Shown in pieces: positions 1 through 64,000 of a DNA stretch of 64,000 nucleotides. Position numbers and translations under genes: made by a program. Below the pieces are notes generated by a model that saw nothing but the letters and a program-made list of their open reading frames with translations, did not search any database and was not told the origin of the DNA. The stretch is from positions 233,012-297,011 of the forward strand of contig JAJEKV010000343.1 of NCBI GenBank assembly GCA_021234155.1. Reading direction: 5' to 3'. This DNA comes from Isoetes taiwanensis (Eukaryota > Streptophyta > Lycopodiopsida > Isoetales > Isoetaceae). Every line of letters begins with the position of its first letter. The stretch's first letter is position 1.

Positions 1-320
1 TCCACTCCTATAATCTTCATCATGTATTTTAACCATTGGGACATCTTAAGTCCACTGACCCTATGCTTTACATTATACCATGCCTGCAGAATTTTAGGAA
101 TTAGGATTCATAAATTAAAAACAACCAGAAAATACAAAAGGAAAGTACTTACCATCTTAAGTGGCGAAACTATTGCTTGTTTAAATAACTAGTCCTCATC
201 AGCGGTTGTGTACGAATAGTGGCGAAAGAATTGTTTGAATCACAATCACGTCATCTTCATAAACACAGAGGCATCTGAAAGGACTCTTCCTAGTACCTAT
301 CCATGCTCACGTCATATTGT

Positions 321-2631
321 AGGCATCCTGAGCTTTCACTTAGATCTGCCTAGTGTATTGAGGTGCAAAGAGTAAAGGCCATTAACTCCACTAATTTAAT
401 AGGTTTTTACGCTGGCCCTAGAAAAGCTTTTGATGATTTAGATTTAGACCATGTAGAATATGGAATTGTGATGAAACGGGTGTGCAAGCAGGCAGCAGAT
501 GTGGGATGAGAATTGCGGCCAGAAAAGGGGATAGAAAAGTTACTGAAACAATCCCCAAGAATAGAGTGGTTAACTACCCTATGCTATGTAAGTGCTGCAG
601 GCCATACAATTCCCAATCTTTACATATTTAAAGGCAAGAAATTAAGGGATAGGAATCTTCTTGCTGGCTATGAACCTGGAGCTTGGATTACTAATGAGCT
701 TTTTGATGCATGACCGGATCACTTCAAGAAGAATGTGCCAGGAGGTATTAGTTTAGAAAGACCTCATTTATTGATTTGTGATGGCCATGGATCACACGTG
801 AACTTGAAAGTGATCCAACATGCCAAGGAAATGGGCTTGCACATATTCTGACTACCTCCACATACTTCTCATAAGCTCCAACCACTTGATGTTTCCTGTT
901 TTGGACCTATGAAGGGTGCATTTAAAGCTCTGAGACACAAATACATGGGACAGAATGATATGCATGAACCAAACGAGGAGGACATGGCAACATTGGTCTC
1001 TCAGTCTCTTAGACAATCATTAACTGCAGTGAACATCAAAGCAGGCTTTGCTGCCACAGGAATTTGGCCATGGAAAATGCTTGCTGTGCAACTAGCCCAG
1101 TCGCTGAGAGTATGATTGTTCAAGACAGTGAAGAAGAGGAAGAGGACGAAAATATGACAGTGGATGTTGAGCCTAAATGTCCAAGAATTTGCAGGTAAGA
1201 TTTTTTATTAAATCCATGCTTAAAATATTGTTACAAGTTGCTGATTTAGATTGTTCATGTGTATGCAGGTGAATTTGAAGATGCCAATCCCAATGGGCTT
1301 GCATGTGCTGATGCAAGTTTGTTTGCACTTGCTGTTGTTGCCACTAAAGTTGCAAATGTTGCTGGTCCAGTTCTTGCAGCTCCAAATCCAAGTTCAAATG
1401 TTGCTCCTGGGACAAAATTTGGTGCTGTCAATGTTGCCCCTTCCACTGTTATAATAGCCAATGGCCGTGCACCTTCCAGCATGCCAAAGGCAAGGAGGAG
1501 TAGATTGCCGATTGAGCTTGCAAATAGACTCATGGTGACATCAGATGAGATGTTAAGGGCTAGGGTAGATGAGCATAACAGAAAGGTAGAAGGCAACAAG
1601 ATAAGGTTAGAAAAGCAAGTTGTGAAGAAGTTAATTCAAGAAAAGAAAAGAAAAGAAAGGCTAAAGAGCTGCATGTGAAAGAAAGGATGGAGGCCAAGGC
1701 TTTGAAAGAGGCTGAGAAAATGGCAGAAGGGAATACCATACAAATAGAATAAGAGCTATTCTTTTCCATCAAGATGGGAAAAGGAAGCTAGGCATTGAGG
1801 AGATATTTGGTGTTGGTAGGCCTTTTACACGGGGTGTAATTGAAGCTAGGCAAAAGGCAAAAGCCAAAAGCTAGATTAATGTTGAAAAGAGGGTTAATTC
1901 CCAATGAAACTGCTGCTGCACTAGCTAATCCATCTTGTAAAACTGACATGCAATGTTCCTCTTGATTTTGCTGATAATAGACAAAATCTACAACCCTTGA
2001 CAGAAATTTGATGTGCCATTAGGGTCTAAGTGCAAACCATGGAAGTCATCTGCTGCAGCATCAAGGGCATCTACTACACCATTGAAGGACACATGCCCAA
2101 CCCATTTTGGATGAAGCATGTGCCAAGAAGGTTCTGCTGTGCACCATAATGGTTGGGCACCTCACCAAAGAGGGCGAGCAGGTCCCCAAAAAACTATCAC
2201 CATCTGGACCATGATATCACCATTAAGGTCAAAAACCTGCCTTGCTTTGGCTCCACTTTTCCTTATGAAGACAATAAAAAATTGGGAAAAAAAGTGATAT
2301 ATTGTTCATTAGCAATTGGAACAGCTATGCAGCCAAAAAAAATCTGTAATTTGCCTACTTTGGGCACTTGTTTGCAGATCTTGTCACTGGTAACCGTTCT
2401 TGGGCACTCTTCCTTAGTGGGAAATGGTACCACATGATAGTGAACTCTAATGGCGTACCTTTCACATAATAGGTCAGAGAGTAAACCGAAATAGCAGATG
2501 GCCCACATGATCGCTTAACCTTCAAATGGGACATATTTTAAGGTTGGGATCTAGAGATGGCCTAGCCTAAAGTGAAAGAGCCTTGTTCTTGAATATTTCC
2601 AACCAAAGGTCGTGCATCTAAGAGGGTCAAA
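321..2631 (+). mobile_element. Insertion carrying a pogo/Tc1-like (DDE_1) transposase relic
   Basis: Copy B has an uninterrupted join here (5889-5900, TATTGT then TCTGAAAGC). Copy A instead has about 2.3 kb between 320 and 2632. The extra DNA carries a degenerate DDE transposase reading frame on the plus strand. The limits come from the A/B comparison and are good to a few bases. I could not find convincing terminal inverted repeats or a TA target duplication, so a deletion from copy B is a weaker alternative. Confidence 0.65.
457..1880 (+). pseudogene. Degenerate pogo-like DDE transposase
   Basis: The family cuts and pastes DNA with a DDE/DDD catalytic triad. A frame near 465-490 reads W-N-C-D-E-T-G, the typical first-Asp block. 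A shifted frame at 513-713 carries VSAAGH and IFKGK. Next come LLICDGHGSH (second Asp, about 771-800) and LPPHTSHKLQPLDV (about 855-895), both hallmarks of pogo/jerky-type DDE_1 proteins. A lysine-rich coiled-coil tail follows at 1500-1680. Stops lie after 713 and at about 849, with further frame changes near 505 and 1090. A possible intron runs 1195-1268 (GTAAGA...TGCAG), but joining there does not restore the frame. The gene is dead. Confidence 0.75.
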
Positions 2632-3094
2632 CTGAAAGCCTCTCATTTTATTCTACAAACTCCTTTCCATTTTCTGCTCCTATCTCAAAATCTGCCACCT
2701 TCAGACCTTCCAAATCCTCCTGGCCTCTAATACTGAATTTGGATACACAGTAAAATAGCAGCCTCTTTTGCACAACGATGGAATGTTGTATTCCATGGTC
2801 GACATCAGATAAAAGGATATGTTTATTTGTAAATGAGATTTCATCTATTTCTTTCTATTTCTACAAACCCCTAGTGTCATCCTTGACCTTCTCATTGCAG
2901 CAACACATGCAAGCCTTGCCTACACGAACATAACACTATATTTAATATTAAACGAAAATTCTTCTACACCAGTTTCTGCAATCCTGCGCTCTTGCTGACG
3001 TCGAATCATGTCCAAATCTTCTAAACAAATCTTGAAGCCTACAAAGAAGAATGCCAGAATTATACAAAAAAGAAATTCAATTAACTATTACAAC

Positions 3095-3572
3095 TTACGT
3101 TTCGGACGGGAACATCGATCCATCTAGCTTCACAACCTGAAGCATGAACAACTCCAACATGTCTGCGAACTCTTTTAAATCCAGTTCCTCAACTTTCTTA
3201 TCAATAGCAATCTTTGAATGGACTTTCCAACTGTCAAACTGCCTCCTTGCCCCCTGAATTTTTGCCTCAGACTTGCGAATCCCTCTTCTACGAACTTCTT
3301 GCAGCAAATCATTAATGTAATTCCAAAAAAGGAACTGCTGGTTGTTTCTCAAAATTCTCCTTCTCGGTTTCATATAGGATAGACACACTTAGATGGCCAT
3401 TAGATTCTGCTTCTTCAAGATATTTGGTAACTGCCTCCTCACAAAACTGGTCTTCAAAACTAGCATCTTCATCTTGCAGGTTAGTTATATCACATAAAGT
3501 GGAAATTTCTGAACTGCCACTAGCTTGAAAATGCCTAAGAATCCTATGACCACATATAAGAACGAAAAACAA
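3095..3572 (-). pseudogene. Minus-strand gene relic, unrecognised (copy A)
   Basis: Two overlapping minus-strand frames (3572-3312, then 3388-3095) look like one coding region shifted once near 3320. The first is acidic (EEAVTKYLEEAES). The second has a basic, IQ-like stretch (RKSEAKIQGARRQ) and then a helical leucine-rich segment (LKEFADMLELFMLQVVKLDG). After GAAAC a GTAAGT donor follows near 3095, so this was probably an exon. The helical part vaguely recalls plant IQ/BAG-type proteins, but I would not assign it. The same relic sits at 6385-6770 in copy B. Confidence 0.45.
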
Positions 3573-4286
3573 ACATGCAGAAGCCTAAAATCTATAAAAG
3601 AACCCTAAATCTAACAAAAAACTTGCATGCAGACACTAACATCTAAAATAAGTGAAGCTTTATACCTTTTATGGTCAGAATGTTCCCTAAAAATTGTCTT
3701 CCCACGAATCTTCAGCAAAAAATACAATTAAGGATGGCTAATAACCCGGTTTGATCTGCCAGACAAAATAGAGTTAAAAAACTTACATGCAGACCTCAAA
3801 TAGAGTAAAAAACTTACATGCAGACCCTAACATCTAAAACAACTCGAGCTTTTTGGGCAACTCGATCTTCAAAATATTCCTTTGACAATCGTCTTCTCAC
3901 AAATTTTGGGCAAGATTCCACATCTAAAAACTCTGTTTGATCTGCCAGAAATACAAAACAAGAAGTTCATAACGAAACTTAGTGAACCACAATACAGTAA
4001 ATACTAAGCAGAGGTATAAACAGTAGAAACTCAGCAAAAAACTCGAAAAATCTTCACAAAACTTTCAAGATGCTGCAAATATGATGGCACCACCCAAAAA
4101 ATGCAAGCAAGATGCTTGCAGACCTCGAGCGCCTTCGGTGCTCTACAAAACATTATGGCAGGGGTTCGTCTTCGCGGCCGAAGAGGTAAGAAAAAATTAG
4201 GAAGAACAGAGTCCTTCTTTGGTTGCCACACAGGATGATGCGTAAGTGTCGTCCGCATAACATGAATGTTTTTTTACACGACATTC

Positions 4287-4795
4287 CTGTATACGGAAAG
4301 AATCCTTACCTTCAATTTTGCCGTCGCGTCCAACAGTGCCTTGACACATGTCGATGTTTCTTTTCTTGAAAACACAAATCTTCAGATCTCGTGGTGTTGC
4401 ATTGCTTTCTACGGCAGCATTTTTACGGTGCATTTTGTCTTTTTACTCCAAGATTTAGTCATGTTTCTCCCGCATTCCCAAACACTAAAATCCCACTTTA
4501 ATAAGTAAGATTCATGGAGGCCAGCTGGACCGGCCAGAAAACAGCCAAGCGGGCCTTTGGCATAACGGAAAGAAAACTTAGCTTCAATTCTGCGACCAAA
4601 TTCTGAGGTAGAATCAGTAAAATGCGAGGTAGAAACAACTGAATGCGGAGTAGAAATAACAGAACACAGGGTAAAAATCTGTGAAGAAAGAGCAGCACGC
4701 GATGCAAAAATTTGTGTTTTCTGACACGTGTCAAGGCACTGTTGGACGTGGTGGCAGAATTGAAGGTAAAGATTAAGGTAAGGATTCTTTCCGTA
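4287..4795. repeat. Long inverted repeat, copy A
   Basis: Arm 1 (about 4287-4487) and arm 2 (about 4612-4795) are imperfect reverse complements of about 200 bp around a spacer of about 120 bp. Both ends carry GGAAAGAATCCTTACC or its complement, and the arms contain runs of about 21 bp based on GTAGAAAYAACTGAATGCGG. Copy B has the same structure at 9486-10005. The arms are diverged, so it is an old fold-back structure. It encodes nothing convincing. Confidence 0.65.
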
Positions 4796-4852
4796 GACTA
4801 TTACTCGATTTATCAGTGTCATCATTGAGCACGGGCCATGCTAATCTTCTCC
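4790..4852 (-). pseudogene. U6 snRNA-like 3' fragment (copy A)
   Basis: Read on the minus strand, this starts with GAGAAGATTAGCATGGCCC, identical to the invariant core of U6 spliceosomal RNA. It continues with the U6-like GATGACAC and then AAATCGAG, close to the normal 3' end. The 5' half of U6 and a U6 promoter are absent and several bases differ from plant U6. It is therefore a truncated retro-copy or captured fragment, not a working gene. The 3' end runs straight into the inverted repeat at 4287-4795. Confidence 0.65.
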
Positions 4853-5090
4853 ATAAGGAGGACAAGATTAAAATTACGTAGTCTATAAAGAGAGACCTAT
4901 CTGAATTTCCATCCATTGATGTCAGATGATGTCCAATTCAGTGTTTTCTGCAGCAAAAACAAATAGTAGCAGGGTTGTCGATCTGAAGCAAGTATCGACT
5001 TATGACTTATGACTTATGACTTAAGGGTTTAATTAAATACTGGTGACATGTCATGGTATGCGTACGTATATCGTATAAATACCTGGAACG

Positions 5091-5339
5091 TCACAAGCAC
5101 TGATATAAAAGCTGATACTGGAGCGGACAATATCGAAGCAGATGTAGAAGATAAAGGATTGCCATGTGGAGCATCTGTGTTACTGTCAAAATGCCCTTTA
5201 TCGTACTTTTTGAGCTCTTCTTTATAAATTCAAACATTCTTCTTGCACCAGTTGCGTCAAACGGCTTTCCAGCTATCTCCATCGCAGCCTTCACCTGCAA
5301 CTCAAAAGTTTTATCATACCTAAAGAAATAAAGAAACAT
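5091..5339 (-). pseudogene. Minus-strand exon-like coding segment, unrecognised
   Basis: An open minus-strand stretch encodes YDKTFELQVKAAMEIAG followed by a basic helix (ARRMFEFIKKSSK). Upstream on the minus strand lies a pyrimidine-rich tract ending in TTTAG, a plausible acceptor. A TTGCAG/GTGAAG site lies inside. This segment belongs to copy B, upstream of the shared part; its partner in copy A would lie left of the window. It may be an exon of the same relic gene as 3095-3572, further upstream on the minus strand. No family is recognised. Confidence 0.35.
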
Positions 5340-6384
5340 TAGTACATGAATAACTACCTGTACAACAAATCAAATGACTACATAAGAAACAAATTACCTG
5401 TTCATGAACTACTTCTTGTAAAACAAATTAAATGACTACATAAAGAAACAAATGAAATGCCTTTATACTACGATGCCCTGTAACTTTCATGCCAATATTA
5501 ATGGATACGCCAGCTCACGACAACCTAGAAAATAGTGTTGTTTGTCCACTCTTTCTACTGAAAGCACCATCCACTCTTATAATCTTCATCGTGTATTTTA
5601 ACCATTGGGGCATCTTAAGTCCACTGACCCTATGCTTTACATTATACCATGCCTGCAGAATTTCAGAAATTAGGATTCAGAAATTAAAAACAACCAGAAA
5701 ATACAAAAGGAAAGTACTTACCGTCTTAAGTGGCGAAACTATTGCTTGTTTAAATAACTAGTCCTCATCAGCGGTTGTGTACGAATAGTGGCGAAAGAAA
5801 TGTTTGAATCACAATCACGTCATCTTCATAAACACGAAGAGGCATCTGAAAGGACTCTTCCTAGTACCTATCCATGCTCATGTCATATTGTTCTGAAAGC
5901 CTCTCATTTTATTCTACAAACTCCTTTCCATTTTCTGCTTCTATCTCAAAATTTGCTACCTTCAAACCTTCCAAATCCTCCTGGCACCTAATACTGAATT
6001 TGGATACACAGTAAAATAGCAGCCTCATTTGCACAACAATGGAATGTTGTATTCCATGGTCGACATCAGATAGAAGGGCCTGCTTATTTGCAAATGAGAT
6101 TTCATCTATTTCTTTCTGTTTTTACAAATCCCTAGTGTCATCTTTGACCTTCTTATTGCAGCAACAAATGCAAGCCTTGCCTACACGAACATAACACTAT
6201 ATTTAATATTAAACAAAAAATTTTCTACACCAGTTTCTGCAATCCTGTGCTCTTGCTGACGTCGAAACATGACTCCAAATCTTCTAAACAAATCTTGAAG
6301 CCTGCAAAGAAGAATGCCAGAATTATACAAAAAAGAATTTCAATTAAATATTACAACTTACGTTTCAGACGGGAACATCGATCC

Positions 6385-6770
6385 ATCTAGTGAAGCATGA
6401 ACAACTCCAACATGTCTGCGAACTCTTTTAAATCTAGTTCCTCAACTTTCTTATCAATAGCAATCTTTGAATGGACTCTCCAACTGTCAAACCGCCTCGT
6501 CGCCCGCTAAATTTTTGCCTCAGACTTGCGAATCCCTCTGCTACGAACTTCTTGCAGCAAATCATTAATGTAATTCCAGAAAAGGAACTGCTGATTGTTT
6601 CCCAAAATTCTCCTTCTCGGTTTCATATAGAACAAGCACACTTAGATGGCCATTAGATTCTGCTTTTTCAAGATATTTGGTAACTGCCTCCTCCAAAACT
6701 AGTCTTCAAAACTAGCATCTTCATCCTGCAAGTTAATTATATCACATAAAGTGGAAATTTTTGAACTGCC
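6385..6770 (-). pseudogene. Copy B version of the unrecognised minus-strand relic
   Basis: This matches 3095-3572 with extra damage. The stretch encoding LELFMLQVVKL has lost about 15 bp near 6392 and further indels break the frame. Its only value is as a divergence marker between copies A and B. Confidence 0.45.
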
Positions 6771-6859
6771 ACCAGCTTGAAAATGCCTAAGAACCCTAAG
6801 ATCACACATAAGAACAAAAAACAAACATGCAGAAGCCTAAAATCTATAAAAGAACCCTA

Positions 6860-8809
6860 CCCCTATTCATAAGACGGGAAGCAGGGATGACCACCACCTA
6901 CCGTATGATCATGGTCAGCCCGTTACTCGCAAAACTTCTAGCAGGTGTGCTGGAGAAGAAGTTAACGCAATGGGCGGAGGAAGCTAGAGTACGTGCAGTT
7001 GGCCAGACAGGTTTTCGCCCTGCCCACTCCACGAGTGATCATATTTTTACTCTCAGAATCCTTATAGAAGCTAGCTGCAATGCACGACGTGACTTGTATT
7101 GCTGTTTCGTAGATTTTAAGACGGCATATGATACGGTCCCTCGGGACCTGTCGTGGCAATGCTTGCAGGAGCTACATGTCCCACAGGGTTTGCAGAATGC
7201 CATCTACCGGCTCTATGACGGAATATATGCCACTTTGCCTGCGTCAGACCACCGGGTGAACAGCACCATAGGTGTTAAACAGGGATGCCCGTTATCTCCA
7301 ATGCTTTTTGGACTCTATATTGACAAGTTGGAGACCTGGATGCAAGAACATGGAGGTGGTGGCCCGCAGTTGCCAAAGGCATATACAGTAAAACAGTTGC
7401 TCTATATATGCAGACGATCTGGGCTTATTGTCCCATACAGCTAGGAGTATGCAGGAACATTTGGATGCTCTCAGTCAATTCTGTGACATAGCAAGAATGA
7501 CAGTCAACCAGCAGAAAACCAAGCTGTTGCCAATCCTGTCTGCGCAGCATGATATCCCAGACTTCTATTACAGAGGACAAAGGATGGAAGTTGTAAGGAC
7601 CTTTAAGTATATGGGAATCGATTTCTCTGCTAACATGCTATGGGATGACTGTGTAGAAAGAAGGGACAGCGCGGGATGGAAAACCCTGTATGCAATGCAG
7701 AATAGTTGTTACAGAATAGATCTCTGCGGTTGGGCACGCAAAGCACACCTGTTCTGAGCACTCGTGGAACCAGTATTGTTGTATGGGGTAGAGGTCTGGG
7801 GGGCAGCGGTTAGCAAGGATACTTGGGATAAGCTAGAGAGGGTACAGAAGGCTTTCCTAACATATAGCCTAGGCGTCAAGGACACGGTGCCTTATCCGAT
7901 TTTGCTGTATGAGACAGGCTTTTGGCCCCTGCAGCATTTTGCTATGTGCAGGCACCTTGCATATTTCCATAACATTGATAGAATGGATGCACAACGTCTT
8001 CCTCCCCGGGCTCTGTTATTGGCACAAGGGCCACAACGACTGAAGAGAGTGTGGCAGGAGCATTGTAGGGGATGGTTCGCAAGATGGTCCATAGACTATC
8101 AACACATTATGGATATGTCGGATATCGTGGAGCAGGAGCTGCGTTTGAATGAGCGCTTTGCTGCCTCTCTATGGGATGCGCCCACTCTTGCAAATCCCAA
8201 AACAAAACACTGCCACACGCAGGTTAATCCGTCGCTTGAACATGGCCCCCACCAGTACTTGAAGGCACACATTTCTACCAAGAAACGGAGAGCTATAGCT
8301 GCAATAAGGACAGGGTCCCACCATCTCAGAATTGAGACAGGCCGCTGGGGTACGGATGGAGGGCAGAGAATCCCCCGGCATGAGAGATTATGCCAGCGTT
8401 GTCACATGCAGATAGTAGAAGATGAACACCATGCTCTACAGGAATGCCCAGTATATGCACACATTCGAGCAGCTCATGCCGATCTCAGATGCTCTGAGAT
8501 TGCAATTCATCAACTGCTGGCTTCACTAATGGTTGCACGTCTTGCGTCCTACATTCTGCAAGTCTCCACCGTCAGGGAGTCCTTCACAGCACAGGGAATT
8601 TGAGCGCCCAGATAGGACCTCTGAACGCCTACTACAAGGGTTTTTCCTCCCACATGGGGGGGTTTTTTCATCCTAGTGGTAGAGTCACATTGTACAGGGT
8701 TTCTGTGGTTTTCTTTTTCGTTTGAAAATTTTTCGCTATATTGTATCACCGTCTCATAGGCCAGTTGGCCTCCATGGACATTAAAATATACTTCCTTCCT
8801 TCCTTCCTT
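6860..8809 (+). mobile_element. 5'-truncated non-LTR retrotransposon (LINE) with (TTCC)n tail
   Basis: Copy A reads AACCCTAAATCTAAC without interruption at 3601. In copy B the same sequence is split between 6859 and 8810. The inserted 1.95 kb starts inside a reverse transcriptase domain (5' truncation, typical of target-primed reverse transcription) and ends in a TTCC microsatellite tail (8791-8811). At most a 4-bp CCTA target duplication is visible. The 3' end carries CATAGGCCAGTTGGCCTCC, shared with the LINE ends near 53.4 and 55.4 kb. Confidence 0.88.
6863..8603 (+). pseudogene. LINE reverse transcriptase with C-terminal zinc finger (broken)
   Basis: Such proteins copy the LINE RNA at a nicked target. 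Visible reverse transcriptase motifs are GQTGFRPAHSTSDH, CCFVDFKTAYDTVPR (catalytic Asp block) and GVKQGCPLSPMLFGLYID. The catalytic YADD is encoded at about 7403-7420, but in a frame shifted from the upstream one, so an indel lies just before it. The thumb region continues at 7428-7757 and ends at an in-frame TGA (7755-7757). The same frame then runs 7758-8603 and ends with a zinc knuckle, CQRC...H...C (about 8390-8445). The endonuclease domain is missing. With one frameshift, one stop and 5' truncation the copy is inactive. Confidence 0.9.
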
Positions 8810-9485
8810 CCTAAATCTAACAACAAACTTGCATGCAGACACTAACATCTAAAATAAGTGAAGCTTTATACCTTCTATGGTCAGAATGTCCCCAAAAAAT
8901 CGTCTTCCCACGAATCTTCGACAAGAAATATAACTAAGAATGGCTAAGAACCAGGTTTGATCTGCCAGACAAAATAGAGTTAAAAAACTTACATGCAGAC
9001 TTGAAATAGAGTAAAAAACTTACATGCAGACCCTAACATCTAAAACAACTCGAGCTTTTTGGGCAACTCGATCTCCAAAATATTCCTTGACAATCGTCTT
9101 CTCACAAATTTTGGACAAGATTCCACGCCTAAAAACTCGTTTGATTTGCCAGAAACACAAAACAAGAAGTTTGTACGAAACTTAGTGAGCCACAATACAG
9201 TAAACACTAAGCAGAGGTATAAACAATCGAAACTCACTCGAAAAATCTTCATAAAACTTCCGAAATGCTGCAAATATGATGGTACCACCCAAAAAATGCA
9301 AGCAAGATGCTTGTAGACCTCGAGCGCCTTCAGTGCTCTACAAAAAATTATGACAGGGGTTCGTCTTCACGACCGAAGAGGTAAGAAAAAATTAGAAAGA
9401 ACAGAGTTCTTCTTTGGTTGCCACGCATGATGATGCGTAAGTGTCGTCCACGTAATAGGAATGTTTTTTTACATGGCATTCCTGT

Positions 9486-10005
9486 ATACGGAAAGAATCC
9501 TTACCTTCAATTCTGTCGTCGCATCCAATAGTGCCTTGACACATGTCGATGTTTCTTTTCTTGAAAACACAAATCTCTGCATCTCGCATGCCGCTGTTTC
9601 TACACAGATTTTTATCGTGCATTCTATTGTTTCTACTCCGCATTTAGCTATTTCTACCCCGCATTCCCGAACACTAAAATCCCACTTTAATAAGTAAGAT
9701 TCGTGGAGGCCAGCTTGACTGGCCAGAAAACAGCCTAAGCAGGCCTTTGGCATAACGGAAAGAAAACTTACCTTCAATTCTGCGACCAGATTCTGAGGTA
9801 GAATCAGTAGAATGCGGGGTAGAAACAACTGAATGCGGAGTAGAAATAACAAAACACAGGGTAAACATCTGTGTAGAAACACCGGCACGCGATGCAAAGA
9901 TTTGTCTTGTCAGGAAAAGAAACACTAACACGAGTACGTGTCAAGGCGACATTGGACGGGGCGACATAATTGAAGGTAAAGATTAAGGTAAAGATTCTTT
10001 CCGTA
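9486..10005. repeat. Long inverted repeat, copy B
   Basis: The arms are about 9486-9670 and 9795-10005, reverse complements sharing blocks such as CTGTGTAGAAACA and GAATGCGGAGTAGAAA. The spacer of about 120 bp is the same as in copy A. The outer end of the right arm joins the remaining 3' tip of the U6-like sequence (10012-10023). Confidence 0.65.
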
Positions 10006-10295
10006 GACTATTACTCGATTTATTAGTAATATTGTATTATGGCTTCTCAGCCGTTAGATAATAGCACATCTGGCAACATATCCCCTCTCCACAAGTCTAC
10101 AACGTCCAACGCAAGTCTTTTCTAGGTCAAACTGCCCCTTGTTGACCCGACTTTGAAGGGAGCATTATGAGAGCACAGACCATTGGGAAAAACAATATTT
10201 TTGCTTTAATACAGTATAGTATGAAAACAACATAACAGGCTACTGCATGACAACACTCCATGACCTAACAACATGAAGAACATTACACAATCACA

Positions 10296-10359
10296 TGAGC
10301 CTGGGGAATCGAACCCCAGATGAATCAAAAGCTCACGGCTTACCTGGACGACGGGCTCA
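10296..10359 (-). pseudogene. tRNA-Lys(UUU)-like sequence, possible SINE head
   Basis: On the minus strand a cloverleaf-like fold can be drawn. A 6-bp acceptor stem TGAGCC/GGCTCA encloses an anticodon arm GTGAG-CTTTTGA-TTCAT (anticodon TTT) and a strong T arm TGGGG-TTCGATT-CCCCA that matches a pol III box B. The D arm is poor, the acceptor stem is one pair short and the variable loop is one base. This is a tRNA-derived sequence, not a working tRNA. A second box-B-like copy without a full tRNA fold lies at about 10496-10516. Confidence 0.45.
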
Positions 10360-10384
10360 GATCATGTATAGGAGCCATCAAACA

Positions 10385-10428
10385 CATGCCATTGGCTGCC
10401 ATTCCAAGCTCCAGCTGTCAATGGCATG
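10385..10428. repeat. Perfect 10-bp-arm hairpin
   Basis: CATGCCATTG (10385-10394) and CAATGGCATG (10419-10428) are perfect reverse complements with a 24-bp loop. Confidence 0.6.
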
Positions 10429-10538
10429 CATTTGATGATCCTATGCGTGGTTTTCTTGAATGCCTGGAAGCCAACAAACACAATTTGTTAGTGAGCTTGG
10501 GGAATTGGACCCCAACGCAATGCCAATGCTCATCCGAG

Positions 10539-10575
10539 CATAAGGGAGATCCCACTAGAGGGGGTCTCCCTTATG
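10539..10575. repeat. Strong hairpin
   Basis: CATAAGGGAGATCCC and GGGGGTCTCCCTTATG form an 11-bp perfect stem extended past one mismatch, with a short loop. A second small stem, GGGGCCAAGCCCC, follows immediately (10579-10592). Confidence 0.6.
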
Positions 10576-11020
10576 CCCAGGGGCCAAGCCCCTCTAAAAG
10601 TTTGCAGATGTTAGTAACGAAGTGCAATCAACAAAGCATGAACAACACACAACATCAAGGAACAAAGCATTACATATTCATAGGCTTAGAAAATGTACAT
10701 GTGGCATGGGCGCCACGCACATGAAACTGCACAAACAAGAGCATTGCAAATAGGATGAACAACAATAAGGCCTAATTCATGGGTTCTCCAGATGCAGCCC
10801 GCTAGAATGCTCTTAATCCCACAAAAATTATAATGCATGCTTTTGATATAAATCTTTGACATGCTTTCCGTTTTCTTGCTAGAGCGTGCCCTTTCTGGCT
10901 ACTCTTCTGATACACACGATGATAGTCTGGTTAACAAAAAAGACACCTTTGTTATAAAAAAGCAAATCAACCTATAAAAGAGGCCGACCTCGACCAGATG
11001 GGGGAAGCGGAAACAACAGC

Positions 11021-11152
11021 GTTAATCTTGCATACCGACCTCCTGTGCAAGACTTAACGAACAACAGCGGAAACAACACGAGCAAATCCGGAATCCTTGA
11101 ACAGAACCGAAGAGTTAATCTTGCATACCGACCTCCTGTGCAAGACTTAACG
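11021..11152. repeat. Two identical 39-bp hairpin-forming direct repeats
   Basis: Copies at 11021-11059 and 11114-11152 are identical and start GTTAATCTTGCATACCG. Each copy is itself a hairpin, because GTTAATCTTGCA pairs with TGCAAGACTTAAC apart from one bulge. AGCGGAAACAACA is also repeated just before (about 11006 and 11066). Confidence 0.75.
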
Positions 11153-11672
11153 TCTTCTTGCTTTTATCCAGAGTTTGCAATCAGCTTCTTAATCGAACCC
11201 TTCTTAAGCTAGTCTTATTGCTGCTCAGCAAGCTAGCTACGGAGGTGCAGTGCAGAAGGATTTTCTGAAAGCCCAAGTGCTTCAGCTACAATATTGCCAC
11301 AACCCAATAATTGGGCAAACCCAGTGATTGCCCAGTGAGCCCAGCTAGGCGAAACAAAGAAATCCAAGAAAACAAAGACAAGCCAAAAACAATCTGGGCC
11401 AAAATTAGCATCAAAGCATCAAAGCTCACCTCTTCTGTGTCCAAGCAATTCGGACATAGACAATCCGGACCTACAGGGCCGAATTTGGCATCGGCCTACA
11501 CTGGCCGAATCAGAAATCGTCATCTGATTCTATTGGCATGGAACAGGGCAAACGCCCATGGGCAGCACCCAGCTTTACCCTTTCTGGTAGCCCGTCTCAT
11601 AGCAGACATGATCAACAAAGAAAAACAGAAAGCAAATCGATACCTGATGCAGCCGAATTAGCATCCGCCTGA

Positions 11673-12089
11673 GGCCCTTTTTCCACAGCAGTCACAAAAT
11701 ACGGCTGTCATATACCATATAAGACACCATTTATGACTCCAAGGCTAAAATGAGACACATAAATCTAAACTTTTTTTTTCCACCGCATGGTAGTCATAAA
11801 TATGACACCACTAAAAATGCTAGTGGAAAGCATGAAAAAAATAAGACACGTCTTATTTTTAGTTATTTTTAGTTATATATTCAAATAAGACTAGATGTCT
11901 TATTTAACGGCGGGGGAAATCCGGAATAAAATAAGACTCCATTTGGTATCCAAACCTATTCCGAACCTAAATAAGGCATGTCTTATTTTTATAGTGGAAA
12001 AGTGATTTACTTTTAAGACAATAGGTGGCCAAACATCATTGGATAAAATATGTGACTTTTAGAGATAAGACTACCGTGGAAAAAGGGCC
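11673..12089. mobile_element. Tourist/PIF-Harbinger-like MITE
   Basis: The terminal inverted repeats are GGCCCTTTTTCCAC (11673-11686) and its exact reverse complement (12076-12089), with weaker pairing continuing inward (AGTC/GACT). A 3-bp TGA flanks both ends (11670-11672 and 12090-12092). A 417-bp, AT-rich, non-coding element with GGCCC-type TIRs and a 3-bp target duplication fits the Tourist class. Full-length transposase relatives cannot be judged from here. Confidence 0.72.
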
Positions 12090-12297
12090 TGAGTGGTCGA
12101 CATCTACAGTAGGCTGCACGCGCGACCCAATCCAAATCTGAAAAAAAAAAAAAACTGTCCCTTCTTTAACACAATTCCACGTTGGAGGTGCCACCATCAT
12201 CCAAATACGTATACAAATACCACATTTAACCTTCCACAATTTAACCTTCCACAATCATATGTTAGAAAAATACTGTTTTTGATTAGGGACACATTAT

Positions 12298-12336
12298 CAG
12301 TGTCATCGTTGAGCACGGGCCATGCTAATCTTCTCC
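12298..12336 (-). pseudogene. U6 snRNA-like fragment (copy B), split by the 2.27-kb insertion
   Basis: The minus strand reads GAGAAGATTAGCATGGCCC, then GATGACAC, as in copy A. The missing 3' tip (AAATCGAG) is at 10012-10023, on the far side of the insertion. The fragment lies in the leader region of PPR gene 1, in antisense orientation. Confidence 0.62.
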
Positions 12337-12688
12337 ATATGGATTGGATCATTGGATGTCGAAGGACAAGATTAAAATTACTTAGTCTATAAATAGTCTA
12401 TAAAGAGAGGCCTATCTGACTTTCCATCCATTGATGTCAGATGTCCAATTCAGTGTTTTCTGCAGCAAATACAAATAGTAGCAGGGTTGTCGATCTGAAG
12501 CAAGTATCGATTTATGAAAGTTCCGGCAATCATCTTTGGTCGAATTCCATACAAATTGATCATGTTGGGCACTCCAAGAAAAACAACAAAAGGTACCGCT
12601 GCATCCCAAATACTTTTAAGTGTTTTATAAGAAAATTCAGTATGCACATCTCAATTGCATTCTGTAGTGCAGGGCAATTCAAGAGGCA

Positions 12689-15235
12689 TTGAACCAGCTG
12701 AAGAAATTGAGCTCCCAAGACAGTTATAACGCTCTGATAAGTGCAAGGCAATTTCATGCTCATGTTATTCAAACAAGAGAAACCAGCATTGTTGTAGAAA
12801 ATGCTCTGCTCAACATGTATCTAAAATGCGGAAGTGTGATTGATGCACGTCAGCTGTTTGACAACATGTCCGAAATAGATTTATTTACATGGACTACAAT
12901 GATTGCAGGTTATAATCAGAATGGAGATGGGAAGAAAGCAATCAAGCTTTTCCACGAGATGAGGCAAAATGGGTTCAAGCCAGATATGGTTACTTATGTA
13001 AGTGTCCTATCTGCAACTGCCCATGCAAAATCATTAGGGTGGGGAAAGTATATCCATGCTGATTCTAGAATCGCCATCAAGGCAGATATCTCAGGGCTTG
13101 AAGCTGTGGACATGCCTTTTCAGAATACTCTTTTAAGCATGTATACCAAGTCTGGAGACATGAATTATGCTTGCCAAGTCTTTGATAGAATAGCCACTAG
13201 GAATATTGTCACTTGGACAATCATGGTTATGGGCTATGCCCACCATGGACATGGCAATGAGCCTATCATACTCTTTCAGATCATGCAGTCCAACGGATTC
13301 AACCCAGATAGTGTCATGTATGTCAGTGTGGTGAGTGCCTGCAGTGCAGCAAGAAACCTGGAATGGGGAAAATGCATTCATGCTGGTGCTATTAAGTCAG
13401 GATTTGGTTCTGACATTTTTATTGGCAGCGCCATTCTTACCCTGTATATGAAATGTGGAAGCACCGGAGATGCCCTTCAAGTTTTTCACAACATGCCTTT
13501 AAGAAACATGGTAACCTGGAATGCAATGCTTTCAGGATTTGCCGAGCATGGTAATAGTGTTGAAGTCATCAATGTGTTTCTAGAAATGCAAAAAAATGCC
13601 TTTGAGCCAGATCAGGTCACATATGCAAGTGTTCTGCATGCATGTACATCTGCAGAATTTTTGGCATGGGGCAAATATATTCATGCCTGTTATATAAAAT
13701 TTGGACTAGGTATTGATCTTGTTGTAGAAAATGCACTGATTGACATGTATGCAAATTGTGGGAGCATAAAAGATGCATGTCAGTTGTTTGAGGGAATGCC
13801 TAGACGAGATTTAGTGTCATGGAATACGTTACTCACAGCCTATGCTCAACGTGGAGATGGCAGAAATGCTTTTAGAGTGCTTTTGCTAATCCAACATTAT
13901 GGTTTGAAACCAGATAAGATAACATATACTGTTGCTCTTAATCTTTCTCCAAATACAAAAACATTAGAATGGGGGAAATTTTTGCACAGCTTCCTAATAC
14001 GGACTAGGTTGGATGTGGAAGTTTCAATGGCCAGCATACTTATTGGTTTGTATTCTAAATCTGGTTCCATTAGAGATGCCTGGTGTTTATTTGACACAAT
14101 GCCTATTACCGACTTGTTCTCCTGAACTTCCATCATATCTCGGCTTGCTGAACAGGGCAATTATAAGGAAGCGTTTTCATTATTCTGGAAAATGCAAGAA
14201 TGTGGCATCGTTCCTGATGAGGTTGCTCATCTCAGCATGTTAGAAGTCGCTGCATCTTCACGATCTCTAGAATGGGGAAAGAAGATGCACGCTTGCATCA
14301 TCAACTCTGGATGGGATCTGGATACGTCTGTGCAGAATAACATAATTGCTATGTATGTCCAATGCGGTACTATCAAGGAAGCTTGTAAAGTGTTTGATAG
14401 GATGTCCATACAAGATATAATATCGTGGACCACAATGGTTTCAGCATATTCCCAACATAGTGATATCAACGAGACTATGAAGCTTATTAGCCAAATGCAA
14501 GAGCAGGGCTTGCATTTGGATCGAGTAGCATGTATTAGCATTTTGGGCATATGCGCAACCACAGGTGCTCTTCAGTGGGGCAAGCAGATCCATAGATGCC
14601 TGGTAGAAATAGGAATTGAACAAGATATTCTATTGGATAATGCACTCCTTAGCATGTATATGAACTGTGGTAGCATCAATGACGCACGCAAATTGTTTGA
14701 TAGGATGCCTGTAAGAGACATAGTATCATGGAACACAATGATTTTGGGATATGGTCAACATGGGAGTGCTTATGAGGCTATTAAGCTATTTGATGACATG
14801 CAAAGACTTAGCATACTCCCAGACAGAGTTACCCTAATTTCTCTTCTTACTTCATGTAGCAATGGTTTACTAGGAAATAATGGTGCCCACTATCTTTGTT
14901 CCTTTGGGCAAGTGTACAATATTGAGATAGCATCTGAAGCTTACGCTGCAATGGCTGGCCTCCTTTGCCGTGCTGGGGACATGGAAGAGACAAAGCAATT
15001 TATTGATGCGATGCCATTTCCACCCGATGTAGTAGTCTGGATGGCTTGTCTTGGTACCTGTAGGAATGATAGCGATATAAGCATAGCAGAATTAGCTACA
15101 ATAGAAATAATTAGGTTGGATCCTTCAAATATAGCAGCTCTCATTTTGCTCTCAAACATCTATGCCCTAGCTGGCAGGTGGGATGACAAAAGGAATGTAA
15201 GAAAACGGTTAGAAGAAACTGTTAGATTGTTTTAA
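12689..15235 (+). pseudogene. PPR gene 1, PLS-class, interrupted by one in-frame TGA
   Basis: PPR proteins bind organellar RNA and act in editing, splicing or stability. About 849 codons encode roughly two dozen 31-36-residue helical repeats in P-L-S order (LFDNM..DLFTWTTMIAGYNQNGD, LKPDKITYTVAL). The reading frame is a single frame broken once by TGA at 14123-14125, exactly where the recurring Trp of the 'xxSW' position is expected. The protein ends inside an E-like motif (LLSNIYALAGRW) with no E+ or DYW domain, so it would need partners to edit. The first codon of the open frame is TTG, with TAG at 12665-12667 upstream; a real start may lie across an intron or frameshift (a 12441-12689 frame starts MSNSVFSA). 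It is a pseudogene unless the TGA is a sequencing error. Confidence 0.88.
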
Positions 15236-16174
15236 TCAAACCATCATAAAGGCATCCAGTTGACACTTCTACCATAAAGCCCATGGAAGCTAACAGGGAA
15301 AGTTAAACTCATGAATGTGTCTGTCATTTATCACCACCTTTCTATGTTGCCTGTAAACTGATGACATGAATTGGATGTGCTTTAGCAGTGGTGGCCATGA
15401 ACGAAAGTGATTGAATGTGCTTTCTTCTTGGTAGTCAGACAGCTCTTTTAAAGTACCAAAGGGCACAATCACATCAAATTAACAGCACGTGGTTTCGTGC
15501 AGAAAAGGAGAGTGTGTACTCAATTTCATATCATGCTCTTTGGAAAATAGAAGCATAGAAAAAATCAAGGGCATCCAACAGTATCAAAGTACCGCAGGAT
15601 CTAAGACCACCATCTCATTCATTATTATCAGGAACCAGATGATCTATATCCACAGTGAAGGTAAGTGGAAACATGATCTACCTTGAAGCCTAACTAAAGA
15701 AAGAATTGGTCGATTAGTCTGTCCATATGCCACTTAAGGTGGTTCAGGCATTTTAGGTGTATACTAGTGAATTAATGGAGACTCTTCAAGTCATATGCAA
15801 ACTCAATTCCGCCTCCTTGTTGAGGATTCAAGTGCAGTGCAGCTGGGGAATAACGAATCGTGTACCACATAGAAAAGACTTTTGTAACACTTCCCTTCTA
15901 AATTACCTGTACAGTGGCAACATCTTTCCAGCTTATATGATGCTTTACAACCTCCAGAAATTTTAGCAAGATAGATCATCTTCTGCATTCCTTTACCATC
16001 CCTTCTACTAAAGTTTTCATAAAATATTCGCTTCCTCTCTGATACGTTTCAGGCTTGATAATTTAGTGGATTGTAGGTTCCTATGGGGCCTTGAATGTTT
16101 TGCATGTTCAACGACGAGGGAGCCGATTTTAGATGTTTAGTGACTTTTAAGATTATGGCAATTATAGCATCTTC
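15236..16174. other. Intergenic DNA between convergent PPR genes
   Basis: This 0.94-kb stretch lies between the 3' ends of the two PPR genes. It holds no convincing reading frame, repeat or RNA gene. It presumably contains both 3' untranslated regions. Confidence 0.6.
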
Positions 16175-18112
16175 CTAATATATGCATATGGGAAACGTAT
16201 TACTTTTATAGTCTTGAGAAATCATCATGGCATCTTCCAATAATCCAGCTGCGGCATATATGTTAGATAGCAACACATATGTGCAAGTTTTATTTGGATC
16301 CAATTCAGAGGCATTAAATGCAGCACGTATTCCTCGCTCCACATCAACGTGGTTTTGACATGAACCTAGCAATGCTGTCCATGACAGAACACCAGGTTGC
16401 AGAGGCATGCTTGCAATAAAGTCCTCTGCCTCATCTAGCCACACTGGTCGTCCAAGAAGATCAATAATGCAGTTGCAATGTTCTAATTGTGCAATAAGAC
16501 CATGTGTTCCACTAATTGACAGAAACCAGTGACATCCGTCATCCACCAAGCCAGCATGGCTACAAGCGGAAAGAAGGCTGAAAAATGAAGTTTCATCCAA
16601 CAGCATACCATCTGATTGTATTTCGTCCACAATTTTGACCACCTCTTTTCCATACCCATGTTGTGCATATGCCGAAGTCATGATAGTCCAAGAGATCAGA
16701 TTTCGTCTTAGCATTCTATCAAATACCATGCATGCATCTTTCAAGCTTGCACATTTTGCATACATGTTGACAATGGCATTCTGCACAGCAATATCTGGTT
16801 CATTAGCATGACTTATAATATGGTTATGCAATTTTTTGGCATCGACAAGCACTGCCGTATTGGCACATGCATCTAGAATTCCAATATATGTAAATTTATC
16901 AGGGATAAAACCTTCCTGCAACATTTTGGCATAATTTTGTAGGGCTTTTCTCAGATGACCTTGTTGAGCATATGCAGAGATCATAACATTCCAAGAAACA
17001 GCATCATGTTCTGGCATTTGATCAAATAATTTGCAGGCTTCCTCAAGCTTCCCTTCTTGCATATAGGCAACAATCATAGCTGTCCATGATACCTCATTCC
17101 GCTGAGGCATTTTTTCAAACAATTGTAGGGCTTCCTTTAGCTGACACCTTTGAACATACCCTGAAATCATAGCAGTCCATGAAACAATGTCTTTCTGAGG
17201 CATCTGCTCAAAGATAAGTTGTGCATTGTCCATTTGTCCTTGTTGGGTGAAGGCAACAAGCATAGAAGTTGACGATACTGTGTCTCTAAAAGGCAACATG
17301 ATAAAAACCATCGATGCATCCTCTAGGCTTCCACAATTTGCATACATGTTAAGGAGGCTAGTTTGAAGAACTACGTCTGACTGAAATTCAAAACGGAAAA
17401 TGTTGGCATGCACCAATTTGCCAATTGATAAATCAGCTTTACTTCCACATGCATCAATAACAGTAAGATAAGTAATTTTATCAGGTTCCATACCTTGTAA
17501 CTTCATATCATCTAATAAGAGCACAGCCTCCTTCACCTGCCCATGTTGCCCATAAGACTTAATAATAGTATTCAAAGATACTACATTTCTTTCAGGCATT
17601 TGCTGAAAAAGCTGCAAAGCTTTTTTCAACTGTCCGTTCTTGCCATAGGCGCCAATCATGGTTGTCCATGAAACCACGTCTCGTTGAGGCATCTGATCAA
17701 ACAGTTCTATAGCCTGATTCACCTCCCCTTGATCAACATAAGCGCCAATAATTATATTCCAAGAGAAGGTGTTCTGTCTAGACATGTTATCAAAAGTTTC
17801 CCTTGCTTTCAATAAGGCACCACACTTGCCATACATATGTATAAGGAAATTTCCTAAAAGCACATCACCATCAAGGCCATTTTTTATGATATGGTCGTGA
17901 ATGCGCTTACCTTCCAAAAGATCCAATCGGGTGGTACATTTCCGGAGGGCAGAAACAATGGTGGCCACATTCGAATTAGTTGTAGATAGTGCTTGATTCT
18001 GATTTCTTTCCTTCTTCTTAGATGCATATTCTAGTGTTCCAAATGTTCTTACCTGCCAAAGCTGTCTAGAAAGTACACATACCTGAAACCATCCATGTCT
18101 AGTACAAAGCAT
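16175..18112 (-). CDS. PPR gene 2, PLS-class pentatricopeptide protein, intact
   Basis: This is a predicted organellar RNA-binding protein of 645 codons. ATG at 18110-18112 is chosen because the open frame's earlier start codon is only a GTG. The basic, hydroxylated, acid-poor N-terminus (about residues 1-45) fits a mitochondrial or plastid transit peptide. From about residue 45 to 560 tandem PPR motifs follow, many of S type (LFDQMPQRDVVSWTTMIGAY, LFEKMPQRNEVSWTAMI) alternating with P and L motifs (GMEPDKITYLTVIDAC). The C-terminus has an E-like segment (YVLLSNIYAAAGLLEDA) that stops early, with no E+ or DYW domain. It is transcribed towards PPR gene 1. The uninterrupted frame argues that it is functional; the RNA target is unknown. 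Confidence 0.92.
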   Translation of the reverse strand: MLCTRHGWFQVCVLSRQLWQVRTFGTLEYASKKKERNQNQALSTTNSNVATIVSALRKCTTRLDLLEGKRIHDHIIKNGLDGDVLLGNFLIHMYGKCGALLKARETFDNMSRQNTFSWNIIIGAYVDQGEVNQAIELFDQMPQRDVVSWTTMIGAYGKNGQLKKALQLFQQMPERNVVSLNTIIKSYGQHGQVKEAVLLLDDMKLQGMEPDKITYLTVIDACGSKADLSIGKLVHANIFRFEFQSDVVLQTSLLNMYANCGSLEDASMVFIMLPFRDTVSSTSMLVAFTQQGQMDNAQLIFEQMPQKDIVSWTAMISGYVQRCQLKEALQLFEKMPQRNEVSWTAMIVAYMQEGKLEEACKLFDQMPEHDAVSWNVMISAYAQQGHLRKALQNYAKMLQEGFIPDKFTYIGILDACANTAVLVDAKKLHNHIISHANEPDIAVQNAIVNMYAKCASLKDACMVFDRMLRRNLISWTIMTSAYAQHGYGKEVVKIVDEIQSDGMLLDETSFFSLLSACSHAGLVDDGCHWFLSISGTHGLIAQLEHCNCIIDLLGRPVWLDEAEDFIASMPLQPGVLSWTALLGSCQNHVDVERGIRAAFNASELDPNKTCTYVLLSNIYAAAGLLEDAMMISQDYKSNTFPICIY

Positions 18113-18284
18113 GAGCCTCACCTACGCATCTATTCAGAAGCTTCAATAAGACAGATTTGGATCATCCTTCCCTCTTCCTCTCGTTTGATCTATGAGAATT
18201 GCTTGCCCACCGCATTCCGCATATTTCATGGATGTTATGTATTAGGTAATTGTCATTAGGAGGGCCATTCCGCCAAGTAACCCA

Positions 18285-18336
18285 GGCGCACGAGCGGCGG
18301 AGCTGGACGGAGTGGCGCACGAGCGGCGGAGCTGGA
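18285..18336. repeat. 29-bp tandem duplication, GC-rich
   Basis: GGCGCACGAGCGGCGGAGCT (extending 3 further bases) occurs at 18285-18307 and again at 18314-18336, about 150 bp upstream of PPR gene 2. Confidence 0.75.
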
Positions 18337-18471
18337 GTGCGCTACCGAGTCTGGCGGTGCCGCCAAAGACTTTACTACTGGCAGAATGCCGACTCAGGGC
18401 ATTTACTGGACGTAATCACCACATGCTTCATATTACGAACAAAATGATCTACGATGGCTATGGCGTTCTCC

Positions 18472-18762
18472 TTAACCGGCAGGCCTTTTGATCCGGTTGA
18501 TCATGGCCGTCTGTTTCAACCCAGTGATAGGGCAGAATGGGCTGAGTCCTCCGGATTGAGGTGAGAAACAAGGTGAGATGCCTTGGATTCATCTCAGAAA
18601 CAAGTAGCTCTGCCTTGGTTTTAGCTTCGGGTCGTGATAAACCAGGCTAGGGGATGATAAACCAGGCTCGGACGCTGATAAACCAGGCTAGGGATGATAA
18701 ACGAGGCTAGGTGCAGGTATGGTGCAGGCTTGGTGTTCTTGATCGGCCAGCCTGCCGGTTAA
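18472..18762. mobile_element. TTAA-bounded MITE-like element
   Basis: The left end is TTAA-CCGGCAGGC (18472-18484). The right end is GCCTGCCGG-TTAA (18750-18762), a perfect 13-bp inverted repeat including TTAA. Weaker complementarity (GATC...GGCC) continues inward. TTAA target duplication and TIRs starting with CC are the rule for piggyBac-type elements, but 13 bp can also arise otherwise. The inside is non-coding and holds a tandem repeat. Confidence 0.45.
18636..18712. repeat. Four-copy ~19-bp tandem repeat
   Basis: The unit GATAAACCAGGCTAGGGAT recurs at 18636, 18656, 18677 and 18696 with a few substitutions. Confidence 0.8.
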
Positions 18763-18869
18763 AGGGGTTAACCACCCCTGCTTGGCTGTTACAGCCTGTA
18801 AATGGGCTCGCCCCTCCGGGCTCGCCCATTTACTGGCTGTAACAGCCTCGCAGGGGTGGTTAACCCCTT
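18762..18869. repeat. 108-bp near-perfect palindrome
   Basis: The sequence from AAGGGGTTAACCACCCCTGC to its reverse complement at 18869 is symmetric about 18815/18816, with only a handful of mismatched pairs over 54-bp arms. Each arm contains GGCTGTTACAGCC, itself a palindrome. Counting inward, TTAA (18768-18771 and 18860-18863) bounds CCACCCCTGC...GCAGGGGTGG. It would extrude as a cruciform or transcribe into a long hairpin RNA. Confidence 0.88.
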
Positions 18870-19359
18870 CTTACAATGTCAGCTTTAAGGCTCCGGTCAA
18901 AAACTATGAACCCTTACAAAAAATTATCCAGTATCTAACGCTTGATTTGGCTTTGCTCAGAGCCCTGCACCGGACAAAAGAGTTGAAGATCTGCTACTTA
19001 ATATGGAGGAAAGAAGGGATTTGTGTCAGATATGCTATGGGTTGTTCAAAAGGGCAAACACATCACAGAGAGAATAATCAGCCTTGTAGCAGCAAAAATA
19101 ATCAGCGAGATAATCAATCCTGTGGCAGCAGCGAGAATAATCAGCACTATTCAAAGAAAGCATATGCATTCATCAAACTAAGAAAGATACACCTAGAAAT
19201 AAGAAAATAAAAGCTGCAGACCTGAAAAGCATTCCGGCAAAGGCTTTGAACCCGCCTCTTCAATCCGAACACTTTCTACGCAAGATTTGTAGCTTTAATC
19301 TGTGGCTATCATTTACATTTGCAACTCTGAAGCAGGGAATCTGAAGCTTAAGTCGTATT
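18870..19359. other. Non-coding stretch
   Basis: No gene is visible. A short degenerate repeat built on GAGAATAATCAG occurs between 19070 and 19145. Confidence 0.5.
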
Positions 19360-19805
19360 CATTTGTAGATGAGGATTGGAGACAAATGGTTGCTCTCTCT
19401 TGCTTCATGGAGGTGTATGGATGAACTGTGAGCAAACTAGTGTGGCACTGTCGTCGTGTGAAGCAGAATATATGGCTTCTTCAGCAGTTGTGCGTGAGAC
19501 CATGGTTGAGGCAGTTCCTTGAGGAAATTGGGTACCAACAATCGCATGCACAGTTCTATATAATGACAACAAGAGCAGCATTGCACTCACGGAAAATCCA
19601 ATCCTTCATAAGTGGTCCAGCCACATTAGCATACATCACCATTTTACATGAGATCGAGTCCAGGCTGGTAACATTTAAGATGGAGTATTGCAAGACCTCG
19701 AACATGCCAGCAGATATCCTAACTAAACCACTAGGAAGAGAAGCCTTCTGTCGGCATCGATTAACTCCAGGGTTGTTTAGAGTATCAGATAATTCAGTAA
19801 AATGA
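19360..19805 (+). pseudogene. Ty1/copia polyprotein 3' fragment (RNase H)
   Basis: In mixed frames, the translation shows the copia RNase H signature: ALSSCEAEYMA (about 19443-19480), a tryptophan- and leucine-rich block followed by FLEEIGYQQ, a DN(K)S-type block near 19562, HKW and H-rich residues around 19610-19650, and MPADILTKPL (19701-19730). At least three frameshifts separate these blocks. The 5' nine-tenths of the element is missing. Confidence 0.82.
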
Positions 19806-19857
19806 ATCTCTGATTCAACTTGCTGAAACAGTCTTGCTAAGCTTAATTTATGAGCAG

Positions 19858-20100
19858 AACAAAGGAGTGTTGGCATATTGGAATATTCTGCTCATACTTT
19901 GTATATATATATTCGTCATGGTAATACATCTATTAGTTCTTGCTTACTGTTTAGTCGCTCCTTTCTTGGTTCATTGACACCCGAGAATCTGCATTGGTAC
20001 CTGCTTGCACTTAAGATCATAGGCGCCTTGTGCCTGCTAGCAATCACTAAATATTCTAGAAATACAAGCATTAGCAAATGGCGCAAAGCAAGGATTTTTT
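19858..20100 (+). mobile_element. Probable copia polypurine tract and start of 3' LTR
   Basis: AACAAAGGAG (19858-19867) is followed directly by TGTTGGCATATTGG (19868 on), the usual arrangement of a copia polypurine tract and LTR start, 60 bp after the end of the RNase H frame. The LTR end was not found, so the right coordinate is approximate. Confidence 0.5.
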
Positions 20101-20168
20101 AGGATTTGATTTTTAGAGAATATATACAACCAACTCAAACTTGGACGATCTTGGAGGCCAAATAGGGC

Positions 20169-20351
20169 CTACACCCATTGCGGTCCGTAATGCCAGGCAT
20201 TAAATTTTCCCGGCCTTAGATCACTTGTGTTTAATTCTTGCACTGCGACTCGCATGAAACCAACAACATCCCGATAGATAGGCTTTTCATTCATCTCAAC
20301 AGTTTTTTCTACAATGGTATAGGGTGGGTATGCACATCGCAGGCTACCCAA
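20169..20351 (-). pseudogene. Short minus-strand coding segment, unrecognised
   Basis: The segment encodes a 60-residue peptide containing YRDVVGFMRVAVQE. The underlying sequence ACTGYGACTCGCATGAAACC occurs again at 22149 and continues for about 35 bp in both places, so it is part of a repeat. I do not recognise a domain. Confidence 0.3.
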
Positions 20352-20420
20352 AAAATGAAAAACATAGGGAATATCCAGTTATAACACCTGGACCCCAAAT
20401 AAAATTGTGTGCTACAGATG

Positions 20421-21600
20421 TTTTTTTTTTTTGAAGGACGACAAACTTTATTGAAACTCCAAGCCAAAAGCAAAATACAAATGCAGAGGCGGGAATAAAG
20501 TCTCAGAGGATAATCATGATCCACTGAGTAGAACCACCAGCCTATGCATAAGACAACACACTCAAATAGGACTTAAATATCAATTGTCGCTTGGCAGGAG
20601 CAAGCGAAGAGCAATGGTAAGCCTTAACAATTCTAGCTTGTGCGTCCTGGAGGACAATTGCAGGAGGAATATCCAAACCCTGAAAGATAGACAATCTTCT
20701 GTGCTTCCAGATGGACCACAACAACCATCCTGATGCTAAATGAAATGCTTGGCTCCACAACTTATTCCAAGTATCCGGATAAATAGCCAGAAGCACTTGC
20801 TGACTTGTCAATGTCACATGAAAAAGAGAAAGCAGCCAAGACCAAACAGGCTGGAGATGAACACATAAAAAGAAACAATGCTCAATGGTCTCGTCCCTTT
20901 GCTTTCACAGTGGGCAGAGTGCTGACACTCGAGGATCAAATCTGTGGACAAGCACGTTCACACGAGGGCATCTGTGAAGAATCTGCCTCCAAAGCACAAC
21001 CACCTTAGGATGGAGTAGTTTATCCCAAGCCCAAGTCCACATACATCTCCAATTAGGAGGTGAAAGGTGAAGGGACCACCTAGTGGATGGCGGAAGGATA
21101 TCACTATTGACAAGCAGCCTATACATAGAATTCACAAGCCTATGCTCATGAATACTCTGGTGGGAAACCCACATGCATCCTTCAATAGCCTCTGGAGCAA
21201 CCAATGGCAGAGTACTAGCAACCTTTTGCCAAATAGGTCTGTCCCATCGAGACAATGAGAATTTTGTTTGAAAGATTTGCCATGTCGCTAACTGGCCAGA
21301 ATCATACCATGCCGCAACTATCAAGATTCCTGCTAACCTCCAGCGCCGTTGAGTTAATGGATGAACCGAGGCACAAAGTGGAAGATTATTTTCCACAGGT
21401 ATCCACCAACAAGGGGCACTCAGCTGATGACATGCAACAAGATCAATCCGAAAATAAGGTCCTTATTGTCTCCCATGACTCCAGCAAGCCTTTCAAAAAA
21501 GGAGAGGCATTAGGAAAAGCGCGCAACTGATAAAAGAGACTCCAAGGAAGAAGCGGTTTTAATGAAGCTTTCCCAAAAGGAATACAATGTGCAAGTTACA
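20421..21600 (-). mobile_element. L1-type LINE 3' part, minus strand
   Basis: The minus-strand 3' end has AATAAA (20447-20452) followed about 15 bp later by a 12-A tail (poly-T at 20421-20432 on the plus strand). Upstream lies the C-terminal zinc-binding region of a LINE reverse transcriptase. It may be the 3' end of the same element whose ORF1 and endonuclease lie at 23003-25970, with the middle lost. Confidence 0.8.
20542..21396 (-). pseudogene. LINE reverse-transcriptase zinc-binding (zf-RVT) region
   Basis: The minus-strand translation has the zf-RVT pattern: a Trp-rich stretch WAWDKLLHPKVVVLWRQILH, then RVNVLVHR, then CPL followed by the ETIEHCFF block with its His and Cys ligands in a shifted frame, then SGWLLWSIWKHRR near the C-terminus (20542-20817). 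A frameshift and stop separate the two parts near 20900. The domain follows the polymerase in plant L1 ORF2. Confidence 0.8.
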
Positions 21601-21825
21601 GATGTTGGCTAATGTACCTGCCGGGAGCTTATCGCCGGGATTAAAAAACCCCGCCCTTTTGGGTTTTCGAGGAAAAACCCTAGCGATAAAATCTCGGCAA
21701 GGGGCTTGGACAACGCAGGGCTGCTAAACGTTCCCACAAAAAAACCCACGCTCCACAGAGAATACCGAAGTCGCGCATCACCTTTGGACCTGCACATCAC
21801 CAACAGAAAAACCAATAGAGAAAAA

Positions 21826-21923
21826 ACCTCGAAAAGCGAGGGGCTGGTCACGCGTGCCACGCGACAAAAAACAACATTTACACCTCGAAAAAGCGAGGGG
21901 CTGGTCACGCGTGCCACGGGACA
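21826..21923. repeat. Two 41-42-bp direct repeats with internal hairpin
   Basis: ACCTCGAAAAGCGAGGGGCT and the 21 bases after it (GGTCACGCGTGCCACG core) occur at 21826-21866 and 21882-21923. CTCGAAAAGCGAG forms a small stem in each. Confidence 0.75.
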
Positions 21924-21976
21924 ATTATAACAAATATGAACATATAAATAACAATTTTAAGGGGGGGAAGGGTGGG

Positions 21977-22443
21977 AGCCATGGATACTGCTGAGAGATG
22001 AGAAAGCGTCGATGAAACGTCGATGAAGAACTCTGCAATAAGTAGCGATCCCCAACCTGATGAACGGCCTAAAAATACATGCGATGCATGCATGCTTGTC
22101 TTGTGCAAGAATGTCGATTTCGCTACGCGAATCGATGACATTCTTACACTGTGACTCGCATGAAACCAACAACATCCCGATACCAGAGAACTTCAAATAC
22201 TAGATCCGAGGAAAAAGGTTAAAGATTGTCCTATGCTGGACAAAAGGGCAAAGATATCCGCATGAGATCAAAGAATAGAAGCCATGGATACTGCTGAGAG
22301 ATGAGAAAGCGCCGATGAAATGTCGATGAAGAACTCTGCAATAAGTAGCGATCCCCAACCTGATGAACGGCCTAAAAATGCATGCAATGCATGCATGCTC
22401 ATCTTGTGCAAGAATGTCGATTTGCGAAGCGAATCGATGATAT
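21977..22443. repeat. ~165-bp direct repeat, 302 bp apart
   Basis: Bases 21977-22142 and 22279-22443 share a block starting GCCATGGATACTGCTGAGAG and ending near a CGAATCGATGA palindromic stretch, with about ten differences. Each contains ATGCATGCATGC. The right copy runs directly into a copia gag fragment. Confidence 0.85.
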
Positions 22444-22640
22444 AGTATGATTCGAATCACTTGGAATTCTTCTGGCATGGTCTCCAGCAATATGATAACT
22501 TGTTTTAGTGGCACGATCTCGCCAGCAGTAGACAGTCCATCCATCAAAGATTTGAATTTGTCAAAGTGAGAATCAAATGTATTAGTCAAAGAATAATGAA
22601 GATTAGCAATATCATTACGAAGACTATACATTTCATACAC
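22440..22640 (-). pseudogene. Copia gag (UBN2-type) fragment
   Basis: The minus-strand translation reads LYSLRNDI...LTNTFDSHFDKFKSLMDGL...VPLKQVIILLETMPEEFQVI. This is the helical capsid segment usual in plant copia gag (LxxxLPxx(Y/F) motif). It is cut on both sides. It may come from the same kind of element as 19360-20100, although that one is on the plus strand. Confidence 0.65.
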
Positions 22641-23002
22641 AATTTTCTATCTTAAACCTTATTAAGATAACTTCAAATCTCATCAAAAGATTGGAGATCT
22701 CTAACATCCATTAATCCATTAATATGGACTCTTTTAGTGCATAAAGTATGAAAGAACGAGCCACTTTTTCTTTTTTTCATGTCAATCATCAAAAATTTTT
22801 ATCCAAGTACTCTATTGTGCTCCGCTAATAACCAATGCTCTAGTTTTTTACAAAGGTTGTGCTAGAACTAGGATCTTACTAGTTACACGATCGAAAAGCT
22901 TATTGCTTTTCGATACTAGCTCCACCCTTTTGCTTGTTAGACCATGTGAAAGTAGCAGTGGAAGAAGGCACATATACCAAAGAGGAATCAGACATAAAGG
23001 TT

Positions 23003-23494
23003 TCAATTTTGTCTTTTTAAGCTGGACATATTAATTTTGTTGCCAAGCTTCATATTCCAGGATGGAGTGTTGTTAAAATCACCAACAACAATCCAATCAG
23101 TAGTAGACTTGCTAAAGATCCAAGAACTGATCTCAGTCCACAGAGATTCCCTTTCTTTAGGATTGGTAGAAGCATAAACATTCACAACACCAAAAATGGA
23201 GTCTTCAATTGTGTAAATAACAGCCTGCCACATCTTGGAAGGGGAATTGAAAAACGAAATATGTTTAATGTTTCTCCATATAATGGCAAGACCACCACCT
23301 GTACTACTAGCTTCAATCCAAGTAGATGAAGCTCTAGGGTAAATCCAATCACCAAGATTTGAAGCTTCAAACTTTGGGAGCTTAACTTCCTGGAGAAGGA
23401 TAATGTCAGCATTATAGTTTCTAATTTGAGAGATAACTCTCCTTCTTTTGAGAGGGCCTTTGATACCCCTAACATTCCAAGAAAGGATCTTCAT
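23003..23494 (-). pseudogene. LINE ORF2 N-terminus: apurinic-type endonuclease, truncated
   Basis: The endonuclease nicks the target DNA to prime reverse transcription. Motifs in order are MKILSWNVRGIKGP (Asn of motif I), DIILLQEVK (catalytic Glu), GGGLAIIW, VVNVYAS and WIVVGDFNNTP (Asp/Asn motif). The frame is open for 163 codons and then ends where the element is truncated, so about half the endonuclease domain (the SDH motif) and all of the polymerase are missing. Confidence 0.88.
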
Positions 23495-23548
23495 AAGAGG
23501 ATCAACGCCAAAGACGGCAAAAGATAAAGAGAAAAGAAGTAAAGAAGA

Positions 23549-25948
23549 TCAAACTCTGGCAGATCTTCTTTTCTCCTTCCCCTTTTTAATTTTACGTCTA
23601 GTATTGGTAGCAGGTGTATTGTTCAGATTAGTGAGATCTATTAAAGATAAATCAACTCTTTTAACCTTGACCTTCCTACTAGAAGGCAGAGATATAGCCT
23701 TCTTGCTCATATCAAAAGAAGGAGGGTTGTCAGACAAGAAATCATCCTTTTCTCGGTTTTTTATCCACTTCACAATCATTATCATCTAAAATCCCTCCGG
23801 GAACAAACTCAAACATTTTGTTTTCACACAGAGGAGAAGTAGAAAGGACATTTAAATTTATGTTTTTATCTTTATTACAAACAGAACTAACTTGAATTCG
23901 CCTTGAGAGGGTAGAGTCATGACATGTGAGGTTTGTGCCAGCTCCAGTGTGCTCCTTGAACACATTATACTATATCATCATCCATCAAACTCATTGAACA
24001 CTAAACAATTTGCTGTGAATCCAACTTCAACCCCTCCTGTAATGAAGTTAATTGCTCTGCAATCTCTGTGGAAATAATACAAGGTGAAGAATTGTCTATT
24101 TTAATTATTGGGGAAAGATCAACGAGAGTAGTTTGTATATTGCAGATTTGGCAATAGGAGAAAAGCTTGGTACAAGTAATTGCTTGGATGTAGGAAGGTG
24201 ATTGCTCAACATTAAGTCATCATCAAGATCAGAGTTAAGGTCAGCTGATACCTAGAATTGGTTAGAATTACCAATTATTTGACCCTCCTCCATCTGTTCA
24301 TCATGTTGCATTAGAACAGTAGTAGTAGCTTCCTTTGAGGAATGGCCATAATTTATAACTTGTGCATTAGCCTCTTTGCCAATTTCACCATGAACATCTT
24401 CATTTAAGGTAGCAGCACTTGGTGGTGGAGCAGGGACAACTTCCACAATGGTATTTGATGGATTCATTTCACAATCATTGGCATAGTCCTCATTATTGAT
24501 ATATTCAGCTTGCTTCACCACTTTCTCTGAATAATGTTTGCTTTTCTTGCCTAATAAATCACGATTACCCTTGTATTGGTTTGAAAAGTCAAGTAGAGAA
24601 TCAGTTCTGCTGGATAAACCTTTAGCATCCAAAATAATTTTATTCAGAGTGTCATGAAGATCCTTGACCTTATCTTTGTTAGCAACTAAATTCCCTTTGT
24701 TTGAGCTGCCTTCATGATTCTGTAATACTTTAATCACTTGAGAGGTATTTCTGTCTCTGTCATATATCTACTTTTTTTTATTACTTTCCTTATTTTGGAC
24801 TGCCCTGTCTCTTTGAGCCTGTGCTTCTCTCATTATTTTCTTTCTTTGAATTCTTTTGTAACTGCCATTGACCTTAGTCCAAATAAAGTTGTTATCTTTA
24901 GATATAATACCTGATTCAGTTGATCCAGCATTATCCTTGTTAACCTTGTAAGAGACCTGGTCAATGACTGTACCATTTGAATTACGAATCAAATGTTGAT
25001 TATTGAATTCTTGACCAGCGTTGTTGACTTGATGGTTGACCTGCTGTTTGACTTGGCAATCCTCATTTTTTATGACCATGTTGACTAACCACCTGATAAG
25101 GATTAACCATTTTTTCCTTGTAGTTTTCATACCAGAACTGTCTGGCCATACAAATTTGGCAATGAGGTGGCAATCCAGACCATCTTAATGATAGATAAGA
25201 TCTCTGTCCAAAAATATCATGAAAGGAAATTTGCAAAGGAATGTCTTTTTAGAGATCAGCTGAATGAAAGAGGGGATGGGTGCGTAAGGAGAATATTCAG
25301 TTGAAATATAGGAGCCAATTGAATCAAAAAGAAGTTTAAGGCAATCCTCATTCCAGTAGATGGGATTTAGGCCATCGAGAGTTGTAGACGCAACACAGAG
25401 TTTGTCCAGTTAAGGGGATTGAAGCCAATATACAGCATTAATCAAAATGCCTTTGTGAAGATTCAAGCAAAAGGACCAAAGTTTATCCAATTTGATCCCA
25501 TGTTTGTTTACTTTCACAATTACAGCAGAGTCTTGAAAAGTATTTAATTTAGCATGCACTGAAGGGAGATTCAAGAAAATATCATTGAAAAGTTCGCGCT
25601 TTTTTGCTCCAAATGGGGGTTTGAATGATTGGTGATTTCCAAGAGTCTTGTTTAAAGAATCATCTGAATGCTTTTCCTGGGTCGATCTAACCTCTCCATA
25701 AAGCAACAGAACATTTGTGACGGGATCCAAAACTGGCAATTGACCACGATAATCCGGAGCTTTTGAGTAATTATCCCAGACTGCCCACCCAATGAGTTAG
25801 CAAAATTACCAAAGAAAATGAAATCCTTAGGATTTTCATGATAAGATCTTAACTGTTGAAGAAGTTTAGGACGATCAGAGGGCGCAAGATCAGCAAAAGC
25901 GTGAAGAAAGGATAAAAATTTAGGGTAATCCTCTCTTTTAAATTCCAT
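23549..25948 (-). pseudogene. LINE ORF1 (DUF4283-like gag) in pieces
   Basis: Four minus-strand frames (25948-25652, 25739-25410, 25130-24768 with 24737-24252, and 23963-23549) run in order towards ORF2. The second carries DSAVIVKVNKHGI...LWSFCLNLHKG, resembling the DUF4283 nucleic-acid-binding domain of plant LINE ORF1. The later pieces are polar, Asn/Lys-rich linkers ending in a basic tail (TRRKIKKGKEKRR). Stops and frameshifts separate the pieces. Confidence 0.6.
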
Positions 25949-26152
25949 AACAAAAGAACCAGTTGAAAACTACAAAAGCACGAGAAAAATGGATGTGGCG
26001 CATGAGAGAATATCAAAAGGCAAAGGCAAAGACAAAGAAGAGGAAAAACAGGGGACCTATCTATGATTAAGACAATGGAAAGCTACCGAAGCCAAATTGC
26101 ATAAATTCAAGACACATGTTGCATAAAAACCATTCCGGGTTACAGATAGAGT

Positions 26153-26449
26153 TCATTGCTCAGAATACACTTTGACCAGAATTTTCACATCCGTCCAATC
26201 ACAATGCACACTAAATATGCCAGAAGCTGCAATTTCTTTGTTTCCAACAAATTCTTGAAGCCAAGAATCAACGATTTCAGTATCAAATTCCTCAGAACTC
26301 GGCAAGAAGGAATATTCTGGTGTGAATAGCTCTTCAGGAAAGAACTGATTAGAGATTAGAGAGTTCCACAGTTCTAAAGGTGATCCTTGCAAAAAACCAC
26401 AAGCTAGCCTCGAGTTATGCTTGATAATTGTAAAGATTCTGATATCCAT
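26153..26449 (-). CDS. Unit gene a: small CGFLQGS-family protein (complete C-terminus)
   Basis: A 98-codon minus-strand exon starts with ATG straight after a CAG acceptor-like site (26450-26452) and reads MDIRIFTIIKHNSR, then CGFLQGSPLELWNSL, and ends GIFSV...VKILVKVYSEQ. It aligns over most of its length with the plus-strand protein at 31950-32294 (CGWIQGSSEVLFDTL; GIFKV...GRIEVEIFSGT), so both belong to one family that I do not recognise. This is the only copy with its original C-terminus; the array units start inside it (26226). A conserved minus-strand segment at 26845-26654 (MATPVIEESDEPCIP...) could be its first exon across a 200-bp intron. No signal peptide or membrane segment is obvious. 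Confidence 0.5.
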   Translation of the reverse strand: MDIRIFTIIKHNSRLACGFLQGSPLELWNSLISNQFFPEELFTPEYSFLPSSEEFDTEIVDSWLQEFVGNKEIAASGIFSVHCDWTDVKILVKVYSEQ

Positions 26450-26653
26450 CTGAAGTTTCTGACGTCAGAAATCATGAGGAATGCAAGCCCCTACAAGGCT
26501 AGCATGATTGATCCACAAATTTGGCTCCAAACCTTTAGGAAATCAGCAGAATTCACCAAGAATTGGGTTTGTATCGAATAGGACAAATAAATCAAGAAAA
26601 AGGCGACATTGCTGACGTGTCCCACCTCTTAGACTTTTCGTCGCCAGCTTCAT

Positions 26654-26845
26654 TTAGGATTCCCGAACGGGGATTTTGTCGACGTACTCTCTCAAGAGAA
26701 GTCTCGAGGCCATGTCCGCCCATGATGGGGGGAACTGTGTGTCTTGCCCATTGACATGCATATCGATGGGATAGGTCGAAGGGATGCAAGGCTCGTCTGA
26801 TTCCTCTATCACTGGGGTGGCCATGGCAACAGGAAGGATGGCCAA
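26654..26845 (-). CDS. Possible first exon of unit gene a
   Basis: This 63-codon minus-strand frame reads MAILPVAMATPVIEESDEP...YPIDMHVNGQDTQFPPSWAD and is preserved unchanged in unit 2 (33024-33215). Its composition looks coding. It lies 200 bp upstream of gene a on the same strand. A GTACGT donor-like site near its end does not join in frame in an obvious way, so the gene model is uncertain. A CT-rich tract (complement of the GGGA minisatellite) lies about 110 bp upstream. Confidence 0.35.
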   Translation of the reverse strand: MAILPVAMATPVIEESDEPCIPSTYPIDMHVNGQDTQFPPSWADMASRLLLREYVDKIPVRES

Positions 26846-26958
26846 AGGATTGTAGAAGGCTCAACTAAATTGAAAGATGGCAATAAACATAAATGATGCC
26901 CCCTCGGTGGTTAGTACCGATTGGAGTTTTGGGGGTTTAATCCTCCGTGTGTGTGTGT

Positions 26959-26990
26959 GGAGGGAGGGAGGGAGGGAGGGAGGGAGGGGG
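26959..26990 (+). repeat. (GGGA)n minisatellite, G-quadruplex-prone; present in every unit
   Basis: About eight GGGA repeats follow a GTGTGTGTG run. Counterparts lie at about 33331-33370, 39737-39775 and 46098-46130 with differing copy numbers. Four or more G3 runs one base apart can form a quadruplex. It sits between divergent unit genes a and b. Confidence 0.85.
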
Positions 26991-27231
26991 TTGGATTCCC
27001 ACTATTGTCGGAATTCTTTTGGGATGCATGTGGATTGAAGAAAGGAGGACACTCAAAGAGAAGTTTGGGACTGGCTGTGGGCCTTCACTGGAGCCAAATG
27101 GTGTTGTGGCGCTATTTGAGCAGGCAGACCTCGACTTGAAGAAGACTTTTCCCCTGGAAAAGTCAAAGTTCTAGGTCAAATGGACAGACTTTCAGTCTAT
27201 GGTCAAAGTCAAGGGAAACCGAAGGGGGACA

Positions 27232-27405
27232 TTTTATTGTGACTTGCCATACTAATAATTGTGAAGAGACATTTTCTACTTGCGAAATGGCATTTGCAAT
27301 TCTAGAGACATTTTATTCTGACTCATCATACCAATAATTGTGAAGAGACATTTTCTACTTGCCAAATGGCATTTGCAATTCTAGAGACATTTTATTGTGA
27401 CACCA
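27232..27405. repeat. 79-bp tandem duplication and 24-bp tandem duplication in each unit
   Basis: GAGACATTTTCTACTTGC recurs at 27265 and 27344 with 79 bp of shared sequence per copy. Further on, GGATCAATTAAAAGGGAAGG is repeated twice (about 27504-27551). Both are also present in the other units. They form the upstream region of unit gene b. Confidence 0.85.
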
Positions 27406-27756
27406 TCTCAACATATATAATGCAGTCCCCATTTCTGTTTGATAGTATTATTTTTTTCCCAGCAAGAAATTTGGGGGCGACACGTGGAGGTCTTTCTAAA
27501 GCGGATCAATTAAAAGGGAAGGCTAGGATCAATTAAAAGGGAAGGCTAGGGACGTAAATTGCATTTTTGGCCTAAATGATTCTTTGCATCTTATAATTAA
27601 TAACTGAACGATTATGAGACAGAAATGGCGGCTACAACCTTCTTCTACCTGGTCGGATGTGGTAGTGGCTGCGATTGGATGCGATGGGAGCCCTGTACAG
27701 ATCTTAGGGAAATATATGGATCCTTGATTGAATGATTGAATGATGGACAACGTCTC

Positions 27757-27763
27757 TATAAAA
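27757..27763 (+). promoter_or_regulatory. TATA box of unit gene b
   Basis: TATAAAA lies 39 bp upstream of the chosen ATG (27796). The in-frame ATG at 27775 is too close to the TATA box to be in the transcript. The same arrangement exists in units 2 and 3 (about 34143 and 40542). Confidence 0.6.
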
Positions 27764-27795
27764 CCCAGCAACAGATGGGCTCCTTGTTGTGTGCT

Positions 27796-28330
27796 ATGGC
27801 TTCAAAGAAGCAAAAATTCCATGAGACCATCTCTGGTCCTCTGGATGATCATCTTCCATTGCCTAAGAGGATCAGGATCGACATACTAGTGTTGGTTGAT
27901 AGTAGGATTTTGCATGATGGTGAACAGGGGATTCATGACATTGGCGGTATGGAGGTGGCTAACACTGCAAAAATGGGTGATGGGTCTGATACCTTCGGTT
28001 CTGTCGTGTGATGGCTTGGATTTGCCTCAGTTCGAGTTTGCTTTGCCTGAGAATGAAGATTTCTTTGAATTAGACTGCTTTTTTTTTGGCTTACTCGGAG
28101 ATCTAGAAGAAAATACTGAAGTTGGACCATCATTTGAACTGACCAACACTCTGGTGGAAGAGGACCCTGAGCTTGCTATTCTGCCATACATATTTGGGTT
28201 TGATAACACGTTTGTTTGCAAGAGCTGTCTTTGTTTTGTTACGGAGGGGGAGGTCGATGAATTTGGACGGTGTAAGTCCTGCCTTAAGAACTCGTCGGAT
28301 GAAAGCTTCTTGTGGTTTATGGAACAATGA
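27796..28330 (+). pseudogene. Unit gene b, copy 1: frameshifted by a 14-bp deletion
   Basis: The frame begins MASKKQKFHETI and stops early at about 28010. Compared with unit 2, 14 bp are missing after GGTTCTG (about 27996). The rest of the protein continues in the next frame to TGA/TAA at 28330, ending with the CxxC motifs. Unit 1 is otherwise the cleanest sequence in the array, so this deletion is probably real. Confidence 0.7.
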
Positions 28331-28799
28331 AGGTTTGTGAACATTGCATGTTTGTGAATTTGCAATTACATGGCTCAATTGGAAGTTTAACTCTTCTAGA
28401 TACCTATTTGCAACCCCCTAAACATTGGCTTCGTTGTGCAGGTTGTCGCTATTTGAGCTTGGACAATGCTTCTTGATCATGGTTTTCTATAACAGTGGGT
28501 GTTTTGCAGTAGTAAAAGGTGTTTTTGTACATTGATTTTTTGTTGTTACTCTAAATATGGCGATTACAGTGATAGGAGGGCAGCATGGGACTGCAATGAA
28601 TCTCTAATAACCTGCATGTATAACTAAAATGCGGCTACTTGATGTACATTCTCGGCAGTTGTAAAAAATCTTTGAAAAATGCAACTCTTGGCGGTGTTTT
28701 GCTGATGTTATACCTGCCAATTAAGACAACAAATTATTGAATCCCAAGAACACATTGATCCCCAAAAGGAGATGTTGATATGGGCCTGTCTTACTTACC

Positions 28800-28930
28800 T
28801 GTCGGAATTCAACGTCCTGAAACGCACAAGCTCTACCCCACTTGGTATATTCAAGTCCATCAGTACCTTTTCTTTCGCAAATTGCAACATGATAAGGTGT
28901 TATTGGTTCAAAATATTGTTGTCCCTACTC
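28800..28930 (-). CDS. Possible minus-strand exon in each unit
   Basis: On the minus strand, after TAG/GGACAAC a frame reads QQYFEPITPYHVAICERKG and continues to ...CAFQDVEFRQ, ending at a GTAAGTAAG donor. The reading frame and splice-like borders suggest an internal exon, perhaps of the gene starting at 31418. No family is recognised. Confidence 0.3.
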
Positions 28931-30356
28931 GAACAGATGTGCCAGAGTGTATACTCTAAAACCTTCTTAATTTCACCTGTGATCGAAGCCAATTGGGAAC
29001 TATGCCCTTTGCATATCCCTCCGGAACCAATGGCTGAGAATACACAGTGAAACCTCTGTTCCTGGTCAATTTCTAATGCACAATATTGCAAATCCTGCAG
29101 TTAAATTCATTTTCAACATATATTTTTCTTCTTTGTATTTGTTTCATAGCAAAGTTGTGTAAGCTAACACCATTGGGCCATTGGCATGAATTGTAAATCT
29201 TCAAGTGAATTGGGCGAAAAATATTACAGCATCTAGGAAGTCATTTTATCAATCTTTTATGCTGGTTTATCTTCTCATTTTCCAGTTGTACAGTTCATGT
29301 TGTGCTCTCTCATCTCATTCATGTTGTGCTCTCTCATCTCATCATCATCTGCCTTTAATCGACTGTCAAAAATAAATTTTACAGGGACTTGGTTTATGAA
29401 AACATGTGCATGGACTTGAAACCCTTTTTAAAGAATATTTTTCTTCCTTGTTAGTGGCCTTAAGGCACGAGGCTAGATAACACATTTAACACTAGCAGAT
29501 TAGTTTTTTACAAAGGCTTTAACTTTAAAGATTACATGTGCAGGTTTAGAAATGAAAGGAACAATTGTGCAGTTAATATGGTCAGTGAGCTTTGTCTTAA
29601 TATTACGTATATCAAGTGCATACGACTGCAAATTGTCAGATATAGCAGTCTGACTTTTATTTTGTAGCCAAATTTCCTATGGGAATGTTAAGCTTAAAAG
29701 ACTGGAAAGTGTAGGTTCTGGCAAAAGTCAATGCTATTTATGCCTTCCTATTCTGTTAATCTTCTTCGCATGAAGATAAAGAGAGATGTCTCTGCAATTT
29801 CTTCCTGTCAAAATTAGAAACCCTCCAAATCTTGAGCATTAAGATTTTTAAACATTGCACCTTAGTTTGCTTTTCTATTCTTCAGATGTGTGCATAGTAA
29901 GCCGAATGTGTCACTGCATAATATTGAATTTTTTTGCTTTTTTGCTTTTTTGCGTAACTTAGTTTGGAATCATCCAAAGATGAGCTCATTTGCTTGTTAG
30001 CCTTCAGATCACTCCTCTGCATGAAGTTCACCCTTTTATGCCAATTATGGCGCACTTTATTACTTTCTTCATTGGAAAGTTTTTGCCCTTGAAAAGATGA
30101 AGGATATTGATATCATTATTTACTACCAGTTGAAGGGTTTATAGAGTTTCATTGAGGAGAATGGTAACAAGTGATTCACATAACATAGTCCTTTGCTCTT
30201 AGAGAAAAAAGCACGAGAAAAGCAGGGATGGATAGCATGTTATGCTTTATCCGGTGCGATGGGACTACAGGGCATATTCCCAGAGCTTTAGTTCCAACTA
30301 TTAGGAGGACAAAAAGAATGACTACATGCAATGAGTGTTGGGCTGCTTCTTTACAA

Positions 30357-31001
30357 ATGACAACTTGAACATGCATCTTCTTCAAGTTTATGCACATGCC
30401 AAAAAAAGCAAGTTCTTATTCTACATCAGTGAATTGGAAATGGCAGTGTAAACATCAAATAAATGATGCCAGATAATGCTATTGTGACCAATAGAAATAC
30501 CTTTGTTCTTTATGATGTTGCTCAGTTCACAGAACTTTTATGTTTTCTACATTGCTCAAAATGCAAAACGGTAACATCTATGCTCACAATATGAGAGCCT
30601 GTATTCATTAAAAGACCCAGCTCATTGCAACTGCCAAGCCACAGTTCAGAAGAATTTGAAAGATCTGAAAAAGTTAGCTGATCCTCATGCAAATAGGAAA
30701 CTAACCATCTTATCTGTTATTATAATGCATAAACTGCTTCTTTTCAAATGATAACTTGAACATGCATCTTCTTCAAGCTCATGCACATGCCAAAAAGCAA
30801 GTTCATATTCTACATCAATGAATTGGAAATGGCAGTGTAAATGTTAAATAAATGATGCCAGATAATGCTACCGTAACCAATAGAAATACCTTTGTTCTTT
30901 ATGATGTCCCTCAGTTCACAGAACTTTTATGTTTTCTACATTGCTGAAAATGCAAAACAGTAACATCTATGCTCACGATCTGAGAGCCTGCATTCATTAC
31001 C
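30357..31001. repeat. ~250-bp direct repeat inside the unit, plus 24-bp tandem repeat
   Basis: Bases 30357-30613 and 30748-31001 share a block from AACTTGAACATGCATCTTCT to GCATTCATTA with about 10% differences. Just after it, TTAATTGGGAAGCATGTGTC recurs three times (about 31025-31095). All are also present in units 2 and 3. Confidence 0.85.
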
Positions 31002-31148
31002 CAGTTCATTGCAACTGCCAACACAGCTGATTGGGAAGCATGCGTCCAGTTAATTGGGAAGCATGTGTCCGGTTAATTGGGAAGCATATGTCCTTCCCAG
31101 CATGAGAAATAACTGAAACTTTCTATTAACGATGAGAAGAAACTCACC

Positions 31149-31418
31149 TCATACTCCCAGGTAAGCTAAAGCAGTTGCATTGTACTCAGCGCATGGCCTA
31201 TCCACTGAAGGGGCCGCAAGAAGCCATACCACCGTTTCATTCACACCAATTGTTGTGCCGTAAGGAAACAAATCACTGAGATGGAAAGAAACACCCGTAC
31301 CATGGGTTCTCTCATTTAATTGCTCTTGGCAATCATCCGTTCTTAGCAAGAGCTTCCGGATACTGGGTTTGGGTCTACAGACATTGAGTGTTAATGGGCT
31401 AAATTTTTCAATGGTCAT
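31149..31418 (-). CDS. Unit gene c: first exon, unrecognised
   Basis: A minus-strand frame from ATG 31418 reads MTIEKFSPLTLNVCRPK... and ends ATALAYLGV at a stop overlapping a donor-like site (GTATGAG/GTGAGT); an earlier GTATGA donor would avoid the stop. A TATA box lies 70 bp upstream (31488-31494, minus). Copies are at about 37546-37815 and 43925-44195; the unit 2 and 3 versions are changed mostly at CAG/CTG positions. It is divergently paired with unit gene d. Function unknown. Confidence 0.4.
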   Translation of the reverse strand: MTIEKFSPLTLNVCRPKPSIRKLLLRTDDCQEQLNERTHGTGVSFHLSDLFPYGTTIGVNETVVWLLAAPSVDRPCAEYNATALAYLGV

Positions 31419-31487
31419 AGCTATGCCATCACGGCCCCTTGTCCGCCAAACGCAGAGAAACTGTCAGCTGAACGGTATGCGAACCGC

Positions 31488-31701
31488 ATTTATAAAGCAA
31501 CTTTTTGTAATGCAATCCGCTGGAGCATTAATAGTTAAATATGATGTCCTCCTTATTAAACGTAGATCCTTCTATATTGCCCCATATCATTATATCCAAG
31601 ATTTAGATTCCAAATTTTGCCTAAGATTTAGAATCAAGGGTATATCATCATGTGCATAGTTAATTTGAAAACGTGCCCACCCCATGCACACACATATAAA
31701 T
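31488..31701. promoter_or_regulatory. Bidirectional promoter between unit genes c and d
   Basis: TATAAAT on the minus strand (31488-31494) and TATAAAT on the plus strand (31695-31701) lie 200 bp apart and face outwards. The same pair exists in units 2 and 3. Confidence 0.5.
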
Positions 31702-31949
31702 AGGAGGCCTTTTGTGCTTCAAGCACCATTCGAGCAACTCTTCTCGCGCTCATCTTTTCCGCAGCCCTTCCATTCCTAAGGTATCCATTCCAGCCTTATC
31801 CTTGCTCCTTTGTATTTTTTATATAATGCACCCCTATGGCTTTTTTTGACCACTTTTGTTGTGCCAATTCTTGGTCTATGGTGTTCTTTGTTTTCTCGAA
31901 TTATTGTATAGACAATACTTTTTGGATTGACGACGTCCCCTCGTTTCAG

Positions 31950-32294
31950 ATGGGCATCCCATTGCCGGAGTCCATTGTCATGGGGACATCTAATATAAAA
32001 CGATTCCTATATATAGCAATTAAAGGGCATGGGGATGAATTATACCACGTTGAATGTGGTTGGATCCAAGGATCCTCGGAGGTTCTTTTCGACACCTTAG
32101 CTGTCGAGCGTTTTCTCCCTAAGTCTCTTCTCAATAAACTAGAATTAATGGAGACAAACTATCCATCAGGCGTGATATTCTACTACCTTGATAAGTACAT
32201 GGGTTGTGGCTCTCTTGGCCCTGTAGGAATTTTCAAGGTGGAGACTAAAATGGTGGATGGTAGAATTGAAGTGGAGATATTTAGTGGTACCTGA
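31950..32294 (+). CDS. Unit gene d, copy 1: CGWIQGS-family small protein
   Basis: A 114-codon frame begins MGIPLPESIVMGTSNIKRF at an ATG directly after a CAG acceptor-like site, exactly as in unit gene a. The frame is open 38 codons further upstream (from 31836), but that part resembles an intron following an AAG/GTATCC donor near 31780. The protein has CGWIQGSSEVLFDTL in the middle and ends VGIFKVETKM...EIFSGT, aligning with the minus-strand protein at 26153-26449. Shape and length suggest a compact beta-rich domain; no catalytic motif is obvious. A TATA box lies at 31695. Copy 2 encodes the identical protein. Confidence 0.55.
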   Translation: MGIPLPESIVMGTSNIKRFLYIAIKGHGDELYHVECGWIQGSSEVLFDTLAVERFLPKSLLNKLELMETNYPSGVIFYYLDKYMGCGSLGPVGIFKVETKMVDGRIEVEIFSGT

Positions 32295-32412
32295 TACTCT
32301 ATTTAGTCATTGATCAAGTTTGGATAACCGACTGTACCTTTGTTTGCTTTAATACTATAAGATTATAAGATTACCATATAAATACTGCTGGGGTGTCAAT
32401 GGAGCTCGCTAT

Positions 32413-32573
32413 ATGTGTTTTTTAAACTATTCAATTTGGTGTTTGTCTTTTGCGTTGTATTAAATAGTGAAATTGGTTGGAAAAAGGAGGGGGGCTATTG
32501 CCAGAGTATACGATGTGTGTTTGAAACTGTTTAATCTGGCGTTTGTCACTTGCATTGTAGTATATGGCGAAAT
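32413..32573. repeat. Imperfect ~60-bp direct repeat after unit gene d
   Basis: TGTGTTTTTTAAACTATTCA...GTGAAATT (32413-32475) and TGTGTTTGAAACTGTTTAAT...GCGAAATT (32514-32573) are diverged copies about 100 bp apart. They are also present after copies 2 and 3. Confidence 0.65.
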
Positions 32574-32817
32574 TATTTGCATCGTCTTCATCGGCTGCAA
32601 TTTCTTTGTTTCCAACAAATTCTTGAAGCCAAGAATCAACGATTTCAGTATCAAATTCCTCAGAACTCGGCAAGAAGGAATATTCTGGTGTGAATAGCTC
32701 TTCAGGAAAGAACTGATTAGAGATTAGAGAGTTCCACAGTTCTAAAGGTGATCCTTGCAAAAAACCACAAGCTAGCCTCGAGTTATGCTTGATAATTGTA
32801 AAGATTCTGATATCCAT
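32431..32817 (-). CDS. Unit gene a, copy 2: chimeric C-terminus made by the array junction
   Basis: The first 75 codons are the same as gene a (MDIRIFTIIK...VGNKEIAA). At 32594 the frame crosses the unit junction and continues for about 53 new codons (DEDDANNFAIYYNAS...) drawn from sequence downstream of gene d. The original GIFSV...VYSEQ end is lost. The copies at 39004-39226 and 45359-45580 have the same junction with more damage. Confidence 0.5.
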   Translation of the reverse strand: MDIRIFTIIKHNSRLACGFLQGSPLELWNSLISNQFFPEELFTPEYSFLPSSEEFDTEIVDSWLQEFVGNKEIAADEDDANNFAIYYNASDKRQIKQFQTHIVYSGNSPPPFSNQFHYLIQRKRQTPN

Positions 32818-34181
32818 CTGAAGTTTCTGACGTCAGAAATCATGAGGAATGCAAGCCCCTACAAGGCTAGCATGATTGATCCACAAATTCGGCTCCAAAC
32901 CTTTAGGAAATCAGCAGAATTCACCAAGAATTGAGTTTGTATCGAATAGGACAAATAAATCAAGAAAAAAGGCGCACATTGCTGACGTGTCCCACCTCTT
33001 AGACTTTTCGTCGCCAGCTTCATTTAGGATTCCCGAACGGGGATTTTGTCGACGTACTCTCTCAAGAGAAGTCTCGAGGCCATGTCCGCCCATGATGGGG
33101 GGAACTGTGTGTCTTGCCCATTGACATGCATATCGATGGGATAGGTCGAAGGGATGCAAGGCTCGTCTGATTCCTCTATCACTGGGGTGGCCATGGCAAC
33201 AGGAAGGATGGCCAAAGGATTGTAGAAGGCTCAACTAAATTGAAAGATGGCAATAAACATAAATGATGCCCGCCCTCAGTGGTTAGCACGGTGGAGTTTT
33301 GGGGGGGTTTAATCCTCTCAGGTGTGTGTGGGAGGAGGGAGGGAGGGAGGGAGGGAGGGAGGGAGAGGGGGGTGGGGTTCGATTCCCACTATTGTCGGAA
33401 TTCTTTTGGGATGCATGTGGATTGAAGAAAGGAGGACACTCAAAGAGAAGTTTGGGACCTGGTTGTGGGCCTTCACCGGAGCCAAATGGTGTTGTGGCTT
33501 ATTTGAGCAAAAAGTGACTCGATTGAAAAGACTTTTCCCCTGGAAAAGTCAAAGTTCTAGGTCAAATGGACAGACTTTCAGTCTATGGTCAAAGTCAAGG
33601 GAAACCGAAGGGGGACATTTTATTGTGACTTGCCATACTAATAATTGTGAAGAGACATTTTCTACTTGCGAAATGGCATTTGCAATTCTAGAGACATTTT
33701 ATTCTGACTCATCATACCAATAATTGTGAAGAGACATTTTCTACTTGCCAAATGGCATTTGCAATTCTAGAGACATTTTATTGTGACACCATCTCAACAT
33801 ATATAATGCAGTCCCCATTTCTGTTTGATAGTATTATTTTTTTCCCAGCAAGAAATTTGGGGGCGACACGTGGAGGTCTTTCTAAAGCGGATCAATTAAA
33901 AGGGAAGGCTAGGATCAATTAAAAGGGAAGGCTAGGACAGAAATTGCATTTTTGGCCTAAATGATTGCTGCATCTTATAATTAATAACTGTAAACGATTA
34001 TGAGACAGAAATGGCGGCTACAACCTTCTTCTACCTGGTCGGATGTGGTAGTGGCTGCGATTGGATGCGATGGGAGCCCTGTACAGATCTTAGGGAAATA
34101 TATGGATCCTTGATTGAATGATTGAATGATGGACAACGTCTCTATAAAACCCAGCAACAGATGGGCTCCTTGTTGTGTGCT

Positions 34182-34727
34182 ATGGCTTCAAAGAAGCGAA
34201 AATTCTATGAGACCATCTCTAATTCTCTGGATGATCATCTTCCATTGCCTAAGAGGATCAGGATCGACATACTAGTGATGATTGATAGTTGGATTTTGCA
34301 TGATGGTAAACAGGGGATTCATGACAGTGGCGGTATGGAGGTGGCTAACGCTGCAAAAATGGGTGATGGGTCTGATACCTTCGGTTCTGATGCAAGGGAT
34401 GGCTCGTGTGATGGCTTGGATTTGCCTCAGTTCGAGTTTGCTTTGCCTGAGAATGAAGATTTCTTCGAATTAGACTTTTTTTTTTGCTTACTCGGAGATC
34501 TAGAAGAAAATACTAAAGTTGGACCATCGTTTGAACTGACCAACACTCTGGTGGAAGAGGACCCTGAGCTTGATGTTCTGCCATATATATTTGGGTTTGA
34601 TAACACATTTATTTGCAAGAGCTGTCTTTGTTTTGTTACGGAGGGGGAGGTCGATGAATTTGGACGGTGTAAGTCCTGCCTTAAGAACTCGTCGGATGAA
34701 AGCTTCTTGTGGTTTATGGAACAATGA
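34182..34727 (+). CDS. Unit gene b, copy 2: intact protein with CxxC-x14-CxxC
   Basis: A 181-codon frame from ATG 34182, placed 39 bp after a TATA box. The N-terminus has two basic clusters (SKKRKF, PKRIRI) that could be nuclear localisation signals. The middle is acidic (LPENEDFFELDFFF, LVEEDPELD). The C-terminus carries ICKSCLCFVTEGEV and GRCKSCLKN, a four-cysteine arrangement able to bind zinc. I do not recognise the family; it could be a small nuclear regulator, but that is inference. It is the only one of four copies that reads through. A shorter frame starting at 34122 only adds residues upstream of the likely transcription start. Confidence 0.65.
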   Translation: MASKKRKFYETISNSLDDHLPLPKRIRIDILVMIDSWILHDGKQGIHDSGGMEVANAAKMGDGSDTFGSDARDGSCDGLDLPQFEFALPENEDFFELDFFFCLLGDLEENTKVGPSFELTNTLVEEDPELDVLPYIFGFDNTFICKSCLCFVTEGEVDEFGRCKSCLKNSSDESFLWFMEQ

Positions 34728-37700
34728 AGGTTTGTGAACATTGCATGTTTGTGAATTTGCAATTACATGGCTCAATTGGAAGTTTAACTCTTCTAGATAC
34801 CTATTTGCAACCCCCTAAACATTGGCTTCGTTGTGCAGGTTGTCGCTATTTGAGCTTGGACAATGCTTCTTGATCATGGTTTTCTATAACAGTGGGTGTT
34901 TTGCAGTAGTAAAAGGTGTTTTTGTACATTGATTTTTTGTTGTTACTCTAAATATGGCGATTACAGTGATAGGAGGGCAGCATGGGACTGCAATGAATCT
35001 CTAATAACCTGCCTGTATAACTAAAATGCGGCTACTTGATGTACATTCTCGGCAGTTGTAAAAAATCTTTGAAAAATGCAACTCTTGGCGGTGTTTTGCT
35101 GATGTTATACCTGCCAATTAAGACAACAAATTATTGAATCCCAAGAACACATTGATCCCCAAAAGGAGATGTTGATATGGGCCTGTCTTACCACACAGCC
35201 AATTCAACGTCCTGAAACGCACAAGCTCTACCCCACTTGGTATATTCAAGTCCATCAGTACCTTTTCTTTCGCAAATTGCAACATGATAAGGTGTTATTG
35301 GTTCAAAATATTGTTGTCCCTACTCGAACAGATGTGCCAGAGTGTATACTCTAAAACCTTCTTAATTTCACTGTGCGGAAGCCAATTGGGAACTATGCCT
35401 TTGCATATCCCTGGGGAACCAATGGTGAGAATACCAAATGAAACCTCATTCTGGTCAATTTCTAATGCACAATATTGCAAATCCTGCAGTTAAATTCATT
35501 TTCAACATATATTTTTCTTCTTTGTATTTGTTTCATAGCAAAGTTGTATAAGCTAACACCATTGGGCCATTGGCATGAATTGTAAATCTTCAAGTGAATT
35601 GGGCTAAAAAATATTACTGACATCTAGGAAGTCATTTTATCAATCTTTTATGCTGGTTTATCTTCTCATTTTTTCGGTTAATAGTTCATGTTGTGCTCTC
35701 TCGATCTCATTCATGTTGTGCTCTCTCATCTCATCATCATCTGCCTTTAATCGATTCAAAAAAAAATAAATTTTACAGGGGACTTGGTTTATGAAAACAT
35801 GTGCATGGACTTGAAACCCTTTTAAAGAATATTTTTTCTTCCTTGTTAGTGGCCTTAAGGCACGCGAGGCTAGATAACACATTTAACACTACTGTGATTA
35901 GTTTTTTTACAAAGGCTTTAACTTTAAAGATTACATATGCAGTTTAGAAATGAAAGGAACAATTGTGCGCTTAATATGGTGATTGAGCTTTGTCTTAATA
36001 TTACATGATATCAAGTGCATAATGACCGCAAATTGTCGATATAGCAGTCGACTTTTATTTTGTAGCCATTTCCTATGGGAATGTTAAGCTTAAAAGACTG
36101 GAAAGTGTAGGTTCCCGCAAAAGTCAATGCTATTTATGCCTTCCTATTACATTAATCTTCTTCTTGATGAAGATAAAGAGAGATGTCTCTCGCAATTTCT
36201 TCTGTCAAAATTAGAAACCCTCGGATCTTGAGCATTAAGGTTTTAAACATTGCACCTTAGTTTGCTTTTCTATTCTTGAGATGTGTGCATAGTAAGCCGA
36301 ATGTGTCACGAGACAATATTGAATTTTCTTGCTTTTGCTTTTTTTGCGAGGAACTTAGTTTGGAATCATCGGCATGAGCTCATTTGCTTGTTAGCCGGAT
36401 CACTCCTCTGCATGAAGTTCACCCTTTTATGCCAATTATGGCGCACTTTATTACTTTCTTCATTGGAAAGTTTTTGCCCTTGAAAAGATGAAGGATATTG
36501 ATATCATTATTTACTACCAGTTGAAGGGTTTATAGAGTTTCATTGAGGAGAATGGTAACAAGTGATTCACATAACATAGTCCTTTGCTCTTAGAGAAAAG
36601 CACGAGAAAAAGCACGGGGATAGCATGTTATGCTTTATCCCGAGGCGATGGGACTCGGGGGCATATTCCCAGAGCTTTAGTTCCAACTATTAGGAGGACA
36701 AAAAGAATGACTACATGCAATGAGTGTTGGGCTGCTTCTTTACAAATGACAACTTGAACATGCATCTTCTTCAAGATTATGCACATGACCAAAAAAAGCA
36801 AGTTCTTATTCTACATCGATTGAATTGAAATGGCGATTGTAAACATCAAATAAATGATGCGGATAATGCTATTGTGACCAATAGAAATACCTTTGTTCTT
36901 TATGATGTTGCTTTCGGTTCACGAGAACTTTTATGTTTTTCTACATTGCTCAAAATGCAAAGCGGTAACATCTATGCTCACAAATGAGAGCTCCGTATTC
37001 ATTAAAAGACCCGACTCATTGCAACCGCCAAGCCCACGATTCGTAAGAATTTGAAAGATCACGAAAAAGTTAGCTGATCCTCATGCAAATAGGAAACTAA
37101 CCATCTTATACATTATTATTATAATGCATAAAACCGCTTCTTTTCAAATGATAACTTGAACATGCATCTTCTTCAAGCTCATGCACATGCCAAAAGCAAG
37201 TTCATATTCTACATCAATGAATTGGAAATGGCAAAGTGTAAATGTTAAATAAATGATGCCGATAATGCTACCAGAACCAATAGAAATACCTTTGTTCTTT
37301 ATGATGTCCCAAGTTCCACGTAACTTTTATGTTTTCTACATTGCTGAAAATGCAAAACAAGAACATCTATGCTCACGATCCGAGCCACGTGATTCATTAC
37401 CAGTTCATTGCAACCGCCAACACGGTGATTGGGAAGCATCGCCCAGTTAATTGGGAAGCATGTGTCCGGTTAATTGGGAAGCATATGTCCTTCCCAGCAT
37501 GAGAAATAACTGAAACTTTCTATTAACGATGAGAAGAAACTCACCTCATACTCCCAGGTAAGCTAAAGCAGCTGCATTGTACTTTCGCCAAGCATGGCCT
37601 ATCCACTTGAAGAGGGACGAAGAAGCCATACCACCGCTTTCATTCACACCAATTGTTGTGCCGTAAAGGAAACAAATCACCGAGATGGAAAGAAACACCC

Positions 37701-38362
37701 GCATACCATGGGTTCTCTCATTTAATTGCTCTTGGCAATCATCCGTTCTTAGCAAGAGCTTCCGGATATTGGGTTTGGGTCTACGGACATTGAGTGTTAA
37801 TGGGCTAAATTTTTCAATGGTCATAGCTATGCCATCACGGCCCCTTGTCCGCCAAACGCAGAGAAACCGGTACCACCGACCCTTATCCGCGAACCGCATT
37901 TATAAAGCAACTTTTTGTAATGCAATCCATTTGGAGCATTAATAGTTAAATATGATGTCCTCCTTATTAAACGTAGATCCTTCTATATTGCCCCATATCA
38001 TTATATCCAAGATTTAGATTCCAAATTTTGCCTAAGATTTAGAATCAAGGGTATATCATCATGTGCATAGTTAATTTGAAAACGTGCCCACCCCATGCAC
38101 ACACATATAAATAGGAGGCCTTTTGTGCTTCAAGCACCATTCGAGCAACTCTTCTCGCGCTCATCTTTTCCGCAGTGACCTTCCATTCCTAAGGTATCCA
38201 TTCCAGCCTTATCCTTGCTCCTTTGTATTTTTTATATAATGCACCCCTATGGCTTTTTTTGACCACTTTTGTTGTGCCAATTCTTGGTCTATGGTGTTCT
38301 TTGTTTTCTCGAATTATTGTATAGACAATACTTTTTGGATTGACGACGTCCCCTCGTTTCAG

Positions 38363-38707
38363 ATGGGCATCCCATTGCCGGAGTCCATTGTCATGGGGAC
38401 ATCTAATATAAAACGATTCCTATATATAGCAATTAAAGGGCATGGGGATGAATTATACCACGTTGAATGTGGTTGGATCCAAGGATCCTCGGAGGTTCTT
38501 TTCGACACCTTAGCTGTCGAGCGTTTTCTCCCTAAGTCTCTTCTCAATAAACTAGAATTAATGGAGACAAACTATCCATCAGGCGTGATATTCTACTACC
38601 TTGATAAGTACATGGGTTGTGGCTCTCTTGGCCCTGTAGGAATTTTCAAGGTGGAGACTAAAATGGTGGATGGTAGAATTGAAGTGGAGATATTTAGTGG
38701 TACCTGA
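38363..38707 (+). CDS. Unit gene d, copy 2
   Basis: The translation over 38249-38707 is identical to copy 1 (31836-32294). The flanking 0.9 kb is also nearly identical to unit 1 and free of the CAG/CTG changes seen elsewhere in unit 2. Confidence 0.55.
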   Translation: MGIPLPESIVMGTSNIKRFLYIAIKGHGDELYHVECGWIQGSSEVLFDTLAVERFLPKSLLNKLELMETNYPSGVIFYYLDKYMGCGSLGPVGIFKVETKMVDGRIEVEIFSGT

Positions 38708-39003
38708 TACTCTATTTAGTCATTGATCAAGTTTGGATAACCGACTGTACCTTTGTTTGCTTTAATACTATAAGATTATAAGATTACCATATAAATACTG
38801 CTGGGGTGTCAATGGAGCTCGCTATATGTGTTTTTTAAACTATTCAATTTGGTGTTTGTCTTTTGCGTTGTATTAAATAGTGAAATTGGTTGGAAAAGGA
38901 GGGGGCTATTGCCGAGTATCGATGTGTGTTTGAAACCATTTTACCGGGCGTTTTGTCACTTGCATTGTAGTATATGGCGAAATTATTTGCATCGTCTTCA
39001 TCG

Positions 39004-39226
39004 GCTGCAATTTCTTTGTTTCAACAAATTCTTGAAGCCAAGAATCAACGATTTCAATTATCAAATTCCTCGAACTTCGGCAAGAAGGAATATTCCGTGT
39101 GAATAGCTCTTCGAGAAAGAACCGATTAGAGATTAGAGAGTTCCACGGTTCTAAAGGTGATCCTTGCAAAAACCACAAGCTAGCCCTCGAGTTATGCTTG
39201 ATAATTGTAAAGATTCCGATATCCAT
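39004..39226 (-). pseudogene. Unit gene a, copy 3 (altered at CAG/CTG sites)
   Basis: The frame still begins MDIGIFTIIKHNSR. It differs from unit 1 at nearly every CAG or CTG: CAGAACTCGG becomes CGAACTTCGG, TTCTGGTG becomes TTCCGTG. The resulting changes (GFLQGS is preserved, downstream frame broken) cannot be trusted. A fourth copy at 45359-45580 is similar. Confidence 0.45.
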
Positions 39227-40580
39227 CTCAAGTTTCTCGACGCCGAATCATGAGGAATGCAAGCCCCTACAAGGCTAGCATGATTGATCCACAAATTCGG
39301 CTCCAAACCTTTAGGAAATCAGCAAATTCACCAAGAATTGAGTTTGTATCGAATAGGACAAATAAATCAAGAAAAAAAAGGCGCACATTGCCGACGTGTC
39401 CCACCTCTTAGACTTTTCACGATTGACTTCATTTAGGATTCCCGAACGGGATTTTGTCGACGCACTCTCTCAAGAGAAGTCTCGAGGCCATGTCCAGCCC
39501 ATGATGGGGAACTGTGTCTTGCCCATTGACATGCATATCGATGGGATAGGTGAAGGGATGCAAGGCTGGCCGTCGATTCCTCTATCACCGGGTGGCCATG
39601 GCAACAGGAAGGATGGCCAAAGGATTGTAGAAGGCTCAACTAAATTGAAAGATGGCAATAAACATAAATGATGCCCGCCCTCAGTGGTTAGCACGGTGGA
39701 GTTTTGGGGGGGTTTAATCCTCTGTGTGTGTGTGGGAGGGAGGGAGGGAGGGAGGGAGGGAGGGAGGGAGAGGGGGGGGGTTCGATTCCACTATTGCCGG
39801 AATTCTTTTTGGGATGCATGTGGATTGAAGAAAGGAGGACACTCAAAGAGAAGTTTGGGACTGGCTGTGGGCCTTCACTGGAGCCAAATGGTGTTGTGGC
39901 GCTTATTTGAGCAGGCAGACCTGACTTGAAGAAGACTTTTCCCCTGGAAAAGTCAAAGTTCTAGGTCAAATGGACAGACTTTCAGTCTATGGTCAAAGTC
40001 AAGGGAAACCGAAGGGGGACATTTTATTGTGACTTGCCATACTAATAATTGTGAAGAGACATTTTCTACTTGCGAAATGGCATTTGCAATTCTAGAGACA
40101 TTTTATTTCGACTCATCATACCAATAATTGTGAAGAGACATTTTCTACTTGCCAAATGGCATTTGCAATTTAGAGACATTTTATTGTGACACCATCTCAA
40201 CATATATAATGCAGATTCCCATTTACATTTTGATAGTATTATTTTTTCCCAAAGAAGAAATTTGGGGCTTACACGTGGAGGTCTTTCTAAAAGCGGATCA
40301 ATTAAAAGGGAAGGCTAGGATCAATTAAAAAGGGAAGGCTAGGACAGAAATTGCATTTTTGGCCTAAATGATTCTTGCATCTTATAATTAATAATCAGAA
40401 ACGATTATGAGACGTAAATGGCTACAACCTTCTTCTACGGTGGGATGTGGTAGTGGTGCATTGGATGCGATGGGAGCCTGCATGCATCTTAGGGAAATAT
40501 ATGGATCCTTGATTGAATGATTGAATGATGGACAACGTCTCTATAAAACCCAGAACCAGATGGGCTCCTTGTTGTGTGCT

Positions 40581-41120
40581 ATGGCTTCAAAGAAGCGAAA
40601 ATTCTATGAGACCATCTCTAATTCTCTGGATGATCATCTTCCATTGCCTAAGAGGATCAGGATCGACATACTAGTGATGATTGATAGTTGGATTTTGCAT
40701 GATGGTAAACAGGGGATTCATGACTGTGGCGGTATGGAGGTGGCTAACGCTGCAAAAATGGGTGATGGGTCTGATACCTTCGGTTCTGATGCAAGGGATG
40801 GCTCGTGTGATGGCTTGGATTTGCCTCAGTTCGAGTTTGCTTTGCCTGAGAATGAAGATTTCTTTGAATTAGACTTTTTTTTTTTCTGAGATCTAGAAGA
40901 AAATACTAAAGTTGGACCATCGCTTGAACCGACCAACACTCTGGTGGAAGAGGACCCGAGCTTGATGTTACGCCATATATATTTGGGTTTGATAACACAT
41001 TTATTTGCAAGATTTGTCTTTGTTTTGTTACGGAGGGGAGGTCGATGAATTTGGACGGTGTAAGTCCTGCCTTAAGAACTCGGGCTTCGGATGAAAGCTT
41101 CTTGTGGTTTATGGAACAAT
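40581..41120 (+). pseudogene. Unit gene b, copy 3: broken
   Basis: It is identical in style to copy 2 up to about 40880, then about 10 bp after the poly-T run (the CTTACTCGG block) are missing and the frame ends. Downstream differences cluster at CAG/CTG sites, so part of the damage may be an assembly artefact. Confidence 0.55.
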
Positions 41121-44100
41121 GAAGGTTTGTGAACATTGCATGTTTGTGAATTTGCAATTACATGGCTCAATTGGAAGTTTAACTCTTCTAGATACCTATT
41201 TGCAACCCCCTAAACATTGGCCGTTGTGTGGGGTTGTCGCTATTTGAGCTTGGACAATGCTTCTTGATCATGGTTTTCTATAACAGTGGGTGTTTTGCAG
41301 TAGTAAAAGGTGTTTTTGTACATTGATTTTTGTTGTTACTCTAAATATGGCGATTACAGTGATAGGAGGGCAGCATGGGACTGCAATGAATCTCTAATAA
41401 CCTGCTCTGTATAACTAAAATCACGGCTACTTGATGTACATTCTCGGCGGTTGTAAAAATCTTTGAAAAATGCAACTCTTGGCGGTGTTTTCTTGATGTT
41501 ATACCCGCCAATTAAGACAACAAATTACTGAATCCCAAGAACATATTGATCCTCAAAAGGAGATGTTGATATGGGCATGTCTTACTTACAGCCGAATTCA
41601 ACGTCCCGAACGCACAAGCTCTACCCCACTTGGTATATTCAAGTCCATGGTACCTTTTCTTTTCGCCAAATTGCAACATGATAAGGTGTTATTGGTTCAA
41701 AATATTGTTGTCCCTACTTTCGAGCAGATGTGCGAGTGTATACTCTAAAACCTTCTTAATTTCACTGTGATGAAGCCAATTGGGAACTATGCCCTTTGCA
41801 TATCCCTCCGGAACCAATGGCTGAGAATACACAGTGAAACCTCTGTTCCTGGTCAATTTCTAATGCACAATATTGCAAATCCTGCAGTTAAATTCATTTT
41901 CAACATATATTTTTCTTCTTTGTATTTGTTTCATAGCAAAGTTGTATAAGCTAACACCATTGGGCCATTGGCATGAATTGTAAATCTTCAAGTGAATTGG
42001 TGAGAAAAATATTACAGCATCTAGGAAGTCATTTTATCAATCTTTTATGCTGGTTTATCTTCTCATTTTCCAGTTGTACAGTTCATGTTGTGCTCTCTGA
42101 TCTCATTCATGTTGTGCTCTCTCATCTCATCATCATCTGCCTTTAATCATTTATCAAAAATAAATTTTCGGGGACTTGGTTTATGAAAACATGTGCATGG
42201 ACTTGAAACCCTTTTAAAGAATTTTTTCTTCCTTGTTAGTGGCCTTAAGGCACGAGGCTAGATAACACATTTAACACTAGCGATTAGTTTTTTTACAAAG
42301 GCTTTAACTTTAAAGATTACATGTGCGAGTTTAGAAATGAAAGGAACAATTATGCATTAATATGGTCAGTGAGCTTTGTCTTAATATTACGTATATCAAG
42401 TGCATACGACTGCAAATTGTCAGATATAGCAGTCTGACTTTTATTTTGTAGCCAGATTTCCTATGGGAATGTTAAGCTTAAAAGACTGGAAAGTGTAGGT
42501 TCTGGCAAAAGTCAATGCTATTTATGCCTTCCTATTCTGTTAATCTTCTTCGCATGAAGATAAAGAGAGATGTCTCTGCAATTTCTTCCTGTCAAAATTA
42601 GAAACCCTCCAGATCTTGAGCATTAAGGTTTTTAAACATTGCACCTTAGTTTGCTTTTCTATTCTTCAGATGTGTGCATAGTAAGCCGAATGTGTCACAG
42701 ACAATATTGAATTTTCTTGCTTTTTGCTTTTTTGCAGAACTTAGTTTGGAATCATCCAGCATGAGCTCATTTGCTTGTTAGCCTTCAGATCACTCCTCTG
42801 CGAGTTCACCCTTTTATGCCAATTATGGCGCACTTTATTACTTTCTTCATTGGAAAGTTTTTGCCCTTGAAAAGATGAAGGATATTGATATCATTATTTA
42901 CTACCAGTTGAAGGGTTTATAGAGTTTCATTGAGGAGAATGGTAACAAGTGATTCACATAACATAGTCCTTTGCTCTTAGAGAAAAAGCACAGAGAAAAA
43001 GCACAGGGATAGCATGTTATGCTTTATCCCAGGCGATGGGACTACAGGGCATATTCCCAGAGCTTTAGTTCCAACTATTAGGAGGACAAAAAGAATGACT
43101 ACATGCAATGAGTGTTGGGCTGCTTCTTTACAAATGACAACTTGAACATGCATCTTCTTCAAGTTTATGCACATGCCAAAAAAAGCAAGTTCTTATTCTA
43201 CATCAGTGAATTGGAAATGGCAGTGTAAACATCAAATAAATGATGCCAGATAATGCTATTGTGACCAATAGAAATACCTTTGTTCTTTATGATGTTGCTC
43301 AGTTCACAGAACTTTTATGTTTTCTACATTGCTCAAAATGCAAAACGGTAACATCTATGCTCACAAATGAGAGCCCTGTATTCATTAAAAGACCCACTCA
43401 TTGCAACCGCCAAGCCACAGTTCGGAAGAATTTGAAAGATCTGAAAAAGTTAAGTTGATCCTCATGCAAATAGGAAACTAACCATCTTATCTCGTTATTA
43501 TAATGCATCCTTGCTTCTTTTCAAATGATAACTTGAACATGCATCTTCTTCAAGCTCATGCACATGCCAAAAAGCAAGTTCATATTCTACATCAATGAAT
43601 TGGAAATGGCAGTGTAAATGTTAAATAAATGATGTCAGATAATGCTACCGTAACCAATAGAAATACCTTTGTTCTTTATGATGTCCCTCAGTTCACAGAA
43701 CTTTTATGTTTTCTACATTGCTGAAAATGCAAAACAGTAACATCTATGCTCACGATCGAGAGCCTTTGCATTCATTACCGGTTCATTGCAAGCGCCAACA
43801 CGGTGATTGGGAAGCATGCGTCCAGTTAATTGGGAAGCATGTGTCCGGTTAATTGGGAAGCATATGTCCTTCCCAGCATGAGAAATAACTGAAACTTTCT
43901 ATTAACGATGAGAAGAAACTCACCTCATACTCCCTGGTAAGCTAAAGCAGCTGCATTGTACTCAGCGCATGGCCTATCCACTGAAGGGGCCGCAAGAAGC
44001 CATACCACCGTTTCATTCACACCAATTGTTGTCGTAAGGAAACAAATCATCGAGATGGAAAGAAACACCCGTACCATGGGTTCTCTCATTTAATTTCTTG

Positions 44101-44699
44101 GCAATCATCCGTTCTTAGCAAAGAGCTTAGGATATTGGGTTTGGGTCTCTGAGACATTGAGTGTTAATGGGCTAAATTTTTCAATGGTCATAGCTATGCC
44201 ATCCCCTTGTCCGCCAAACGCAGAGAAACCGGCAGACTGAGCGGTATACGAACGCATTTATAAAGCAACTTTTTGTAATGCAATCTTTGGAGCATTAATA
44301 GTTAAATATGATGTCCTCCTTATTAAACGTAGATCCTTCTATATTGCCCCATATCATTATATCCAAGATTTAGATTCCAAATTTTGCCTAAGATTTAGAA
44401 TCAAGGGTATATCATCATGTGCATAGTTAATTTGAAAACGTGCCCACCCCATGCACACACATATAAATAGGAGGCCTTTGTGCTTCAAAGCACCATTCGG
44501 GACAACTCTTCTCGCTCATCTTTTCCATAGCCCTTCCATTCCTAAAGGTATCCATTCGGCCTTATCCTTGCTCCTTTGTATTTTTATATAATGCACCCCT
44601 ATGGCTTTTTTTGACCACTTTTGTTGTGCCAATTCTTGGTCTATGGTGTTCTTTGTTTTCTGAATTATTGTATAGACAATACTTTTTGGATTGACGACG

Positions 44700-45062
44700 T
44701 CCCTCGTTTTAGGATGGGCATCCCATTGCCGGAGTCCATTGTCATGGGGACATCTAATATAAAACGATTCCTATATATAGCAATTAAAGGGCATGGGGAT
44801 GAATTATACCACGTTGAATGTGGTTGGATCCAAGGATCCTCGGAGGTTCTTTTCGACACCTTAGTCAGCATGGCGCTTTTCTCCCTAAGTCTCTTCTCAA
44901 TAAACTAGAATTAATGGAGACAAACTATCCATCGGTTGATATTCTACTACCTTGATAAAGTACATGGGTTGTGGCTCTCTTGGCCCCTGTAGGAATTTTC
45001 AAGGTGGAGACTAAAATGGTGGATGGTAGAATTGAAGTGGAGATATTTAGTGGTACCACGAT
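44700..45062 (+). pseudogene. Unit gene d, copy 3: frame broken
   Basis: The first half matches copies 1 and 2. Changes such as AGCTGTCGAG to AGTCAGCATG (about 44865) and the loss of CAGGCG at about 44935 break the frame. These fall in CAG/CTG-containing words and may be artefacts. Unit 4 ends before this gene. Confidence 0.5.
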
Positions 45063-46947
45063 ACTCTATTTAGTCATTGATCAAGTTTGGATAACCGACT
45101 GTACCTTTGTTTGCTTTAATACTATAAGATTATAAGATTACCATATAAATACTGTTGGGGTGTCAATGGAGCTCGCTATATGTGTTTTTTAAACTATTCA
45201 ATTTGGTGTTTGTCTTTGCGTTGTATTAAATAGTGAAATTGGTTGGAAAAAGGAGGGGGCTATTGCCGAGTATCGATGTGTGTTTTGGCTGACTTTAACC
45301 GGGCGTTTGTCACTTGCATTGTAGTATATGGCGAAATTATTTGCATAAGTCTTCATCGGCTGCAATTTCTTTTGTTTCCAACAAATTCTTGAAGCCAGAA
45401 TCAACGATTTCAATATCAAATTCCTCGAATTTCGGCAAGAAGGAATATTCTCGGTGTGAATAGCTCTTCGTGAAAGAACTGATTAGAGATTAGAGAGTTC
45501 CACCGGTTCTAAAGGTGATCCTTGCAAAAACCACAAGCTAGCCTCGAGTTATGCTTGATAATTGTAAAGATTCTGATCCATCCATCCGTTTCGACGTCGG
45601 AAATCATGAGGAATGCAAGCCCCTACAAGGCTAGCATGATTGATCCACAAATTCGGCTCCAAACCTTTAGGAAATCAGCAAAATTCACCAAGAATTGAGT
45701 TTGTATCGAATAGGACAAATAAATCAAGAAAAAAGGCGCACATTGCTGGCGTGTCCCACCTCTTAGACTTTTCGCCATGACTTCATTTAGGATTCCCCGA
45801 ATCGGGATTTTGTCGACGCACTCTCTCAAGAGAAGTCTCGAGGCCATGTCCGCCCATGATGGGGGAACTCGGTGTCTTGCCCATTGACATGCATATCGAT
45901 GGGATAGGTCAAGGGATGCAAGGGCTGCGTCGATTCCTCTATCAATGGGGCGGCCATGGCAACAGGAAGGATGGCCAAAGGATTGTAGAAGGCTCAACTA
46001 AATTGAAAGATGGCAATAAACATAAATGATGCCCGCCCTCGGTTAGCAGGGGGTGGGAGTTTTGGGGGTTTAATCCTCTTTGTGTGTGTGTGTGTGTGGG
46101 AGGGAGGAGGGAGGGAGGGAGGGGAGGGAGGGGTTCGATTCGACTATTGCCGGAATTCTTTTGGGATGCATGTGGATTGAAGAAAGGAGGACACTCAAAG
46201 AGAAGTTTGGGACTGGTTGTGGGCCTTCACTTTGGGAGCCAAATGGTGTTGTATGTTATTTGGCAACCGGACACTCGACTTGAAGAAGACTTTTCCTGGA
46301 AAAGTCAAAGTTCTAGGTCAAATGGACAGACTTTCAGTCTATGGTCAAAGTCAAGGGAAACCAGAAGGGGACATTTTATTGTGACTTGCCATACTAATAA
46401 TTGTGAAGAGACATTTTCTACTTGCGAAATGGCATTTGCAATTCTAGAGACATTTTATTCGACTCATCATACCAATAATTGTGAAGAGACATTTTCTACT
46501 TGCCAAATGGCATTTGCAATTCTAGAGACATTTTATTGTGACACCATCTCAACATATATAATCACGATCCCCATTTTACGTTTTGATAGTATTATTTTTT
46601 CCCAAAGAAGAAATTTGGGGGCTTACACGCGGGAGGTCTTTCTAAAAGCGGATCAATTAAAAGGGAAGGCTAGGATCAATTAAAAGGGAAGGCTAGGACG
46701 AAATTGCATTTTTGGCCTAAATGATTGCCTTGATCTTATAATTAATAACCGTGAAACGATTATGAGGTAAATGGGGCTACAACCTTCTTCTACGGGTGGG
46801 ATGTGGTAGTGGTCGCTGATTGGATGCGATATGGGGAGCCTGTCTGCAGATCTTAGGGAAATATATGGATCCTTGATTGAATGATTGAATGATGGACAAC
46901 GTCTCTATAAAACCCAAAGAATGGAGATGGGCTCCTTGTTGTGTGCT

Positions 46948-47500
46948 ATGGCTTCAAAGAGTTTAAAATTCTATGAGACCATCTCTAATTCTCACGGATG
47001 ATCATCTTCCATTGCCTAAGAGGATGGGGATCGACATACCAGTGATGATTGATAGTTGGATTTTGCATGATGGTAAATGGGGATTCATGATGGCGGCGGT
47101 ATGGAGGTGGCTATATTTGCAAAAATGGGTGATGGGTCCGATAATTTCTGGCTCGATGCAAGGGATGGCTCGTGGTGATGGCTTGGATTTGCCTCTATTC
47201 GAGTTTGCTTTGCCTCGAGAATGAAGATTTCTTGAATTAGACTTTTTTTTTGCTTACCGGGAGATCTAGAAGAAAATACTCAAAGTTGGACCATCGCTTG
47301 AACTGACCAACACTCGGGTGGAAGAGGACCCCGAGCTTGATGTTCTCGCCATATATATTTGGGTTTGATAACACATTTATTTGCAAGAGCCGCCTTTGTT
47401 TTGTTACGGAGGGGAGGTCCATGAATTTGATTTGGGTAAGTCCCGCGCTTTAAGAACTCGCTTGGATGAAAGCTTTTTTGTGGTTTATGGAACAATGAAG
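46948..47500 (+). pseudogene. Unit gene b, copy 4: heavily altered
   Basis: The ATGGCTTCAAAGAG start is present, but many indels follow, mostly where unit 2 has CAG, CTG or CCTGG. No long frame remains. Whether the real gene is intact cannot be decided from this sequence. Confidence 0.5.
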
Positions 47501-48596
47501 GTTTGTGAACATTGCATGTTTGTGAATTTGCAATTACATGGCTCAATTGGAAGTTTAAACTCTTCTAGATACCTATTTGCAACCCCCTAAACATTGGCTT
47601 CGTTGCAGTGTGTTGTCGCTATTTGAGCTTGGACAATGCTTCTTGATCATGGTTTTCTATCTTGATGGGTGTTTTGCGAGTAGTAAAGGTGTTTTTGTAC
47701 ATTGATTTTTGTTGTTACTCTAAATATGGCTTATTAGTTGATAGGAGGGCAAAGATGCAGCATGGAATGAATCTCTAATAACCCTACCAGATAACTAAAA
47801 TGCGCTACTTGATGTACATTCTCAAGTAGCTTAAAAAATCTTTGAAAAATGCAACTTGGGTGTTTTGTTGATGTTATACCTCCGCCAATTAAGACAACAA
47901 ATTATTGAATCCTTAAGAACACATTGATCCCAAAAGGAGATGTTGATATAACTGTCTTACTTTTGTCGGAATTCAACGCCCCAAACGCATTAAGCTCTTC
48001 ACCCCACTTGGTATATTCAAGTCCATCATTACCTTTTCTTTTTTGCAAATTGCAACATGATAAGGTGTTATTGGTTCAAAATATTGTTGTCCCCTTTCGA
48101 ACGTGATGTGCGAGGTATACTCTAAAACCTTCTTAATTTCACTGCGGATCGAAGCCAATTGGGAACTATGCCTTTGCATATCCCTCGGAACCAATAGGAA
48201 TACACAATGAAACCTCTATTCTCGGGTCAATTTCTAATGCACAATATTGCAAATCCTAGGGGTTAAATTCATTTTCAACATATATTTTTCTTCTTTGTAT
48301 TTGTTTCATAGCAAAGTTGTGTAAGCTAACACCATTGGGCCATTGGCATGAATTGTAAATCTTCAGTGAATTGGGCTTAAAAATATTACAGCATCTAGGA
48401 AGTCATTTTATCAATCTTTTATGCTGGTTTATCTTCTCATTTTCCAGTTGTACAGTTCATGTTGTGCTCTCTCATCTCATTCATGTTGTGCTCTCTCATC
48501 TCATCATCATCTGCCTTTAATCGACTGTCAAAAATAAATTTTACAGGGACTTGGTTTATGAAAACATGTGCATGGACTTGAAACCCTTTTTAAAGA

Positions 48597-48770
48597 CTCT
48601 CGTACATGGACTTGAAAACCACAGGACTCTCGTACCCCTTAGGATCTGTCTCTTGCGAGCCCACAACAGCAGAGACGCCTCCTTCTGATTCCAATCCTAC
48701 CGGCACAGGCGGTTTCTCGGGCACAGGCTGCACAGGCTCCAAGTTCATAAACTCATCATTGGTTTATATT
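48597..48770 (-). CDS. Possible exon of an unknown minus-strand gene at the array edge
   Basis: The minus strand is open from about 48770 and reads DEFMNLEPVQPVPEKPPVPV, then an acidic, Ser/Gly-rich stretch up to the array border. The Pro-Val-rich composition and clean frame look like real coding sequence. It is cut at 48596, where the array begins, so the array may have disrupted it. No family is recognised. Confidence 0.35.
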
Positions 48771-48943
48771 TTGCACAAACAAAATTTTAAGTGAGAAATC
48801 TAGACCTCTAAGACTGCATCATTTGGTTTATATTTAACATGATTATCAAAGTTGTTTTCAATTCATTGCCCAAGTATGAATGCAAAGAAATGATCATACC
48901 ATTAGACATGGTTTGGGCATGAGCTTAGAAAATTTGTTACTAC

Positions 48944-49053
48944 ACAAATGCATTGGCTTTAGATTATGTCTGGAAACATATTAAGAATTTAGAACCTGAC
49001 AAATGCATTGACTTTAAATTATGTCTGGAATCATGTTAAGAATTTAGAACCTG
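48944..49053. repeat. 55-bp tandem duplication
   Basis: ACAAATGCATTGGCTTTAGA... (48944-48998) is repeated with five changes at 48999-49053. Confidence 0.85.
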
Positions 49054-49317
49054 ACTGCTTATATTCAGCATGTAAATCTAAAAATGCTTTTGTGATATTT
49101 ATTAGACCGCAGCACAAAAGCATAACTTTCGCCCATAGAAGGGTTTATAATTTAGCATAGATAAAATGCTTTGCGCCTTTTACAAAAGATGCGACAACAT
49201 TGTATTTCTGCTTTCAAACAGCAACTAAAACTCAGCTTGGGACATCTTGCAACGAAGAAAATGCTTCTGATTTTCTTTCCTTCTAAATCACGACTAGTAG
49301 CCACAATGCAAACCTAC

Positions 49318-49428
49318 AGATCTATGAAACTTATATTTAAGAAAGATCTATGAAACTTGTATTTTAGAAAGATCTACAGCTTTATGAAACTTGTATTTAA
49401 GATAGATCATGAAAGATCTATCGACTGC
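49318..49428. repeat. Three-copy ~27-33-bp tandem repeat
   Basis: AGATCTATGAAACTTATATT recurs with variation starting near 49318, 49345 and 49370. A partial AGATCATGAAAGATCTAT follows. Similarly TGATAAACCACAATA occurs twice near 49573 and 49597. Confidence 0.75.
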
Positions 49429-49984
49429 ACATGATCTGGTCTCAGTAATAAAGCAGTGGCAGTGGTGCCAATCTTACAGAATACAATAAGCAAGAAAAGA
49501 TAAACTAGGATAGTCTATAAACATTGTAAGCAGTTTACATTTAACAACAGATAAATCACAATCTGCACTCACTGATAAACCACAATATACTCACCGATAA
49601 ACCACAATATGCACTCTTTCTTAAAATCAGAGCTGTTTTGTCAAAAAAATAGCTGGAAAATAGAGTCAACCAAGCTTGCTATTGCTCCGTGACTCCGATT
49701 CTTGAGTCTCCAGAAGGAGTTTTCAAACTAATAACAAGTTATTTTAGCTGGATAAATCCTCCACATCTGACTCATTTTTAACCTCTAATTTCTCTAATCC
49801 CTCCTACATCCGCTTTTTTGTGTCATATTTGCATCTAATATCCGCCACTAATATCTCGTGCATCGTGAAATATTTGCAAAAAGAAACATGCTTCAATGGA
49901 GTAATGCTCCATGAACTAGTGCAAGGGAAAAAGAGATAGAAGCTTCTACCTCAGAAACCGCACGGTCCAAGATCTGAACTGGGT

Positions 49985-50036
49985 GTGTATCAATATCCAA
50001 GATCCGAACATGTGTATCAATATCCAAGATCCGAAC
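49985..50036. repeat. 27-bp tandem duplication
   Basis: GTGTATCAATATCCAAGATC, extended by CGAAC, occurs at 49985 and 50012. Confidence 0.85.
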
Positions 50037-50418
50037 TTCTAAATCGCGAGGAAAAATGGCTACAGAACTTGTGTGCTACCAGAAGAATTGGCTACAAGAA
50101 CCTGTATGCCGACCCATTCAAAACACATTCAAAACCTGTGGAAACCTATTCGATCTGTGCGAAATAGAGAATCCATTCGACCTGTGGAAACCGAAACAAC
50201 CTGCGTGTGAAAACCTATTCCACCTCTGAGAAAACTTTGACAAAGATGCTGGGCCGATTAAAACCCTAAAAAAAAAAAAAAAATCTTCTTCAAAGCTTCT
50301 TCAGACTAAGAAACAAACCTTCTGCATCACTAAGAAACTGATGCCGGACCAATAAAACACCTAAATCATTAGATTATCACAACCCTAAAGTTTTTCCATC
50401 ATACAGTTTTCCTAGCCT

Positions 50419-50874
50419 CGGTATAAATTTATACCGTCAAAAGCATCTGCCATGTTTTAGCCAGGCAAAAATCATGTTATATCCATGGAAGGTCAAGTTA
50501 TAACCATAAATAAAATTTTGTTTACAAGAAATTTCTTGTGTTATTGAATTTATAAGGAAATGTTTTTCAAGATAATGTATTGAATTTATAAGGAAATGTT
50601 TTTCAAGAGATCTCATGGTATAAATTTATACCGTGACTTCCTTTATAAAAAAATTCGGTATAAATTTATACTGCTCTCGGCATTTTCATGTGGGGAGACG
50701 GTATAAACTTATACCGCTTGAGCTCACTGGCGGTATAAATTTATACCACTCGAGTTCTTTCCCTGTGTACTGCTTGAGCTCACGTGGTAGAAATTTGAGC
50801 TCACGCGGTATAAATTTATACCGTTCGATAAATTCGTTGTATTGTTTGAACTCACCCGGTATAATTTTCTACCA
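50419..50874. repeat. Cluster of seven 18-bp palindromic motifs
   Basis: CGGTATAAATTTATACCG is perfect at 50419-50436 and 50806-50823. Near-perfect copies are at 50616-50633, 50656-50673, 50699-50716, 50731-50748 and 50857-50874, with a degenerate remnant near 50784. Five of them alternate with CTTGAGCTCAC/GAACTCAC-type spacers. A 36-bp tandem duplication (50543-50608) lies between the first and second motif. Reading frames through it encode repeats of GINLY on both strands, which is a consequence of the palindrome. Confidence 0.85.
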
Positions 50875-50924
50875 TCCAATAACGTGGGGAACATTAAAGC
50901 TTTCGAACTAACACTAAAAAACAC

Positions 50925-51880
50925 CTTTTATGAAACAACCATGTTGTATGATTACCTGGCCATGTTGTATGATTACATTTTGGAGCAACTCTAAGGCGAA
51001 GCTAACAAGTTGCATGTTGTGACTCAAACGATACTGAGGTTAGCATGCGGGTTGCGGTTTCATTGGTAGACAATGCTGAGGAACGTATACTCATTGGCAG
51101 AGGACACGAATAGCTCTAGTGACCATGGTCTCAACATGTCAGACGACAACATGCATTCTGAATTAGCCGCAGTGTAACTTTGTTCAAAATGAAAAATCTA
51201 CACATTTTTTACAATTTTGTTCAAAAATTTGTAGTGATTTCAAAAACTTTAAATGCAGTGCCTTTTTGTCGCTCTAATGCACTTGATGTTTTATTCAATG
51301 TCTATTTTTTTTTAGTCTCTGAAATTGCTACTATTTTTCATGCTAAACTACGGGGCTAAAAAGGGGTACCAAACAATTTTGCATGGAAGCTAAGTTGAAT
51401 TAGCCCCTCAAAAATAGTACCTAAAATATTCAAATTGTCACACTTGTCACAAATTTACTTGGAAAAGGGACCTTTTTGAGGGAATCTTTCAAAGATTCCT
51501 TTTAAAGTGCGTTTGGAGCAAATAAGTGCGTTTCATTTTAAACTTTGTTATGTCTCCTTCCGTAGTTAGATAATTATGCTATCGCTATTGACATGTTATA
51601 CAGCTGCTTATATTTATTTGGGAGACATGCTATCTACATAATCTCGTTACGTTAAATTTATCGTAAAACGTATGTGTGGGATGGGTTATGATTTGTGCCA
51701 TCGACCTCATAGTTTAAGAAAGAAAACATGCCATTGATGTGGAAATGTGAGTGCATAATGAACTATGCTAATGTCTTAAGACATGCATATATAACCTCAT
51801 TACACTAAATTCGTCATAAACTATATGTGTGGGATGAGTTATGATGACATTAAAAAAGTCATGCCATTGATGTGGATATA
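50925..51880. other. AT-rich non-coding DNA
   Basis: No gene is seen. TATGTGTGGGATGRGTTATGAT occurs twice (about 51670 and 51827), part of a diverged direct repeat of about 150 bp. Confidence 0.5.
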
Positions 51881-52054
51881 TGATAGTTGGTGCTAATGTT
51901 GTCCTTCCTTCGATTACAAACACAGATAATTAATCTCAATGCTTCTTCAAATTGTGTGACGGATCGCGCTTTGGAAAACATACAACATGTGAGTTATTCT
52001 TCTACGGTGACTTATGCACTGAGTTTGTGTACTAAATTTAGTGGATCAAGGAGT

Positions 52055-52300
52055 ATGGATGGTAACGCATTGAACCCAGCCGAAAGTCAAATAGGTACAA
52101 GAGGGTCGGGGCATTATGTAAATTTGCGAACATTGGCGAGAGAGCGTACTAGACAGCGCCTATTTCAATCGACAGGAGATACACGCCATGTTGTACCAGT
52201 GATAGATGATAGGGAGAGGCACCGACAGAGGGCAAGAGTACGATACACAAATCTAAGCGAGGGTGCTCGAGAACTAGAGCGTGAGCGAGCGAGACAATGA
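52055..52300 (+). pseudogene. Arg/Glu-rich N-terminal fragment, possibly Helitron-related
   Basis: From ATG 52055 the frame reads MDGNALNPAESQ, then a charged repeat region (RTLARERTRQRLF, DDRERHRQRARVRYTNLSE, ARELERERARQ), and stops at TGA 52298-52300. Beyond the stop the same frame continues into VVESENAPTPS. Arg/Glu-rich repeats of this kind precede helicase-like domains in plant Helitron proteins, but no helicase motif is present, so the link is weak. A LINE fragment begins about 140 bp downstream. Confidence 0.35.
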
Positions 52301-52436
52301 TCGACACAGCTTCGGACTAGGACGATAAACACACATATTGTTGGAATAGATGGAGTTGTAGAGAGTGAAAATGCTCCAACTCCAAGTGTGTCGTCGACTG
52401 GTGGGGGTGAGTTTCTGTTCCTTTATATAGGGTCGA

Positions 52437-53430
52437 AGTCTAGGGTCTGGTCATATCCCCAGCCATGTGGAATGAATTGGAGCAGGTACTTAAAGCCTTT
52501 TTGGCATGGCCGCTCGGCATGAAATCCATAGTTCCATATCAGATTCTTCTGCAGGAGACAGGTTTCTTGCCTCTTCAATAGGCTGCACTTGATAGTCATA
52601 TTATTTTCTTCCAGAAGGTGGCGAGTATGGGCAATGAACGTCTCCCCAACCTGGCTTATACTGTGACCATGGGCCCACAACACCTTAAGGCGAGTTGGAA
52701 GGAGAGGCGAGCACAGTGGTTCTCCAGATGGGGCATACAAGAGCACAAGTGCATTCAAATTGAAACTGAAGGGGACCACAATCAGATGAGATAATACCTA
52801 GATGCTTGCTTCCTCAACAAACTTTGGGATATTGGTGCTCTTGAACATGTTAAGACAACGCACTATAAGGTCCTGGTCAACCCCACGCTCGCATATTTCC
52901 TCAGCGTTACCTCCGTGCACATTTGCCACGGAAAAAGTGCAAATTGATAGCTTCCATTTGCATGGTGCACATCGCTTGCGAATTGAGACAGGCAGATGGG
53001 CTCTGGAGACATGGGAGGATAAATTGTGTCTGTGTTGCAAACAGGGTATGATTGAAGATGAAAGCCATACTCTGCAGTATTCTCTGACATTTAGTCACAT
53101 TCGTGCCAGCTATGATGACTTGATCCTGCCTAACCAGCAGCTGCATGCACTGTTGGATATAACGCTAGTGGGCTCGTTAGGATCTTATCTCCAGGACATC
53201 ATGGATGCTGGCACTCAGTTATGTCCTCAGACGATACACTGAGACACATCACAATGTACCATTGTCATACATCATTTTATAGTCTCTCAGCATACCTATT
53301 ACTGCCAAGTTTTTTCCTTCAAAAACCTTCAAGGGTGAGGATTTTTTAATGTTTTTTAATCCTAGCAGTAATACGCTTGTTGCGTCCCTTGTTTGGATCC
53401 TATAGGCCAATTGGTCTCCCTTTATATAAC
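52437..53430 (+). mobile_element. Second LINE 3' fragment, same family as 6860-8809
   Basis: The translation follows the C-terminal part of the LINE at 7764-8603. It shows MWNELEQVLKAFL, PYQILLQETGFLPLQ and MGPQHLKASWKER...WFSRWGI up to about 52795, then in a shifted frame HRLRIETGRW (about 52965) and CLCC...H (about 53030-53070). The last zinc-ligand Cys of the family finger is Ser here. Stops at 52579 and 52791 and a frameshift inactivate it. The 3' end has CTATAGGCCAATTGGTCTCC (53400-53419). Confidence 0.82.
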
Positions 53431-53439
53431 ATAAGGTTT

Positions 53440-55290
53440 TGAATAGAGAGCATTTCAAGGCGATTATCCCGTGGTTTCCTACTCGATTGCATCATTTGCT
53501 TCCTTTTTAGTTTGCAGATACACACTGCTTAGATAGGAACTAATTTGAGCTTGTAATTGTCTGTAATGGCATCTACCTGAACATCATACTATGCCAAATT
53601 AATTTTCACGTTTATGTTCATCAATTTCGATTTTGAATAATATAATTGTCAATTACTTCCATTAAGCTATCTGTTTAAATCTCATGCGTCATGGAAACAT
53701 GAAGCAGTGGTGCAGGTCCAAATTTTGTCTTGTCGAATTTATTTGCTACACGTAATTCCAACTAGCAAGTGAGTTGAAAAGGAATAGGGGTTGAGAAGGA
53801 GAAACGTTCGTGGCAGCCTTGGCCGTTGCGATAAATTTCTTGTACCTTTGTTGTTCAGCAACTTGGCGACTTGCAGATATGCCCTTCCCACTTGTTTGCA
53901 TTTAAGTTATATGTACGGAGCTAGAAATTTACTTTGGAGCTGTGATGTTTACTCTAATTTACAGGTGTGTATCCATTGATTTCAGATATAAAGGATATGG
54001 GAAAATGTAAAAATATGCTCCAGCGGAGCTCTGGCATGGTTTTACACCTTGCCGACACTTCTAAGTCTACCAGAACTACTGGCCTAAGCTATGAAATTCG
54101 TTAAGCCTGGAAATAAAAATGTTGTAAAAATGTTTTTTACAAAAATAAGGAAAAACGAGAGAAAAAACATCATTGTTTTCTGGCATTCTATTTTTTCTTT
54201 TCCAGGCAGCCAAAAACTATTTCCAGCAAAAACCTAACTGCGTTCTTGAAGATTCTATTGTTCTTGGACAAGAAGAATAAGATGATCCTACTATGATTTT
54301 GGACGATATAGCTTAGATGCATGTTCAACTGGTTGCTTGATGTTTCTGATATTTCCCAGTTGGTTGAAGTCTTTGTTAGCATGTTTAGATGTAGGTTGAT
54401 CTGGTTTTGTAAGAGGCTATTAGGCTAGCTATAATTTCCCTTTATTAGAGCATGTTTTTCTGGCCATCAATGTAATTTCATGCTTGAATGTCACTTCCTT
54501 AATCTACTTTCTCTACTTTCTGCATCCCTTTATGATCCGGTAGCGTATTTTTTTCGTTTTTCAACTGCTCATAAAAATTACTTGTTTTTTTTTTTTATGT
54601 ATTTTCGAAGCTCTAAAAAAAACTGCGCAAATGTTTTTCGTCGCTTAGCTACTGGCAATCTCACAAATAGGCTTACCTGAGCTTTTGCTAGCAGATCATA
54701 TGCACATTGACAAAAAAAAATTCCTTGGATTTCCCCCTTTAGAAGTATTTTTGAATGTCGGTCTGAAGATCTCTGGTTAGATATCTCATTTTGGAAGTAT
54801 GAACGACTATCAATATCCTGCAAGGAGTTGAAGATGAAAAACATATGTCATTTCTTGTTTTTATCAGGTATTGATTTCTCTTATTTTCCGTTTGTCCAAA
54901 TCTATTTGCATTGACCCATTTATTTCAGAGAGAAGAAAAGTCTTATGTTAGAGCAGATATCCACCTAATATAGCAAAGACTGAAGTTAAATTCATCATTG
55001 AGGTAAATTCTATTATCCTTGCTCCAAGTCTTTTTATCCAATTCTTTGCAAATTAGTAAAGTATGGCGATCTAGGCCTCCATTGCTTGTATTAGATTAAA
55101 GATCTTTGCACAATTCATTTATTATAGCTTCCCAGATATTGTTATCATCAACCTTTTGGCTCGTTCATTATTTTCTAATTCCTGTTCGAGCTGTGTTGTT
55201 TCTCTTTTAACTAAGTTTTACCTAAATAATATTCTGGGCACTAGAATAACTTGTTACTGCCACTTTCTTATAGTTCAATTGTTGGACGAG
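53440..55290. other. AT-rich intergenic DNA
   Basis: I see no supported gene in this 1.85 kb; open frames are short and have no domain features. There is a poly-T run at about 54587 and many A/T homopolymers. Confidence 0.55.
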
Positions 55291-55299
55291 ATTTATTTG

Positions 55300-55434
55300 T
55301 TTTTCAGTTTTGAAAAATGGCATGTTGTTTTCTTACCGTGTCGAGGTCATAAGTTTGTTGTGCTCCTTCTGGGTCCCATAGGCCAATTGGTCTCAATGGA
55401 CGATAAAAATCTTTCTTTCTTTCTTTCTAGTTCC
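55300..55434 (+). mobile_element. Third LINE 3' terminus with (TTTC)n tail
   Basis: CCATAGGCCAATTGGTCTCA (55378-55397) followed by ATGGACGATAAAAATC and a run of TTTC repeats (to 55428) matches the 3' end of the LINE at 8755-8811. Upstream about 80 bp are weakly similar (TTTTGAAAAAT...). The copy is therefore truncated to its last 100-odd bases. Confidence 0.65.
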
Positions 55435-55676
55435 TTTTTTATGGATCTCCATCAAGAGTTCATATTATATTATATTGCTAGACCATGGGGTATGGTTGAT
55501 CCGAGGATCAATTCCTTGGCCCCGAAGTGTAGAATCTAATGTCTCTGTTGTATATATGTCAGATTATGAATGAAAAATTATTAATGATTAAAAGTACTAC
55601 ATGTGAAAACCACCAAGGCTATGAATTGGAAAGTCTTAATGATTAAACTACTACATGTAAAAACCACTGCATGTAA

Positions 55677-55857
55677 AGCTATAATGCAATGAGGTGTTAA
55701 TAAACTAACTTGTAATGCTTCGAACAACAAAACACTAGTGATTACAAATAGGAAAGTATTTATGATCTATTAAATAAAACACTACATATAAAGCTATAAT
55801 AAATTGAGATGTTAACAAACTAGTTTGAAATGTTTTGGACAAAACACTAGTAATTTA
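55677..55857. repeat. ~65-bp diverged direct repeat
   Basis: GCTATAATGCAATGAGGTGT...AAACACTAGTGATTA (55677-55744) and GCTATAATAAATTGAGATGT...AAACACTAGTAATTTA (55791-55857) are clear but diverged copies. Confidence 0.7.
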
Positions 55858-56070
55858 TAACCATAACCAGGTCAAAACGATGTTAAAAAATCAGTGCTAT
55901 CTACTACTAAGCCATTTATGGTTTTGATGCACTAAACATGAAAGGTTGTGGACTACCAACCAATAATGACTTAAGAATTAAACAGGTTAACTTGCCACAA
56001 TATTTAATCATGTAGTTTTAATACTCACCATATTTAGAAACCACATTCATGAAGTGTTATACTAAACTAT

Positions 56071-56400
56071 TGTTTGGGGTCTGGGTTCGGGAACTCCTGC
56101 AAGACAGCCCTCTGTGAGGACCCTTGGATCTAACAGGAGAATCCGGGGGACTATGTCACGCGGGATTTGCAAAAGAAAAACAAGAAGAAGAAAACAGAAC
56201 AAAAGAGAACAATGAGAAGAAAATGATAAGCTTCCTTGATATCAATGATAAACATACATGAGCTCTCGCAATCGAGAGAGGACTGAAGAGAGACAAGACT
56301 CAAAACTCATCTAAAAACTCATGTGCTAGCTCTACTCATATATATAGTACAATGGTCTTTGGCCCAATATAGACACTCTGATCGATCGGTCTGCGACTCA
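56071..56400 (-). mobile_element. Probable 3' LTR of a minus-strand LTR retrotransposon
   Basis: The outer edge is TGTTTGGGGTCTGGG on the plus strand (so it ends ...CAAACA on the minus strand). The minus strand has a TATA box (complement of 56338-56348), then a pyrimidine-rich TTCTTCTTCTTG tract, as in plant LTR R-U5 regions. No primer-binding site follows the CA end, which fits a 3' rather than a 5' LTR. The inner edge is not determined. Confidence 0.45.
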
Positions 56401-57295
56401 CGGAAGGAGGCCGATTTGGAGGAATGTTGGCGGTGCCTCTTGAAGTGCCTCGAATCACGCTGTTGCCGACGCGCCCGGTGGCGATGGCCGCCACTTGTCC
56501 GGCCGGCGCCTCTTGTTGACGGATCGGAGGCTTTGTGCGTGGGTCTGTACTTGTTCTTCTGCTGAGCTTTTGATGGCTGACCCGTGGCTGACTGTGGATC
56601 CTTGAGCTTGACCTGGTCCGTCATATGCATGAATAGTCCTGAACCAGGAGGCCTGGGACTAACACTCCCACCAAATGACACTTTCGGTCGAAGAAAGGGA
56701 GGAAGTGCTTCCCGATGGTGGGAAACCAGCGATGGGAAAGTGATCTTCACGGAATGAGGTCGGGCACCATTATGGTAATGAGCAATAAGGTCCTGGCGTG
56801 TTTGAAGAGCGTCAGGGGTGTTGAGCCCTAGGGCAGGATGGGCCTCAATGAGGAAGTGAGAGCGCACCATGTCTTCCAGCGCAGCATGGGCGGCCGAAGG
56901 AACAAACTGGCACTCCATGAGAAGGCAGGTTTGGAGACCGGAACACCTTGCGGGCATTCCGGATTGTGATGAAAGATTGGGCGTTGCCGATTTAAAGAGC
57001 TGACCAGGATGCATTTGAGAGCAGCACAGAAACCAGCTTGACGGTGGACTGAAGGGTCTAGTGAGGTGGCAGCATTCTGCAAGAAGGTATCAAGACCATG
57101 CAAGACATCAGCAGGCTTTTGCCAACCACGCTCATTACCTATGTAAATCCAATTTTCAGTAGTGTCCAAAGTGGCATTATCCTCCCAATGGGCGGCGTCG
57201 ACAAATCGGGGATCCCACCGAGATCCGTGGAGATGCGGGGCGGAGTCGACCCGGCGTGGCCATCCATGACCTTCATCCAAAAGGGAAGACGCCAA
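56319..57295 (-). pseudogene. Unrecognised protein region, possible retrotransposon gag
   Basis: Two overlapping minus-strand frames (57295-56828 and 57014-56319) appear to be one coding region shifted near 56850-57010. The upstream part reads WEDNATLDTTENWIYIGNER and GLDTFLQNAATSLDPSVHRQ. The downstream part has HAALEDMVRSHFLIEAHPAL, LQTRQDLIAHYHNGARPHSV and a strongly basic, Arg/His-rich tail. A helical body plus basic C-terminus is gag-like. I cannot name a family. Confidence 0.4.
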
Positions 57296-57355
57296 TCGGA
57301 AAGAAAGCGGGTGGGCGGGCGGGAGGGGCTCCTAAGGAAGCATATGGAGAGGGAA

Positions 57356-60000
57356 TCATGCCCATGTGCGTGGGTTGCGAGCCATGTCCCCGAAAAGCTT
57401 GAACAAGATGTTGATCAAGAGCACGACACCAATGGTCCCGATATTCTCAAGTAGAGAGTAATTGATAGGCGGGAGGATTGACCCAACCCGTGGGAATGGT
57501 CTTGCTGTCCGAAAGCCCACGGAGTTGATTGTAGCCTCCCAAGTCGCAGATATAAATCTGGGCAAACTCAAGATCATCGGGTGCGCCGGATTTTTTGTTT
57601 TACCTGTTCCAACGTTTCGACCGCGCCCGAGGTAAGTCTTGAGCCAATTGGGCATGTACTCTGTTCAAAAGTCCGAGGCCTGGCGGGATCACGAAATATT
57701 TGTTGGTTGGTGATAACAACCAAGCAAAGCATTGGAGTTGCCTCGAAAAAACACGATGGGCCTCATCCCGAATTTATCACGAGATCCGCCGGGTAGAAGT
57801 CATGAAAACATAAGCCATGGCCGGACAACTCGGAAGATGACTAATTCGGGATCTTCAACCGCGGAGCTGATCAAAGACTAAGAGTGCACAAAATAAACCC
57901 TTGTCTTCTATAGAAAGATCCGGCCGGATCGAAGGAAGTCCACACTTTTGAGTGGTGTTGATGAACATTGCCATTGGCCGCGTACCATTTCAAAAGAAAG
58001 AGATGTGCGTCGGGCCACCACATAGTCAAGATAGCTGGAAGGAGTAGAGAAGTCCACGGGATGTTGGTGGCAATGTCAAGATATCCCTCCTGTTTGGATT
58101 AGGCTTCCCTCGGCCACAGATTGGGCGCTTTGTTGGAGCTGATGTTCAAGGTCCCGCGGATCCGATGCTCCTTTTCTAACAAAAGAGCGGGACTGATCAC
58201 GGACCCGTTTACGAAGCGTGGCATGTGAAGAGGATTGCCCGAGTATGGAGGCGGCGTGGCAATCTCAGCGTCATCGATGACCTTTTGTTTCGAGCCTCAA
58301 AAGTCGAGTCCGGAGAGACGTTAAGCGAGTGGTGGCGTGGAAAGCCGAGCTTCAAGGGAGGTGAGTCGAGCTCACGCTTCGGTGAGATTTTGAACTTGAG
58401 TCTTTGTAATTGTCACAAAGCTCGAAAGTACAAGGTGTCTAGCTTAGCAATGTGTTTCTCCTTTTCACCCGGGGGAGGGTATCTTTGGACTTGTTCTGTT
58501 CCAATAAGTCCTGAATTTCAGTTTGGAGCTGCCGCTGATGCGTAAGTAGGCTGGTCCCGATTCCCGAGCCGTGAGATCTATACGGGCCACAATAATAGAG
58601 CCGTGCTTTTCTTGAAGTTGGGCTTCAAAAGGTTTGAACATGGGCGTGCAGCTTGAAGGTCTCTTTGAGCAAAGATTCGGAAGCCTCGGGGCCTTTTGAA
58701 CACAGTCATGAGAGAGCCTCCTAGGATGCATGTAGCTGCATGGTACCGCTTGAACATCTTCTTTGGAAGTTATCAGAGCTTGTCGAGGATGGGGAGTCTG
58801 CGGGGAGCCCTATTCTTTGCCTTAATCCGAGATTGTTGAGAGGCATGAAGGAATGGAAAGGCGTGGCCTCGTGAGGAAGAAGAGGAGGAAACGATACATC
58901 GCGTGGTCCGATGTTGGAAAGGGGGACGAGGGGAGGTTTGGCGTGAAGGTACGCAGCTTGTTGAGTTTGTGGGGAATGCGAGGCGCCTGAGTGGAGGTAT
59001 GGGAAGTGGAAGGGCTCTCAAGAACGGGAAGATAATGGCGAATGAGGGCACGAAGTAATGGCCACCGGAAATTCGAGCAAGAGGAAGGGGTAGCCGAATC
59101 ACGGTCTACTTCTTGAAGAAGACGATAGAATAAAAGCCGAGGCCAATCGACATGCAGAGTGGAGTGAATGGCGGTGATGACCATATTATAAAAGCGGCTT
59201 ATTGATGTGGGTGTTCTTAATGGAATGCCCAAGCAATTTTCGCCTGAGAAACTTCACAAAAGTTTCATGTGGTTTAAGTAATATTTGTGGGCGATCTTTG
59301 GTTGGCTTGATAAGCAAAGGCGCCAAACCGGAGTGGCGATCCATATCCGTAAAGCAGCCCAAGAAACCGAAGCTTTTGCAAAGGGATCGAGAATACGAGA
59401 AATCAAATGCCGAGTAAGTAAAATGGGGAGTACCCGCCGACCACCGAGCAAAAGCCTTCCGGGCTGTTGACGATGTGTGCGATGAGCCGCGAATTGCGCG
59501 GGATTTGGGGCGGGGAGCTCCATTTGTGAAAATTAAAGCTTGTGGCGTTAGCCACTTCCCGACTTCGGACCAACAAAGGGCCTCTCGAAGGTGGGTCGAG
59601 AAAGACCGGAGACGAAAAGAGTCGTGATCCCTTGGGGAGAAGCTTAAAGTGTAGAAAGTTTGGGGCAGCCATGGCGAAAACGCCTAAACGAAGAATCGCT
59701 TTGAAGAATGAGAGCAAGAACGAGGCATCGAAGCGGAGAGGCGAAAGGTTTAGAGTTGCAAGGTGGCGGGGGCATGAGAAAGGGCTTAAGCGGCACCGTT
59801 GATGGTGCCAGTGTCGAAAGATGCCAAGGAGGTGATTGAGAGGCAAAAATTTGGCTAAGTCCCAAAACAACAAAGGGAGAAGTAATGAACGGTGGAGATG
59901 AGGCGTGAGAGAATGATGGGATGTGACAAAATAAAGGACACACATTAATGTTCGACGGGCGTGAAAAGAAGGAATGGCATTTAATGCCTGGCAACCTCGA
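57356..60000 (-). pseudogene. Frame-broken minus-strand coding region, transposon-protein-like
   Basis: Successive minus-strand frames change every 100-300 bp. Coding-like blocks include AMAAPNFLHFKLLPKGSRLF (59680 region), TSISRFYNMVITAIHSTLHV followed by DWPRLLFYRLLQEV (59200-59120) and PRFISATWEATINSVGF (57550). The second block vaguely recalls the plant transposon-protein domain found N-terminally in plant LTR elements, but I rate that low. Dense frameshifts could be decay or low-quality sequence. Confidence 0.35.
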
Positions 60001-60600
60001 AGTGGGATATCATTTAAAGGAAGGTGTCGAAGGTACCATGGCTAGATATGTGGGCGGAAAAAAGATTCTCATTTTAGAAACAACTTTTGCATTGCAAACA
60101 CGCTGGCGATTTTTTGTGATTGGTCCACGCCGACAAGGAGTTCCTCGCTATTGGCTATATAAGATGAACCGAGTGAAGCCGAAGGCATCCGATGGCGCCA
60201 AAGATGGTTGCCGCCGGTTTGAACGCGAGGGATCGCACTATGCCCACGAGAGCGGGCCGCGAAGATGGATCTCCTCGGCGCCGCCACAATCGGGGCCTCG
60301 AGAATGGATGGCTGGTGTCTTAGGAATGCATGGAACATCCCGATCCAAAGACCAACGCGATGGAGGTGGTTTCGCACTGACCCGAAACCACTGGCAGAAC
60401 CTCTACCACATCTCAAGATCACCTGCGCTCCAACCCGGAGTAGAGGGTTTTCTTCTTAGGACTTAGTAGATAGGGCTCTGAGCCCGTTTTGTATATAGGG
60501 CGTGCCCATATGAAATAGTCGGGTCAGTGCCCACATTTTAAAAAAATTCCACCTATAATATAATATGCCTTTGTTTTAGTCACTTTCGGGTGTGGTTGTG
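60000..60600. other. GC-rich boundary region between the two minus-strand coding blocks
   Basis: This stretch has a plus-strand TATA-like GCTATATAAG (60151-60160) and no supported gene. It could be a remnant LTR, but no matching partner was found around 56 kb. Confidence 0.3.
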
Positions 60601-60630
60601 TCTTGAAGCGCATCCGTTTGTTGATTGTCG

Positions 60631-63300
60631 CTACGTGGGATGAAATGTTTTTGGGAAGCCATTAACCGGTGTAGGTAATGGAGTGCCATCTAACTCGGCC
60701 GGTGTAGGTAATGGAGTGCCATCTAACTGGGTCGAACCACTTGAACAATTTGATAAGGGCCAAAAGCCAACGAAACTTAAGTTTACCCGGAAAATTTTTG
60801 TACCGAGAATCATAAAGAAGAACCAAATCTCCTTAGTTGAATGTTTTGTCTTCGGCCGTTTGTCATGTAAAGATTTTTGCAACTGTTGTCCATGAAGAAC
60901 AGAATATAAGCATCTCTTCTAAGTTCATCCAATCATTCCAATTGATAAACCCTTTCTTTGAGTCACGAAAGTTATTATGGGCGTGAGCGGTTGAAAAAGC
61001 GGAGTGGGGGAGAATGTACTCAAAAGGCATGAGAGCTTCTTGACCATAAACCAATTTGAAAGGAGTGTGACGTAGCTATTTTTGAAACAAGTATTAAGCC
61101 CAAAGAACAGTAGAAAGCTTGTTTTGCCGGTCGGTGAGAAGCGTCACAAATTTTCTTGAGAATTGTGACCGAGTCTTGTTGGTGCTACGCCAAAACCATT
61201 GCCGCGAGGATAGTAAGGTGTGCTCTTGTGATGATGTATGAGGGAGATAATCCGTCCACTCCTTGATGGTATGATTGATAAAAGTGGACACCACGATCAG
61301 CGACCAGCTTCAGGTAGGCGGCCGAATCAGCGTGATGATTTGTTGATAAAGGAACCAGGCATGTGCTTGCCCGGTGTTATGCAGAAATGCACTTAAGCTT
61401 CTAAGCCCATTTGGTAAGCGTGGTCGGTGAGAACGAGAATGTGGCGAACGCGGGTGTGCCGCGGGGAGAGATCGATGGGTCCCGCAAAATCCATTCCCAT
61501 TCTTTGAAGCGGTGGCAACCGTCAAAGGGAAGCGTCGGGCCGTGGAGCGCCCCCGGCCGGCAAGCATCACCGCGCGTCTTGGCGTGGTGGCGTCTTTGAA
61601 GAGCGTGGGCCAAAAATAACCAGCAAGAAGGGATTTTGCGTCGCGGTGGTGTCTCCATGAAAATGACTTCACCCTCCAGGAAGCCCTTCATGGGCTTCTC
61701 GAACAATATGTGGGACCACATGAGGGAGGTTTCTGTCGAAGGATGGTATCCTTACCCTTTTTGTAAAGATGGCCTGCGACCATGGTGTAGTCACGGACCT
61801 CGGCGGAGAAATTGATGTCGGCGGGATTGTCGCTTAATTTGGAGGCGTGGCGTCCCCGTGGAAGAGCTGTGAGGAGATACTTGCGAAAAATCATGAAACC
61901 AATGAGGTGTTGTCGTGACCAAAAAGAGTGGAGTGTCGGGGAAAAGCGTCGAGACTCGGTGGAGAGGATCATCTGTGTGGATCGTGAAAGATAATCCAGG
62001 GACAACATGAGATTTACCGGCCTTGGTGAACAATTTCAAAGGTGCAAATTCTTTGCGAGAAGGAGGACAGCGAGCAATCACGGCCCGTGGCGTGGATTTG
62101 TTGATCAAGTAAAAAGTGCACGGTGGTCAACAAAAAATTTGGTTGTGCCAAAAGATAGTGGCGAGCGTTGGGCCTTGAAAAAATTAAAGGCTTCTGGCTA
62201 CGTGGCGAGTAGTTCGCGTTAATACGAAATTGAGTTCGGTGGCGATTTGGTTTGGTTTGTCGATTAATGCGCATCATATTCTTGAGAAAAGAACAGCTCA
62301 ATAGCAAAGGCGAGACATCGTTTATGGACATGAAAGGGCTTGTCCCATTGAGGAGGAACAAGAACAGGGGCACGGTAGCCAGAGCTTCTTGTTGGAAGCG
62401 ACATCAGCACGGGAATTCCAAGCCGGTGGATTCATCACCGATGAGTTTATGAATGGGATACGCAATGGGCTGCGAGTCGAGGAATGAAGGTGGAGTAATA
62501 ATTGACCTTACCCAAGAAAGGCGTGTTTCCTTTATATTGGCTGGTGCTTGAGCCTTGAGCACCGCGGTGATTTTGCGAGATCAGTGGTGATACACGCTTT
62601 CGCGACCACATGTCCCCAGCGGAACACACGAAGTGGCAAAAGGTGCATTTCGAGGATTGAGACTAATCTGGGACTCATCACATTTGAAAGACAAGTTCCA
62701 ATTTATCCAAATGGTCACCATGTAGGCGTGGCTGAAAGTCATCTTGAAAAATTTGCAGAAGGGATTTTCCTTCATAAAAATCATGAAAAGCTAGAAGCAT
62801 GATACGTTGAAGCGTGGATGGAAGTTTGATAATCAAAAGGAACCACCTTGTAGGCAAAAAGTGCCGCGGGGTGTTGAAAAGTCTTGAGTTGATCGGATTC
62901 TTTGATTGAGAGATGATTGTAGCCGAAAAAACCATCCATGAAGGTACATCTCATGTCCGACAACCTCTTCGAGCACAGTGCGTGAAGGGAAGGGAAAAAT
63001 GATCCGCGCTCCGTGGCACGATTGAGTTTTGTTAGTCCGCATAGCGGATCTTACCATTGTGTTTGAGTGCAATGGCGATGGGGCTCACCCCTGAGAATGT
63101 TTGACCTCATAGATCAACCACGCCCAAGGAGTTTGTCAATTTAAAGCCTTGTAGCGATCCGCGGTATTGGGGTTGAGCGCATGTCGTTGCTAGGCGGGGC
63201 GTGCATGGAACTTGGTAGAATGGTGAGTTCCCAAAGGTTTTGTTGATCCCCGAAGATCTACGTAGCTCGGGCAAAAATGTGTTTGAACTTTTTGAAGGCG
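60631..63300 (-). pseudogene. Ty3/gypsy polymerase (RT-RNase H-integrase), many frameshifts
   Basis: On the minus strand, in order: a reverse transcriptase with the DGFFGYN(H)LSIKESDQ block (about 62945-62890) and IMLLAFHDF (62780 region); a connection segment FLGKVNYYSTFIPRLA (about 62530-62480); an integrase with an H2C2-like zinc region and a D-F-A-G-P-type block in shifted frames (61600-61450), INHTIKEWTDYLPHTSS (61280-61230), NKLSTVLWA and VYGQEALMPFEYILP (61050-61010); and a C-terminal segment with LDGTPLPTP (60750-60650). Nearly every domain is spread over two or three frames. The domain order is that of gypsy elements. Confidence 0.82.
60666..60728. repeat. 33-bp in-frame tandem duplication in the gypsy C-terminus
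   Basis: CCGGTGTAGGTAATGGAGTG (plus TGCCATCTAACT) occurs at 60666 and 60699. On the minus strand it duplicates LDGTPLPTPAE, 11 codons, without shifting the frame. Confidence 0.8.
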
Positions 63301-64000
63301 TGGCTTACCCAACCTACGATAGAGATTGTCGGGAAGATTGGCGGCAAGTCGGACGGGCGATTGTTGCCCTCGTCCACGATCGACGAGAATGCGAATATGG
63401 GGATGCGCAGGTGTCCAGACAACCAGGCGAGGAGGTTGAAGCATAACAGGATGCGTGGCACTCTGCGTGGAAAAAAGAGGTTCTTGAAGTTTCCTCAAGC
63501 GGTGGTTGCTTCATGACGGCGTGTACAACTACGGGAGGCTGCGGGAGTTCGTGCGAGAAAGTGATCAACCGTTGGATTACGTTGCAAGGGCGAGGAGTAA
63601 GGGTCAAGCGGCCGGCACAGTCGTCGAAGTCATTTTCTCCCCAAGGATCAGCATACTGGGGTAGGATAGCCCAGAGAAGCCCAGGACTAGCGAGGTGGGC
63701 TTTGAACTTGATAAATATTAAGTCCTCCAGTGATTAGCCGGGAGAGAGAGAGGGTTGACATTATTAGAAGCTGAAATGATTTTGCCTGTTTCCCAAGTCC
63801 ATGAGTGGCATTGAGGTGACCATCGGTGATGACTAAGCGATCCATTGGCGGTAATGAATGCTCTACTTGGCCTGGCGGAGAAAAGGTCTGTGACCAGCAT
63901 TTCATAATCACACAGGATCTTCTCCACCTTCCAAACACCAAATTCCAAGGGAATCGAGATCACCTATGTTGATGTGAAGTGGCGCCTTGAGGTCGTGATA
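63301..64000 (-). pseudogene. Upstream part of the gypsy element (gag/protease side)
   Basis: Minus-strand fragments read FKKFKHIFAR (about 63290-63260), the usual lead-in to a gypsy polymerase, and further upstream short blocks such as GLLWAILPQYADPWGEND (63680-63630). A protease active-site motif could not be identified. The element continues beyond the window. Confidence 0.4.

Follow-up and report, generated by a model that had tools for sequence, protein, structure and literature searches.

The divergent patches of units 2-4 in a tandem array of a 6.4-kb unit are very probably, in the main, nanopore consensus errors at 5-methylcytosine in CG and CHG contexts that were left unpolished, and not mutations. 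We analyzed a window of 64,000 nucleotides, the final 64 kb of a 297-kb contig in a 1.66-Gb genome. An earlier note on this DNA had proposed methylation-linked base-calling error; this is supported by the sequence context, the outcomes in units 3 and 4, the paralogs, the 5S rRNA genes and a high-copy repeat, which all agree.

The array and its clean and dirty patches

Self BLAST placed the array at 26226-48596, with about 3.5 copies of the unit. No Rfam match at gathering score was found within the window. Unit 1 served as the reference row of the unit comparisons.

26226..32593, + strand: unit 1, the cleanest copy (self BLAST; ordinary divergence from five paralogs)
32594..39003, + strand: unit 2 (self BLAST, runs of CAG/CTG state, context tally)
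32594 to about 35183, + strand: clean part of unit 2, except 33463-33512, 34219 and 34474-34513 (CAG/CTG state)
35372-37931, + strand: mostly dirty part of unit 2, with short intact stretches inside (CAG/CTG state)
38173-38801, + strand: clean part of unit 2, altered again at 38913-38945 (CAG/CTG state)
39004..45358, + strand: unit 3, dirty from about 39055 (runs of CAG/CTG state)
39055-39588, 40226-40483, 40873-41014 and 41448-41766, + strand: earlier main dirty runs of unit 3
42151-42355, 43395-43511, 43757-43803 and 44050-45300, + strand: later main dirty runs of unit 3
45359..48249, + strand: unit 4, incomplete and mostly dirty (of 79 unit-1 CAG/CTG sites as far as 48260, 66 are altered)
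48250..48596, + strand: clean end of unit 4 (98.3% to unit 1)

At the three exceptions within the clean part of unit 2, unit 1 may be the differing copy. Clean patches or single intact sites lie between and within the main dirty runs of unit 3. The final CAG/CTG alteration of unit 4 is at 48260, and the next seven sites are intact.

The alternation of clean and dirty stretches described in the earlier note was borne out. Its clean stretches (37950-38880, 40520-40880, 41780-42150 and 48250-48596) are 98.3-99.7% identical to another unit, and six stretches outside them 90.3-96.6% to the best other unit. Its start of the dirty region at 35190 fits unit 2 but not unit 3, which is already dirty close to its own start. 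Altered and intact CAG/CTG sites form fewer runs than in shuffles: 38 versus 79.5 in unit 2 (0/2000 as low), 44 versus 82.0 in unit 3 (0/2000) and 21 versus 31.5 in unit 4 (2/2000). We also considered complementary dirty patches in units 2 and 3, with one copy taking all the polishing reads. Both units are altered at 31 of 162 sites, with 31.8 expected under independence, so a picture in which one copy wins the short reads is not supported, and this was counted against the error reading.

It is improbable that methylation-linked errors are missing from the clean patches for want of methylation rather than through polishing, which would make the mosaic a methylation map. Clean low-copy paralogs may simply be without CHG methylation, and the same arrays hold both clean and dirty 5S copies. 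However, one patch gives way to the next within tens to hundreds of bases, in places in the middle of a single 5S gene, and the clean patches are also cleaner more than 6 bases from any CG or CHG (5/2459 differing bases, versus 72/5269 in dirty patches). Polishing explains this difference and methylation does not; an excess far from CG/CHG is what is expected of unpolished sequence. The clean patches cannot be taken as unmethylated. Homopolymer length errors away from CG/CHG did not differ significantly between dirty (9/86) and clean (2/35) patches (p 0.51), a null result that we count against the error reading. Uncorrected CG/CHG damage in multi-copy DNA might be a fossil record of which copies carried CG and CHG methylation in the tissue that was sequenced, which we consider possible but rather doubtful. 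If it were, the FASTA by itself would suffice to map methylation across repeats, and ages and gene-loss calls published for repeats of this kind would be inflated.

Context and outcomes of the altered sites

All eight words quoted in the earlier note can be found in the window, and those given a place lie no more than about 10 bases from it:

GATCTGAAAAAG at 30662 and also 43438; GATCACGAAAAAG at 37057
CTGCCAAGCCACAG at 30631; CCGCCAAGCCCACG at 37025
CAGAACTCGG at 26293 and 32661; CGAACTTCGG at 39071
CTACCTGGTCGG at 27645 and 34031; CTACGGTGGG at 40435

Differences were tabulated between units by trinucleotide context, leaving out the columns in which the two witness units disagree (102, 132, 139 and 32 in four segments). 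The table is not flat but strongly enriched at CAG/CTG. Within the divergent parts of units 2-4, CAG/CTG is the most altered class (123/183), against 29/178 for GAC/GTC and 19/515 for AAT/ATT, the lowest of the 32 classes. The top five are exactly those holding CHG or CG, and AGC/GCT comes sixth (43/191, 22.5%), the first below them. The idea that differences fall mainly at CAG/CTG thus stands for the leading class and needs widening for the others, since classes with CG, CCG/CGG among them, are altered at 37-50% (CGC/GCG 26/52, CCG/CGG 26/57, ACG/CGT 34/77, CGA/TCG 42/113). CpG methylation is what base callers are expected to know best, and the CG damage was counted against the error reading.

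The same preference is seen unit by unit. CWG is altered at 31/48 versus 2/30 for GWC in unit 2 (alignment columns 2640-5200), at 33/59 in the first 2640 alignment columns and 7/11 in columns 5200-6528 of unit 3, and at 52/65 versus 15/64 for GWC in unit 4. In a circular-shift control, the observed CAG+CTG fraction of 0.672 (shift mean 0.146, sd 0.021) was reached by none of 500 shifts, whilst the reversed word GAC+GTC (0.163 versus 0.148) was reached by 144 of 500. Together with the context table and the runs, this confirmed alteration of CAG/CTG words in patches of units 2-4 far beyond chance. Alterations within 2 bases of the motif were found at 130/177 CWG sites, at 46/102 CG sites without a nearby CWG and at 52/712 CHH sites away from CG/CHG. 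The per-base error rate is 0.47 at the CWG center and has dropped to 0.03-0.05 from 7 bases outward. This demonstrates the context specificity of the alterations.

The outcomes at these sites are non-mutational. With the motif and one base on each side considered, 126 of the 169 CAG/CTG sites in dirty parts are changed: 42 by length changes, 54 by multi-base changes, 22 by other single changes and 8 by a single C>T/G>A. At 33 of 53 sites unit 3 and unit 4 both carry an alteration, and at one of these the outcome is identical, which establishes the independence of the two units; CTCAGAA reads CTCGAA in both. A very improbable alternative is real mutation, in which heavily methylated units decayed by deamination with C>T at CG and CHG. 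The contexts would be identical, unit-1 private differences are enriched at CG (12/71), and TAG (23) and CAA (14) are the commonest CAG outcomes among the paralogs, in a tally that pools six overlapping pairs so that one site may count more than once. The outcome spectrum already contradicts it, however: C>T/G>A, the main outcome expected of methylcytosine deamination, accounts for just those 8 changes, most of the others being indels or multi-base, the same sites became different sequences in units 3 and 4, and 5S rRNA genes are similarly affected. Among the paralogs the commonest CTG outcome is CCG (12), followed by CTA (7) and TTG (4). CCG is also the commonest CTG outcome in the dirty parts (8), which was counted against the error reading.

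Unit 1 itself has 102 private substitutions and 17 private indel events. These are mildly enriched at CWG (0.094 versus 0.042; reached by 2/500 shifts) and more strongly at CCG/CGG (0.278 versus 0.042; 0/500). Both were counted against the error reading, and they imply a partial contribution of real mutation or alignment. Gain of CG as a specific outcome of miscalled CWG was rejected and given no weight, since changed CWG and GWC sites both gained it (49 of 108 CWG sites with CG-free surroundings, 14 of 29 GWC sites).

Random errors in long reads, arising from low coverage at a contig end and with no link to methylation, have hardly any probability: the array does lie 15-38 kb from that end, there are many indels and dirty parts have excess differences even away from CG/CHG, but the errors are concentrated at CG/CHG, and the same sites recur in units 3 and 4 and within 5S arrays on other contigs.

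Paralogs and other repeats

Low-copy paralogs of the array do not show the effect. Compared with five paralogous loci, unit 1 has CWG altered at 27-44% and GWC at 26-34%, which is ordinary divergence, whilst unit 4 has aligned CWG altered at 93-97% and GWC at 48-63%. Non-target words are raised too in unit 4 (CHH 37-46%, as well as GWC), which was counted against the error reading. This tally leaves out pieces shorter than 350 bases. In the ten pairs among the five paralogs, CWG is changed at 27-57% and GWC at 23-55%, with 4.7-12.2 mismatches per gap. The shifted match of the array to itself has 532 mismatches to 344 gap openings; among the remaining duplicate pairs in the window, the longest two have 104:14 and 56:3. 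The error type is likewise absent from a diverged LINE-like family (mismatch to gap ratio 7.0-25.6 in 15 pairs). It is absent, then, where polishing can work, in low-copy or diverged DNA.

The effect is not special to the array. Of three further repeat sets examined that were able to show it, two do so, the 5S rRNA genes and a high-copy repeat, the LINE-like family being the negative set.

60001..64000, no strand assigned, contig end: high-copy interspersed repeat with the same error type (pairwise tallies)

The best other copy of this repeat among those listed by BLAST is 84% alike. In 15 pairs of six copies, tallied over pieces longer than 500 bases, the mismatch to gap ratio is 1.25-2.06, and CWG (58-83% changed) exceeds GWC (25-50%) in every pair. 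A Ty3-like label had been given by eye only; 10 short frames between 56 and 64 kb had no Pfam match. Dating by an LTR pair, tried on copy C346, was dropped: its two flanks share no match of at least 300 bases, the loci L031 and L008 have no internal match above 150 bases, and L032 has only weak ones (78-82%).

For 5S rRNA, 47 matches were listed and 12 loci retrieved. The tally omits 12 of 79 matches, each under 96 positions long, as well as overlaps between retrieved loci. Counted by place, in arrays on other contigs, 42 of 53 are imperfect and 11 perfect. CWG is altered at 100/163 in the imperfect places, versus 15/122 for GWC. ATCAGAA reads ATCGAA in 26 of the 53 places, and the change of TCAGAA to TCGAA is common to units 3 and 4 and the 5S genes, demonstrating recurrence at unrelated loci. 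Alterations affect 837/3861 of the words outside CWG/CG, with GCC and GTA among those scoring above CAG. These high-scoring words adjoin CG/CHG sites; the contrast is weaker than in the array and was counted against the error reading.

Probable origin of the errors and consequences for the repeat units

We infer from the sequence the platform, the presence of methylation and the course of polishing. Native DNA of the array would have carried 5-methylcytosine at CG and CHG sites, and a base caller untrained on this plant-context signal would have miscalled the surrounding k-mer, leaving deletions, insertions and substitutions of several bases no more than about 5 bases from the site. With the same site wrong in most reads, the read consensus would keep the error. 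Later polishing, probably with short reads, may have mended some repeat copies along with DNA that is unique or diverged, and left other near-identical copies unrepaired, producing the alternating patches; the near-identity of the copies would be what let the errors survive. That the array is heavily CHG-methylated, as the earlier note suggested, is a reasonable inference.

In the available text of PMC6591954, Dcm sites (CCAGG/CCTGG) account for about 70% of consensus errors with default models in K. pneumoniae, and signal polishing repairs them only partly. Those errors are like ours in being systematic, lying at 5-methylcytosine in a CWG core and surviving consensus. Unlike that bacterial pentamer, the motif here is general CAG/CTG plus CG, in a plant, with a clean/dirty repeat mosaic. 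Recurrent errors at fixed motifs from an untrained modification are also described for Listeria (GCAGC, GCTGG) in the part available of PMC10687267, as correctable by demodification; the modification mechanism there is unclear, whereas the array contexts agree with CG and CHG methylation in plants. General base callers lose accuracy on plant DNA, with plant DNA methylation named as a likely cause (PMC9749173); the available main text of that study concerns read-level accuracy, does not contain 'CHG' and yielded no context table. 'CHG' is also absent from the available text of PMC8746966. Our search, with subscription journals mostly outside it, found no paper on systematic nanopore errors at plant methylated CHG, and we do not claim the plant case to be unpublished.

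Most differences between the later copies are, on this evidence, not biology. The frameshifts and pseudogenes of units 3-4 and the 10% apparent divergence of unit 4 could be misread as such, as could apparent 5S rRNA variation and high-copy repeat divergence on other contigs. A cheap test for plant assemblies is to compare near-identical repeats and tabulate changes by trinucleotide, the diagnostic being CAG/CTG that becomes something besides TAG/CAA/TTG/CTA.

The suspicion that the earlier note cast on the frameshifts of units 3 and 4 is supported by the 152-aa open frame. Pfam gave no match for four frames of the units and PDB none for two.

34122..34727, + strand: 201-aa open frame of unit 2 (no Pfam, no PDB match)
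38249..38707, + strand: 152-aa open frame of unit 2 (no Pfam, no PDB match)

The 201-aa frame is in two pieces in unit 1 (27736-28002 and 28004-28327), in two in unit 3 (40521-41039 and 40955-41119), and it is distributed over three frames in unit 4 (46885-47495). The 152-aa frame is identical and open in unit 1 (31836-32294) and is spread over three frames in unit 3 (44601-45057).

Layout of the array and context of the altered words

The window covers positions 233012-297011 of its contig (C45; 297,011 bases, in an assembly of 1.66 Gb and 1110 contigs). Self-comparison resolves its 6.4-kb tandem array into four units:

26226-32593, unit 1
32594-39003, unit 2
39004-45358, unit 3
45359-48596, unit 4, truncated

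A shifted self-match of the array contains 532 mismatches and 344 gap openings. The two longest duplicate pairs outside it show ratios of 104:14 (3604-4817/8810-10027) and 56:3 (2632-3607/5893-6859), and shorter pairs elsewhere in the window lie between 25:2 and 7:3. The array thus has an abnormally high proportion of indels. Each full unit also contains one pair of internal direct repeats of about 300 bases (30343-31026, with counterparts at 36732-37420 and 43120-43798), which are 90.4%, 81.1% and 88.4% identical in units 1, 2 and 3, respectively. The low value in unit 2 is as expected if that unit is dirty there, that is, rich in altered words.

We tabulated differences by trinucleotide context, accepting a reference letter only where unit 1 and one more unit agreed and scoring the remaining unit. 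The four scored segments (alignment columns 0-2640 and 5200-6528 of unit 3, 0-2950 of unit 4 and 2640-5200 of unit 2) are dirty overall, although each contains some clean patches. The resulting table is not flat. CAG/CTG (CWG) ranks first among the 32 reverse-complement classes (123/183 altered), and its altered fraction of 0.672, compared to a mean of 0.146 in circular shifts of the error track, was reached by 0 of 500 shifts. The reversed word GAC/GTC (GWC) is at background, its observed value being reached by 144 of 500. Ranks two to five are CGC/GCG (26/52), CCG/CGG (26/57), ACG/CGT (34/77) and CGA/TCG (42/113), followed by AGC/GCT (43/191), with AAT/ATT lowest (19/515). The five most altered classes are thus exactly those with a symmetric CHG or CG site. 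The earlier note had placed the differences mainly at CAG and CTG; the concentration there is borne out, but it is not confined to these words: four CG-holding classes, CCG/CGG among them, rank next.

By site type, dirty parts are altered at 130/177 CWG, 72/149 CG and 52/712 CHH sites, and differences private to unit 1, used as a control, at 8/46, 12/71 and 9/504. The control is itself mildly enriched at CWG (0.094 versus 0.042, reached by 2 of 500 shifts) and at CCG/CGG (0.278 versus 0.042, reached by none of 500), so the effect in the dirty parts is a matter of size. The per-base error rate falls from 0.47 at the CWG centre to 0.19 two bases away, and is 0.03-0.05 at distances of 7 bases or more.

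Origin of the clean and dirty patches

Altered and intact CAG/CTG sites are strongly clustered along the units, in keeping with the alternation of clean and dirty stretches noted earlier. Such a mosaic could reflect methylation itself. However, when a clean patch is defined by five or more consecutive intact CAG/CTG sites, bases more than 6 from any CG/CHG differ at 5/2459 positions in clean and 72/5269 in dirty patches, which fits polishing instead. Homopolymer lengths alone did not tell dirty from clean (9/86 versus 2/35). Separately, we discarded the idea that units 2 and 3 complement each other in their dirty patches: both are altered at 31 of 162 sites, with 31.8 expected.

Real mutation by methylcytosine decay in the units is contradicted by the outcomes at the 126 CAG/CTG sites changed in dirty parts (of 169): 42 changes in length, 54 of several bases, 22 other single-base changes and only 8 single C>T/G>A, and by the comparison of units 3 and 4. 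Among 53 sites scorable in both (first 2640 columns), 33 are altered in both, 14 in unit 4 only, 2 in unit 3 only and 4 in neither, yet the outcome (motif plus two bases each side) is identical at 1 of the 33; descent does not explain shared sites with differing outcomes. The genome also holds five clean loci paralogous to the array. When six overlapping pairs of them are pooled, CAG most often becomes TAG (23) or CAA (14), which is what real methylcytosine decay should give, and CTG most often becomes CCG (12), CTA (7) or TTG (4).

We set these loci, in pieces 75-94% alike, against every unit. CWG is altered at 27-44%, 45-57%, 63-74% and 93-97% of sites in units 1 to 4, and GWC at 26-34%, 26-35%, 32-38% and 48-63%. 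It follows that the words altered in the array are mostly ancestral and the dirty copies deviant. Paralogs compared with each other (10 pairs) show 27-57% of CWG and 23-55% of GWC changed, with mismatch to gap-opening ratios of 4.7-12.2.

Probable base-calling error also bears on the open frames. Units 1 and 2 share an identical, uninterrupted 152-aa frame that unit 3 spreads over three frames, which supports the earlier note's view that the frameshifts of units 3 and 4 are suspect. A 201-aa frame is intact in unit 2 only, and the interruptions in its unit 3 and unit 4 counterparts are likewise suspect. Its counterpart in unit 1 (27736-28327) is broken and includes a 14-base gap relative to units 2-4 at about 28003; as unit 1 is the cleanest unit, the frame may be genuinely mutated there. 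Neither frame has a relative in Pfam or PDB.

Published reports describe similar cases: Dcm motifs (CCAGG/CCTGG) account for ~70% of consensus errors under default nanopore models (PMC6591954), untrained modifications cause motif-bound errors in Listeria (PMC10687267), and plant methylation is given as a likely reason for reduced accuracy of base calling (PMC9749173). CG, CHG and CHH are all methylated in plants, according to PMC8514461. The array errors are the same kind of artefact, here in a plant assembly, and no new biological system. From the sequence pattern, the array is probably CHG-methylated.

5S rRNA genes and dispersed repeats

The 5S rRNA genes were picked beforehand as a conserved yardstick, with one copy from this assembly (110 bits against the Rfam family) as reference. 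The 53 places, in 12 fetched loci (L019-L030) on contigs C13, C986, C907 and C936, comprise 11 perfect and 42 imperfect genes, damaged and perfect side by side in the same arrays. The imperfect genes carry 255 mismatches and 221 gap openings, and are altered at 100/163 CWG, 15/122 GWC, 140/408 CCG/CGG, 156/329 other CG and 837/3861 remaining words. ATCAGAA reads ATCGAA at 26/53 places, TACTGGG reads TCTTGGG or TCTTTGGG at 30/53, and CTCCCGGGA reads CTCCGGGA at 15/52. Units 3 and 4 have CTCGAA for CTCAGAA, the same miscall as in the unrelated 5S genes. With 42 of 53 places imperfect and the damaged genes rich in miscalls in CG/CHG context, studies of 5S diversity on this assembly would be misled.

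Two dispersed repeats in the window were also compared:

60001-64000, high-copy repeat at the contig end (at least 40 matches; 37 of 4516 first-look candidates scored)
23003-23494, minus strand, LINE-like endonuclease/exonuclease/phosphatase-domain frame (PF03372, E 3.9e-15)

In all 15 pairs of six copies of the high-copy repeat (six contigs), mismatch to gap-opening ratios are 1.25-2.06, with 58-83% of CWG and 25-50% of GWC changed; the sample is non-random, as a low CWG:GWC ratio within the window drew attention to the repeat, and the five further copies are those that best match the window's copy. Since this error type is also present in copies elsewhere, some of the divergence that they seem to show is probably false. 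The G+C-rich contig end (56001-64000) contains short broken frames, and CAG/CTG words are scarce there. The diverged LINE-like family (21.5-25.5 kb) shows ordinary divergence, with ratios of 7.0-25.6 in 15 pairs; in 8 of these pairs, CWG changes fall most often into the single C>T/G>A class.
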